DNA from: Cladochytrium replicatum
Lineage: Eukaryota > Chytridiomycota > Chytridiomycetes > Cladochytriales > Cladochytriaceae
NCBI GenBank assembly: GCA_025526935.1
Contig: JAHLKD010000012.1
Coordinates: forward strand, 645,120 to 709,119
Direction: 5' to 3'
DNA length: 64,000 bases
Below, one piece after another: positions 1-64,000 of the stretch. Numbering within the stretch: the first letter of the stretch is position 1; the number at the start of each line of letters is the position of its first letter. Both the position numbers and the translations under genes were made by a program. Below the pieces are notes generated by a model. That model saw nothing but the letters and a program-made list of their open reading frames with translations. It ran no database searches and was not told the DNA's origin.

Positions 1-3000
1 TGTTGCGCTTGTTGTGGTAGCTCTGCCGGATGACGCAGCCGCACCGGGGCTGCTGTTGACTGTGCTGTTGACTACTTCGACTTCGACCCACTTCTTGACC
101 ACCTTTGTGGTGTAGGCAGGAATGCGATAATAGAAACGCACTACAGGGACAGCCATCCCTGATTCGAGTGCAGAAAGCGCATTCCTGCTGGTCGTCAACC
201 GAGTGCGCTCATCAGTTGGAGGTTGTGGGCGATCCACAGCCGGCGTCACCGCCGATGCACTTGCGGGTACGGGGTCAAGCGGACCTGGGTACGAATGCAA
301 AGAGTCAGATAACAATTACACTCCAATTATCATGAGTTACCCGCCAGGTTCAGCGTTTGGCCCAGGTGTGCCGACATGTCTTGGTTGCTATCAGCACAAA
401 ATTTTCCGCCCGCAAAAAAGATGGTTACAAAAAAAAATGTATCTATTGTCGTATTGCGTGTTGTTTCTCTTCAAGCATTCCGCAATGGTGCTGCCCGCCC
501 GTGCCGATACATCGAAGTACCCAAAGCACGTATAACCACCCCTTTGAATGTCTCAAACTCATGCGGATTTATTATCGCAAGACTTTCTCCAACGTAGCGT
601 TTGATAGTCACCCGGAACAAATCTGACACTGGTCCAACCGCATCCCAAGGAAACACTCCGGGCACCTGCTCCATCACGGGTTCCTACAGCAGAAGTTGCG
701 GTGAGATGTTTTTACGATTGGGAAATGTCACTTGATCGCATGCACCTTTGTGGGATCTGGAAATGTGTAGCCCGAAGCTTGCATCTCCAGTATTTGGCCG
801 AGACTCTCCAGCACTGCTTTACTGAATTGTTCAAACTCTTCGGTTGACCTCAGTGCCAGTCCGCGGGGCACGTACAGCTCGAGAGACCGACGGAATGCGT
901 CTTGGATCATCGACATGCTGTAGTAAGGCATCGGCTGTCCGACCTTCCTGTCGACCTGTTTCATTCATATCAGTAAACGAAAAAAAGCTTCATGAGCTGT
1001 CGCCCTTACAGATCCTGACTGCGATCTTGCCGGCCGCACAGGGCTGTTGAACTGGTGGTACATCAACGTCGTCACAGACGGTATACTTTTTAAGGATAGT
1101 AACGGGCTATTGACGGTGGAAACGGCCGCCGTTGATGGGAGAGAAACAGTTTTTGGCGTAGATTGCCTCCATGTACCCTGGATGTCCGCTTGAGTTTGCA
1201 TCGAAGAACTTGCGGAAGCGTATTGATGATCAACGTCAGTCCGCGACGAATCCACCGAATCGAAACCAGCGTTGGAAAAGGAGTTTCGATGGTCAGATCC
1301 CGCCTGCGTTGCTTTTCCTGCACTTGTTCCTGGTGAAATGGAGCTCCCATTTGAAGAAGGCTTCTCCAACTGTGTCGACTCTTCACACTCCAAGTCATTG
1401 ATATCATCGGGGCCGTGGGTGAATTTCGGATTGAGGCGAGGTGATACCGTTCCAAGTCCTCCATCAGATCCATATTCAAAGATCTTTCCAACTTTGGCAT
1501 GCTCTTGCATCACACCTAGCATTGTACGCGGATGGGCGGCACTGTTTTTTTGCTGAAGCTGTTGCTGTCGCCTTGCGCTCAATGTGTCCGCACCTGCTTG
1601 TTCTGGTGTGTGTCTCGACAGAATTTTCGGCACTCTTCCTTTATCCATTGCTCTGATTGCTGCACGTTCCTGATCTGCTTCTTCTGATTCGTTGCGTGGC
1701 CTCAAATCCTCTTCCTCAGAATGGTTGGTCACTGGGGAAGTGCTATCCCTGCAAAAAACGTCGTTGCGTTCCGTGCAGCATCTTTCGGCTCCCCAAGTTG
1801 GAGTTGGAAGTGATTCAGCATCGACTTGGCTGTTTGACGGCACACGTTGTGCTTCACCCGACCGTGTTGAGGAGTCTGTTCCAGAGACATCAACGAATGT
1901 ACTTCGACTTTGGAGGCTGTTTCGAACTTTCGGAGAGGGGGATTTCGGACCCAGAAGTCCAGCCGATCTTCTGGGAACTCTCTTGGTCTTGTAATTGCTG
2001 GTTAATGTTTGCTGGACTTCACTTTCCTCAAGCGTCCCTCCAACCGTTGTTCTGTCGATCTCTGTGCAGTTTTCGCCATTCCCATTATCACCGCTCGCCT
2101 CCGATGCAGTTTCCACTCCACCGTTTCTGTCCGAACCGTCAGAGCCGAGAGTTGTGAATCGATCCATGAATTCCTTCACAAGTTGATCTTTCACACTTTC
2201 CACTGACCGGCTCATCATGACCTTTCTGAGGTTTAAAACTTTCTCTGCGTCAGGTTCGGTGGGCCGAGATTCCCAATCCATATCGACTATCTCCCTCATT
2301 TCCCGAACACGTTCCGCGGTCATTCCTCTCAAATTGCCCTTCTGCTGTGCAAGATTCAGCGCGATTCGTGCACGCTCCGAGGGGTACGGGTTGTTCTGCT
2401 CCTTGAGTGCATAGAGCGCAATCTCTTCCGAAATGCACAATACATCGATGGTGAAAGTGTCGATCCAATCCACATAAAGCGAGCATTTTTGAATCAGAGA
2501 TTTGGGGATCTCAAAATCCACTTGTACCGGGAAAGTAAATACGGATGGTGGGCGGCCGGCAACGAATGAATGAGATAGGTCATCGTAGTCCAATATGTTG
2601 GGGTAGGATTCAGCGGCAAGGGCCCATCTCCTGTCATCCAGGTAGCAGGGACCGTTGTCGATATTTTTTGCGAGATTTGAACCAAGTCGAGATTTCTTTG
2701 CACTTTCGCTGTTGACGCGAGGTCTGCCACGCTTTCGCTTGTTGCCGGAGGCGATCTCGAACGAATCACCACCACATGCATCAGACTTTTCCAGGTTATC
2801 AAGCAACTCGCTCTTCCATTTCTCGGTGAGGAAAGCAAAGCAGTTCCCGCGCAGGGGGTGTTTGGTGTCTCCACGGTAGCTTTTGTGCGGTAAGAAGAGC
2901 TTGGTTACTGTGCTGCGTTGGGAGCCTTTCGATGACGGCGAGTAGATTGCAGAGAGTGGAAGGACACACTCGATTTTGACAGAACTGGATTTTCTGTCAT

Positions 3001-3043
3001 ATGGCACAACGTTCACGGCAGCCCGGGCAGCAACAGCGGCCAT
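1..3043 (-). CDS. AT-hook nuclear protein of unknown function, multi-exon, truncated by the window edge
   Basis: A long open frame (exon 1012-3043) carries a basic AT-hook-like core, KRKRGRPR, near residue 100, followed by a long Ser/Thr/Asp-rich low-complexity region, so a DNA- or chromatin-associated role is likely. In-frame GT-AG junctions extend it to the left: exons 746-955, 511-683, 341-387 and 1-284 (open to the edge). Exons 746-955 and 511-683 encode two related stretches of about 37 residues (pattern DxFRxxxxxY...LA...EFExFxxxVxxxLG), an internal duplication. The frame extends upstream of 3043 only through a splice-acceptor-like sequence (TGCATGCAG after a poly-T tract) without an ATG, so I chose ATG 3043; an upstream non-coding or short coding exon is possible. 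I do not recognise the family. Exons 341-387 and 1-284 are the least certain. Confidence 0.6.
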
Positions 3044-3959
3044 CCAGACTGCATGCAACAAAAAAAAATAACAGAAACCAGTTTGACTTTATCAACCCAA
3101 AAAATAGACAAAAAATTACGCTATTTTCAATGTGGACGGAAATCGGAGAACACCTCCAAGAAAGTACGACTATCAGGCCGTGGCGATCGCAGTACAATAC
3201 ATGAATGTTGGTCGAATGTTCATTGCTCTCGTTTATGCCGCGGTAGTCTGATCAATGAAGCTTGCGGTCGGGTAATAATACTCTGAACTGTTCTGTAAAC
3301 GAACGAGAGGCTTCCGCTCAGCATCAAACCGGAATCCATAAATGGTCACACAAGAGGTAACGATGCTTGCACACTCCACCACCGTTCACACGACCACATA
3401 AGGGACAGGCCAGAAGGCCATTTGAAGAGTCGGTTTTGGCAGCGCAAAGATTATTAATAATTTTTGTGATCCAGATATATGGTTCTCTTGTAGGGTTAGT
3501 TACATTGACTCTACTTCCTCAGCCGAGATCCTTCTTAATCTGTCCTACGTAAGCCTACCACACTGATCCTATTGCTGCCACAGCGAAGAGCCTATGCTCA
3601 CGCAATCTCCAATTTCTCGAATCTGATAAATTTGTCGCCCTACAGCCCTACAGTATGCGCCACCCCCTGGGATGATGGGCAACCTGAAGTTTGTGCCGGG
3701 CCTTGATTGTGTGTGTCGAGTCGATGTGCCAGAGCGTTGGCAGAGCACCTCCAGAAATGGCTTCCTGTGACCAATTATAGATCTCCCGCATGCTCGATGT
3801 GCTGGTCATCCCCTATTCGTTCATTTGGAGAACAAGGTTTCTTTATCAGAAGGTTTCCAAAAAATTTTCGAGCCGTTGATCTGTAATTTATTTATCAGTG
3901 TTCGTTTATAAGACCGGCTTGCTCTTTAGATTGTCCCCCATCCCAAACCTCATCTGAGC
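3044..3959. other. intergenic, divergent promoter region
   Basis: No convincing open frame. It separates the minus-strand AT-hook gene from the plus-strand fungalysin array and presumably holds both promoters. A TATA-like TTTATAAG sits at 3905-3912, about 50 bp before the first fungalysin ATG. Nothing else was recognised. Confidence 0.5.
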
Positions 3960-6115
3960 ATGCGTGCCTCACTCTTTGCCCTCCTTGCTTTCCTCGCTGC
4001 TTCCTCCGCGCACCCCGTTCGTCGCTCCGACGCTGTGCGTCGTGCAGAGATCACAATCCCTGCATTCTTCCAGAATGAGCCAGCCTTTGAGGTGACGACT
4101 AGCATCCTCCCATCTGGAGGCCCTCTGGCTTTCGTTGCTGGGAAGATCGGATTGACTGGAGCGAGCAGCGCTTCTGTCACCTCCTCATTCACCGACTCCC
4201 TCACGGGCATCAACCATGGTACGTTTGCTACAACGTTCTACGCCCACAGGACGAACCGTTCATGTATTTTGCTGAATCTTTCCTTCGCAGTGCACGCGGT
4301 ACAGACCGTTTCAGGGATCCCCGTTGCTAACACTGCCGCGAACGTGAATATCAAGGATGGCAAGGTCCTCAGCTACGGCCACTCTTTCGTCAAGCTCCCC
4401 GCCAAGATCCCATCCACATCACCTACGCTCTCCGCAGTTGATGCGGTCGTTGCGCTCGCGAAGTCTCTCGCCAGCACTGCGGATGCCTCCCAGCTCACTT
4501 TCACCAACGGCGTTGTATCTGGGGCCGGCTTTGCGATTGGTGACATCAAGGCTTCGCTCTCATGGTACGCTCTTCCATCGGGTGGTATTGAGCTTGCCTG
4601 GGGTCTTCAGACCGAGCTTGTCGACTCTTGGCTCGATGCTTACGTGTCGGCTGTGACTGGTCAGCTCTTGGGTGTCGCAGATCACACAGCGCACACCGAT
4701 GTCCCCACCGAGGGAACAGCAACCATTCCGGCACTTCGCACTGCGTACGACGCTCCCGAAGGATATGTTCAGATGCGGAGAACGCTCAAGGCTCGAGACT
4801 CGGAAGTGGTTTCCGAGAAACCAGCCCAACTCGACCGTCGCCAGGCTGCCACCAACTACACTTACTACGTAGTGCCGTATGTTATTCTAAAAACGTCTTA
4901 TATCATCGAATGCTGATAATGATGGATGTGTCCAGGTTGGGAAGCGCAAACCCGCCTGACGGAGGTTTCGTCACGGTGCAGAACCCAGCGGATCTGCAGT
5001 CTTCTCCTCTCGGCTGGCACGATGTCGGCAGTGGCCCAGCTACCACCAGTGTGGGCAACAACGTCAAGGTCGTGTCGAACTCGGCTGCTAGTTCATCCAC
5101 CGCCAGCATGCCTATTCTCAGACGGGAAGACTTCAACTTTGTTTACCCGATTGACCTTACCAAGGATCCAAAGGTAACTGATTTTGCCTTTCATTTATGT
5201 TTTCCTCGGAAATTCTTATCTTCGAATTGTCTCTAGACGTACACCAACGGATCAGCTACCAACTTGTTCTACTCAGTGAACACCATCCACGACATTACTT
5301 ACAGATACGGCTTCGACGAAGCGTCCGGTAACTTCCAGACCAACAACTTTGGCAAGGGTGGTGCGGCCAATGACGCAGTCCTTGCGATCACTCAAGATTA
5401 CACCAGCACCAACAACGCCGGGTTCTCCACTCCCGCCGACGGATCTTCCGGTCAAATGCGCATGTATCCATGGACTCGCACAACCCCCAACCGTGATGGT
5501 TCCTTGGAGCTTCCTATTGTCTTCCACGAGTTCTGCCACGGTGTTTCCAACCGTCTTACCGGCGGCACTAGGAACGCCAACTGCCTGCAGACCACAGAGG
5601 CAGGTGGGATGGGCGAGGGATGGTCCGACGTGTGTGGATATACACACCTTATCAAGCCGTCCCTGGACCGAACCGCCAATGTAGCCGTTGGAGTCTGGGC
5701 GTACAACAGTGCCTCTGGTGTTCGCACCTACCCTTACTCCACCAGCACTACCACCAACCCGCTCCAGTACTCGAGCTACTCTGCCAGTGCTGGAGTGCAC
5801 TCAATCGGAACCGTCTGGGCTACCATCCTTTACGAGGTGCTCTGGAACTTTGTTGACGCTTACCCGGTTACCCCTCTCGCCGAGGCGGGTGAGGGTGGAA
5901 ACGCAAAGTTCTTCCGCTTGGTGATCGCTGGAATGAAGCTTCAGCCTTGCTCGCCTACCTTCATCACGGCCCGTAACGCAATCATCCAGGCCGATGTCAA
6001 CATCTACGGCGGCGCGAACAAGTGCTTGCTGTGGAAAGGTTTCGCCAAGCGTGGTCTTGGATTTACAGCCACCACCACCAAGACCAACAAATTCGACTTG
6101 CCTTCGGACTGCTAA
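3960..6115 (+). CDS. Secreted fungalysin metallopeptidase (M36), paralogue 1 of 3
   Basis: Four exons, 3960-4218, 4291-4876, 4936-5173 and 5237-6115, join in frame to 653 aa. The product is a zinc endopeptidase, made as a secreted preproenzyme. It has a hydrophobic signal peptide (residues 1-17, ending in SAHP), an Arg-Arg just after it, an FTP-type inhibitory propeptide, and a second Arg-Arg at 269-270 that is a likely Kex2-type site releasing the mature enzyme. The zinc site is HEFCH (His458, Glu459, His462) with the third ligand Glu488 in GMGEGWSD. All catalytic residues are present and the length is normal for the family (about 600-650). A TATA-like TTTATAAG lies about 50 bp upstream. Two further copies with the same intron positions follow head to tail, so this is a local tandem expansion. 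Such expansions are known in chytrids, including pathogenic ones, but substrate and lifestyle cannot be inferred here. Confidence 0.95.
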
Positions 6116-6899
6116 GTTGGCTCCCCTGTTCTTTCGTTGTGATTGCATTTCTATGACCTCAATCCTTCATGCGCAAAAGCATTATCACTTTTGATGAAGT
6201 CGTGCCTGTGTAACAGCACGGCTTTCCTTGCCTCGCCAAAGTCAAACCCATATGACATTTCCTTCAATTAACTACCTTGTTTCTATGAATACATCTGGAG
6301 AGGGACCAGATAAATACATATCACATGTAACTTCCAGATATTGCTTTTATCCGACGGAGCCAACCAGTTCCACGGCATTCATGTACACATGCTAACTGAG
6401 GGGCCTCTAACGGCACAAAGTGCGGAACTTATTTGTGGACAGAGCTCCGTTCCGCATTGGAATTTCCATGAATTTGATCGTTATGTCATCGTTATTGGTT
6501 TTCGGACAGAAATCTTCAATCTATGGCTCACTTTGGAAGGATTCCTTCATCAGCGGCATGTCGCAACACAAATTGGCATTGCAGCAGACATGACTCGAAC
6601 AATCAGTTGAGGCCGCTCGACTAGCGCAGACACACTGTTGAACCGAAACTGCCAGAGGCGAATGAGCTTAAGGTGTAGTGCTGTGAATCATCAAACATTC
6701 CCATTGCATTCCATACTTCATCAGAACCGGGACGGAATTCTAACAGAACCCCGATGGCTGGAATTAAAATTTTTTGCTTGTTGCCATATTGATTCCTGTG
6801 ATGGAATGATGAAATTTTTAACATATAGGGGAGTGAGATGTTATAAGAAAGCTTCGTCTCGGTCCGACTTCATATCAAACCTCCTAACCTCATCCGAAC
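6116..6899. other. spacer between fungalysin paralogues 1 and 2
   Basis: About 780 bp with no convincing gene. It should contain the 3' end of paralogue 1 and the promoter of paralogue 2; a GTTATAAG sequence about 60 bp before the next ATG could be its TATA element. Confidence 0.5.
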
Positions 6900-9036
6900 A
6901 TGCCTGTCGCACTGTTCGCCCTTTTGGCTTTCCTCGCAGCGTCGACTGCTCACCCCGTGCGTCGTGCAACGATCACAATCCCAGCATTCTTCCAGAATGA
7001 GCCGGTGTTCGAGGTGTCTACCAGCGCCCTCCCATCCGGAGGCCCTCTGGCTTTCGTTGCTGGAAAGATCGGCCTGACCGGAGCGACCAGTGCAGCGCTG
7101 TCTTCGTCCTTTAAGGACTCTCTCACAGGGATCGACCACGGTAAGCTTCAACCGATCTTAAGACGCTTCCAGTTTTGATTCCAATTTATTTCAGTTCACG
7201 CTGTTCAGACTATCTCTGGGGTCCCGGTAGCCAACACTGCCGCAAACGTGAACATCAAGGACGGCAAGGTGCTCAGCTATGGTCACTCTTTCGTCAAGCT
7301 TCCGGCCAAGATCCCTTCCACAGCACCTGCGCTGTCTGCGGTGGACGCCGTAGCTGCGCTTGCAAAGTCTCTCGCCACCACCGCGGACGTATCACATCTT
7401 ACTTTCGCGAATGGTGTCGTCTCTGGAGCTGGCTTTGCGATCGGCGACATCAAGGCTTCGCTCAAGTGGTACGCGCTTCCATCGGGTGACATTGAGCTCG
7501 CCTGGGCTCTCCAGACCGAGCTTGTAGATTCGTGGCTCGATGCCTTTGTGTCTGCTGTGACTGGGAAACTCTTGGGAGTTGCTGATCACACTTCGCACAC
7601 CAAGGTCCCGACCGAAGGTGTTGCTACCATCCCGGCTCTGAGGACGGCCTACGATGCGGACCCGAAGTACGTCCAAATGCTCAGGACTCTCAAGTCGCGC
7701 AGCTCTGAGGTAGTTGCTGACGAAACCGTGCAGCTTAACCGCCGCCAGTCGCCAACCAACTTCACTTACTTTGTGGTTCCGTGAGTATTCGACATATGGG
7801 AGTTGGAAATTGTACTAAATAACAGTTCGTTTCGTGCAGACTCGGGAATTCTAACCCTCCCGAGGGTTTTGCAACACTCGTGAACCCTGCAGACCTCAAG
7901 TCGTCCCCACTTGGATGGCACGATGTAGGCAACGGCCCGGTTCCCTCCACTGTGGGAAACAATGTCAGGGTCGTTTCTAACACTGCCGCGCTTGACTCAC
8001 TCAATTCTGCCAACAACGCCAAAATGCCTGTCCTCAGTCGCTCAGACTTCAAGTTTGTGTACCCGGTCGACCTTACTAAGGATCCCAAGGTTTGAAATCT
8101 GTTGCTCTACCTGCATTGCTCAAGCCACCATTGTCGCTAACCATAGCTATTCTAAAGACGTACACGAATGCTTCGGCCACAACTCTTTTCTATGCCGTCA
8201 ACACAATCCACGATATCACGTACAAATACGGTTTTGACGAGGTTTCCGGAAACTTCCAGACCAACAACCTCGGAAAGGGGGGTGCAGCAAACGATGCAGT
8301 CTTCGCCATTGCGCAGGATTACTCTGACAGCGACAATGCGGACTTCACAACACCTGCGGATGGAACATTCGGTCGCATGCGCATGTTCCCGTGGACGCAA
8401 AGCACCCCGGGCCGGGACGGGTCTCTGGAGCTTCCGATTATCTTCCACGAGTTCTGCCACGGTGTTTCAAACCGGCTTACTGGAGGCCCGGCCAACGCGA
8501 ACTGCTTGCAGACCACCGAGGCCGGTGGGATGGGTGAAGGGTGGTCCGACGTGTGCGGATATACTCACCTGATCAAGCCGACCATGAACCGAACCGCTAC
8601 TGTCGCAGTCGGAACCTGGGCGTTCAACAACCCCAACGGTGTGCGCGCTTTCAAGTACTCCACCAGCACTACCGTTAACCCGCTCCAGTACTCGAGCTTC
8701 TCTGCCAGTGCCGGAGTGCACTCGATCGGCACCGTCTGGGCTACCATCCTTTACGAAGTCCTCTGGAACCTCCTTGACACTTACCCGTACACCCCTCTGG
8801 AGCAAGCAGGTGAAGGTGGAAACGCAAAGTTCTTCCGCTTGGTGCTTGCTGGGATGAAGCTTCAGCCTTGTTCGCCTACCTTCATCTCGGCTCGTAACGC
8901 GATCATCCAGGCCGATGTCAACATCTATGGCGGCGCGAACAAATGCTTGCTGTGGAAAGGTTTTGCTAAGCGTGGACTCGGGTTTACCGCCACTACCACC
9001 AAGACCAACAAGTTTGACTTGCCGTCGGGCTGCTGA
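6900..9036 (+). CDS. Secreted fungalysin metallopeptidase (M36), paralogue 2 of 3
   Basis: Exons 6900-7140, 7195-7780, 7840-8089 and 8158-9036 give 651 aa. Intron positions and phases match paralogue 1, and the last exon is exactly 879 bp in all three genes. The product has a short signal peptide ending in TAHP followed by Arg-Arg, an FTP propeptide, a LNRRQ dibasic site before the mature domain, the HEFCH zinc motif and GMGEGWSD with the third zinc ligand. It is a predicted secreted zinc endopeptidase. The first exon is shorter than in its neighbours because the segment between the two basic clusters (SDAVRR in paralogue 1) is missing. No disruption is seen, so it appears functional. Confidence 0.95.
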
Positions 9037-9593
9037 GCGACGTCAATTTCTGTTAACCTTCGACAATCGATTCAAGTTCTATGACTGCACAATCTTGACA
9101 GAAGCGTGCTTACACATTTTTCTATCATGGGTGATAGAATCCAACCCCATGCAATTCCTTCTATGAGCCATGCAACTATTCAAAATATCAATACATTTTC
9201 TCGACACCATCTCTTAGTTCACTCTGCTCAGTGCTGATCCGAAAGCATCAGTGTCTTTAGTTTTATAGTGCATGTAAATCAATGACTGTTCGCCAAAAAT
9301 AGGTCGTTGGGTTTGCTATTGCAGCAGCAAATGCGCGATGCTACAACTATGGGGCCAAGGCTGGTCAAACTTTTCTCAACTCTGTGTTTCAAAGGAAAAT
9401 CGCCATTCTGCTCCACGATGCAGGTTGCGGCCACGAATTGTAAGGTTTCGTTCATTTTGGATTTTGCACAATTTGAATGGGATCCATGCAACAAAAAATT
9501 TTAATCAACTTAATAATACACATATTTAGAGAAAACTTTGCAGCTGGCCACATAAGTACAAACCCCCCTGCCCACCAAAACTTTATTCCAAAG
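9037..9593. other. spacer between fungalysin paralogues 2 and 3
   Basis: About 560 bp without a convincing gene; it presumably carries the 3' end of paralogue 2 and the promoter of paralogue 3. The last 60 bp before the ATG are A/C-rich. Confidence 0.45.
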
Positions 9594-11751
9594 ATGCGTG
9601 TTGCTGCTGCTCTTGCTCTCCTCGCTTTCCTTGCGGCTTCGGCGTCGGCACATCCTGTCCGCCGCTCCGAAGTTGCCCCGCGTGCACAGATCACCATCCC
9701 AGCGTTCTTCCAGAATGAGCCGGTGTTCGAGGCTGCGACCGGTACACTTCCAGCCGGTGGGGCCATTGCCTACGTTGCAGGAAAAACTGCGCTTTCGGGA
9801 GCGAGCAGCGCTGCGGTTACGTCGTCCTACAAAGATTCATTGACGGGAGTCACACACGGTGCGTTTGTGTGTTTTTCGACATTGTGGATTATGCTGACTT
9901 GTTTCCGATTACAGTGCACGCCGTACAGACTATCTCAGGGATTGCAGTAGCCAACACTGCCGCGAACGTGAACATCAAAGACGGCAAGGTTCTCAGTTAC
10001 GGTCACTCGTTCGTCAAGCTCCCCGCCAAGATCCCATCCACAACTCCAAAGCTCTCTGCTGCAGATGCGGTCGTTGCGCTCGCGAAAGCACTTGCGACGA
10101 CTGTGGATTCCTCTGCTCTGAAATTCTCGGGCGGAGCCGTCTCTGGTGCCGGATTCGCGATTGGCGACATCAAGGCTTCGGTCAAGTGGTACGCTCTGCC
10201 ATCGGGCGGCATTGAGCTTGCGTGGGGTCTCGAGACCGAGCTTGTGGACTCATGGCTGGATGCCTACGTGTCTGCTGTGAGTGGCCAGCTTTTGGGGGTC
10301 GCCGATCACACTTCGCATACCAACGTCCCGGGTGAAGGGACTGCTACCATCCCAGCACTTCGCACCGCTTACGATGCGGACCCGGAGTACGTTGACACGC
10401 TCCGAAAGATGAGAGCGCGCAGCTCGTTTGGGTACGAAGTTACATCGCCGTCGGTTAAGCTTGACCGTCGACAGGACAACACCACGTACTCATACTATGT
10501 TGTCCCGTGAGTACAAAGAGCTCGATCTCTAAAGTCTTAAGACCTCATTTATGACTTTGTGCTCATTAGGCTTGGAAGCGCAAACCCTCTTGATGGCCTG
10601 CAAACGGTTGTGAACCCAGCGGACCTTGCGTCAAGTCCCCTTGGATGGCACGATGTTGGAACAGGTCCCGCTCCCATAAGCGTCGGAAACAATGTGAAGG
10701 TCGTGTCGAACACGGCTGGTCTCACATCGTCAACCACAAACTATGCCCGCATGCCGATTCTCTCTCGTTCGGACTTCAGTTTTGAGTATCCCATCGATCT
10801 TACTCAGGACCCCAAGGTGCAGAGATCTACCGTTGATATTTTACGTTGTTTTCACCATTTTTGCGCTCTTAGAGCTACACCAACGCTTCTGCCACCGGAT
10901 TATTCTACTCTGTCAACGTGATCCACGACATCACGTACAAGTACGGTTTCGATGAGGTTTCAGGCAACTTCCAGACCAACAACTTTGGCAAGGGAGGAGC
11001 AGGAAACGATGCGGTGTTTGCAATTTCTCAGGACTACTCAAACACAAACAACGCGGACTTTTCTACGCCAGCAGACGGATCGTTCGGACGCATGCGTATG
11101 TACCCTTGGACGAGGACGACACCCAACCGCGACGGATCCCTTGAGCACCCGATTGTTTTCCACGAGTTCTGCCACGGTGTTTCCAACCGACTCACAGGTG
11201 GTAATGCCAACGCCAACTGCTTGTCGACTACCGAGTCCCGCGGAATGGGTGAAGGGTGGTCGGACGTGTGCGGATACACCCCGCTCATCAAGCCAACGTG
11301 GGACCGCACATTCGACGTTGCAGTCGGAACTTGGAACTTGAACAGCCCCAACGGTGTTCGAGCGTACAAGTACTCTACGAGCACGACCACGAACCCGCTG
11401 CAGTACGAAAACTACTCTGCGAGCGCCGGGGTGCACGCGATCGGAACGATATGGGCCACGATCTTGTACGAGGTGCTCTGGAACTTTTTGGACGCGTACC
11501 CGTACAGCCCGCTTGCCGAGGCTGGTGAGGGAGGAAACGCAAAGTTTTTCCGTTTGGTGATTACGGGAATGAAACTCCAGCCGTGTGCGCCGACGTTCAT
11601 CACGGCGCGTGATGCGATCGTCCAGGCCGATGTGAACATCTATGGCGGTGTGAACAAGTGCTTGCTGTGGAAAGGTTTCGCCAAGCGTGGTCTTGGGTTT
11701 TCTGCTACAACCACAAAGACCAACTTTTACGACCTGCCTGCCGACTGCTGA
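9594..11751 (+). CDS. Secreted fungalysin metallopeptidase (M36), paralogue 3 of 3
   Basis: Exons 9594-9858, 9915-10506, 10570-10816 and 10873-11751 join to 660 aa with the same exon plan as the two upstream copies. It has a signal peptide ending in SASAHP then Arg-Arg, an FTP propeptide, a LDRRQ processing site, HEFCH and GMGEGWSD. Two substitutions set it apart near the active site: HPIVFHEFCH replaces LPIVFHEFCH (L to H), and TESRGMGEG replaces TEAGGMGEG, just before the third zinc ligand. The zinc ligands themselves are intact. The changes may alter substrate preference (inference). Confidence 0.95.
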
Positions 11752-11983
11752 ACAGCTGTCGCGCTGTATCAGCATTTTGAATGACCTCTAACCATTTTTT
11801 GCGTATCAACGCTCACCCCATATCTTGAACAGCTCCACAGCTGACCACCATCCATTTCTATGATATTGAACTTGAACATGGCAAACCAAACACATAAACA
11901 ACTCTAACATTCTCAAATGTCATAGCCTTTGGGATTCACATGAACAGCTCTGACATTCTCAAACATTACAGCCTCTAGAAATC

Positions 11984-11998
11984 CCAGATGTCAAAGCC
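11984..11998. repeat. 15-bp direct repeat flanking the BPI-like gene, left copy
   Basis: CCAGATGTCAAAGCC occurs here and twice on the other side of the BPI-like gene (13155-13169 and 13187-13201). The neighbouring word CCTCTAGAAA is also shared, so the repeated block is longer than the 15-mer. Confidence 0.8.
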
Positions 11999-12083
11999 TC
12001 TAACGACTGTCTCCCGATTTTCAATCAAGAAATCCGAAACTAGACGCGTGTCTCCAACAACCCCACAGACACTTCTGTTAGAA

Positions 12084-13081
12084 ATGGCACGACCCTCCCA
12101 CCAGACAATCAGCTTGGTGCTCACTCAGGACCTCTTCGATGAGATCTCAAAGCTGGTCCCTCCCATCGCTGCGGCAATGGCGCTAGAGACAAAGATCGAA
12201 GACCAGCACATCAAGCAGAAGGTTGTTTTCCCTGTTGTGGAAGTATCATCGTCTCAATGCGAATTTAGATCTTGCTGGTTGGAGAGAAGGAAATCGTGAC
12301 GGTCACAGAGCTGAAGATAGAAAAGTTTACAATGGAGAACATGAAGATGCCTCTTCAAGATGGGCATTTGTCCGTTGCCATCCATGGCATTAAGGTCCAG
12401 GTTTCGTGCAATGTCAAAGCATTGGGAGGTGAGCACTGGTTGCAACTTTTGGGTTTTTTGGGGAGCTCCTGAACATGGCGTGGTTGCACCAGCAAAACTT
12501 GGCAAGGTAACTGTTGACCTTGCAATGGATCTCACTGCCGTGGTCAAGCTCCTCGCTGGCGAACACGGAGTTCTCAAGGTCTGTTGCAATTTACATACGT
12601 GGCTCTATGATTTCCAAACAATCCTTCGCAAACAATAGGTTGATGTTGACCAGGTCACGCCGGCTGGTAATTCAGATCGAAAAGAGTATCTGTGAAGGTC
12701 CTCACCTGAATTTTTTTTAGTGACGTTCTTTGACACCCAAATTGGCACTGGTTTCGGTGGTGACATTCTTGAATGTACGTAGATAGATCTCTTCTTTCGT
12801 CTTGAGAATCTGATTGGAGTTTGAATATAGCTGTGACTGACGCATTCAATAACACGATCAAGAAGACGATTGCAGCCTCAGTGGTCAAGCCCGTTGACGA
12901 CGCGTTGACGCAGGGACTCGACTCTGTGCTGGGCCGACCTCTCAACATCGAGGGGCAGGTGTCGACTGTTGGGTACCGCTTTGACGTTGCGTTCCTCGGC
13001 CAACCCGTCATTAAGCCTGCAGGTGTGACGATCAACCTTGGTGTTGACACCACCGTCAAGGTCGTGCCCAAAGCCCAGTGA
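12084..13081 (+). CDS. BPI/LBP-like lipid-binding protein (small, six exons)
   Basis: Six exons (12084-12221, 12269-12428, 12493-12578, 12639-12666, 12721-12774, 12831-13081) give 238 aa in one frame. The pattern is that of a single BPI/LBP/PLUNC-type barrel: an N-terminal amphipathic helix (LVLTQDLFDEISKLVPPI), alternating beta strands (VTELKIEKFTMENMKMPL, LSVAIHGIKVQVSC), a second helix (VTDAFNNTIKKTIAASVVKP) and a final strand pair. Proteins of this fold bind phospholipid or other lipids in a hydrophobic tunnel. There is no obvious signal peptide at the chosen ATG (12084). An in-frame start at 11988 would add 32 residues but is not hydrophobic, so the protein may be cytosolic. Assignment rests on fold pattern, not catalytic motifs. 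Confidence 0.6.
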
Positions 13082-13154
13082 TCTGATTTCATCTGTTCTC
13101 TGTGTCTGTGTGCTGTTTTCTTGCATCAACCCGCGGTATGCAGCTCTACTACCG

Positions 13155-13201
13155 CCAGATGTCAAAGCCTCTAGAAATTTGAATTTCCAGATGTCAAAGC
13201 C
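13155..13201. repeat. 15-bp direct repeats flanking the BPI-like gene, right copies
   Basis: Two copies of CCAGATGTCAAAGCC at 13155-13169 and 13187-13201, separated by an AT-rich linker that contains CTCTAGAAATTT. They match the copy at 11984. Confidence 0.8.
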
Positions 13202-13228
13202 ACTCTGGTGTGAAATTTCTTTCTTGAA

Positions 13229-14516
13229 ATGAGCGCTCTCAACCATGCGAAAGCCCAGCTGCTGAGCGTCGTTGCGGCGCTCGATGCTGACGAGCTGAGG
13301 GATCTCGGCGATTACTTCAACGAGCTAGTATGTATGTTCATAGAAAGGCGTGCTCTGCCCACCTGGATCCTCGCTGATTCTGATTCATCGATAACTATCA
13401 TGTCCCAAAAAGACCACAAGACAAATGGTGCTGCTGGGTCTGCACCATCGGAGAACGAAGAGAATGACGGGAGAGCACGAGTGCTGGAAGCGATTTTGTC
13501 TGATCTCAGAGCCACGGTCGGTGTTGATGCTCAGGCACCTGGAGAGCAGATAACCTTGCCCCAAGACAGCAATAACGTAAGTGTGATAAAAGAGAAAAGG
13601 ATCCGAATTTTTGGACTAAAATTCCCCTCCGTCTCGCTTTTTAAAGTTTGATGGGTACAACCCAGACACGACCGTTCACGTAGACTCTTTCCTTTACACC
13701 GACGATGATCTGGATGATCTGGTCGAGAGAGGAGAGTTTAGCAGAAACTACTGCACACAGTGCGGATCACATGCGACCAGGCCACTGCAGTTCATTTCAC
13801 ACTCGGCCGGGCAGCACCAGCTCATGTGGCTCTTCACAAAGAGCATGCGGGGCACGCTGGAGCAGCTTGCAGAGGAAAAATCTGCAGCGGGAGCGGAGCC
13901 TAGGGTTACGGTGCTGGACGTCGGATCGCGGCTTGGTGCTGGTATGTAACAAAAACGGGGAGACGCCGGTAACTTTTTGACGTTTTGTTATCTATTTTAG
14001 TATTGTATATGGGGTATCTTTTCGCACCGCCAACGACCAGTTTTATCGGAATCGAATTCAATCCTTACTTTGCCGCACTGTCCTCGTCTGTCATCCAGAA
14101 ATACAACATGACCGACCGCGCCGCCGTCATGCAGGACGACGTACGGAACCGCCTCGACCTTCTTGCCTCCTCTGACGTTGTCATTTTCCACAATGGTATA
14201 TACAAAGCGTAGAGACTTTCATTGCTTCGTTACATACTTCCCCTTTTCAGCATTCCAGTGCTTTGTAAATCGCGCGGACGAGGTGCATATCTGGAACCTT
14301 GTGAGAGCACATATGACACGCCCGGGCCAAAGAATCGTCGCGATTCCTTCGCTGGAAGTGCAGTTTGCGGAGTGCGGGGTCACCGTACGGCTGGAGGGAT
14401 GGGTCCGAGAAGTAGTGTTTGATAGCCCTGAGGAGCTCGAGGAGACTTTGGAAGGGCTCGATGGGGATGAGGTGGACGACATTCGGAGGATTCACGAGTA
14501 TGTTGTGCTTGGTTAA
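13229..14516 (+). CDS. SAM-dependent methyltransferase-like protein
   Basis: Exons 13229-13576, 13647-13941, 14001-14195 and 14251-14516 join to 367 aa. The middle contains a Rossmann-type methyltransferase core: motif I VTVLDVGSRLGA, motif II strand ending in an acidic residue (SFIGIEFNP), and a motif IV-like DVVIFHN. Before the core is a CxxC pair (NYCTQCGS) that could hold a metal. The C-terminal part follows the usual beta6-beta7 pattern (QRIVAIPSLE) and ends in an acidic helix. The substrate is unknown; DVVIFHN is not an NPPY/DPPY amino-methylase motif. Exon 1 is longer than it needs to be and contains an internal GTATGT that may mark an unrecognised intron, so residues 30-70 are uncertain. 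Confidence 0.6.
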
Positions 14517-14697
14517 AACGTCGTCAGTTGCTCGATGTATCAGCATCTGAAGAAGTGGTGTTGGCTCACTAGTATCGTGTGTTTTCGAGATAGAATTTGC
14601 AATCTAAAGCTGTTTTACTCCCGACTTCCAATACTCAAAAACACATTATTCCCCAAGGTGTCTTTTGCAAAGTAGAAGATTTTCGACCTAACTAACC

Positions 14698-14960
14698 TTG
14701 GATTGGAAATCGAGCGGGCTAGAGCTGAGGTGGAGTGAACATGCAGTCGATAATGCGAGCCTGGCCGGGCATCTGGAAGTTCTCGACCGGTGGAAGAGTG
14801 GGCTGGAGATGAAGTGGACGGTGCGCGCATTGGAGGATGCAACCTGGGACGGATGTGGAAGTGGAGCGGACTGGAGCTGAAATTCACTTCGCAGGCGTTG
14901 GACAATGCGATGGGAGGAGGAAAGGTTGAGGTGGTCGATTGGTGGAATCATCGAATTAAT
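14698..14960 (+). pseudogene. Decayed ankyrin-repeat fragment (chytrid-type)
   Basis: Successive frames show three degenerate repeats: DWKSSGLELRWSEHAVDNAS, then RWKSGLEMKWTVRALEDAT, then after a stop and frame change WSGLELKFTSQALDNAM followed by VEVVDWW. The pattern W-K-S-G-L-E-x-K-[WYF]-x(3)-A-[LV]-D-N-A is that of ankyrin repeats in large chytrid ankyrin families. No ATG and at least one frameshift, so this is a relic; the source gene is not in the window. Confidence 0.6.
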
Positions 14961-15089
14961 GCATTTGGGCTCGTGCATTTTCACCACTTTTACCCTGCTC
15001 CTTCCTGATGCTGGGTCGAAGACCCATCCCAAATGTGCGAAGATGCTCCCAAGGCTATACAACTGCTGTCAGATCAATGGTCCCCGACC

Positions 15090-15960
15090 CATTCTCAAGC
15101 TCCTTCCAAAACGTGGTATGTAGGAGAATTATGCTCTTGGATGTGTGCATTCCTTCAACCATTCTTTCCAGTCCAATGTCTCGTTCGAGGATCTTTTATC
15201 GCCATTGCTCTCTGTCCCACAACCCACTTCTTGGTCAAAGGAGTCCGACATCTCCGCTGTTCGACTTAAAGTTTCAGCAGCAATTTCATCCCAACTCTGG
15301 CCACCCTTCATCGCGCTGACGGAAAACTCGCTCGACTCTTCGCCTGAGCTCTCCAGGGAGAAACTCAGTGGATTGACGAGTACAAACATACCTGATCCAA
15401 CCACAGTCCAGCACCTGTCTCTTTATGACCATCCCCGACGTTCTTCTGTTCGTATATTTCCCCTCGGCGTCGTTGCAAACATATACCAAGGAATAAACAG
15501 CACACCGTCGGCTGGAAATGACCCAGTACTGGAAGGACAGGGTCAACCGCATCCATCCTCTTTTGCCCTCCTCCTCGCTGGTAGTGACTCCCTCAATGAT
15601 TTGCACCAATGCGATTCTCTTCACTTTCCCACCCGATGGCCTCCTCCTCGAACGGTACACCATCGGCTGAAGTTGTACCAACTGTGCTGTCGTCGTGCTT
15701 ACGAAATAGTCCTACGCCAGAACTTGTTTCGTCGTTTGAAAGGCCAACGTCGACATCCGGGCGAAGCTCTCGTGATATCTGAACAACCAGCTCGGCTGTC
15801 AGTCGTACCACTTCGCGATCACCGGCTTATCCTGGCTCCCCACTGTCTCAACAAGATGCAATCGCGTCCGCTGTTGACGAAGCGTCTAGCATCGGCGATA
15901 CGGATGCATGGAAAGAACGCATGCTGAAATTGGCCGCAAAAAATAGGATTTGTTTTATCC
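15090..15960 (+). CDS. Possible multi-exon gene of unknown function
   Basis: A good intron (GTATGT at 15118 to TTTCCAG at 15170) precedes an open exon (15171-15370) encoding a regular soluble sequence (SNVSFEDLLSPLLSVPQP, then a Trp- and Leu-rich segment). Downstream, one frame encodes a Ser/Thr/Pro-rich stretch and then a helical end (DAWKERMLKLAAKN) that stops near 15940, interrupted only by one TGA that may lie in an intron. No ATG was placed and the exon chain was not closed, so the gene could be intact or decayed. I do not recognise the family. Confidence 0.25.
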
Positions 15961-16396
15961 CCGAATGCAACCTTCCCTGAACGAAGGTTCAAACTTCAAA
16001 GGTTGGGATCTTGTAAATTTGGGCCTTGGTTTCACATTTCAGTTAATGCCTTCCATCCTTTTTTATGTTGGCAGTTCATGTCGTGCGACACGTTGGTGCA
16101 CGATTCGACCAAGATGGGGGATCTTTTCGAAATGCTTTAGAGAACGGGAAGCTGTTCGCAATGAAAAGTGTGTGGTTTCTACCGTCTGTTGTTGTGCCCA
16201 CAAATACACAGATGCCATTCACTTATTTAGGATTATAACACTTGTTGATTTTCTTCTGTTTGACAACCAAGGCACTCGGACGAAACAAACAAGGACAGGC
16301 AGCAGACATTTCGTCAAGGGTCTCACAATAAAAAAACGTTGATTTGCCATACAGACAATTCACCCACCATCCACATCAATCCAACAAGAATAAGCT

Positions 16397-18933
16397 TTAA
16401 TGTTGCACTACCATCGGCTTCCCTGACGGAGCAGTCGGAGCAGTCGCAGCGTCCGCAGGTCCAGCTCCACCAGCAATCCTCCCCGCCTTCCCCCGCCTGC
16501 GCACCTTCTTCCACGTCCCATTCTGGTAGTCAAGCACCACAAACAACCGCTCCACTCTCCCGCCGTCGACTCCGACAGCGTTGCACAGAATCTCTTTCAC
16601 CTCGCTGTGGATCGTGTAGTTGCCCGAGAAAAAGTGCACGAGCTCTGCCCAAGTCCCGTCGTCAAGCTCGTTGGTTTCATTGCCGATCATGCGCACGGCC
16701 TCTGCGACGTTGTCGGGTGGTAGTTGCGCGACAAGGTGCATGCGGTGTGGAGGTACGGGTGAGAAAGACGGCGGTGGGGGTGGGAGTGGTTGAGCGGGAG
16801 GAGGAGGAAGTGGGTCTGGCGAGGCTAGGTCCATTGCGACGGGAGTTGGTTGAGCGTCGGGAGATCTGTATGGAGGCGAGGCTCGGAATCCGGTGTCGAG
16901 CTGCATGGGGCCGGGTGGAGCAGGGGATACGGGAGTGGTGCGACGCGGGCTGCCGCTGTTCGAACGCGCGTCCGAGTCTTGGGGCTCCGGAGAGGCGGCT
17001 GTGGTAACGGACTCCCCTTGAGAAGTTCGGCGACCTGGAAGAAGCATTGAGAATATCAGTTGAGATTGATTAAGCGTTATGGTAGTTTTCCTCACGTTTT
17101 CGCACTCCTGTGTCGTCCTCTACCTGAGCTCCAGGCGTTGCCTTAATATCGCGTGGTCGCTTGCGTTCCTCCTTTGCTTCAAGTTCTTTCCTCTTTTTTT
17201 CCTCACGGTCGCGCTTTCTCTTTTCCAGTTCGTCCTTCTTTCGTTTCATCTCGGCATCTTTCTCTGTAAGCAAAATGGTGTGAGAAATATAGCAACTACT
17301 CGACATTCACACGATGCCCTACCATCCTGTTTGCGCTTGGCTTCATTCTGCTTCTCTTCTTCAATGTCCTTGACGAGAGATGCATCCATGACCTGCACCT
17401 TCCGCTCCTTTTTCAAACCTGCACCCCGTCCTGATTGTAAAGCTAGAATCGAGTGTGTGTAAATGAGCTACCACGATATGGCTTGACGTCAACCTACCAG
17501 CTAATCGTTCACGCTTTGCTTGCAAACCTTCAGCAGCGCTCGCGGCACCGAGACTGCCAGCCGACAGTCTGCCACCACTTCTCTCCTTCTCAACGCCAGA
17601 TGTGGAAACGCTCAGACCGCCACCAACAGAGTTCCGCTTTGCTGGCAGGCCAGCAGATCCAAGGCTTGTGCGCTTAGCAGTGGGAATAGTAGGACCGGAG
17701 ACCGCTGATGTGGACGATGTGGGAGTCGATGCAGAGGGGAGTGAACCACGCTTTGGAGCTTCCCAGCCGTATCGTCGTCTGCGCTCGGATTCAGATGTAG
17801 GGATGCGGTGGTCTGATTTGAAAAACAGTTTCACATCTCCGGACTGTAAAGTCGATACCGGCTTTGTTGGCTGGATGGATGGGTTGAGGTACACATATTC
17901 CTTTGCAGTGATCTTTGAAGTTGTGAGAACTGACCCGAGCGTTGTTTGTCAGATTGTCATACTGAAGGTTGAGAGCGTGTGCATACCTTGAGGCTTCAAT
18001 GTTTCAAAAGCTGAAGAGAATGCAGGAGAAACTGAATCGAGGGAGCAAGTGAGGGGAAGTCGATGTTGGATGAAAGGTGCGAGCAGAACAGCGTAAGTTC
18101 TCACAGGCTCTGCGGGGTCACTTAACGCTTTGTTCACGATCTAGGCAGAGGAAGTTAGTAACTGCCATCAAGAAGAACAAAGAAAAATAGAAAGAAGTTA
18201 TTGGAAAGAATGCAACTTCAATAGCGAAAAAAAGAAGTTGGCAAAAAGCGAAAATAACGCTAACTATCTTGGAGCGGTAAAAAACACCTTGAATTCTGCA
18301 GAAGGGACGGATCGCTTCGCGCACACATCTTAACGAAAGTGTCCTCTGTTCAGCAAAAACTTCAAGCACTGCAGTTTACGTCCCGGTTTATGAATTTCTT
18401 CATTATAAAAAATGGAAACCCACAAAAAAAAGGGTTGTGGGTATCAAAGTGACGGGAAACAGGGAAGGTTGGTGCGAGTTTAAACAAGGATTTCTCCTGA
18501 AGTTACTCCCGATTTTCTAACCATTCCACACCCGTTTTCAGAATATAGAATGCAGCTACGCTGTTCAGAGGAAATCATCTGATGTACAAATGTTGTGTAG
18601 CGTACTCTGCACATAGTGACAGGGTACCAAAAATCAGCGTCAAATGACAATATATCCTACCTCCGTTGCTAGATTCTGGATGGTCGGAAACTTTCTTCTA
18701 AAATAGCCAATGAAAGACACCACGAAAGCACATCGCACTCTAACAAGATCGACGTTTTCGTTCTCATCACTCCGCTCAACCAAGAGTTCGTCCCAATGGG
18801 CAATCATATAGCGCAACACTTGTGGAGTGTACAAGGTAGATAGTTGCAGATATGGCCACGGGTCTCGCGCGAATTCCTTTAACTTCTCGAACAACTGAGC
18901 TAGGCTCTGTTCATCTAGCTGTACTTCTGACAT
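16397..18933 (-). CDS. Candidate negative elongation factor subunit A-like protein (NELF-A/WHSC2-like)
   Basis: Several minus-strand exons can be followed: 18661-18933 (ATG at 18933), a short one near 18290-18365, about 17990-18137, about 17440-17900, about 17080-17330 (very basic Lys/Glu helix), and 16397-17050. From memory of NELF-A, the helical N-terminal region ending in a DPxxPVR/TYAVLLAPF segment, followed by EYVYLNPS and a short linker into a basic region, resembles the metazoan protein around ECQYLNKNA. The C-terminal 90 residues end in a strand-strand motif (RLFVVLDYQNGTWKKVRR) resembling the NELF-A end (VFEMNYATGQWTRFKKYK). Between them is a Pro/Ser-rich disordered region. NELF-A acts in promoter-proximal pausing of RNA polymerase II. 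A HEAT-repeat protein such as symplekin/Pta1 is an alternative for the N-terminal part. Exon phases were not all closed. Confidence 0.4.
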
Positions 18934-19579
18934 TGCAACTACAAAAGAAAACACAGTTAGCTGACAAGGAATCACCAGTATCTGTGCTCTCACCAAAATA
19001 GCTGATTTGGCGGGGTAGAGCGAGGGGAGTGATTATATACCTGCTGTCACATGATTTGGCGCAGCTCCGTATTGGGATATATTACACCATTTCCTATTTT
19101 TACACAAGTATAACATTCAATCTCCACACTTCAAGCCTCGCTCGTTGACAATGCAATTTCACTGTACCTGTTGGCTTATTGGGATGATGGCGATGGAAAT
19201 TTTCGGACACTTTCGATGTCTCGGATCAAGAAGAATGATATTTACATGAATTTCTTCAACTGGTGGCAACACGAATGAAGATATATATTTACATGAATGT
19301 CTTCAACTGGTGGCACGCAAAATTGTCCGTTTTCTTCAAGTGGATGAAAAGCCGAGGAAGAGAAGGTCCTTAACAATGAAAAAGAAAGTTCCTGTGTAAT
19401 TCGACACAACGACATTGCATGCGATCAGGCGGTGATCCCCAGGAAATTCACTGGGCGAAGTCCCCGAACTTAAAAGTCAACACACAAACACACAAAGCTG
19501 TCGCGGTCGGCGGAAAAGTGCGCCAAAAAATGAGGTCCACACACCAAAGGAAGTCTGTTCAGGACTTTGGTGGATGATA

Positions 19580-19984
19580 TCACAGTGATGCGGTGAGAAT
19601 AGTGGGGTGAATGCGACGAGGAGCGTTTGCAGGAAGGTTCCCCGCCGTGCTCGAGGACTGCTGAAAGTTTGCGTGATCCATTTGTTGAAGGATTGCGGGA
19701 TCTGACAGCAGAGAGTCGGTTGACGATTCGGAGAAGCGAGATCCGGATGGAATTGCAGCGACCCATGAGCTTCGACGGGTGGGAGTGTTAGTTTGACTCA
19801 GATCGATGGCGGAGGTCGCAGTGGTGGTAGTCTCCGGTAAGGTTGAAGGGGAGTCAACGGACGTCGGCGAGGTTGTGGCGGAAGAGCTGGCAGAAGAGAC
19901 AGAGCTACGGCGCTTGTTTGTGTAAATTCCGACGCCAGCGACGAAGCCAGCAGAGATAGCAGTAGTGGTGGCTCTGAAGAGCAT
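19580..19984 (-). CDS. Hypothetical Ser/Thr-rich protein with one N-terminal hydrophobic segment
   Basis: An uninterrupted 134-aa frame from ATG 19984. Residues 5-22 (ATTTAISAGFVAGVGIYT) are hydrophobic and followed by NKRRSS, which fits a signal anchor or a membrane/mitochondrial segment. The rest is Ser/Thr-rich and disordered. No recognised domain. Composition and a sensible start favour a gene, but chance is not excluded. Confidence 0.4.
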   Translation of the reverse strand: MLFRATTTAISAGFVAGVGIYTNKRRSSVSSASSSATTSPTSVDSPSTLPETTTTATSAIDLSQTNTPTRRSSWVAAIPSGSRFSESSTDSLLSDPAILQQMDHANFQQSSSTAGNLPANAPRRIHPTILTASL

Positions 19985-20880
19985 GGCTGGGCACCAAAAT
20001 CAATATGAGGATCCAAGTTGAACAGAAGGTAGCGAAGATCAAGTGGAAGCAGAGCAGTCTGGAATTGGAGCAAATGCAGGTGGCAATACGTAAGCACAGT
20101 GGTGATTTGGGCGATCCGAGTTCAGCTCAGCGTTCAATAAGTTACGAGGATCGGCGGGCCTTTGTGTTTGTGAGCTTTTAAATTTAAATTTTAATTTAAT
20201 TTAATTCACAGTCACAAGGGCCAGCGTCACGTGTTGAGAAAATTGGAACATTTGGGCGAGAAATAACTTTGTGGGTGTACGATGTACGATGTACAGATCG
20301 AGCGGGGCTCACCCCAATTGGCACACATCTCCGACTGTTGCTATTGGTGCTATCACTGGAGGTGGTAAGTTGTGCGTTTGGGAAAATCCGTCCAAAAGAA
20401 CATTCTGTCAGATCTACTTCTCGGTGATTCGATCATCACTGATATCACCAGCATGTTCTGGAACTTGCTGTTCTCCGTGAACGCGCACTCGGAGCACTCG
20501 AACCTCATCTTCGTTAACGAAGGACCCTCTCGCTTTGCCCATGGTTTTAGGTTTTGATATTCTATTGTTCTTGCCATATGCAAGATGTGTATATATATTT
20601 ACAAATAAGTGTTAAGCTCGAACTGGAGATATCTTTTCAAGTCCGTATCCATGCCGCCTTTCGCCCGGTCACCGATTTGGTTTTGAAATTCAAAGGAAGC
20701 ACCAGCAACGATAGCTCGCTTGAAGGCTCTGTCATAAGCATTTTCAGTTTTTTGTGGGGCCATCATAACATTTATTTGAAAAATAGAGAGAAATACAAGA
20801 AATTTTCTTCTGCATAAACTTGTGCTTCGATTGGAAATCGAGAAAGTTTCATGGAAAATTACATTCAAAGTCCCTGTGGC
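19985..20880. other. intergenic stretch
   Basis: About 900 bp without a convincing gene. It contains an AT-only run of about 30 bp near 20180 and a short repeat of GTACGATGTAC near 20278. Confidence 0.4.
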
Positions 20881-23800
20881 CTACTTGATTCGGCGGCGAG
20901 ATGTAGCTGCCGCAGAAAACAGTTCTGCCCCCTGTTAATATATTTTGCTATCGCTTGCAAACTTTGATACTCACCATCTGCGTCTCCTGATTTGCGCTTC
21001 CGTGAAGCCCTCGTGTTCCCCAGTGCTGACGCTGCAATCACACTCGCAAGTCTCTTCTGCTTCGCGATTTGAATCCTTCCTTTCTCATCCTTCCATGCTC
21101 GCTTGTGCCCGTCTCGCCCCATCGCGGCCTTCACAGGTCCCACGAGCGTCGCGTTGAATCGCCTCAGTGCGTTCTGGGCTTGCGCATGAATACTCGACAC
21201 GTGTCGCGATAAGCGGTCTAGAGCTTTGATCGCTGCGTCGCTGTCGTTGGCGTCGCCGCCATTGTTGTGCGGCTTTGGAAGCTCGACGTGGAAATCCGGC
21301 GAGCGGGACGGGAGACGGAGGATGAGTTGGCGGGAGGGAGAAGGGGTAGATGGTGCGGAAGAGGGTGCGCCGGAGAACGGGTCGCAGATCAACGTAGGAA
21401 GCTGCTCTGGTGAGGTTTGGGTCAGGGTTGGGAGCTGCTCGGGGGAAGTTTGGAACGACGGGAGATGCTCGGCTACATCCTCAGGCGATGTTTGGATCAA
21501 TGTGACGTCCTGTTCGCGAGGTAAGGACGATTCAGGGGTGTTTTGTGCTTCTAGATCTGTACGATCAACTTCCTCTCTATGTTCTTGTTGGGAATTTGTA
21601 GACTCAACAGCTTGTGCGACCGGTTGATGGAGAATTGTAAAGCTTTCTGGCACGATCTCCACGTTCGCATCCTGTGCGATTGAAGGAAGCTCCTGCAAAG
21701 TTTTGAGATCTGAAAGCTGTTGTTGAGAGTCGACAACGCTGGCTTCCAGCAATTCGATTTGTTCACGATCAACATCGTGTCCCACAGTTTCAACAACGTC
21801 CACAATCCCGCATGCTTGTTTTGATTCTAAATCCATGATTGTATCGGCAGATTCTCCATCCTTGTCTTCCCCTCCTTCGTTTTTGCTCTCCGAAACCATG
21901 GCCATCTGATCGTCAATACCCTTTGCCTCTCCACCGAATCCCCCAAAACCAAAATCGTCAAGATCTGAAATTTCGCTGCATTCCGAAATGGGTGCTTCGT
22001 CCTCGCTCGACTCTTCGCTTTCGTATCCCTGTCCATTTGAGACCCATGTTCGGGGACAGATGACCTCTGCACCCGAGCGACGCTTGAGTTCCACGACGGC
22101 TGCCGCGAGCCTGAGGCTTGCCAGCGCATTCTCGGAGAGTCCGCTTGCCTTTCGAATTCTAATAAACTCTGTTGTATGCTTGAGAGAGTCTTCAAAGCGC
22201 AGACGGGGTTCATTTGTCGCGGGAGCCTCCTCGTTGGGAAGATTACGGATGTGGTTTGACATTCGCTCTGTTGGCGCGGGAGCCTCAGCGTTGGGAAGAC
22301 TACGGATATGGTTTGACATTTGCTCGCTTCGAGTCTGGGATTTTAACAAAAAAACGATGAAATCAAGATTCAAAGCATTGATGATCTGTGTGAAGCTCAC
22401 CTTGAGAGCTTGGACATCGTTCTGAAACATGCCGACGTACTCGACCAGATCTGACATCTCCTGCTGCATCTTGTACAGCACGCGCATGCGCTCCAGTGAT
22501 GAGGCGTCGTCGGGGAGGTCGGTGAACTCTGCGAGGGCTCTGCTGCCACGGCTACCACGTTTAGGAGTCGCCGTCGTGAATGATGTAGCACGTTGTGCAC
22601 AATTTTGGGCGGGCTTGCCGGTGTCACTTGTACCACCAGAATCGTTTGGAGAGGAACGGACCATGTCTCGAGTCTTGCGCTTCGAGGCGGTTGCTGAGGC
22701 GCGAGGGGCGGGTTTAGTTGGAGAGGGGTTACGGGAGGAACGTGTTTCGATCTTAAACGAAGAGGGAGATTGCGCTCCGGGGTCGAGATTGGTCGGAGCG
22801 GACACGTCCACCTTAAAACTTAGTGTCATTGAAGGTGGGCGGGAGTGGGTCAGAATTGTTACCGAGGGAGGATTCCAACGTCCACGTTTGTTGGGACTTG
22901 CGCTCCTGCTTGCCTTGCGGACAGGCGAGGCTGTTTGATTGGATTCGGCGGTTTCGGCATCCGGTGTGATCTCTTGATCGTCATTGAGAGGGTCGTGATC
23001 GAAACATTGCTCGTCCCCAGCTCTATCGTCCAGGCTTCGATCTGTCCCATTGCTTCCTCGCTTGGGCCTCTGGGAAGAACTTGGTATCTCCGCAGTGGAT
23101 TTTCGCTGATGAAATGATCAAAGTAAGAAATCTACCCTGCACACAAGATTGTATACTTTGTATAATTTAAAGATCTCTACCTTCTTACGGCGCTTCGAGG
23201 ATCCGGTCTCTCCAGCGTCTGCGTCGATGCTTCGTGCCCTAGAATCACCTTGGTTTTGTTGATGCGATACTGACGCACGGGCGAAATCGACCGCGGTGCC
23301 ATAAAGACCTGAGTCGTCAATGTTACCAATGGGGTCCAAAACGATCGGAGAGCCGAGAGAATGCACGCGAGTCGGGTGACGGGAACGAATGTGCGCAAGG
23401 CAATTGGAACGCACGGCAAATCGGAGGGAGCAGCTTGGGAAGGGACACATATAAGGCTTCTCGAGTGTGTGAACACGCATATGTTCTGAAGGGAACATGA
23501 AAAGTATTTATGAGGTGGGGAGTTCAAAAGGATGGCAGGAAATTACCGATCATTCTTTGCTGCCAGATGAAAGGGTGCTGGTTGCTGCAGAGGCCCCATT
23601 TGCAAACAAATTTCGATACTTCTCGAGAGCTGTTTTGATCACATCACGGTTATACAAAGACACAAGAAAGTTGTCACCATATTTGCTTACGATGACTTCC
23701 AAGGAATGCTTAAGACATGGACAAAGTTGACATGGCTGATAAAGTCGCCAAAGCTGGCGAAAAGAGCGGAGCAATCGTCCCACTCACACAAATATTGACC

Positions 23801-24571
23801 GCTAGCACCAAGACCAAGAGGTTTGTAGTCCTTGAATTGCCCAATGGAAGATGCAACCCCAGAATTTGCCAAGGAACTAGATGAAGCAGCTTGTCCTTGA
23901 GGAGGAGCGGATCTCGAAGAAGAATAACTGGTCGTGGTCGCATTCTGTGGTGCTTGAAAGTGGTGCTGATTGTATCTGGCTATGGCTGACGTGGCAGGTG
24001 CACCGATGGACGAAGAGGACGAATAGCCCGAACCATGGGGAGGGTTCGGGACCACGCTTGGCTGTCGAGAAGGTGATCTACGACGGCTTTTTTGCGCGAT
24101 GGCGGCTTCAGCGGAAGTGCGGCGGTCGTCAGTGCGGAGGCCGGCTGTTTCAGATTCCCGATTGTGCTGCTGCTGTCGTGGATGGGATTGGTGCTGGGGG
24201 GGAGGCGGATGAGTGGAGATCTGGCGTGTCAGAGGGGGCAGGGAAGTACTGTGGTGGTACTTAGAACTGGGAGATTGGAGATCAGGGTAAAGCACTGGCG
24301 GGGGATACGCTGGTTGGTGGTGGTACATCTGGGGAAAGGGATCATGGTACGCTGGCATTGAGGTGGATAGACCAGCCGGGAGGTCAAGGGGATCAGTGGC
24401 CGGGAGGTGAAGATGGATACGGGGAGGGCGAGAATTAGGGCGGGGAGGAGGGAGAGCAGAAGAAGAGGAAGCAGTAGAGGAAGATGAAGCAGTAAGCTCT
24501 GAAGGAGCGAGGACGAGGTGGGGAGGGTGGTGATCTGCCATTGTGGAGGACCGGTGGGGATGGAGAGGCAT
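20881..24571 (-). CDS. C2H2 zinc-finger transcription factor with three fingers and a long acidic tail
   Basis: One reading frame can be carried by GT-AG introns from ATG 24571 to a TAG at 20881, roughly 1,150 aa. The N-terminal region is Ser/Pro/His/Gln-rich (activation-type). Finger 1 is CEWDDC...HVNFVH. Finger 2 is split by introns: CKWGLC lies in a short exon near 23560-23620 and the histidines (EHMRVH) in the next exon at 23490. Finger 3 is CPFPSC...HIRSRH. The first two use Cx4C spacing with C-x-W, as in Gli/Zic and PacC-type proteins. A Lys/Arg-rich stretch (GSSKRRKK) is a likely nuclear signal. The long C-terminal part has a helical dimerisation-like segment and acidic, low-complexity regions with two tandem copies of a motif like RMSNHIRxLPNxEAPA. 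The short finger-2 exon restores an otherwise missing half finger in frame, which supports the model. Confidence 0.7.
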
Positions 24572-25045
24572 TTAGGGAAGAAGAAGACCTTAACAAATTT
24601 CAGCGAAGGTGCCCTGCAATGAGGGGAACGAAGAGGGGTTGGTTTACAGCTGTCTATCTGCAGGGGATTGCCAGGCGAGTGTAGATCAGAGCAGGGGAGA
24701 TTGAGTTAGAGAGACCAGTCAAGAGTCCCCGCAATGCAGTGGACGGGGAGCAGCAGTATTGAAAATTGGGAATCAGGGCAGATCGCCCGTCACGACTGGT
24801 CCAAACCCAAGATCCAGCCGTGATTGGCGAGGGCTGTTGAACGTCAGCTGCCATTTTGAAGGACAGGCACCAGAAGGAATTAAAAGCATGAAAACATATC
24901 TTACAAGTATGGCATAGATACAGATGGCGAGCTGCCAAACACAAGACCAAAAGTTTCAATTTTTTAGATCACAAAATTCCCATAAATCCGAAGTCCATCA
25001 AATGGCTTGGCAAATTTGTTTGCCGATCTCCGCAAAGATTTTGCT
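24572..25045. other. divergent promoter region between the zinc-finger gene and Rat1/Xrn2
   Basis: About 470 bp with no convincing frame; the two genes are transcribed away from each other from here. Confidence 0.5.
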
Positions 25046-28000
25046 ATGGGGTGAGTAGAAACGGGATAGAACACAGCTTTGGGTTGGAGGAGGGGGCCAT
25101 GCACCGGCGTATCGGCTGGTGGAGGCGATTGAATACTCCCTCTTTCGTTCTTGTTGAATGTGCTTGCTGACGTTCCACTATTTGTGAAGAATCCCCGCCC
25201 TATTTCGATGGCTCTCACAAAAGTACCCCAAGGTCACTTCGCCAGTTGCTGAGGAGCACCCCCGTGAAATCAATGGCATGTACTACCCTGTCGACATTTC
25301 TGCACTCAACCCAAACGGTGTTGAATTTGATAACCTGTACCTGGACATGAATGGCATCATCCATCCCTGTTGTCACCCTGATGACAAGGTAAACTGCCTG
25401 ATGAGCATGTTAAGTTTTTGTTTCGCTTTGGCTGACACTCTTCGTTCTAATAAGCCGGCGCCGCCGACCGAGGACGCGATGTATGTCGAAATCTTCAAGT
25501 ACATTGACCGCATCATGGGAATGATACGGCCGAGAAAGATCCTGTACATGGCCATTGGTGAGTGTTTATACAAAAACAATCTTCGAGTGCCGGTATGACC
25601 TCACAATTTACCCAGACGGAGTTGCTCCGCGCGCAAAAATGAACCAGCAGCGTTCGCGACGATTTCGGGCATCTCAAGAAGCTCAGGAGAAACTTGACGA
25701 AGAAGAACGTCTGAGACATGAATGGGAGAAAGGTAATATTATCTTGCCGTAATATTGTATGGACTCCGAACTTAATTTCCCCTTTTTTATTGTTAATACG
25801 TAGAAAATAAACGAATGTTACCAGCGAAAGACACGAAATCTCACTTTGATTCTAACTGCATCACTCCTGGCACTCCTTTCATGGATCGATTGGCCACAGC
25901 CTTGCGATACTACATCGCCGACAGACAAACAAACGATCCTGCTTGGAAACATGTGAGGGGCAACAATTGTTTTCAAATTTTTCTTATTAAATCAAATCGT
26001 TGCAATAGATCAAAGTAATACTCTCCGATGCCAGTGTTCCTGGCGAAGGAGAACACAAGGTGATGGACTTTATTCGACGGCAGCGGTCCGCTCCAGCGTA
26101 CAACCCAGATACTCGCCACGTATTGTACGGTCTTGATGCAGATTTGATCATGTTGGCGTTGGGAACCCACGAGCCCTACTTCAAAATTCTGAGAGAAGAC
26201 GTCTTTGCGAAAGAGAAGAGCAATAGCTGCTTTATTTGTGGACAGACCGATCATATTGCTGCCGTTTGTACCGGTAAGATTTCTGCCCAATGCGATGGAT
26301 ACTCTTTTCTAACTCTCCATAATTTCTACTTTCCTCTGCTCTCTATTTGAACGTGGGTACCTACATCCACCAAGGGAAACCAAAAGAAAAGGTTGGCGAA
26401 TTTGACGAAAAGTCGAAGCCAGCGGAGCTCAAGCCCTTCGTATTCTTGCACGTGCATATCCTTAGGGAATACCTCGAGGCAGAGCTCAAGCTTCAAGACT
26501 TGCCTTTTGCCTGGGACCTCGAACGAGCTATAGACGACTGGATCTTCCTTTGCTTCTTTGTCGGAAACGATTTCCTTCCTCACTTACCGTCTCTCGAAAT
26601 CCGCGAAGGTGCTATTGACCGGCTGATTGAGATCTGGAAGCGACTGATGCCCACATCAACGGGGTATATTACCAAAGACGGAAGCATCGATCTTGAAATC
26701 GTGGAGCGACTACTTGAAGAGCTTGGCAGGGCTGAAGATGAGATTTTTGTGGAAAGACGGCAGATTGAGGAAAGGAAACGAGAAGCGCGGCAAAGAAGAA
26801 AGCGCGAGGCGAAGGCAAATAAGGAAGCAAGGGAACGTTTACGTAATGCTGGGGTTCCTTCTTCGGTCGCGATGCAGATGGCTTTGGAAAACGTCCCAAG
26901 CTATTCTGTGAAGATGGGCTCGGAAGAGCGGGCAGAAATCAATAAGGGCTACTTGGACAGGAGGAAGGACATTCGCATGGCGGGAACGCCAGCAGTGATG
27001 AGCAGTTCGCCAAGTAGGTTTGCGTTTTCTGCTCTGGAGGTGGCACGGATGGCGAAGGAGAGCCAAGCGGGTTCAAAAGTTGGAGAAAACAAGGCGGCAG
27101 CGGAGGCACTGAGAAATGCTTTGGGGAAAAAGGGAGGGCCACCGGCAACATTACCAGCAAAGCGATCCGCAGCTGAAGTGGAAGAAGAGGAGGAGGTTGT
27201 CGTGGAAGGAGGCGGTGTAGTTGCGGCAAAGCTATCTGATAGCGCTAACAGCGATACGCCGATGGCGGAGCTCAGTGGAACAGTCGTAGAAGAGGCGGCA
27301 ACATCTGATACACCAATTCCCGATGAACCTGGGGCCGATGAGGCTATAGACGAAGTAGTTGAAGATGATGACGAGGAGGAAGTGGTTGAAACGATGACGG
27401 TGGCCGAGGTGCCGATCCCCGTAATAAAGAAAAAGAAGGAAGATGAGGACAGCGATGCAGAGCCAGACGATAATGTTCGTCTGTGGGAAAGTGGGTGGAA
27501 AGACCGTTACTATCGGAACAAATTCGGTGTAGAGCTTGCGGACGAAGAGTTCCGACGAGAGTGAGATCGTGAGATATTTATTTTGGAGATGCTTACTAAA
27601 GTTGTTATATGTTAAAGAGTCGTGAAGAAGTATGTCGAAGGCTTCTGCTGGGTTTTGAAGTATTACTACCAAGGCGTTCAATCATGGAAGTGGTATTACC
27701 CGTATCACTACTCTCCTTTCGCCTCCGACTTTGTTGGCATCCGAAACTTGAAGATCGACTTTGAGCTTGGGCAACCTTTCAAACCCGTTGAGCAACTCAT
27801 GGGCGTATTCCCAGCTGCATCTCGCCAACATATTCCGCCGGCTTTTCACAAGCTCATGACTTCCACCGAGTCCGAAATCATCGACTTCTACCCCGAGCGA
27901 ATTCAGATTGACATGAATGGCAAGAAGCACGTGTGGCAAGGGGTTGCCTTATTGCCGTTCATTGATGAGAAGAGGCTTCTTGACGCAATGGCGCCATTCT

Positions 28001-29416
28001 ACGAACAAATGACGGATGAGGAGAAGCGGCGGAATGAGAAGGGGTGGGAAGTCGTGGCAGTGGCGAGTGAGAACCCATTGTATGAGTTCTTCTGCTCTGT
28101 TTACACAAAGAGGGCAAAGGAAGTGAGTTAGTCAAACAGGTGAGGCAGCTCATCGCTGATACATTATTTTAAAGGGCGAACAAATGTTTCTTGACCCTAA
28201 ATTATCGAAGGACCTGTTCGGAAGCATTGTTCCGGACCCCGATGCATGCCTTCCGGGTAGCACGCTCGAGTCTCCTCTAGTGGAAGAGGGGCTCGGTGAT
28301 GTAGTTAACAATCAGTGCTTGACCGTCGGATACATTATGCCTGCATACCCTCCCGGACATGTTTTCGCCGCTCGGCTTTTGAAGACGGTTCAGTTACCTC
28401 CGAGAGAGCTGGACGCGGACGATATTTATTTCGTGAAGCTGGGAATGAGCGGTGGTGGTAGGGGACGCGGAAGGGGAAGAGGACGTGGGGGTTACAATAG
28501 AGCACCTGGGCGAGGCGCCATTCAGCTGGGAACAAGCGACCGGTTTATTCGGTAAGTGATGCAAGAGTTATATGAATCTCACATGTTCATTTCATGTGTT
28601 TGAACTTACAGCCATGGGATTGGTGCCGGCGACAATGGCGACCGATACGGACCTCAAACCAAGCGCGGCCGATATGAAGACGAATATGGCGGCGGAGATT
28701 CATATTCACGGTCGTACGAAGGGCAGAGTTACGACAACAACGGTGGTCGCAATGGAGGTGGAAACGGATACGGAAGAGGTTATGATAATTCACGGTATGA
28801 TCGATCATATGACGGAGGTGCCCGGGGAGGGTACAGAGGTGGCTACGCTCCCCAACACAACGGCGGAGGGTACGGAAGTCAACAGCACCTGGGACGACGA
28901 TATGATAGTGGGGGTGGGAGCGAAGGCTACTATAACAACGGAAGTGGGAGCCAACAGCATTACCAAGGTGGCGGTAATCAGTATGATGGATACAGCAACA
29001 GTTCGAGTGGATATAGTGGTGGTGGCGGCTATGGCTCGGGTGGATACGGATCATCGTCGTCATACGGGACCACACCGGTACGTGCATAATGTGGAATGAA
29101 GCCTGCTCTAACTAAATACTGTCGATATGTCATAAACCAGTACGGAGGAGGTGGAGGAGGTGGTGGCGGCTACGGCGCAAGTCGATACTCCGGAGCAGCC
29201 TCTGCAGGAGGTGCACCACCGAGCGTTGGCACTGGCGGAGCCGGAAACATTATTGGAGTACCTGGTGGCGGTGGTGGGCGGGGTGAGCCTCCACAGGTGC
29301 TGTCGTGGCAGAGAAACGTGGCGACTGGGTCAGGTGCAACAGGCACCGGCGGCTCGTCGGGAGGTGCCGCAGGGCGAGGTGGACCAGGACGTGGTAGCGG
29401 CTACAGGCGCAATTGA
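25046..29416 (+). CDS. RAT1: Nuclear 5'-3' exoribonuclease Rat1/Xrn2 with a long Gly/Tyr/Arg-rich C-terminal tail
   Basis: Eleven exons give 1,215 aa: 25046-25050, 25190-25388, 25455-25557, 25616-25732, 25804-25952, 26009-26273, 26375-27560, 27618-28122, 28175-28551, 28612-29077, 29141-29416. The start codon is in an exon with only five coding bases (ATGGG), spliced to give [15 protein letters not shown], the conserved XRN N-terminus. Signatures include [58 protein letters not shown] and the CCHC knuckle [14 protein letters not shown] (C265-C278), which marks the nuclear Rat1/Xrn2 branch rather than cytoplasmic Xrn1. The family trims RNA 5' ends and drives 'torpedo' termination of RNA polymerase II. 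Residues from about 932 to the end are RG-, GY- and poly-Gly-rich, far longer than I expect for fungal Rat1. The correct frame of exon 10 has no Met, so a simple ORF search misses it. Confidence 0.95.
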
Positions 29417-29556
29417 GTGAAGCAAATATTTCGCTTCACGAATGATTACTGTTTGGAAAAGCGTTGTTTTTAAGCAGAAAAGAAATGAGGAAGACATACA
29501 CACACATTCAAGAGAAGCGTCGGCAAACTATGGTAAATACTACAAGGTTTAGTGCA

Positions 29557-31478
29557 CTACATCTTTGCAAGGTCAGATCCTCCAGGACCTCTGAAGGTTT
29601 TGTGCACTGCGATCCAGTCCAGACCCATCAACACGAATACCGCAATAAGAACGACAGAGGTGTAGTTCATATTACTTGCAGTTGCAGGCAATGAGAAGGG
29701 CAGAATAAAAAAGATCAAATAAATGAGAGCGATGAGCACGGAAATCGCATGGGGAATCTTGGAAAGGATTGGACCCCAGTTGAGGTATCTGGATGGCAGC
29801 ATTTTATCCCGATCGCCCCCAAACAAAAAAATTGCAGATGGCATAGCAATCGAAAGCTGGCCAAGGAGTACTGAAGCTGCGACCAGGGCATTAAAAGCTG
29901 TGGTGGAGGCAACGTATAAACAAAGCAAGATGGCAATCCCAACGGCAACAACAATTTGGGCGTTCACCGGTGATTTCAGCTTCGGGTGGACCCATTCGAG
30001 AGATTTCGAGAAGGGGAGTCCTTGGTCGCGGGCGAGCGAGAAAACAAGGCGACCGATTGTTTGAATGATCGCAGGAAGCGCCTTGAAAATATGTTAGTTT
30101 CAGAATCTCGAAAGTCTTTTGTTGTGACTTACGAAAACTGGACCAAGAGAAAACAGCAGAGACATTACAAACACGCCGATCGGATTAACAATCGAGATGC
30201 GGAGAATTTCAAAGAACGGGAAGCCGGTCGGACCAGTCAGTATCGCGGTGACATCTCCCATGCAAAGACCCAGAACGACGATGAAGATGGACCCAGTGAT
30301 GAAGCCGATGACAACAGTGGCGATCATTGCTCGGGGAATATTTCGCTTTGGGTGCGGAACTTCCTCCGCAAGATGTGCTGCCGCGTCTATGTATGCCATC
30401 CCGTAGCAAGCATTGATGATCCCAGTAAGAAAGACAACGGCAGAGGAATCCCATCCCGTTTGGTTGATAAATTCTATGGAACACAAGTAAGCATTGCACA
30501 ATCCTGCGATCCGTAGTATCTCACCAGTGAAAACGAAAGCTGCGCTGTTCTTGATGCCTCCAACAGTAGGAATGATGATCAAGTATGCCAAAAATAGGAT
30601 GATTGAGAAATACACTTCAAAAGAACGTCAATATCCGAAGAAATTGAACCAAGAAGAAGAAACTCACATCCCAGCTTGTCAACCAAAGGCATGATCGAAA
30701 CGCCAAAGACGTTGGCCAGAGCACCATATACGTTGACAGCGTGGGCGACTCCGAAGATCAAGTACGAATTGTAGGGCGAAGTATCTTGAGAAAGAATCAC
30801 AAGGCCTTGAATGCCTTGCGCGATCAGCACACACACAGAAGCAGCCAAGGAGAACCATGATCCGATCGAGAGCCACGCACAAATGAAGCTCAAGCTGCGG
30901 CGAACGTGTGGTGGTGCAAGGAGGTAAACCCAGTGATACTGGCCACCTGCAGTTGGGTAGGAGTGTGCAAACTCTCCCATACTGAGAGCGGTGAAGATCT
31001 GTCCTATAGACACGAAGATGCTGAGAAAGGTGAATGCTTGATCGAAATAAATACAGAAAGTCCTTACAAGCCAAAGAATACGGTCGGGATTCCGCCCTTT
31101 GCAACAAGAAGAATGAGATTGACTGGGACAGACTCTGGCCATTATATCTTCACCTGCGGCAACCCGACAGCTAAGGATCCTCCAACACTCAACCATGAAC
31201 TGAAAAGCATGATTTCAGCCATATAGATTGCTATTCACAGCAGCACCAACTTTGTAATGATGAAGCCGAGGGCAAACATGGACCAAATGCTGAAGTTCCT
31301 GTTCAACTCTGTTCAAAAAGATTAATCCATACAGATGAATGCTAAAAATGTACAGCTAACCTTGGGTATAGCCGAGGGACTTGAGCTGCTCGGCATCTTC
31401 ATCCCCGCTCTCGATAATTCTCTCAACCTCACCCATGAGAGTTTGGTCGAGATCAGTAGAAGGAGAGGTTTTGGCCAT
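29557..31478 (-). CDS. Amino-acid/GABA/choline-type permease (APC superfamily)
   Basis: Starting at ATG 31478, short introns restore one frame to the stop at 29557. The N-terminal cytosolic segment leads to ELNRNFSIWSMFALGFIITNSW, where an intron removes an apparent stop, then GGSLAVGLPQGGIPTVFFGL, AHSYPTAGGQYHWVYLLAP, and the signature YIDAAAHLAEEVPHPKRNIP. This matches the fungal choline/GABA permease group (TC 2.A.3.4: Hnm1, Uga4). About 12 hydrophobic segments are visible. It lies about 380 bp from the divergently transcribed copper amine oxidase, and a shared promoter would allow co-regulation of amine uptake and oxidation (inference). Substrate is not determined by sequence. Confidence 0.85.
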
Positions 31479-31856
31479 GATTCTATCTCAGACGTAGAAC
31501 GGGCGAATGAACTTGTCCCAACTTTCAGAATTTTTCTGATTTATAAATTGTGGTATAGTGAAGACCGATAGCGAGAACTCCCGGATGAAAGAGCATCTCG
31601 GTGATAGGAGAGGCACCGAACCGACTGATGTCGCCAATATTGCTGATGTGATAGCGAGAACTTTCTTCAGATGTATTAATGCCACTTTTGATAGGAAGCA
31701 AGATAACGTCTGAAACGTGGAAAATTTTCCCAAAAATTAGCCTATCGAACGAAGATCAACTGCTGCCACAAGATGTACCGAGTGACTGGCACATACAAAA
31801 TGCAAGGAGTCCACTCTTTATGAGCACATATCATCATCTGTACTGAGCACATTATC
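31479..31856. promoter_or_regulatory. divergent promoter between permease and copper amine oxidase
   Basis: A 378-bp non-coding gap between two divergently transcribed genes with related metabolic roles. No specific operator was recognised. Confidence 0.45.
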
Positions 31857-34325
31857 ATGGCCCCCTCTCTGCACCCTCTCGAACTTATTACTGAAGACGA
31901 AATCATTCGGGCTGTGGCGATTCTGAAGGAGGAGAAGAACAGTTTCAACTACGCAAATGTCACATTCAGTGAAATCGGTCTACAGGAGCCCCCGAAGAAG
32001 GACGTTCTTGCATTCACCGGCGAATTCCCACTTGCGAGATGTGTCAGATTCATAATGATCGACAACGACAACATGAAAGTCTACAAAGCGATTGTCTCCC
32101 TGAAAGGATCCAAAGTCATCAGTTGGGATTACCTTCCGAACGTTCAGCCGCTCATTCACTTCGACGAGTTCAAAGCTCTTGAAGAGAGCGTCAAGAAGCA
32201 TCCCGACTTTATCGAAGCTATGACGAAGCGCGGCATCGAGGATCTTTCTCTTGTGGTGAGCTGCTCAAAAATGCTTCGGTGCTTCTTTCTTAAAGGTCAA
32301 TTTCCATCTCTCCAGTGCATTGAACCCTGGTCAGCAGGATATTACGGTGATGTGGACGAGGAAGGGAAAAGACTCTGCCGTGGCCTTGTATGTGCGCGCA
32401 AATTTCCCGACGACAATTTGTATGCCCACCCGGTCGAAAATGTCCAAGTGATCTTCGACATGGTGAGTATTCGATCCATACTAGCTTTCATTTCACTAAT
32501 GGTCGTTCGGTGCAGAACAAAAACGAAGTCTTCAAGATCAACGACTTCGGCGTGGTCGAGGTTCCACAAGAGTCCCACAACTTCGCCGCCGAGTTCATCA
32601 AGGAATACCGAAAAGATCTGAAGCCCCTGGAGATCACGCAACCGGAGGGACCGAGCTTTTCGGTGACCGGAAATCTTGTCGAATGGCAGAAGTGGAGCTT
32701 TCGTGTCGGCTTCAACGCTCGGGAGGGTCTTGTTTTCCATCAGGTTCTTCAGTATTATTTCATTACATACTTTTTGTCTCATTCCTTCCTTCGCCGTCAG
32801 ATTGGGTACAAGGACGACAAAGATCCCAGTAGAATTCGCTCTATTCTATACCGGATGTCGATTGCGGAAATGGTCGTGCCTTATGGGGACCCTCACCCAA
32901 TCCACTCGAAGAAAAACGCATTCGATTTTGGAGAATATGCTGCTGGAGCTTTCGCCAATTCCCTAGTGTACGCTAATTGCACAACAACGGGATCAAAGCT
33001 TATTTTCTTCGCCCTCTTTAGCTTAGGTTGCGATTGCAAAGGATACATACACTACTTTGATGCCGTGTGCGCCGATTCCAAAGGTGTTCCATTTACCATC
33101 AAGAACGCTGTCTGCATGCACGAAGAGGATTACGGCATTCTTTGGAAGCACACAGACTTTCGTACGCAAAAATGTGACAGCCGTCGATCGCGCCGGCTGG
33201 TCGTGAGCTTCATCGCAACAGTGGGCAACGTAAGCTCAATTTGTAGACATTTCGATCGTATATTCACATTATATTGTAGTACGACTACGGCTTCTTCTGG
33301 TACTTTTACCAAGACGGCACAATTCAGCTCGAGGTGAAGCTCACCGGCATCGTGAGCACCGCGCCGTCTGGAGCGGAGACACCGGAGTATGGTAGCCTCA
33401 TTGCTCCAGGTCTTTCGGGCATCATTCATCAACACTTTTTTATTGCACGACTTGACTTTGACATCGATGGGACAACAAACAAGGTCGGTGAAACATATGT
33501 AGACTTTCTCAAGGCTGTTCTAAAGTTTTTCCATAGGTGTTCGAGGTCAACTCCAGCAGTGATAGCGCGGTCAAGCCGTTTGGCACGCCCGGAAACCTGG
33601 TCGGAAATGCGTTCAAGGCAACGGCGACACTTTTGAAAAACGAAACTGACGCTCAACGAACCTGCGACATATACAAAGCCCGGTACTGGAAAGTCGTATC
33701 TTCCGAGAGGAAAAACTTTGTCGGCGAACCTACTGGCTTTAAGATCGCACCCGGGGAGAACGTCCTACCAATGTGGGACCCGGAAGCGCCAGTAGCGAAA
33801 CGAGCTCAATTTGCCACGAAACACTTGTGGGTCACCAAATACGAGGAAGATGAGCTTTATGGTGCGGGGGATTTTCCGGTGAGTGTTGGAGCTTTTGAGC
33901 TGCTGTTTGGAGACAGCTGGTTCATTTTGCTTATCTGACTTGTTAATTACTTCACAGAATCAATCGAAGCAAGACACTGGTGTCGCAGAGTATGCTAAGA
34001 AGGCGCGCAATCTTGAAGACGAGGACGTTGTTGTGTGGTACAACTTCGGGTTAGTGTACAAGGAATGATCATATACGGTGTACTGATGATCGTACGTTTC
34101 AGACATCACCACGTTGTTCGTCCCGAGGACTTTCCGGTCATGCCCGTCGGGTACATTGGTTTCGTTATGAAGCCCGTCGGATTCTTTGACGGAAACCCGG
34201 CTCTGGACGTCCCGCAGGAAAATTTAGGAAAGTCAAAGTGCACAAAAAGAGATGACAATGGGATTGCGAATGGCAAGGAAAATGGGAGCGCAAACGGGAC
34301 CACAAATTGTCCAGGTTGCTGCTAG
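31857..34325 (+). CDS. Copper amine oxidase
   Basis: Nine exons (31857-32255, 32316-32462, 32516-32743, 32801-32967, 33022-33229, 33280-33483, 33537-33878, 33958-34049, 34103-34325) give 669 aa. The enzyme oxidises primary amines to aldehyde, H2O2 and ammonia using copper and a self-made topaquinone (TPQ). The TPQ tyrosine is Tyr384 in NYDYG; the exon junction falls exactly between Asn383 and Tyr384. Copper ligands are the HxH pair His433/His435 (GIIHQHF) and a His in [14 protein letters not shown] (597-599). The N-terminal domains match the family ([11 protein letters not shown]). There is no signal peptide; the end (NCPGCC) is not a clear peroxisomal signal, so the enzyme may be cytosolic. 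Length is typical of fungal intracellular enzymes (650-700). Confidence 0.95.
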
Positions 34326-34666
34326 AGAAGCCCAACAAGTGATCACAAAATCACTGTTGAGTAAACGCACGAATAAGCCAACAATTCAAATGTACCATAA
34401 TGTTGATGGAAACAATGAAAGAGCATGAATTTCTGGGCACCGAACAAAGTGACAGCTCTTGTGGTGACCTTTTGCTTGCTGACCTTCCTGACATGAATGG
34501 ACAAGATTACCAAGTCGAAACTTTCGACATTGGGATGTGGGGCCCAGCTGGATTAATAACTTATCTTGTTAAGCATGCATGGATCGTTTGTGATCTCGAT
34601 GGCAACTTCATTCTTTTAAGAACGATGGCAACTCCAAAAAATGCCAAACAACAAAAAAAATGACCC
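34326..34666. other. convergent 3' region
   Basis: About 340 bp between convergent genes. A 34400-34663 open frame is present, but codon usage and lack of homology do not support it; it is probably 3' untranslated. Confidence 0.4.
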
Positions 34667-37600
34667 TCACATTGCGGTCGGCCTCTGCCTTTGTACATTG
34701 CGATGAATAATTGTCACTCGAGAACCGACAGACTCCCGCTCCCATATTTCGTCAGTTCCCACGCCACGATCTCCGACTGATGTGGAAGATCGAGGAAGCG
34801 AATTGTATGCCTTGGGCAAACCTGTATTCATGCTAGGCATCTCGCGAGCCCCGCTAACACTACCTCCATTTAAACTTTGATTTGAGTTTTGAGACCGAAC
34901 CGACTGCGAGTCAGCCTCGTGAAATCCGAAAGAATCACCGCGGATCGAATCCCGCACGATTGTACCATAAACGGTCCCTTGCTGAATCGGTCGACGGAAA
35001 ACCAAATTTCGAGTTGCCTCCTGGGAGGGAATATTGCCAGATTGTGCACGAAGTATCCCGCGAGGAGCAGGAGGCTGGAGAGCCGATTGAACCGTTGGAG
35101 GTTGGGGGCCAGGTGGGGCGACGGATCGGGTTAACAGGTTGGGGAACGACACAGCAGGCTGCTGGTACTGCTGGCCGTATTGCGCTTGCTGGGCTTGAAT
35201 AGGGACCCGCGAAATTCGCCTCAGTGCCTTCAAGTTGTTTCCCAGCCAGCCTTCGACATGGTTCATCATCTGCCTTTGTTGAGACTCCTCCCACACCGTA
35301 AACGCACTTATGTCGTCGCTCTTTAGTGCAGTTGATGCCACGTTCGATTGTTGCTGGGCAACTTTCGATGGGTCCGGGGCGTGCATTCGCGGATCTGATC
35401 GGACTGACAGGCCTTCAGGGTACTCTTTAGGAACAATACTCTTCATCTTCTCCAGATCCTTCATGGACTGATAAAGAACTTGATCAAAGCGAACAGATTG
35501 TCGCTGTATGCTGCGCAGGCTACTCACAACACTGGACGATGCCTCTTTAAGCGGTGCTTTGCGTACACCGCCCTCCAGAGCATTTTTCCCATTCGCAGCT
35601 CGATCCATATACAACATGAATGTTCCGTCGAGAACAACTCGTCTCAACAAACGCCATCTCCCCCTGGCGGGATTGCGTTCGATTTCAGGGCGGAAAGCTG
35701 TGAGCCTCGAGGATTCAGAAAAGAAAAGCTGGAGTGCGTTCATAGCTCCTTCGAGCCGCTCAAACAAGCTTCGCAACAAGTTCACGGCGGAATTGTGAAC
35801 CCCCATGCCAACGCTCTCAATCGGCGCACGGGATGCAGCAACGCCTTTTACATGCTCTCCAAACGCGAAGAGATCCTCGATACCTGCGCAGATTTGAGCC
35901 CTGATCGCTTTGAGCAGCTGCATGTCAAGAAGGGTACCCTTCTCGACATACTCAAACACACCCCGTTCGAACAACTGGACAGAGTGGTCCATGTTGGTGT
36001 CAGAGACGAGTTCACCGAGCCTTGCGATCTCCTTACGTGTTCGTGCGGCAGCTGCAGATGACAGGGCTTTGTTAGCCATCCCAACGATATCCGGAATAAG
36101 TGCATCTGTGCCTTGGTCGTCCATTGTAACAAAGCAGAAAGATAGTTTTAAATGAAGATCGTTGAGACGAGTTCCCAGCAAGCTCGGGAACCCGCGAGTA
36201 AGCATTCGGCTCTGTAGTTGATAGAATTTGCGAATACCCGCGACGTTGACCATCCCCGCACCATCTGATTTCCAGAATCGGGAGTTTTTGTCCAAAAGCG
36301 CGTTAAGCTCAAACGATAGAGTCGTGATAGTTTCAACTATGTTGCGTAGGAAGTCTGACCACGCCTCATACACGTCGCACATAGATCGGGGCACAGCTCC
36401 GCCATGATGGTCTCTTTTAAAGACTCCGGGGGTGCAAGCAAGTCGTCCGACGCGATATTTGGCAAGAAGGCTCATGATCTCGGGGTTACTTGTGTGAGCT
36501 ACAGCGTCGAAGGTCAAGGATGCATCTATGCCTGCGGATGCTTGGACAATCAATGAGCCTCCAGGATGGATCGGCAAGAAGTCAGTGACGTCGTAGCTTA
36601 AGAGATAGCTGTTAAAGATCGCGTACACCTACCAACATTGATCCTTTAACTTACCACCAGCCGTGGACTCCAATCCAAGTCATAACACCTTCGGCATCGC
36701 CAGTGTGAAGTGCAAGTGTCGAGGGGAGGATGATGGGAGCATTGCTTGGTGGAGGAGAGGGAGTCATGAAGATATCGATCTGGAATCGACGCTCGGCCAC
36801 CGCCATCGCGATAATTTCATCCGCGGATTCAGTCAAGTAGGTTGCGCGGTGGGCGAGAGCTTGCCGAAGTCCGCGCATTACTGACTCATAGAGCGGAACC
36901 GATCCGCACACATACAGGAAGGCACCGCTGCCACCAAGGCGAACAGGCATAATCGCCGCGCAGATGGAAGCTGCTTCCTGCTCAATAACCTCGTCAATAT
37001 ACTGTGGTTCTTTCTCGACTTCCACAATGCGACGCTGCTTTCTGTCGAATCTAAGGCCAATCTTGTCTCGAGAGAAGGCGGTGAATAGTTCGAGTTGACC
37101 ATTCTTAACATAATCGAACAGCTCAGACCCGTATAAAAGCTTCTGACGAGTTTGTACGCCGAAGAACAAAAGGTTACGTCCAGTCGCCCCAGAGTGGACA
37201 CGCTCTTGAAGGAATCCACGGAAAGGAGCGATCCCTGATCCACCTGCAAACATCACTATCGTGGCGGCCGGCGATGTTGGCAATGAAAAATGAAGCGGTC
37301 GAGATACACCAATGAATACCTAGCGAGAAGTATTTGTAATTTGAATTAATTCCAAAATCAGTTGCCCATCTGACCTCTTCGGCATCATCAGCAATCACCA
37401 TCGGATTGCCTTCCAATCCTTCAAGCGTAGGGTGAGGGTTCAAAAAACCACTGGATACTCCCCAGCGAGTGTTCAAAAGCCCGATGTTTTCGCCATTGAA
37501 TGCCAGCGAACGGACAAGCGGGTGATTGACACGCGAAACTGTCAAATCAATATAGCTAGGCAAAGCATCATCCATTCCCGAGCAGGATATACTGTACATT

Positions 37601-40451
37601 CGGGGAACTTCAGGCGGGACAATGTCCAGCAACCATCGCAATCCAGTTCCAGCGAAGGTGGTCGGAAAAGTGTTCGCAACTACGGTGGGGGTGAGCTCCT
37701 CGCTTATCGAAGCAAACAAGTCCCCGAGGTGGGCATCAATTTCTTCTGCCCCGGATTTGAGAAGGTATGTTACGTATGCAGACTTCCCATTTAGACGAGC
37801 GTTCACCTTGTGGAACAGAAACGCATAAGAATCATCGAAATGCTGACATATTTCCGTATCTCACCGCCTCTATAACGGGTCGAGAGAGCGGTTGCAGCCG
37901 CCCTCGGCGCAGGATCTCCCGGATTGTGAGCCGGGCTCGACTTGGATCTCGAGTAATCTCTCCCACGTATGCACCAAACCGTTTCCAAACCGATCCATAC
38001 TTCGACATCGACTCCTTGTCGAATTCGAGAGGCACAAATGCATCAAGTGCGTCATACAGCCCAGGGATTGCTTCGATTAGGGTCTCGATCGTTGACCACT
38101 GGTTAAGTGGCATGATAGAAAGTCGGTCTCCAGGGGCAAAGGTTATACCTGTGTCCCGAACATCAATCGAGATCATCCGTGTCGTTAGTTCAGGATCTTC
38201 GTCGATTCGGGTGCGCATAGCTATTCTACCGATGAACCGGCACTCTTCGAAAGAGCCGCGCATTTCATGAGGCTGCACGAGACCAGCTGCTCCAACAGTG
38301 GATGGTGAAACCACTCCCTGGTGTCGTTGCTTTGTGCGATTTTTCGTTGTTACAGCAACGTTCAAACGCGGACGGTATGGTTCAAGTCGTTCCACCAGGG
38401 AGTCAGAAAGAGTCTTATGCACTTCTTCCCATGGACGTCCAGTACTGTCCGACGCTCCTGCATTTCCATTGGTTTCGAGACGACCGCTTTGGAGAATACG
38501 CCAATTAGCTGCGGAAGGAAAAATGTACAGTACACCAGTTACGTCTTTGCCACTACTTCGATAAATCCATAAACTTTGTCTGTACAATAAAACCTCAGCA
38601 CGATTGAAACAACAGCATTAGACAGGTGTACATACATCGGTGGGTTCCCATGAAACCCCGTTCTCCGGCATAGCTTTCAACAATGCCTTCCAGAACCCCC
38701 AGTAGCGTAGGATCGCCTGTCTTCCGAACGTACTCAGGAACAGAGTAGTATGTCTCAATCGCGGCAATGAACGCTCGAACGTTCAGGGGAAGCCAAGCTC
38801 GTAGGTGCATGGCTTCTCGGCCTAGGAACGACAAATATTTTGTGCGCCCAAGGAAGGCATCCATAGTCTACGCATGTTCTATGTTTTCAGTCGAACAGAT
38901 CAAGAAGCATAGCTCACCAGAAAAAGCGGAAGTGCGAGGCCGGAGAGAGCAGGTACTCGAGAAGATAGTGGAGCTGAGAATCGAGCATATCGCTGTCCCC
39001 ACACTACAGGATCTGCAAATTGGTTTCCTGCATTTGGATTCACAGAAATCTTCAACGGGGAGATTTCTAAACTTGTGCACATTGCAAGAAGGTACATATA
39101 ATACCTTATGGAAAACTGGTGACAGCATGTCTATGAGCTGCTTGAGTTTAACAAGCTCAGCAAGAAGTCCACTGTTGTTGCGGTTCATAACATGCTCTTG
39201 GCATCTTGATACAAGAATACGGTGAGCAAATTTTACAGTATACACAATGTTCTTTACCTAGTAACGATCTCTACTCCGGGTATAAAAACACCGTGGACTT
39301 CGCACATAGCCATCAAGAAGAGACGCTCAGCATCGTCGTGGAAAGCACTCCACCTTACAACCATATTTTCTGAACGCTCGGGATACGGATCAATAGCGGT
39401 ATCGTCCTTAAGTTTGTAATTGAACATGGACATGTCAAATTGTGTGAGATGCGGGAGAGGTCGACCAAGTCGCAAACAGATCTGCCTGAAGGGAATCGCG
39501 ATATCTGGAATTGGGTCAATACCGCATCTGGATATCAAGCTCAAACAGTGATTAAGCCTACTCTTTGGTATTCCCTTTGTTTCCGGCTCTTCATCGGTGA
39601 GGTCAAAGGCGGAGGGATCAAGACTTCCCGATGTGTTTTGCGTGTTCAAAGTAATGCCGTCTCTACCATCATAACGCTCTTCGTAGCGCCAAATGCTCAA
39701 TAAAGAGAAATTTCAGTTTAGTAATGATGCGGGGTCTTTCCGTACCTGCAGAGAATTCCTAGGCACACAACGGCTCCCCAGAGTGCATCGTCAGGTATCA
39801 CATCCTTCGTGCCGATAACCAGAGGAATCTCGAGAATGGCGGGCCTAACTTGACCTCTGGCAACTATTCCAGGAAGTCGTGAGCAGATATCAGACCATAT
39901 GCGTCCCGGGCACATCAGTAGCGCAGTTGCAGCCCCAGACGCGGTCATTGGAAGAAAGCCTCGTTTCGACGAAAGGAACCCGTCCTATGTTACATCAAAT
40001 TATGTGAGAACGAGAGAAGTTCATTCCTCAGAAGGTCTCAAACCTTCCATCCGGTTTTTGGACCAATCGCTTCAGCCCGTTCTAGAACTCTACGAGCCGG
40101 CGCACCGAGCGCAACTGATAGGATGTCAACATCGTCAGGCATCAGGTGATCCGCGTTCACTGATTTGTCGGTGAGTGCATCAAGTGGTGGAGTCTGACCA
40201 AGCAATTGCTGAGTCAAAGCACAGATCTCATCAGCCTCAAGCTGTTTCTGCGATTTCCCAGAATCAAAAGCGGTTCGATGTTCAGCGAAGACGCCAGCAA
40301 AAGAAGAGAAGGCACAGCCGCGTAAAGCATATGATCCCGAAGGGTTGTGTGCTGGGCAGCTTGTTTGGTGAGCCCCCTTTCCGCCATGGCTGAACGAAGC
40401 TGTCACAGGCGAGGTGCTATGCGGATGGCTGAAGGAAGAGAGGTTGTCCAT
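34667..40451 (-). CDS. Giant redox fusion: IDO-like haem domain + P450-reductase-like FAD/NADPH module + cytochrome b5 + novel C-terminal domain
   Basis: One gene on the minus strand with many short introns from ATG 40451 to the stop at 34667, roughly 1,700 aa. (1) 40451 to about 38560: indoleamine-2,3-dioxygenase-like all-helical haem fold, recognised by PFRQICLRLGRPLP, the ALSGLALPLFL segment and the end R-AWLPLNVRAFI...GERGFMGTHRYKVYGF, where His (codon about 38640) is the expected proximal haem ligand. (2) About 38560-36660: P450-reductase-type FAD domain with GDRLSIMPLNQ and RMYSIS, then an NADPH domain with GGSGIAPFRGF and LLFFGVQTRQ. (3) About 36620-36430: cytochrome b5 with SYDVTDFLPIHPGG and a second His in AVAHTSNPE. 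(4) To the end: about 580 aa, partly helical with a disordered tail, no known domain. An intron at 36650-36605 removes an apparent stop between (2) and (3). Electrons could pass NADPH-FAD-b5-haem (inference). No FMN domain is present. Confidence 0.85.
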
Positions 40452-41683
40452 TCTTGCAGAGCAACCGAAAATCAAAGAGGGGGCGGTACCTGGTAGAGGT
40501 TTAATAATGTGATACAATGCTGGCTGGATTCCTGGGCAACAAATTTTGTTTGTTTGCAGGCACACGACAGGATGACGTGCGGCTCACCCCCTCCAATCAA
40601 ATCTGAATCTGTGATCGTTACACCAACACCAATAATAGTACAAAAATAAAATAAATTATTCAGAAACCCAAAAACCAAAACCAAATTTGTAGCGCCACAG
40701 CCGCTCCGAATGACAGCACGTGCGAACCAAGCCGTTAAGTGTCTTTCATGTTTTGTAAGAACGATCCTGGTTCCTTCAGATTGGCATATTTCCCAGATCA
40801 GACCCATTGAAAATTCGATGCGGATTTTGTCCTACATTTCGACGGCAAGTCCGAGTAGTTTCAACACAAATGATCAGTTAGGTGATGTTGGCTGCACAAT
40901 CGGTGCAATTGTCAGTTAAAAAATGGGGGGGATGTGGCGAAATAGGTTGGACCTTTAGCTGATTAATATTACAGAAAGATTCCCAATATCGTTTTCTATG
41001 TTTTGCATGCTAAATCTGAGTTTGCACGAGTTTGGAGCCTTCTGGGCAGCCATTAAAACATTTACTTTCTGTTGCAGGTTTGGCAATAGCGCTCAAACCA
41101 ATCCAAGTGATTCCTTATAATCGATTGATCTGCTTGGAGTAGCGATTGTGCAAATCTAATGTGTGCAACTGTCGAGTTTGCAACTCTTTGTCCTAGTCTT
41201 CAATTGTTTTCTGCACCACCAATTTCACTGACTCGGTTGGTTCACGGGCTAGCGAAGGCATAATCTAAGAAACAATCTTTGTGATGGATTCCGCGATGAG
41301 CAATTACTCAGGCGACTCTGTTTTCGAGGTCAGTGTAATTGAGCACGATCAAACATGGAACAGCCACTCTTCCCATCGGAAGTACAACTTCACTGCTTGT
41401 GAGTCGATTGCTTTCACGTGATTGTCTCATTCCACATGTTTTCACCAATATTGCAAGTCACTGGCTGCTGTCGTTGATTCCACTGACCCTTATGACGTTC
41501 TTCAACCTTCTTAATGTGAAAGGAACCAAGATCCTTTGTGAGTGGCTGCGACAGTGGTTCAGATCAGGATGTGCTGGAGAAAGGCTGAGACAATAAGATT
41601 CAATGGAGGTTCCAGCATAAGACAGGTTGGTGTTTTCAGACGACAAAAGTGAACACAAGATAGAGAAAAAAGATGGACATCTA
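40452..41683. other. intergenic, transition to the repeat block
   Basis: About 1.2 kb with no convincing gene. Small frames (e.g. 41339-41596) look random. This is the boundary between unique gene-rich DNA and repeat-rich DNA. Confidence 0.4.
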
Positions 41684-42290
41684 ACAGTTATTCCAAGCCG
41701 GAATGTAATAACATTCGGACGGACTGTCCCACGCGAATTTATTTACCACAGACGGACCGTGACCTGAATTTATTAGCCACAGACAGACCGTCCAACGCGT
41801 TTTTATTAGGCGCGAACAGACCGTCCAACCTGTTTTTATTAACCATGGACGGACCTCCAGATGCAATTTATTCTGCTTCAAATGTAATTCATGCTACCTC
41901 AATCTCCCTTGTAACCTGTTTTTCACTAAGTCTTTTCATTTCATGGGCCTAGTGATGCTGCTGTAGTGCGAGACTCCTTTGATTTCGTGGGCTAGAGCAT
42001 GCTACTGGAGTTGAGAACTGATTCTTTGCATTTTATTTTCCAGAATCTCCACCAACCTTACACCTTGATAACAAGCTTCTCTGCCAAGCTGGGGGATATC
42101 CTTTTTAGGAAACCAGAGGGCAAGAGCTGACCACAGGGTCTTCCTGCTACAGATAATGGATCCCTACTCCCTCGCCATGTCCATACCACAGCTTCCACCG
42201 CTGCTATTAGTGCAACTTCCACTCTTGCAAAGCTAGTCAACAATCTGAAGTATTATCTCACATGGTACAGTATACACTAGGTGCTCATGC
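41684..42290. repeat. Compound repeat, copy 1 (diverged)
   Basis: Starts with CTAACAGTTATTCCAAGCC, then five degenerate 33-bp units (centres near 41718-41850, e.g. CGGACGGACTGTCC), then body sequence up to ...CACTAGGTGCTCAT at 42290. Its right half matches copy 4 (63150-63240) rather than copies 2 and 3, so two sub-families exist. The palindromes are more mutated than in the other copies, so this is probably the oldest. Confidence 0.7.
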
Positions 42291-43325
42291 CTGAGGTTGC
42301 TGAGCAGATCTCAACGTACTGCTTTCCAATGCTATTCTTAGTCTATCCACTGTTGCACCAATAATGTCGAACATTAATCAACTCTTCCAATCCCAATAAT
42401 AGTGTACTCTAGAGGCACAACAGTAGATTTGGATCAATGGCTCTCATTGCTATTAGGATCAGAATGGCACTTCCAATAGCCTCACGTCCATTTTCCATCT
42501 GAATCAACATTTCCTGCTCGCGAAGAAGAGCATCTTCAAAGTTTTTGCAGTCGAAGTGCCGAGGCAAGTTTATGCCAGACCCATGGATCAAGTTATCAAC
42601 CTGATTATGATTTTCAGAACTCGTGAGTAGTTGAATAGTTCATCTCAAAACCATTTCAATTGTCATCTTTAACACTCCGGGGTGTTTTCTGGACACGCGT
42701 AGCTCAGAAAGACGCAAGCAGTTCTAAGATGTGAAAAGTTTTAGTTAGACAATTGTCTAGCGTAATTCGAGAGAACACAAAAGGGGAAAGGGTAAAAATG
42801 GCGACACTACTGAATTTGGAACTGCAACGCAGAATGTCGAGAAAAGGAGAAATGTGACCGATCAAAAGATTGGTTTGGAGAGTTTTGCTTTGCTACTTCA
42901 AAGCTTTTGCACCCCACATCTTCAATTATGAGCTGAAAAAAAGATTCTCAAATACCTTTTTTCAGGGAGGTCATGTGAATCTTACCAGATGACTGGTACA
43001 ATTCACATGATTAGTTGGATTTGCCAAAACAAAACATAATTCCATCAATTCACCTTCCGACCAGGCAGAAATCGGACAGCAGAAAAGAGCATTACGAAAC
43101 ATGGGGAAAAGTAAGTGGTAAGTACTAAGGATCGGCGGGTTTTAGGGTCTTTTGGGTCGGGTCCGGGTCCATTGACCAAATGTACCTGACCCGAGTGCTG
43201 GGTTTTCATGGAAAATTTTCAGGTCGGATCCGGGTCAGGTATCGGGTCCAGTAGGAAAACCCTTCTCAGGTCAAAAGTGAGACCCGAGTAAAACCCGATG
43301 GGATAGAGAATCTAAAACGAAGCTA
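42291..43325. other. non-coding repeat-adjacent sequence
   Basis: About 1 kb with no gene. 43130-43300 is rich in GGGTC/GACCC words (for example GGGTCGGGTCCGGGTCC), a low-complexity tract. Confidence 0.4.
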
Positions 43326-43737
43326 TTGTTCTTTCTGTCCACGCGGACACTTTCCAAGAAGACGCAATATAAGTTTTGTATGTATCAAACAATTTTGCAT
43401 CACAACAGACATCGAGGCATGTATTTTCTGTCCACCCGGACACTTTCTCAACTCATTGACGTACTTCAGTTATCTCTACCCAATACAACTAACCTCTCTA
43501 TCAATGTTACTAGCAATAAGATTCTGTCCACCCGGACACTTTCTTAACTCATTGACGGTACTTGAGTGATCTCTATCAAGTACAACTAACATCTCTATCA
43601 ATGTTACTAGCAATAAGATTCTGTCCACCCGGACACTTTCTTAACTCATTGACGGTACTTGAGTGATCTCTATCAAGTACAACTAACATCTCTATCAATG
43701 TTACTAGCAATAAAATTCTGTCCACCCGGACACTAAC
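43326..43737. repeat. Tandem satellite, about 98-bp period
   Basis: Four to five units, each beginning with TTCTGTCCACCCGGACACTTTC (starts near 43335, 43428, 43521, 43617 and 43714). Two central units are nearly identical. The unit start GTCCACCCGGAC is an imperfect palindrome. The last unit runs directly into the compound repeat copy 2. Confidence 0.85.
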
Positions 43738-45069
43738 AGTTATTCCGAGCCGGAATGTTAATAACATTCGGACGGACCGTCCGACTCGAATTTATTAAAT
43801 GCGGACGGACCGTCCACCTCGAATTTATTAGCCACGGACGGACCGTCCAACCCGTTTTTATTAGGCGCGGACGGACCGTCCAACCCATTTTTATTAACCA
43901 TGGACGGACTTTCCAGATGCAATTTATTCGGCTTCAACTGTAATTCATGCTCCCTCAATCTCTCTTGTAGCTGGTTTTTTCACTAAGTCTTTTCATTTCA
44001 TGGGCCCAGCGATGCTGTAGGGGCGAGACTCCTCTGATTTCGTGGGCTGGAGCATGCTGCTGGAGTAGAGAACTGATTCTTTGTATTTGATTGTCCAAAA
44101 TCTCCACCAACCTTTCACCGCGATAACAAGCTTCTCAGCCACAACGGGAGATATCCTTGTCAGGAAACCAGGGGCAAGGCCAGACCACAGGGTCTTCCTG
44201 CTATAGATAGGGGATCCCACCTCCCGCTCCCTGTCTATACCACAGCTTCTCGAGGGTATTTCCAAACAGCGAAGTCCAGAAAGTGGCATCCATGATCTGA
44301 GAAAGGTTCGGACAGCAGAGTAACATCTTCTTGAAGCTGAAAAAGACCACGGCAAATTCGAGCAAGCTCTGTAAACTTTTCCGTATTTTGTAGATATAGG
44401 AAGAGAAGGGACTTCATCGCGTATGCTGCATGACAATGGGTGGATGTGGCACGAAGTAGGCAATCTTTTTCAAGTAAAGGCACGGAAGTTCCCTCCTGTA
44501 CGTTAAAAGACGGACCAATTTAGCCTGAACCGCGAACCAATTCAGACTCAGTCAACTCAGACGGCGCAATGTCCGAGGAAGATGGATAGGGTCTGACATG
44601 GATTGCATCTGCACAGTGTAGAAGTTGATTTGGGTTCGGGTGAATGTAGAGGAAACACGGCAGTTTCAATGTGGAGTAGCTGTTCTTCTGTCCTTGCTCT
44701 TGCACCCGTATGTGTTCCAACCCGTCACTGAGCCATGTGGCTTGGCTTTTTTCGAGGTCCGTACCTCGCAAACTTTGGAGTTGGTTTCCGGCTCAACCGT
44801 ACCCGTCCGCCTCTGGAGCTCCTTACAACGCTATTAGAGGATGTGCACCGCTATTGGTGTGCCAAGTTTGGCAAGCTGAAACAGATGCACAACGATTCCA
44901 CTTTGAGGGTCACGTGCATTTGCGAGGTCTGTACCTCGACAACCGCCACACGACTAATCGCAATCAATTACTAATCGCAGTTAATCGCTCTATCAGGGGT
45001 TCGAACCTGCGTCCTTTTGCTTACAGCGCTGCGCCATAACCAATTGAGCTAATAGAGCTGATCAAAACT
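43735..45069. repeat. Compound repeat, copy 2, left part
   Basis: Starts TAACAGTTATTCC followed by a 22-bp inverted repeat (GGAATGTTA...TAACATTC) and five 33-bp units (43773-43920) with the palindrome GGACGGACCGTCC. The body continues to a tRNA-like segment and is near-identical to copy 3 (51071-51628 plus 60354-61130), except for the retrotransposon there. Two CGAGGT-(C/T)NGT-ACCTCG palindromes lie near 44752 and 44927. Confidence 0.85.
44987..45058 (-). tRNA. Degenerate tRNA-like sequence (pseudo-tRNA)
   Basis: On the minus strand, a 72-nt sequence has a perfect 7-bp acceptor stem (GCTCTAT/ATAGAGC), an A box TAGCTCAATTGG and a B box GGTTCGAACCC. The D stem has 3 of 4 pairs; the anticodon stem does not form and the T stem lacks a base, so it is probably a tRNA relic that keeps pol III promoter boxes. 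The same sequence is in copy 3 at 61050-61121. Confidence 0.5.
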
Positions 45070-45366
45070 CATAGTGGCTCAGTCGGTACGAATGCGACTT
45101 TTCGAAGCTAAACTCCGCGGTTCGAATCCTATAGGGGACTGGATTCGAATTTCCTACGAAATATATCTCTCGCAATATCGTGTCACGTGCAAGTACCGCG
45201 CCACACCTCCTTCGATTCGCCATTGCCTTCGCTCCTCTTTCCTACGGCTCGCACGGCTCCCCAAGTACTGAAGATTCCAAATCTTGGTTGAAGTACACGT
45301 GGGTGACATGTACTGATTAAGCATTGTCAATACATGTTATAACATTCAAAAAAAAAAAAAAAAAAA
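45070..45366 (+). mobile_element. tRNA-headed SINE
   Basis: Starts CATAGTGGCTCAGTCGG (A box TGGCTCAGTCGG) with a B box GGTTCGAATCC near 45118, then a body and a poly(A) of about 19 nt (45348-45366). The 3' body (TTTCCTACGGCTCGCACGGCTCCCCA... and AATACATRTTATRA...TTC) matches the 3' end of the LINE next to it. Empty site: copy 3 at 61120-61150 reads GATCAAAACTTTTAGG uninterrupted, so the SINE inserted after AAAACT (TSD AAAACT, 45064-45069 and 45363-45368). Confidence 0.85.
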
Positions 45367-45413
45367 CTTTTAGGTTTCTTGCTTCTATTTCTCTCTCTCT
45401 CTCTCAAAAATCA

Positions 45414-46824
45414 ATGCCGCCTCCCAGCGCTCCGCATGCGCAGCCGCCTGATCCTGATGCGCCGCATGCCGCGCCGCCCGCCGCACCCCCCGCTGTGCCC
45501 CCTGATGGACTTTCTGGTGGCACCGTGATTTTTGAGGCCCGTTCGCGCCCCCGTGCCTCCTCTGTTGAAAATTCCGCTCCACAGCTTCCATTCTCCGCTC
45601 CTGCCTCTCCAATTCACTGGGCTGATGATGTGAATATGGGGGAGGATGAAATTGCCGGATCACGTGACTTCAGATCACGTGATCGACGCGCCAAAAGACC
45701 TGCTGAACATGAATTGCCCCGTCGCTCCCGTTCTCGTTCCCGATCACATCTGCCGGGTGTCCGGGTTCTTGCTGCTGTGGCTGCTCCATCGAGTGTTGCA
45801 TCTCTGGCCGATCTCCGTGTCATTCTCACTCAGATGCGATCTGTTTGTGCAACCTTTGATCCGTTGGCGATGCTGGATCCTATGCTTGCACATTTGCCGA
45901 GGGACACTCCTGCTGAATTTTTTAGTGTTTGTCGTGATATGGCCGAGGATCTGGTGGGTCGCTTTGGGAGGCCGCTGCCTTCGCCTTCACCTCCGGTTGC
46001 CCCTGTCTCCCGCCATGATGATGTGGCTGCGCCTGTGTGCCTTCCCCCTAGACAACTGCATGGTAATCCTTCAATTCAGGACGATCTTGGGAACTCTGGT
46101 GCTCCTGGCCCTCGCCCCCCGTCTAGTCGACCTGCCCCACGTGGACCTCGTGGTCCACGCACTTATGCCGCTGCTGCTGCCAATGCCCGTGCACGTGTGC
46201 TAGGGTTAGTTTGAGAGTCTCCCCACACTGAGTGCTGAATCTCGTACAGAAGCTGTCAGGACTGCCCTTGCTGGTCGTGACCCCACTTCGAATGTCAGCC
46301 TTCGTGGCCCTCGGCCTGTCGTATTCTATCCTCCGACCTCTCCGCTGCTGGTCTCCCCACCTGCTGATCTTCAGGCCCGTGTGGATGATTTGACCACTGT
46401 GTACATCAAGGACATCATGAGACAGCGGCTCGGCTTTGTGCGGACCATGCTGAGGGCTCTCTTGGGCGATGAGGTGGTGCGTGGTATCCGCCACATCAGT
46501 TTCGTTGGTCGCAACATTGCTTCCTTTATCTGTATTCGCTCAACTGCAATTGCTCTCCGTGCGCACTTCTCCACCCAGGAAGCTTCCACTGACGAATCAA
46601 ACCCTGACTTTCTTCGCCGAGCCTCTACTCTGCCTTTGGAGCAGCGGGAGGCTGCGGTCAGGGAAGTTGTTCACAAGAGATATGCACATATCCTCAGTTC
46701 AGTTACTGATCCTGCTATTTTCCTGTATGTCCGTGGTCAGCTCCCCATGGATGCTCAGGAAACTGTGCTGGACAGTGCCCGCGGGATTGCGCGTCAGCCT
46801 CGCTCAACCCATCTTCGTCAATGA
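45414..46824 (+). pseudogene. LINE ORF1 (putative RNA-binding protein), one frameshift
   Basis: ATG 45414 opens a Pro/Ala-rich N-terminus with Arg/Ser-rich and then helical segments, ending at TGA 46212. A +1 frame (from about 46210) continues with FESLPTLSAESRTEAV and a globular C-terminal part to TGA 46822-46824. A one-nucleotide shift joins them; a programmed event is less likely than mutation because no slippery site is seen. The ORF1 stop overlaps the ORF2 ATG (ATGA at 46821-46824). Confidence 0.7.
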
Positions 46825-49800
46825 TTAGTGTTCGAGTTGGTACCTTCAATTGTCGCAATTTGAGCTTTGGAGTTCTTGATTCACTGTTTCGCTTTATGCG
46901 CGCAAATCACATTGTTTTTCTGCTCCTGACTGAAACACACCTTTTTCCTTTAGACCCGCTGCCTTCTCCAGATTTGATTTTTGACACTCGTTTTTCTCCT
47001 GGGTCATCGGGTACACGACGGGCTGGTGTGGGAGTCTTGATCAATCGCAGTCTTTGTAGAGCTTCTGATTTCCGTCTCGTTTCTAGTTATGGTGGCACCT
47101 CTCTATGGTTTACATTTCGTGGGCTTTTGGTTGGAGGGTATTATTTGCCTCCGTGTGGTATTGCTCAGGACCCCTTCCTTGAAGAGTTTATTGCTTCACT
47201 TCCTCAACATGTCCCGTCGTCTCCGTGCCCTGTTCTTTTGTTGGGCGATTTCAATGCCCGTTTTTTAGCTACTGGTGATCATTCTTCAAATCGTAGGGGT
47301 AGGTTGTTTGAGCAATTTATTTCTGCCGCTAGTTTCTCTCTAGTTAAGCACCCTTCCTGTCATAACCCCACATTTTCTTCTCGCAATGGTGACTCCATTA
47401 TCGATTTGTTGTTTGTCAATCCTCTGCTTCAATGTGATCCTATTTCTTACATAGTTCATAGTCGTCTAGCCGATGGCGAGTTTATGCCTTGGGCTTCTGA
47501 CCATTTTCCGGTTACAGCTGTTTTTTCATTTGCTCCTCCCAATGCCAGCGCTCCCTCTGCTGCACCCCCCCACAAGTGCTGGGCTGCTCATCTGTTGCGT
47601 GAACCTGCTGTCTTTCAAGCAATGGAGGATGTGGGACATTTGTTTTTTGATCCCACCCTTGCTGATGTCAATGCTGCACTCAGTCCAATTTTAGAAGCTC
47701 CCGCCTTTGCCCAAATGTCTGTGGATGTTGCACAGGGATATATTGACTCTGCATTGGATATTATTTTGTCCTTTGTTACTTCCTGTGCTGCTTGTGTCAT
47801 TGGACCCCCCAGTTTAGTTCGCCGTCGCCCTGCCCTGCCATTGTTGCCGCCGCATTTAGTGGCCTTGCGACGGAGCTACTTACTTGCTCATAAGCACTAT
47901 TTAGCTGTTTCTTCCTGTGATGATCCATGATCCTGTTTTAGTTGAGTATTGCCGCTTGGAGCGTGACCGGCTATCGCGTGAGCGTGTCAAAGCTTTTCGT
48001 ACTTGGTCCCTCTCTCAGCGAGCTCGAGAGGCTTCTGGCGACAATATGTTTAGTTCTTCTCCTAGTTCTTTAACCGAGGTTAGCAAAGTTCTTTCCACCG
48101 CGCGTAGGTGTCATCAACGGCGCTCAGCTGCAAGTGGTTTATTGTCTGATCCTGCCTCTTTATCTCATTATCGCAATCACTTTGCCTCCGTTTATCAGAC
48201 TCAGTTTGCACAATCCTCTGCCAGTGCAGAACACGTTTGTCTACATGCGCTGAATGATTCTGTGTCAGTTAGTGTTAGTGACTTTGTTTGTGCTATTCGT
48301 TCTTCCCCAAACAACTCTGCTCCTGGCCCAAACCATATTCCAGCTGAGTTATTTAAGCCGTTAGCTTCTGATGTTGCTATCCTTTTTGTTCAACTTTCAA
48401 ACGCTATTTTCCGTTCAGGTTTGTCGCCCTCTGCATGGAATGCTGGCTTGTTGTTACCTGTTTGGAAGAATAAGGGCTCCATTGGTGATATTAGTCAGTA
48501 CCGCCCCATTACTCTAACCAATGTTGATAGAAAAATCTTTGAGCGTACCCTGCTTCCTATGCTTGTAGCTCATGTTGGTAAACTTGATCCCGCCCAAGCT
48601 GGTTTCCAGGCCAATCGTTCAGGTGTTGAGTGTGTTTTTGCATTAGATGCTACCCTTCGACGGGCTTCCCGCACTGCTCTGCCTTATTGTGTTACTTTCT
48701 TAGATATTAAAGCAGCGTATGATACTGTGCATAGGCCTCTTTTGTGGGAACGTCTTCGTCAATTTCCCAGAATTCCAAACCGTTTGATCTCTGTTTTGAT
48801 GAGTATGTTTGATCGTTGTTCTTCTCAGGTTGTTATAGAGAATCGTTCTTCTGATTTGTTTTCGCTTCCACGAGGTCTTTTTCAAGGTTCTGTTTTGTCT
48901 CCGTTCTTGTACTCAGTTTTCATCAATCCTTTAGCACAGCTCCTTCGTCGTGAATCTTCTCATCTTGCTAGGTTTTCTTATAACACTCCTGTTTTCAATT
49001 CGTTGTTTTTTGCTGATGACATAGCTTTGTTTTCTGCCACCCCTGAGCAGGCCCAACGTGCATTGAAAATTTGTGAAGATTTTGCTTTAGCTTCTCATTT
49101 TGTGTTTTCACCTTCAAAGTGTGCTGTGTTATCTTCTCAACGGTTACCCACCCCCTTGAAGCTTCATGGCTCTGCCCTCCCTGTAGAGGTTTCATTTAGA
49201 TACCTTGGTCACTATTTTACTATTGAAGGGTTTGATCTTGCTGCAACTATTGATCATCGCTTAGAGAAAGCTCGTGCCTCATTGTATCTTTTTGCACCTT
49301 ATGTCTCGTACTTTGGTGGGTCTGCTCCTCGTGTTGCCAGGTTGTTGTTTTTGTCTTTTATTAGACCTTCACTTGAGTTTGGTTTAGCACTTATTCGGCC
49401 TTCCACTGCTCAGCTTCAGGTACTCGAGCGTTTTTGTTATCATGCACTGTGTCGTCTGTTTTCACTAGCCCATACCACTTCGCGTGTTGGATTGTTGCTG
49501 TTAGCGCAAATTCCTACTTTTGAGTTCAGGCTGAAGTACCTTCAGGCACGTATGTTTGCTCGCTGGTCTAGTGATTCCAGCCCTCTGTTACCAGCTGCTG
49601 TGTTGCAATTCTATCAGTCATCTCCAGTAGGTTATGGTTCATCTCCTTATTTTTCCGCTTGTCACAATGATCTCATTGTTCCTATGCCTGTTGTGCCCCC
49701 ACTTCATCCGTTGATGTTGCATTTTCAGTCTTTAGCTGTTGCACATAATGGACCAATTGCAGTTTCGTTTGCCCCTGTCCGCAATTTGAAACTTCGCCAC

Positions 49801-50142
49801 CCTTTGTTGCTACCCCCACACCAACATCTCCCAACAGTATGTCTTCGTTTGTTCCTGCTATATCGGCTTGGCCGCCTGTTTCCAAACCCCCGACCTTATT
49901 GTAGGAACTGTCATGATGCCCCTGAAGTGTTGCGTGCCCATGTCTCTGTGTGTCTACATTTGCATGCTAGTTTGTCTGCTAGTTTTGATTTAGGCCCGCC
50001 TGATGATCCCCGCCTACCTCTTGACATTGCAATTGATATGCTTTCACCACAGCCTTTTTATCCTTCCCCTGCTTTTCCCAGTGGGTTCTTGTTCTTCGTG
50101 CACTTAACCGCATTTGGTCAAACTGTCTTGGTTATGAGTTAG
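46821..50142 (+). pseudogene. LINE ORF2: AP-endonuclease and reverse transcriptase, broken by a 7-bp duplication
   Basis: The first part (46821-47930) is an exonuclease/endonuclease/phosphatase domain: RVGTFNCRN, LLTETH, LLGDFNARF and a final SDHFPV. The second (from about 47917) is a reverse transcriptase with YRPITLTN, LDIKAAYDTV, FQGSVLSP and the catalytic FADDIALFS. A C-terminal CRNCH...HVSVC cluster is a possible zinc knuckle. Between the two parts the heptamer ATGATCC is duplicated in tandem (about 47918-47931), causing a stop and a frame change. Without it both would be one ORF2. This copy cannot therefore make intact ORF2 protein. Confidence 0.9.
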
Positions 50143-50387
50143 TTTTGTCTCCAGCTCCTGATTGTATCTTGTCTGCTTTTGTTGATTTGGATATGCCTTA
50201 GTGTTTTGAAACATTTTACTTTTCCTACGGCTCGCACGGCTCCCCATGTGCTGCCAATTTACGTGTATTTTTACACTTGTATTTGGATTTTGCACCAGAG
50301 GGTGATATGTATTGGTTGGACAATAAATACATATTATGAAGTTCAAAAAAAAAAAAAAAAAAACTTTTAGGTTTCTTGCTTCTATTT

Positions 50388-51070
50388 CGGCATATAAGTC
50401 GCACACTCCATCACCATCTTGTGAGGCCATTTGGTTTTGTGTTTTGTTATGCATTGTATGTTCAAAATAAATATTGTTAACAAAAAAATTGGCCCTAATT
50501 GCCATTGATTATTTTGTGACATTTCAATTGTCTATTGCAATCTATGAATTGTTCACGTTCCTTTATTTATTGTTCATTGTTCATCATTAACAATCGATTT
50601 CTATTTTTCCTCCATCAACATTAACTATTGACTTCTATTCTTCCTCCTCTATCGTATACTCCTTAATGTTCTTGCACAATTGCCCATCATTATTTTGTAC
50701 GATTTCAATCGTCTATTGTAATCTATGAATTGTTCATCTTCCTATGTTAATTGTTCATTGTTCATCATTAACTATTGACTTCTATTCTTCCTCCATCAAC
50801 ATTAACTATTGACTTCTATTCTTCCTCCTCTATCGTATACTCCTTAATGTTCTTGCACAATTGCCCATCATTATTTTGTACGATTTCAATCGTCTAGTAA
50901 TCTATGAATTGTTCATCTTCCTATGTTAATTGTTCATTGTTCATCATTAACTATTGACTTCTATTCTTCCTCCATTATCTTTATTTCGTAAACTGCCTAT
51001 CATATACTCCTTAATGTTCCTTCTCAATTGCCAATCATTATTTTGTACGATTTTGATTGTCTATGGTAAT
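50388..51070. repeat. Compound repeat copy 2, right part with AT-rich satellite
   Basis: Continues copy 2 after the LINE: CGGCATATAAGTCGCACACTCC..., then AT-rich satellite with a unit of about 170-180 bp (TTGTACGATTT words near 50697, 50877 and 51044). Near-identical to 61155-61830 in copy 3. No gene is seen. Confidence 0.8.
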
Positions 51071-51628
51071 CTAACAGTTATTCCAAGCCGGAATGTTAAT
51101 AACATTCGGACGGACCGTCCGACACGAATTTATTAAATGCGGACGGACCGTCCACCTCGAAGTTATTAGCCACGGACGGACCGTCCAACGCGTTTTTATT
51201 AGGCGCGGACGGACCGTCCAACCCATTTTTATTAACCATGGACGGACCTTCCAGATGCAATTTATTCAGCTTCAACTGTAATTCATGCTACCTCAATCTC
51301 TCTTGTAGCTGGTTTTTTCACTAAGTCTTTTCATTTCATGGGCCCAGCGATGCTGTAGGGGCGAGACTCCTCTGATTTCGTGGGCTGGAGCATGCTGCTG
51401 GAGTAGAGAACTGATTCTTTGTATTTGATTGTCCAAAATCTCCACCAACCTTTCACCGCGATAACAAGCTTCTCAGCCACAACGGGAGATATCCTTGTCA
51501 GGAAACCAGAGGCAAGGCCAGACCACAGGGTCTTCCTGCTATAGATAGGGGATCCCACCTCCCTCTCCCTGTCCATACCACAGCTTCTCGAGGGTATTTC
51601 CAAACAGCGAAGTCCAGAAAGTGGCATC
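51071..51628. repeat. Compound repeat, copy 3, left part
   Basis: Starts TAACAGTTATTCCAAGCC, with five 33-bp palindrome units (51109-51255), then body. It is cut at GCATC by the LTR retrotransposon and resumes at 60354. The uninterrupted sequence is in copy 2 near 44283-44290 (AGTGGCATCCATGATC). Confidence 0.9.
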
Positions 51629-52098
51629 TGTTAAAAACCAAGGGCTTCTCCTGGCAGCGGTAGGGCGTGTTTAGCTGTACTTTAGCTAGCACAACAGCTC
51701 CAGGTTCCGTCTCTTGGCCCAGTTGAATATGGGGTAAATGATAAAGCAAATTCCCTTGTTGCACACAAGCACTCTGTGGCTAATACAAATCAAGGCTGGG
51801 ATTGCTAACCAGGAAGACTGTGGTGTGTGAGTGTTTGGTTTGTTCCACTGTCTCCTTTATTTATACCTGTGGTGTGTGAGTGTTTGGTTTGTTCCACTGT
51901 CTCAAGGAACCAGCCACCCTCACACCGCAATAAATATTCCCACACAGAAGAATATTCAACAATTACAATAAAGAAAATAAACAGCATGACTGCCCAAAAC
52001 ATAAATCGAGCAATAGCATAAAAACTTCTCAAGCCCAAGAGAAAAGCCTATTGCACAAAACAATGGGTAAGCCCTCCAAGGGTACACAGAATTTAACA
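51629..52098 (-). repeat. 3' LTR of the Ty3/gypsy element
   Basis: 470 bp, TGTTAAAAACC...TTTAACA on the plus strand. It contains a 49-bp tandem duplication (GTGTGTGAGTGTTTGGTTTG repeated) that the right outer LTR lacks, while the nested solo LTR has it. Confidence 0.95.
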
Positions 52099-52144
52099 GG
52101 TGCCCCCTCGAAGATGAGCTTTTGGGTCACCAAAGCTCATGTCA

Positions 52145-55100
52145 TCAGATAAACTCAAAAAGAATGAAAACACCTGCACGCTCCTTGTACTCTGCAACAG
52201 TGTCAGCTGAATGTTCTTCCAGTTCGTCAGCAGGTTCCCAGGAGTCATCAGAGGGCGGATAGCCTAACCAACGCACACGAAACTGGAGTTTCCCGCGATG
52301 TTTCCGGTGAGCCACTATTCGTTCGACTTCATACCATTCACCATCTTCTTCGAGCTCCGGTTCTGGCCTATCTCGACCTTGCTGCCGGGGAGCAGGAGGT
52401 TCATGCTTCTTCAACATTGAAACATGAAACCAAGGATTGACACGAGAAAACTTTTTGGGAAGTGCAAGACGGTAGGTGTCATACTTGCCCACTTCCTCAA
52501 CGACAAATGGACCAACCCAAGATTCCGATAGTTTCCGTTGATAGAACTTCATATGCTTGGTGGTGAGCATAACATCGTCTCCAACTTTGAATATTGGAAT
52601 TGGCCTCTTAGTGTCCTGAGCTCTTTTATAATACTCCTGATATTCTGAATAAAGTGTAGTGCACTGGATTTGCAATTCCCTCAATCGATCGACTAGTCTT
52701 TCTGCATCAGCTGACCGTAGGGCACGATGTTCTGACGAATCGATAAGGGCTCCTGGACCAGTGGGATTATATCCCAAATCCTGTTCAAATCTGGTAACTC
52801 CCAAAGGTTCATTACTGGCTCGAACTTGTGAATTGATTGCGAACTCAACCATTGGAAGGTAACGCTCCCATGCTAACCCACAGTCATCCCCATCGTACAC
52901 TGCATCAGCTAATTTGGATAGAACTGCAACTGCCAATTTCACTGTGCTCTCTGCATATGGATTAGCCTGTGGATGATGAGCTGTACTAGAATGCTGCTCG
53001 ATTCCCAATCGCTTCAGGACTGTCTGCGTCATCCCACTAACAAAGGCAGATCCTCTATCTGATGTGAATCTCTCTGGTAAACCATGGAGTGGATAATATC
53101 TCTCGTATATCAAATTGCCAACTTCTTCGGATGTTGGGTTGATGTTACACTTGTAGAGATGACATCGTGAAGAGAAGCAGCAGACTACAACAAGAATGCC
53201 AATCAATGGATGACAACCACAGAATGGACCTGCATTGTCTAAAGATGAATGAGCCCAACGACCAGTTATGGCTGCAATATTCCGGAGGAAAGTTGAATGA
53301 GGGGGTGCTCGGGCATGATCTTGACACACCTGGCAACCTTTGACCCATCTCTTGATCTTATGCAGCATCTTTGGAAACCAGAAGACTGTAGCTAATGCAG
53401 CAAACATTTTTTCAGCAGAAAAATGACCACCTCTTTCATGTCTATCCTGGAGGATAGTTGCTTCGGCAACCTCAGTTGGTACAAATACCTTCCAACCTCC
53501 AGCATTATGATACAGAATATTATCTATAAATTCCCAAGAAGTGGCAAAGACTCGCTCTTGCTCACTGCACTGCTTCAAATCTCCATTATTTTTTTCTATA
53601 ATTGCTAGATAACGCTGTGCTGGTTCATATTGAGTTTTTTGCAGTTCATTCTGTAACAATTCTATCAGGGTATGGGGTCCTACAGTTCCCACACTCGTCT
53701 GATAAGTCTCCCGCTTGGAGTTTTGACTGCAATGCAGCATCCAACTAGATACAGCAATGGAACCATCCATTGCATACAAAGCTGAACGTGTTACTGACCA
53801 AGAGTCCTCAGTACGAGGCAACCGTGACAAAGCATCTGGAACAACATGCAGGTAGCCTGGCCTATGCACAATTACAGCGCGATCTGCGTATTCCATAAAT
53901 TTCAAACACATTCGTGCATATTTTCTGTTGGAACCTTGGTAATTCTTCAACCACAGCAAAGCTTCATGATCTACAACAATTGAGAAAGGGAAATCCCCAT
54001 ACAGGAAGCCGGCTCTTTCAGCACTTTCCAGTCCCGTAATTAATCCCCAAACTTCGAGCTCCGTAGCCCACAGCTTCATCTCTGTTGGACCACAGGCCTT
54101 GCTGTAAAAAGCAATTGGTTTTGTTGTCATGTCTGGTTGTGTTTGCATGATTGTTAAATTAGTTCCAACATAGGAGGTGTCAAAATGCAGTGACATTAGA
54201 TATTCATATGGAGGTAGCACTACAGCTATGACTCTATCACTGCACAGTTCTTGCTTTAACCTCTCAAAAGCACTGAGAAATTCCGCTGAGTGGTGTACTT
54301 CACACCTCTCCATGAATTTCTTCATGTTGCGGTCTTTCTCTCTCACCCTCAGGACATCGTTGTGCATCAGATCTTCAGGAACATTGACAGGCTGAATCCC
54401 CACATCAGCTTGTCTCCTTAGATCCTCTGCGATGCCATCTGAGACCCAGTGAGACACCTTCTTCTTTGGACGCTTTGCATGATAACGCTTGACAGCCTCA
54501 ATGATCATATCAGATAAAATTCGGTAGTCTGTCTGCAGGCCAGGAATTGATTCCCGATAAAAACTGGCTAGACCCCAAAACATCCAAAGTTCGGCAACTG
54601 TTTGTGGTGGCAATAAATTCTTGACCGATCTTAACTTGGTTGGGTCAGGCCTCCTGCCTTTCTGATCAAACACAAATCCAAGTGCATTGAGCATTACAAC
54701 CAAAAAGAAAGACTTTGCCATCTTCAAAGTCCATCCAAACTGAACAGTCCGTCGTAACCAATGGATAACTGCATCAACATGCTCGAATGCAGTTGTTTGT
54801 GACAGGTTCTGATCATCAGCATATTTCACCATTATCTTCCATACAAGTCCTTTGTATGAAAAATCTGAGCATTTTTCTAAGTGAGCTGGAGCATTCTTTG
54901 GACCCTGTGGCATATGTGATGGAGCAATCACTTGCCCTGATCCAGGCATTCGTATTGCTAATAAACGCTTTGCTCTTTCTGTGCACACAATTTGATGGAA
55001 AGCCTTATTTTGATCACCTCCTGATGCAACAGCAAATGAAGAATTTTGTAACCACCGTAATACCAAGTGCATTGGAGTGAAAGGGTACGGAGTCAACTTT

Positions 55101-57079
55101 GTGTGAGCATTCAATACTGTATAATCTCCGGTAATACGTGGTGTTCTCCCAGATTCTTCAGGGTAGAATACAACAACCACCTCGCTAACATACTCTGCAT
55201 CAGGTATCGGACCATATCGTTTGAGCCTGGCAAATGTATCAAACTCTTTCCTGGCAGCCTCCACTTGCTTTGGGCTGAATCTCCTGGGAGGGGGCTCTAC
55301 TGGTAATTTCCCTATCAATTCCACATCAAAAGGAAATTCCTTGAACTCTCCCAAGTCATTTCCAGGATAAGAGAAAGCCTTATGAAATTTGCATACAACC
55401 ATCAAAGTCAATTTGACCAACACTCTTGGCATGTCAAGATTGAATCTTCCATCAGAAAGCAACACTTTCAGGAATGCATTTGGAACTTCTGGTGGATTAA
55501 AAGGATCAATTCCTGCACGATCACAGAGAGTGCTAATCTGCTTCTGTGAGAGTGTTAACTTTGATTCCAAATGTGCTTGTCGAATCTCTGATTTTTCAAT
55601 TTCAGAGATGTTCTCAATGGTGAATATGGCCTGAAAGGATTTCAGTTCTATCGTTGAATACGATGACATTGAGACTATTAGTGTTTTCTTTGCCCCATTC
55701 TTCTCCCTGCCCCCGCGAAGAACCAAGTTCGGGGTCGACGAACATGGTACAATTGTCATAGGATCCCGAGGTGATTGCATAAATGATGGCTGAGGAAGAG
55801 GGCGGATGCAAATGACAAAACACATTGGACGGATTACATCCATACCAAGTAAGAGAAGGGGTCTAGAGTGCTGCACCATCACAAACCTGACAGCAATCCG
55901 CAATTCACGACCACCATACGCATAGAGCACAATATCTGACACTATCTCCTCAGTGGCAGTATTGGCACCTCCTATGCCCTCTAGTGGCTCGTGACACTCA
56001 CGTCGTGGAGCAGACAGTCCCAACTCATGATATAAATTGTACGACACAACGGAAATGGATGATCCAGTATCAACAATAATTGGATGCTCTTTGTGATCAA
56101 TAGTTCCCATGCACCAAAATGGCACTACTGGCTTAGGAGGTGAGGGGTTGACTGGGTGATCTCTATCTGTTTCCAACGCAGATGTCACTTCAGTGTTACA
56201 TTCCCCAACAACCTCATCCATCACATCTTTCCAAGGTGTGGTGATAGCCTCCATAAGCGTAGAAAACTTTTTGTGCAAACCATTTTGGGGAGTACGATCA
56301 ACGTTGTAGATTGGTGTTGCTGCCAAAAACTGCTGAATACTTGGGGTGACTAAAAGATTCAGCAGGCGTGATTCCAAATTTTCAAATGTAATCACTTGAT
56401 TTGAGAGATTCTGGAAGGATGTCAATTTCTTAATGTCTCCTGAAATCAAGAAAGCTCCAATCGGCCCCCAATTAGGTGGACCCCATTCATCAGGCAATGG
56501 CTTGTTCTGCTGATAAAAGTCTTTCCTCCGATTTCTGAATGGTACTTGAGCCGATCTTGGTAAAAATAGGTCTCGCTCTAAAGGCAATTGAACAGGTTGT
56601 GCTTGAAGCAAAGCTTTGATGATAGCAAATGATCGATCCCTTGTCCGATAAGGGCATACTAATAAAGCAGAGCTTAAGCGCTGATTTCTGACCTTTTTCA
56701 AGAAGCTCTCAAGCAGATGTGGAGGTGGGTTTGCGTAAAAAATCTCTTCAGTTGGCCAGGGAACACCCAAACTGGTAGGATCCGGCCCTAAACAACCTTC
56801 AACTGATAGATCTATTGGATCTTTGCTCCAAAACTGCTTTGCCAATCTTGAAGCTCCATCCCCAAAAACATCTACTGTTGGGGAGACGTTGAAATGTGTA
56901 CATAATGCTCGGTAATACCGTGGATTTAACTGAGCGCTCGGATGCTGATTCTTTCTAGCAGGGGGAGGGGCGTCCGCCAACGGCCTGCTGTGTGTTGTAG
57001 TGAATATGGGCTTTGAAAGAGAATCTTCTAACTCGACTAAGGCCACCCTATTGCCCTCAAGGGAGGCCCTCAGTAAAAA
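52145..57079 (-). CDS. Pol polyprotein: DAM-like domain, protease, RT, RNase H, integrase, chromodomain
   Basis: A single open frame of more than 1,630 aa. N-terminal part (to about residue 200, counting from GTG 57046) contains DVFGDGASRL and FYANPPPHLL, a motif pair like Dam-type N6-adenine methyltransferase relics known from DIRS-like elements. Then aspartic protease (VDTGSS, Asp about 326), reverse transcriptase (TGDYTVLN, GDQNKAFHQI, catalytic KYADDQN), RNase H (FDTSYVG, VDHEALLWL, PDALSRL), integrase (HHCC: HERGGHF...CQVCQ; catalytic LDNAGPF, SDRGSAF, NPYAEST) and a C-terminal chromodomain (FRVRWLGYPPSDDSWEP). The frame has no ATG near its start and begins in the -1 frame relative to gag within a 15-nt overlap, so expression as a Gag-Pol fusion by -1 frameshifting is likely. 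Confidence 0.95.
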   Translation of the reverse strand, partial: FLLRASLEGNRVALVELEDSLSKPIFTTTHSRPLADAPPPARKNQHPSAQLNPRYYRALCTHFNVSPTVDVFGDGASRLAKQFWSKDPIDLSVEGCLGPDPTSLGVPWPTEEIFYANPPPHLLESFLKKVRNQRLSSALLVCPYRTRDRSFAIIKALLQAQPVQLPLERDLFLPRSAQVPFRNRRKDFYQQNKPLPDEWGPPNWGPIGAFLISGDIKKLTSFQNLSNQVITFENLESRLLNLLVTPSIQQFLAATPIYNVDRTPQNGLHKKFSTLMEAITTPWKDVMDEVVGECNTEVTSALETDRDHPVNPSPPKPVVPFWCMGTIDHKEHPIIVDTGSSISVVSYNLYHELGLSAPRRECHEPLEGIGGANTATEEIVSDIVLYAYGGRELRIAVRFVMVQHSRPLLLLGMDVIRPMCFVICIRPLPQPSFMQSPRDPMTIVPCSSTPNLVLRGGREKNGAKKTLIVSMSSYSTIELKSFQAIFTIENISEIEKSEIRQAHLESKLTLSQKQISTLCDRAGIDPFNPPEVPNAFLKVLLSDGRFNLDMPRVLVKLTLMVVCKFHKAFSYPGNDLGEFKEFPFDVELIGKLPVEPPPRRFSPKQVEAARKEFDTFARLKRYGPIPDAEYVSEVVVVFYPEESGRTPRITGDYTVLNAHTKLTPYPFTPMHLVLRWLQNSSFAVASGGDQNKAFHQIVCTERAKRLLAIRMPGSGQVIAPSHMPQGPKNAPAHLEKCSDFSYKGLVWKIMVKYADDQNLSQTTAFEHVDAVIHWLRRTVQFGWTLKMAKSFFLVVMLNALGFVFDQKGRRPDPTKLRSVKNLLPPQTVAELWMFWGLASFYRESIPGLQTDYRILSDMIIEAVKRYHAKRPKKKVSHWVSDGIAEDLRRQADVGIQPVNVPEDLMHNDVLRVREKDRNMKKFMERCEVHHSAEFLSAFERLKQELCSDRVIAVVLPPYEYLMSLHFDTSYVGTNLTIMQTQPDMTTKPIAFYSKACGPTEMKLWATELEVWGLITGLESAERAGFLYGDFPFSIVVDHEALLWLKNYQGSNRKYARMCLKFMEYADRAVIVHRPGYLHVVPDALSRLPRTEDSWSVTRSALYAMDGSIAVSSWMLHCSQNSKRETYQTSVGTVGPHTLIELLQNELQKTQYEPAQRYLAIIEKNNGDLKQCSEQERVFATSWEFIDNILYHNAGGWKVFVPTEVAEATILQDRHERGGHFSAEKMFAALATVFWFPKMLHKIKRWVKGCQVCQDHARAPPHSTFLRNIAAITGRWAHSSLDNAGPFCGCHPLIGILVVVCCFSSRCHLYKCNINPTSEEVGNLIYERYYPLHGLPERFTSDRGSAFVSGMTQTVLKRLGIEQHSSTAHHPQANPYAESTVKLAVAVLSKLADAVYDGDDCGLAWERYLPMVEFAINSQVRASNEPLGVTRFEQDLGYNPTGPGALIDSSEHRALRSADAERLVDRLRELQIQCTTLYSEYQEYYKRAQDTKRPIPIFKVGDDVMLTTKHMKFYQRKLSESWVGPFVVEEVGKYDTYRLALPKKFSRVNPWFHVSMLKKHEPPAPRQQGRDRPEPELEEDGEWYEVERIVAHRKHRGKLQFRVRWLGYPPSDDSWEPADELEEHSADTVAEYKERAGVFILFEFI

Positions 57080-59310
57080 TCCTCCTCAGTCAAAGAATCT
57101 CCGCTCGCTACACTACTGCTGAAAATCGTGTAAGATGAGGAAGTGGTAGCTGGAGCACCACTACTATTGTCTCTCCGATTCCGATAATTGGGGCAGTCCA
57201 GTCTATAATGCTTAGCTCCTTTGCAAGCAGCGTTTCGACATGGGAAAGGACTGGGATTTGCTTTTCGCCACGCAGGATCTTCAACCTTCACTTTGAACTC
57301 TTCTGCTGGCAGAAAGGGGCGTTTTGACTTTTCGGACGGTTCTTTTTTAGGCTTTTGTTGAGATGATGATGGTCGCTGATTCTCAACTGAGTCATTTTTG
57401 ACATTGGGATCCTTTGCTGTTTTTATCCACTTAGCATGTGCATCAGCGAAAGGGTTTGACTTCAGGTAAGAAAACTTCTTAGCACACCAAACTCCAAATA
57501 TATCCAAGTTTGTTACAACAGTGCGACTTGGATATGGTGTAGCCAATTTGGACCTTTCTTGGTCCCATGATTCCCGAACTGTTGATGGAAAAGCTGAATG
57601 GTCCACAATACGTTGAATCAAGGTGTTCTCTGAGATGCTTCCTGTTGGCGAACTTTTGGCAAGTTGGTTAAGACGTGACATTTCATTTAACAGCTGATCC
57701 AATGATGGGAATGATTCAATAGGCAAAAATTCCAAAGTTTGCCTGGCGTGGATCAAGAAATCTGGGGAGCGGAAGCGACCAATCAAAGCTTCCTTCAACT
57801 TTTCCAAATCCTGAACACGCTCACGCCTCCACTGTTCATCACGATCGTCCCACCAGCGTGACACTGCAGAATTATCTTTGAACCGTAGCACCATAGCTTG
57901 AGCTTGCATTGGTTCTGTCCAAGCTTGACTAATTGCAACTTTTGTCACTGCTTTGAAAAACTTCCCTAACTCATTTGAGCTGGCATCATCAGCCTGGCCT
58001 GAAGAAGAAGTCCCAGCAAAAAGAGGTATGCTGTTTAGAGCATTCTGGTCTAACTTCTCTGATCGTTTGGTGAGAAGCCCAGTTTGTTGGAGTGCTGAAA
58101 CAATTTCCAGTCCAATGTTTCCCTGTGGAGGGGAAGATTGGCCAACTGGAAAGCTCTGGAAAACATCCGCTGTAGGTCCATGATAATCACTAGTTCCAAG
58201 TGTTTTCACTGTTGGTACAGCTGCATCTTTCAAAACAAATTGGGCAGATGGTAAAACTGGGGAAGCTTGTTGTGATGCCGAGTCCTTTGGTCCAAGCTCT
58301 TGCATATCAGAGTGCTGATCGTCAGATGATGATGACACTGCAAGTAATGCTCGAATCTGATCACGATCCCTCTTCAATCTGTCACATTCAGCAATTGATA
58401 AATCCAAAGCTTCACGCAATTTGTGGTTGGCCCTGCATTCTGCTCGCCACAGACCACAAAATCGATCTGCCAATGTTGGAGGTCCATTTTCGTTTTGTGA
58501 AGAGACCTCGCTCCCACGCCCGCTCTGCTGCGCCATTTCGCCGTCGGGTATGTTGGCGCGATCCAAACGAGTGCGAAGACTGGCTCCGGCAGCCTTCACT
58601 GAGGCCAATTCCGCCTCTACCAGTTCGGCCTCGATGCGGAGTTGGCTGGCAAGCTCTTGGGACACCTTCAACTGCTTCTCCAAGTCATCCAGAGCTGAAA
58701 CTCGCTTTGCCTCCACCGATCGAGCCGTCTCTAGCTCCGCTGCAGCACTGGCTGCCTTGCGCCGTGCTTCCGCTGCATTCTCCTGTGCAACGCGAAGCTC
58801 TCGACAAGCACTAGCCAGTTCCTGCTGCAGGTCTGCCAAGTTTTGGCCAATTCCATCATGGTTCGATAAATCGGCATCCCAAAAATCGGTCTGGGTCTGG
58901 GAATCAGTCCAACGCTTCTCTCCATCGTCCTCGACATCAGGAACATCAATGGGATCAAGCTGATCCGTCGCCAGAACCAAGTTATCCGCAAGCGCCGAGC
59001 ACTGCATCACAAGTGCATCGTTCTCGATTTCAAGCTGCTCGAGCGATACGGCCGATTCAGCGCGTCCCTCTTCACGCGCACGGTTTAGCAATTCCACAAG
59101 TGCATTCGGGACAGCGATCTGGCCAGATCCAATACTGGCCAAAAATCCAGCAACGTCCTCCAATGAATACATCAACAAAAACGCATTCCTCCACGCATTG
59201 CGAGGTTCCCCCAAGCGCTCCGCAAGATGCCGCAATCGTTCCCGAGGTTCCAAAGGCTGTCCAACATGAGCCCTCGCCAAGCGATCCTGAACCCTCGAAG
59301 TTGTCGACAT
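57070..59310 (-). CDS. Gag protein of the Ty3/gypsy element
   Basis: ATG 59310 gives 746 aa. It has a long coiled coil (Ala/Glu/Lys-rich heptads, roughly residues 100-260), then a capsid-like region with WWDDRDEQWRRERVQDLEKL and FRSPDFLIHARQ, and near the C-terminus a zinc-knuckle variant C-x4-C-x4-H-x4-C (CRNAACKGAKHYRLDC) instead of the usual CX2C. The frame extends upstream to a GTG start in the leader, but ATG 59310 is the first Met and leaves about 150 bp of leader to the LTR. The stop TGA (57070-57072) directly follows the presumed frameshift site. Confidence 0.85.
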   Translation of the reverse strand: MSTTSRVQDRLARAHVGQPLEPRERLRHLAERLGEPRNAWRNAFLLMYSLEDVAGFLASIGSGQIAVPNALVELLNRAREEGRAESAVSLEQLEIENDALVMQCSALADNLVLATDQLDPIDVPDVEDDGEKRWTDSQTQTDFWDADLSNHDGIGQNLADLQQELASACRELRVAQENAAEARRKAASAAAELETARSVEAKRVSALDDLEKQLKVSQELASQLRIEAELVEAELASVKAAGASLRTRLDRANIPDGEMAQQSGRGSEVSSQNENGPPTLADRFCGLWRAECRANHKLREALDLSIAECDRLKRDRDQIRALLAVSSSSDDQHSDMQELGPKDSASQQASPVLPSAQFVLKDAAVPTVKTLGTSDYHGPTADVFQSFPVGQSSPPQGNIGLEIVSALQQTGLLTKRSEKLDQNALNSIPLFAGTSSSGQADDASSNELGKFFKAVTKVAISQAWTEPMQAQAMVLRFKDNSAVSRWWDDRDEQWRRERVQDLEKLKEALIGRFRSPDFLIHARQTLEFLPIESFPSLDQLLNEMSRLNQLAKSSPTGSISENTLIQRIVDHSAFPSTVRESWDQERSKLATPYPSRTVVTNLDIFGVWCAKKFSYLKSNPFADAHAKWIKTAKDPNVKNDSVENQRPSSSQQKPKKEPSEKSKRPFLPAEEFKVKVEDPAWRKANPSPFPCRNAACKGAKHYRLDCPNYRNRRDNSSGAPATTSSSYTIFSSSVASGDSLTEEDFY
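57073..57079 (-). promoter_or_regulatory. Putative -1 programmed frameshift site between gag and pol
   Basis: TTTTTAC immediately before the gag stop. P-site re-pairing on UUU by one base to the left moves the ribosome into the pol frame, which is open for only 15 nt before the shift and then for the whole pol. The A-site codon does not re-pair perfectly, so it is a P-site slip model rather than a canonical heptamer. Confidence 0.5.
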
Positions 59311-59458
59311 ATTGTGCTCAGAAAAATGCGTAAAATAATCGAAACTGATCGCCCGTAATTCTGAGTAATCAGGGAAGTGTTTGTGTAGCCGGTAATACGT
59401 TCCTGAGTAAACGCACAAAAAGGTCCAAAAATGGTGGGTCCTGGATGAAACCACCACC

Positions 59459-60353
59459 TGTTAAAAACCAAGGGCTTCTCCTGGCAGCGGTAGGGCGTGT
59501 TTAGCTGTACTTTAGCTAGCACAACAGCTCCAGGTTCCGTCTCTTGGCCCAGTTGAATATGGGGTAAATGATAAAGCAAATTCCCTTGTTGCACACAAGC
59601 ACTCTGTGGCTAATACAAATCAAGGCTGGGTGTTAAAAACCAAGGGCTTCTCCTGGCAGCGGTAGGGCGTGTTTAGCTGTACTTTAGCTAGCACAACAGC
59701 TCCAGGTTCCGTCTCTTGGCCCAGTTGAATATGGGGTGATGATAAAGCAAATTCCCTTGTTGCACACAAGCACTCTGTGGCTAATACAAATCAAGGCTGG
59801 GATTGCTAACCAGGAAGACTGTGGTGTGTGAGTGTTTGGTTTGTTCCACTGTCTCCTTTATTTATACCTGTGGTGTGTGAGTGTTTGGTTTGTTCCACTG
59901 TCTCAAGGAACCAGCCACCCTCACACCGCAATAAATATTCCCACACAGAAGAATATTCAACAATTACAATAAAGAAAATAAACAGCATGACTGCCCAAAA
60001 CATAAATCGAGCAATAGCATAAAAACTTCTCAAGCCCAAGAGAAAAGCCTATTGCACAAAACAATGGGTAAGCCCTCCAAGGGTACACAGAATTTAACAC
60101 TGGGATTGCTAACCAGGAAGACTGTGGTGTGTGAGTGTTTGGTTTGTTCCACTGTCTCAAGGAACCAGCCACCCTCACACCGCAATAAATATTCCCACAC
60201 AGAAGAATATTCAACAATTACAATAAAGAAAATAAACAGCATGACTGCCCAAAACATAAATCGAGCAATAGCATAAAAACTTCTCAAGCCCAAGAGAAAA
60301 GCCTATTGCACAAAACAATGGGTAAGCCCTCCAAGGGTACACAGAATTTAACA
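59459..60353 (-). repeat. 5' LTR of the Ty3/gypsy element, interrupted by a nested LTR
   Basis: Outer LTR segments 59459-59630 and 60105-60353 (to TTTAACA). It resembles the 3' LTR except for a missing 49-bp repeat unit. It is split after GGCTGGG by the nested LTR. Confidence 0.95.
59631..60099 (-). mobile_element. Nested solo LTR inside the 5' LTR
   Basis: A complete 469-bp LTR (TGTTAAAA...TTTAACA) with its own 5-bp TSD CTGGG (59626-59630 and 60100-60104). It differs from the 3' LTR by a one-base deletion (GGGGTGATG against GGGGTAAATG region). This is a second insertion of the same family with loss of its internal part by LTR recombination. Confidence 0.95.
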
Positions 60354-61126
60354 GCATCCATGATCTGAGAAAGTTTCGGACAGCAGAGTAACATCTTCTT
60401 GAAGCTGAAAAAGACCACGGCAAATTCGAGCAAGCTCTGTAAACTTTTCCGTATTTTGTAGATATAGGAAGAGAAGGGACTTCATCGCGTATGCTGCATG
60501 ACAATGGGTGGATGTGGCACGAAGTAGGCAATCTTTTTCAAGTAAAGGCACAGAATTTCCCTCCTGTACGTTAAAAGACGGACCAATTTAGCCTGAACCG
60601 CGAACCAATTCAGACTCAGTCAACTCAGACGGCGCAATGTCCGAGGAAGATGGATAGGGTCTGACATGGATTGCATCTGCACAGTGTAGAAGTTGATTTG
60701 GGTTCGGGTGAATGTAGTGGAAACACGGCAGTTTCAATGTGGAGTAGCTGTTCTTCTGTCCTTGCTCTTGCACCCGTATGTGTTCCAACCCGTCACTGAG
60801 CCATGTGGCTTGGCTTTTTCGAGGTCCGTACCTCGCAAACTTCGGAGTTGGTTTCCGGCTCAACCGTACCCGTCCGCCTCTGGCACTCCTTACAACGCTA
60901 ATAGAGGATGTGCACCGCTATTGGTGTGCCAAGTTTGGCAAGCTGAAACAGATGCACAACGATTCCACTTTGAGGGTCACGTGCATTTGCGAGTTCCGTA
61001 CCTCGACAACACACGACCTATTGCAATCAATTACTAATCGCACTTAATCGCTCTATCAGGGGTTCGAACCTGCGTCCTTTTGCTTACAGCGCTGCGCCAT
61101 AACCAATTGAGCTAATAGAGCTGATC
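60354..61126. repeat. Compound repeat, copy 3, middle part
   Basis: Resumes at GCATCCATGATCTGAG and runs through the same body as copy 2 (44285-45065), including the CGAGGT...ACCTCG palindromes and the tRNA-like sequence. Confidence 0.85.
61050..61121 (-). tRNA. Degenerate tRNA-like sequence (second copy)
   Basis: Same 72-nt sequence as at 44987-45058 on the minus strand, with intact acceptor stem and A and B boxes. Presumed pseudo-tRNA. Confidence 0.45.
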
Positions 61127-61860
61127 AAAACTTTTAGGTTTCTTGCTTCTATTTCGGCATATAAGTCGCACACTCCATCGCCATCTTGTGAGGCCATTTG
61201 GTTTTGTGTTTTGTTATGCATTGCATGTTCAAAATAAATATTGTTAACAAAAAAATTGGCCCTAATTGCCATTGATTATTTTGTGACATTTCAATTGTCT
61301 ATTGCAATCTATGAATTGTTCACGTTCCTTTATTTATTGTTCATTGTTCATCATTAACAATCGATTTCTATTTTTCCTCCATCAACATTAACTATTGACT
61401 TCTATTCTTCCTCCTCTATTGTATACTCCTTAATGTTCTTGCGCAATTGCCCATCATTATTTTGTACGATTTCAATCGTCTAGTAATCTATGAATTGTTC
61501 ATCTTCCTATGTTAATTGTTCATTGTTCATCATTAACTATTGACTTCTATTCTTCCTCCATTATCTTTAATTTCGTAAACTGCCTATCATTTACTCCTTA
61601 ATGTTCCTTCTCAATTGCCAATCATTATTTTGTACGATTTTGATTGTCTATTGTAATCTATGAATTGTTCACCTTCCTATGTTAATTGTTCATTGTTCAT
61701 CATTAACTATTGATTTCCATTTTTCCTCCATCATCTTTAATTTCGTAAACTGTCTATCGTATACTCGTTAATGTTCTTTCACAATTGCCAATCATTATTT
61801 TGTACGATTTCAATTGTCTATTGTAATCTATCAATTGTTCACCTTCCTATTATCATCTAA
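61127..61860. repeat. Compound repeat copy 3, right part: empty sites and AT-rich satellite
   Basis: Contains the uninterrupted pre-insertion site of SINE and LINE (61120-61154), then AT-rich satellite with about 170-bp period (TTGTACGATTT words near 61459, 61627 and 61796). Confidence 0.8.
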
Positions 61861-62616
61861 TATTATCTAAACATAAACATGTTACATATATCGATATACC
61901 TCTATCTCTTCTTTCTATGGTTGCTGGATATATTAAGTCTTCTTCTATCTCTTATATATTTTGGCTTAAGGTAAATCTCAATTATTTTGTAGCATAAAGT
62001 AATACTATAGCTTTTTTATAAGTCTTCTTAATATACTTTTTTACTAGATTCTTCTGTTTTATTTTCTTGTATTTCTTACCCCTTTGGAGGTCCTAAAAGA
62101 AAAGGCGAATAATAAATCGGATAGATACTAACGAAGAATGCCAAGATATAAGTGGATATTATAAATAATAAAGAAGATTCAATGAAGGTAGAATTATTAG
62201 TTCAAAGACAAATTGAGGATATATACCTAAAAATAGTGTTAAAATCTAAAGTATTAATATACTATTAATTTCTATTTTAGTTAAATCATTATATAAAACA
62301 GGCTAATAAGTAGAGAAGGTACCATAAGTAATTTTATGGAAATGCCATAAAGTAGCTAAGGGAGTTAATAATATTGCTAATGATGCAAATAATGCTATAA
62401 AAGGATTTGAATAAAATGTACCTAAGAATGTTAAAAATTCACTAATGAAACCACTAGTTCCTGGTACTGCACTATTAGCTAACATAAATATTAAATATAT
62501 AGTAGAGAATATAGGTAATATGGTTGCTAAACCACGATAATAAATTAATGTACGTGTATGATAACGATCATAAAGAACACCAATAAGTAAGAATGAAGAA
62601 TCCTATTTAAGTCCCT
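61861..62616 (-). other. Nuclear mitochondrial DNA insertion (NUMT)
   Basis: Strongly AT-rich, unlike the flanks, with a GC-rich cluster (CCCCTTTGGAGGTCC near 62079) typical of fungal mtDNA. Contains the 3' half of nad4 on the minus strand and downstream mitochondrial spacer. It abuts compound repeat copy 4 at 62616/62617. The left boundary is approximate. Confidence 0.9.
62159..62606 (-). pseudogene. nad4: nad4 fragment (mitochondrial NADH dehydrogenase subunit 4, C-terminal part)
   Basis: About 149 codons to a TAA at 62159-62161. Recognised segments: LLIGVLYDRYHTR, LANSAVPGTSGFISEF and, at the end, LFLGIYPQFVFE. Two in-frame TAG codons occur (one after FSTY, one before ILTLFLGIYP), both where homologues carry hydrophobic residues; Leu fits. 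Complex I proton-pumping subunit in mitochondria; here a truncated, non-expressed nuclear copy. Confidence 0.9.
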
Positions 62617-63240
62617 AACAGTTATTCCAAGCCGGAATGTTAATAACATTCGGACGGACCGTCCGACGCGAATTTATTAAATGCGGACGGACCGTCCAGC
62701 TCGAGTTTATCAGCCACAGACGGACCGTCCAACACGTTTTTATTAGCCACGGACGGACCGTCCAAGGTGTTTTTATTAGGCGCGGATGGACCGTCCAACC
62801 CATTTTTATTAACCATGGACGGACCTTCCAGATGCAATTTATTCTGCTTCAACTGTAATTCATGCTATCTCAATCTCTCTTGTAGGTGGATTTTTCACTA
62901 AGTCTTTTCATTTCATGGGTTAGGCGATGATGCTGTTGGGAGAGACTCCTTTGATTTCGTGGGCTAGAGCATGCTACTGGTGTAGAGAACTGATTCTTTG
63001 TATTTGTTTGTCCAAAATCTCCACCAACCATACACCTTGATAACAAGCTTCTCTGCCACCCCGGGGGTTATCAGGGCAAGACCTGGCCACAGGGTCTTCC
63101 TGCTATAGATAGTGGATCTCAACTTCCTCTCCGGCCATACCACAGCTTCTACCGCTGCTATTAGTGCAACTTCCACTCTCGTCAAAGCTAGTCAACAATC
63201 TGAAGTATGCTCTCACACGGTACAGTATACACTAGGTGCT
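62617..63240. repeat. Compound repeat, copy 4
   Basis: Begins TAACAGTTATTCCAAGCC with six 33-bp units (62653-62830), then body that matches copy 1's right half and ends ...CACTAGGTGCTCAT at 63243. Confidence 0.85.
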
Positions 63241-63438
63241 CATAGTCCTACCGTTAGATGCAATCTAGCAGCAGGGATGTTTCTGCAATGGACTGCAATG
63301 AGTTTGTTCAACCAGGTATCACTGAAACCACTCCTAAATCTGCCCCTGGTGAGCTTCTCACTACATGTGAACATACCCAATCTCGACCTTTCTCACTAAA
63401 GGGCTCATGTTTTTTGAGTAGCCGGGCCAATCTCGATC

Positions 63439-64000
63439 ATGTCCATGTTAGACCAGCTGAGCAACCGCATCAAGGAACCCAGGATGGAGTGGATCACCAG
63501 GGAAGATGGCATGCTCGTGTGCACGCTTTGCACTGGCAAGGACCACAGGGAATACAAGGAGAGAGATGCTTTGAGGAAGCATTGTCGAGCTTCCCATCCC
63601 GCCAAGGAAGGGCTGGGCACCAATCCTAGAGTTCATACAGAGGAGTTCCTACGCGACGCGTTCGAGGTTGCGGGCCTCCCGGCTGCTGGCCAAGAAGGGG
63701 TTGACATGGTTCTTCGCATTCTGCAAGGCACTGTCAAGAGAGATAAGAACAGCCTCAACAATGACAGTTACGAAGAGGACCTCGCCAACGTACGTGTAGC
63801 ACCCCTTCACAATGAGAACCCTGTGAACAACCCTCTGATTCAGAGCGCCATAGCTACAGGAAACCTTAGGCGTAAGCTTCCTTCATCAGGACTGCTGAAA
63901 GCATCTCACCTCTATCATTTCCTATCCTCCAGGCATAGCCTTGGATTTCTTCATAGCAGAAGAGTTTGGTGTGCTGGTTTGTATCAGCTGTGGCATTCTC
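63439..64000 (+). CDS. Zinc-finger protein gene, truncated by the window edge
   Basis: ATG 63439 (stop TGA upstream at 63415) opens a frame with CTLCTGKDHREYKERDALRKHCRASHP, a C2H2-type finger with a long loop. A likely intron (GTAAGC at 63871 to TCCTCCAG near 63932) leads to a second CxxC motif, EEFGVLVCISCGIL, at the edge. This second motif is of the kind seen at the N-terminus of fungal mobile-element- or telomere-linked helicase-type proteins, but the rest is outside the window and the assignment is open. Sits beside the repeat block. Confidence 0.55.
   Translation, partial: MSMLDQLSNRIKEPRMEWITREDGMLVCTLCTGKDHREYKERDALRKHCRASHPAKEGLGTNPRVHTEEFLRDAFEVAGLPAAGQEGVDMVLRILQGTVKRDKNSLNNDSYEEDLANVRVAPLHNENPVNNPLIQSAIATGNLRRKLPSSGLLKASHLYHFLSSRHSLGFLHSRRVWCAGLYQLWHS

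Follow-up and report, generated by a model that had tools for sequence, protein, structure and literature searches.

Gene structure and genomic context

The window analysed here, a stretch of 64,000 nucleotides from Cladochytrium replicatum, carries at 34667..40451 on the minus strand a gene of 13 exons that encodes 1698 amino acids in the spliced model. The exon model was set with the help of homologues and the deposited protein. It runs from the ATG at 40451 to the stop codon ending at 34667, with exons at 40451-40044, 39984-39746, 39695-39562, 39504-39258, 39204-39105, 39049-38918, 38867-38636, 38579-38543, 38486-38354, 38272-37865, 37806-37375, 37319-36655, and 36596-34667. All 12 introns are short (50-81 bases each) and bounded by GT..AG. 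The resulting coding sequence (CDS) comprises 1,699 codons including the stop and contains zero in-frame stops before its end, versus 68 and 85 stops in its two other frames and a mean of 73.7 over 200 base shuffles of the CDS. The deposited protein P0001 (BJ742DRAFT_880965) shares 97% identity with the preliminary gene model over 94% of the model, and the refined model is identical to it from residue 104 onward. The open CDS and the deposited protein thus agree with the original prediction that several minus-strand segments join through short introns into one gene.

P0001 starts at residue 104 of the refined model. The first 103 residues, which lie upstream within the same first exon and include RGCAFS, are absent from the deposited model. 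An RGC[APS]F motif was found in 68 of the 90 homologue rows having at least 70 amino acids before this point; the remaining 30 of the 120 rows are too short in the N-terminal stretch and were excluded from this count. Since the N-termini of the homologues share an RGC[AS]F-type motif, the start at 40451 is, on this sequence comparison, better than that of the database model, which upholds the gene bounds as first proposed. The assembly containing the window spans 50.5 Mb in 198 contigs. Searches of it with parts of the protein matched this locus only, so the fusion gene looks single-copy in this genome. The gene is adjoined by a copper amine oxidase gene (31.8-33.9 kb, plus strand) and an amino-acid permease gene (29.6-31.2 kb, minus strand).

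Domain architecture and distribution in fungi

Pfam searches with the preliminary model gave matches above cut-off for IDO (31.7 bits, cut-off 26; 42.9 bits in P0001), NAD_binding_1 (42.2 bits, cut-off 22), and Cyt-b5 (41.0 bits, cut-off 23.7), and a match slightly under cut-off for FAD_binding_1 (29.1 bits, cut-off 32.3). When 30 family members were scanned at E<=0.01, IDO, Cyt-b5, and FAD_binding_1 were each matched in 30/30 and NAD_binding_1 in 29/30. At the same threshold, flavodoxin/FMN families were matched in 0/30, and no other family appeared beyond those four, in keeping with the FAD/NADPH module without an FMN domain that had been proposed. The predicted signature motifs GTHRYKVYGF, RMYSIS, GGSGIAPFRGF, and HPGG are all found in the model protein.

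The homologue set comprises the best 120 of 274 proteins at E<=0.001, with P0001 from this locus included. All four domains are present in 115 of these 120, the exceptions being P0019, P0033, P0041, P0042, and P0071. The rows among the 120 that carry an organism name are all fungal and include two chytrids and many Basidiomycota and Ascomycota, the latter phyla assigned by genus; Podospora species are among the rows. The same fusion is present in chytrids, mushrooms, and moulds. In a tree of 35 rows chosen from the 120, nine basidiomycetes group together and a 12-row ascomycete subgroup sits on a long branch; the window's own row is long-branched and its placement unsure. Paraphoma appears in two rows among the 120, which suggests an old duplication. 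The simplest reading, short of proof, is that the fusion was present in an early fungus and was then inherited largely vertically, and the tree is compatible with this. Database names follow mostly the reductase half ('NADPH--hemoprotein reductase', 'putative sulfite reductase alpha subunit', 'related to nitric-oxide synthase'), and P0042, P0071, and P0181 are named plainly 'indoleamine 2,3-dioxygenase'.

Conserved and altered residues

The first part of the protein (38357..40142, minus strand; residues 104-553, with eight introns within) had been attributed to the IDO superfamily, and both the Pfam match and a structural match to the two-domain IDO fold bear this out. Residue counts were made over 119 homologues (P0002-P0120), none dropped. 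The proximal haem His, H496 (38642-38640, minus strand), is kept in 118/119; its equivalence to IDO1 His346 follows from spacing and from the stretch that the structural match covers. By spacing against IDO1, the fusion has about three residues more before this His. Pocket positions were mapped by a sequence profile that ends right before the haem His, together with motif spacing, and are given in IDO1 numbering. In the profile alignment, the Phe163 position is F323 (kept in 116/119), the Ser263 position is S412 (119/119), and the Ser167 position is occupied by Met in 50, Cys in 50, and Val in 19 of the 119. Where the alignment is loose, Gly stands at the Phe226 position in 119/119, and the Arg231 position holds Pro (50), Asn (34), Ser (22), His (11), or Ala (2) and no Arg or Lys in the 119. 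With moderate certainty, the Trp-binding pair Arg231/Phe226 is thus probably not retained.

The active-site loop also appears altered. ETNG (residues 514-517; 38465..38476, minus strand), located by motif spacing only, would stand at the place of the GTGGS/T of IDO and TDO, and its TNG is found in 118/119 homologues, with one gap. The other IDO-type genes of this genome carry GTGGT (on C5 and C8) or ATGGS (in a near-identical pair on C13 and C36). Compared with IDO1 and IDO2 (PF01231; heme-dependent aromatic oxygenase superfamily), the fusion therefore has the same fold with a reductase and a cytochrome b5 added, and it appears to differ from IDO1 at the Phe226, Arg231, and Ser167 positions on the alignment and in the loop by motif spacing. 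The original prediction had suggested a possible indole or amine substrate on account of the neighbouring genes. The amine oxidase and the permease are present, but the neighbourhood was looked at in this genome only and the fusion spans fungal phyla, so we place little weight on this weak link. Because the residues that hold Trp in IDO1 appear not to be kept, an amino-acid indole cannot be assumed as the substrate.

The FAD/NADPH reductase module (36747..38272, minus strand; residues 555-1025) is of the CysJ/CPR type. Its motifs comprise RMYS (759-762), GGSGIAPFR (860-868), SRD (917-919), C972, D1016, and F1018. Arg759, Tyr761, and Ser762 are found in 118/119 homologues, Gly860-Gly863 in 118-119 of 119, and Ser917-Arg918-Asp919, Cys972, Asp1016, and Phe1018 in 119/119. 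The module thus has the FAD and NADPH domains of a diflavin reductase with their catalytic residues and lacks the FMN (flavodoxin) domain. Ser762, Cys972, Asp1016, and Phe1018 presumably correspond to the Ser-Cys-Asp set and the FAD-shielding aromatic of CPR/CysJ. Alignment with sulfite reductase reaches the chain end (788-1056 in preliminary-model numbering versus 144-374 of 374). Because these positions are kept and the alignment extends to the end of sulfite reductase, NADPH to FAD transfer should work. The predicted cytochrome b5 domain (36434..36689, minus strand; residues 1045-1110) begins past the point where the sulfite reductase chain ends. Its assignment is supported by the Pfam score, the HPGG motif, and both haem ligands, H1066 (117/119, two gaps) and H1090 (119/119).

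The N-terminal tail (40143..40451, minus strand; residues 1-103) contains RGCAFS (44-49) and one Cys-Pro (C32-P33). Cys-Pro is a recognised haem regulatory motif. In the tail stretch, 90 of the 120 rows have 70 amino acids or more, and of these 84 carry at least one Cys-Pro and 79 carry at least two; across the full set of 120, the density is 1.69 per 100 residues in the tail versus 0.12 in the rest. The other chytrid (P0010) has none in its shorter tail. This Cys-Pro-rich family tail was absent from the original prediction, and as a putative haem regulatory motif we treat it as a lead only.

The last 580 residues had been described as matching nothing known. They indeed belong to no known family, but they fall into two parts, a conserved helical domain predicted to be folded (35579..36421, minus strand; residues 1115-1395) and a poorly conserved tail (34670..35578, minus strand; residues 1396-1698). 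The helical domain has a pLDDT above 85 in most blocks of 1121-1371 and below 75 beyond, and its conserved residues include an invariant Gln-Ser-Arg. It had zero Pfam matches even at E 10, and the searches found no short standalone relatives and no convincing relative among solved structures. The tail, modelled to 1530, is partly of low confidence with some helices, and in it R-[LI]-S is conserved as a short motif around 1516-1518.

Proposed mechanism and its alternatives

We favour, as evenly balanced between right and wrong, the reading that the fusion is a self-sufficient haem oxygenase with an IDO-fold core and NADPH as its electron source, which would monooxygenate a substrate that is not free L-Trp. 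As homology supports, NADPH would deliver a hydride to FAD in the CysJ/CPR-like module. Single electrons would then pass from FAD to the attached b5, which may replace the missing FMN domain, and from b5 to the His496-ligated haem, both haem sites being kept. An electron route from FAD through b5 to haem had been predicted; it is plausible, the checked cofactor residues being conserved, and the path itself is what we infer. The reduced IDO-fold haem would activate O2 and oxidise a small organic molecule, with two electrons per turnover. Monooxygenation is favoured because a reductase-haem fusion kept family-wide fits stoichiometric use of electrons and because residues linked to dioxygenation of Trp seem to have changed. 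Taken together, the fused reductase, the altered GTGGS/T loop, and the apparent loss of Trp-binding positions point to a monooxygenation whose substrate is not free L-Trp. More speculatively, a role in sensing haem or redox state is conceivable for the Cys-Pro tail, and one in positioning the enzyme for the helical domain.

Since even the onset of catalysis in IDO enzymes requires a reductant, the fused reductase is no proof of monooxygenation. The plain 'indoleamine 2,3-dioxygenase' names of some members and the lack of product from PrnB with any donor tried, b5 and CPR among them, also count against the favoured reading. The main rival is a self-priming dioxygenase, in which the IDO domain would cleave the indole ring of Trp or a derivative with O2 and the NADPH-FAD-b5 chain would merely keep the haem ferrous. 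The IDO fold and the conservation of F323 and S412 would suit it, and human IDO1 can be driven in vitro by CPR with or without b5, with an in vivo relevance called unclear in the excerpted text of PMC13142367, whose references on this theme include Maghzal 2008 and Vottero 2006. We nevertheless consider it unlikely, given the aligned Gly at the Phe226 position, the lack of Arg or Lys at the Arg231 position, Met, Cys, or Val at the Ser167 position, the ETNG loop, and the other IDO-type genes of the genome.

A detoxifier resembling flavohaemoglobin, in which ferrous-O2 haem would react with NO or another small oxidant and be re-reduced at each turn, seems quite improbable. Flavohaemoglobin joins a haem domain to an FAD/NADPH module with no FMN in the same single-chain logic, and the wide occurrence in fungi, a tree that allows mostly vertical descent, and the lack of Arg or Lys at the Arg231 position would accord with this role. 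However, the haem domain has an IDO rather than a globin fold, its many invariant residues may indicate a specific substrate, and the extra b5 and helical domain would be left without explanation. We regard as very improbable a haem or redox sensor, whose IDO domain would bind haem without catalysis and whose Cys-Pro tail and helical domain would relay the signal. The enrichment of Cys-Pro in the tail and the absence of the helical domain from the short standalone proteins searched fit such a regulator, but the complete, nearly invariant NADPH-to-b5 chain would be costly for a sensor, and Cys-Pro is missing from the tail stretch shown for rows such as P0010, P0020, and P0050.

Relation to known systems and significance

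The fusion shares with CysJ/CPR the FAD and NADPH domains, up to and including the C-terminal aromatic, with the motifs RxYS, GGSG, SRD, CGS, and D-x-F, and differs in having no FMN domain and a b5 placed where CysJ ends. P450 BM3/CYP102 and nitric oxide synthase likewise have a haem domain followed by an NADPH reductase in one chain, whereas the fusion has a His-ligated IDO fold for the haem domain and b5 for FMN. From flavohaemoglobin it is set apart by an IDO instead of a globin fold, a CysJ-type FAD domain, and the added b5. No NOS oxygenase or globin Pfam family was matched at E<=1; matches to nitric oxide synthase chains cover the reductase half, and the haem domain is IDO-fold. MarE and PrnB are natural-product tryptophan oxygenases of the same haem-dependent superfamily; unlike this fusion, neither has a fused reductase reported in the excerpts of PMC12312684 and PMC11791213. 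According to the former excerpt, the loop in MarE and TDO, and in MarE also the electron donor, steer mono- versus dioxygenation, with ascorbate as the donor in the MarE experiments. The latter describes PrnB as giving product with none of the donors tried, including b5 and CPR. Tentatively, and with rather more doubt than belief, the family may be a third, unstudied type of self-sufficient haem oxygenase next to NOS and the fusions of P450 with reductase: a His-ligated, IDO-fold monooxygenase, fed from NADPH via FAD and b5, retained from early in fungal evolution, and with a haem-sensing Cys-Pro tail.

The domains are already annotated automatically in databases, and the job of the fusion appears unstudied. 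Among the full-text literature matches listed, no title concerned an IDO-reductase-b5 fusion; a mention is possible in fungal-IDO work of 2012, which reportedly distinguished three fungal IDO types. The fungal IDO papers PMC5786828, PMC7448278, PMC11046786, and PMC4595289 treat ido as separate genes in the portions consulted. The proteins form a large family of conserved fungal enzymes whose database names derive mainly from the reductase half. The excerpted PMC13142367 calls the in vivo role of the known reduction systems for IDO1 unclear, and the fusion bears on this question of electron delivery. With an IDO-fold haem welded to its electron supply, one protein makes it possible to test directly how electrons are delivered and whether a His-ligated haem carries out mono- or dioxygenation.

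N-terminus of the fusion protein

The database protein of the fusion locus (BJ742DRAFT_880965) lacks 103 N-terminal residues, encoded at window positions 40143-40451, the presence of which is supported by homologues. Both the Cys-Pro and the RGCAFS motifs lie within this omitted stretch.

Another IDO-type gene

Elsewhere in the C. replicatum assembly (G000), another IDO-type gene is found on separate contigs as 2 near-identical copies, L007 (C13:44913) and L008 (C36:296825). Either the gene was duplicated recently or one copy is a duplicate introduced by the assembly.

Genes and putative retroelements in the window

The fusion gene is adjoined by neighbouring, divergent genes for an amino-acid permease and a copper amine oxidase (29557-33938). 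Three consecutive fungalysin-like genes form a tandem array at 3930-11751. The first contains a Pfam Peptidase_M36 match (5237-6115) and is the only one confirmed by Pfam, the second and third being assigned by eye from the likeness of their translations. Judged by eye only, open frames at 45321-50142, whose translations resemble endonuclease and reverse transcriptase, indicate a putative non-LTR retroelement. Long frames at 52145-59460, likewise judged solely by eye, suggest a putative Ty3/gypsy-type retroelement: they resemble a protease, a reverse transcriptase and an integrase, with a chromodomain-like region at the end.
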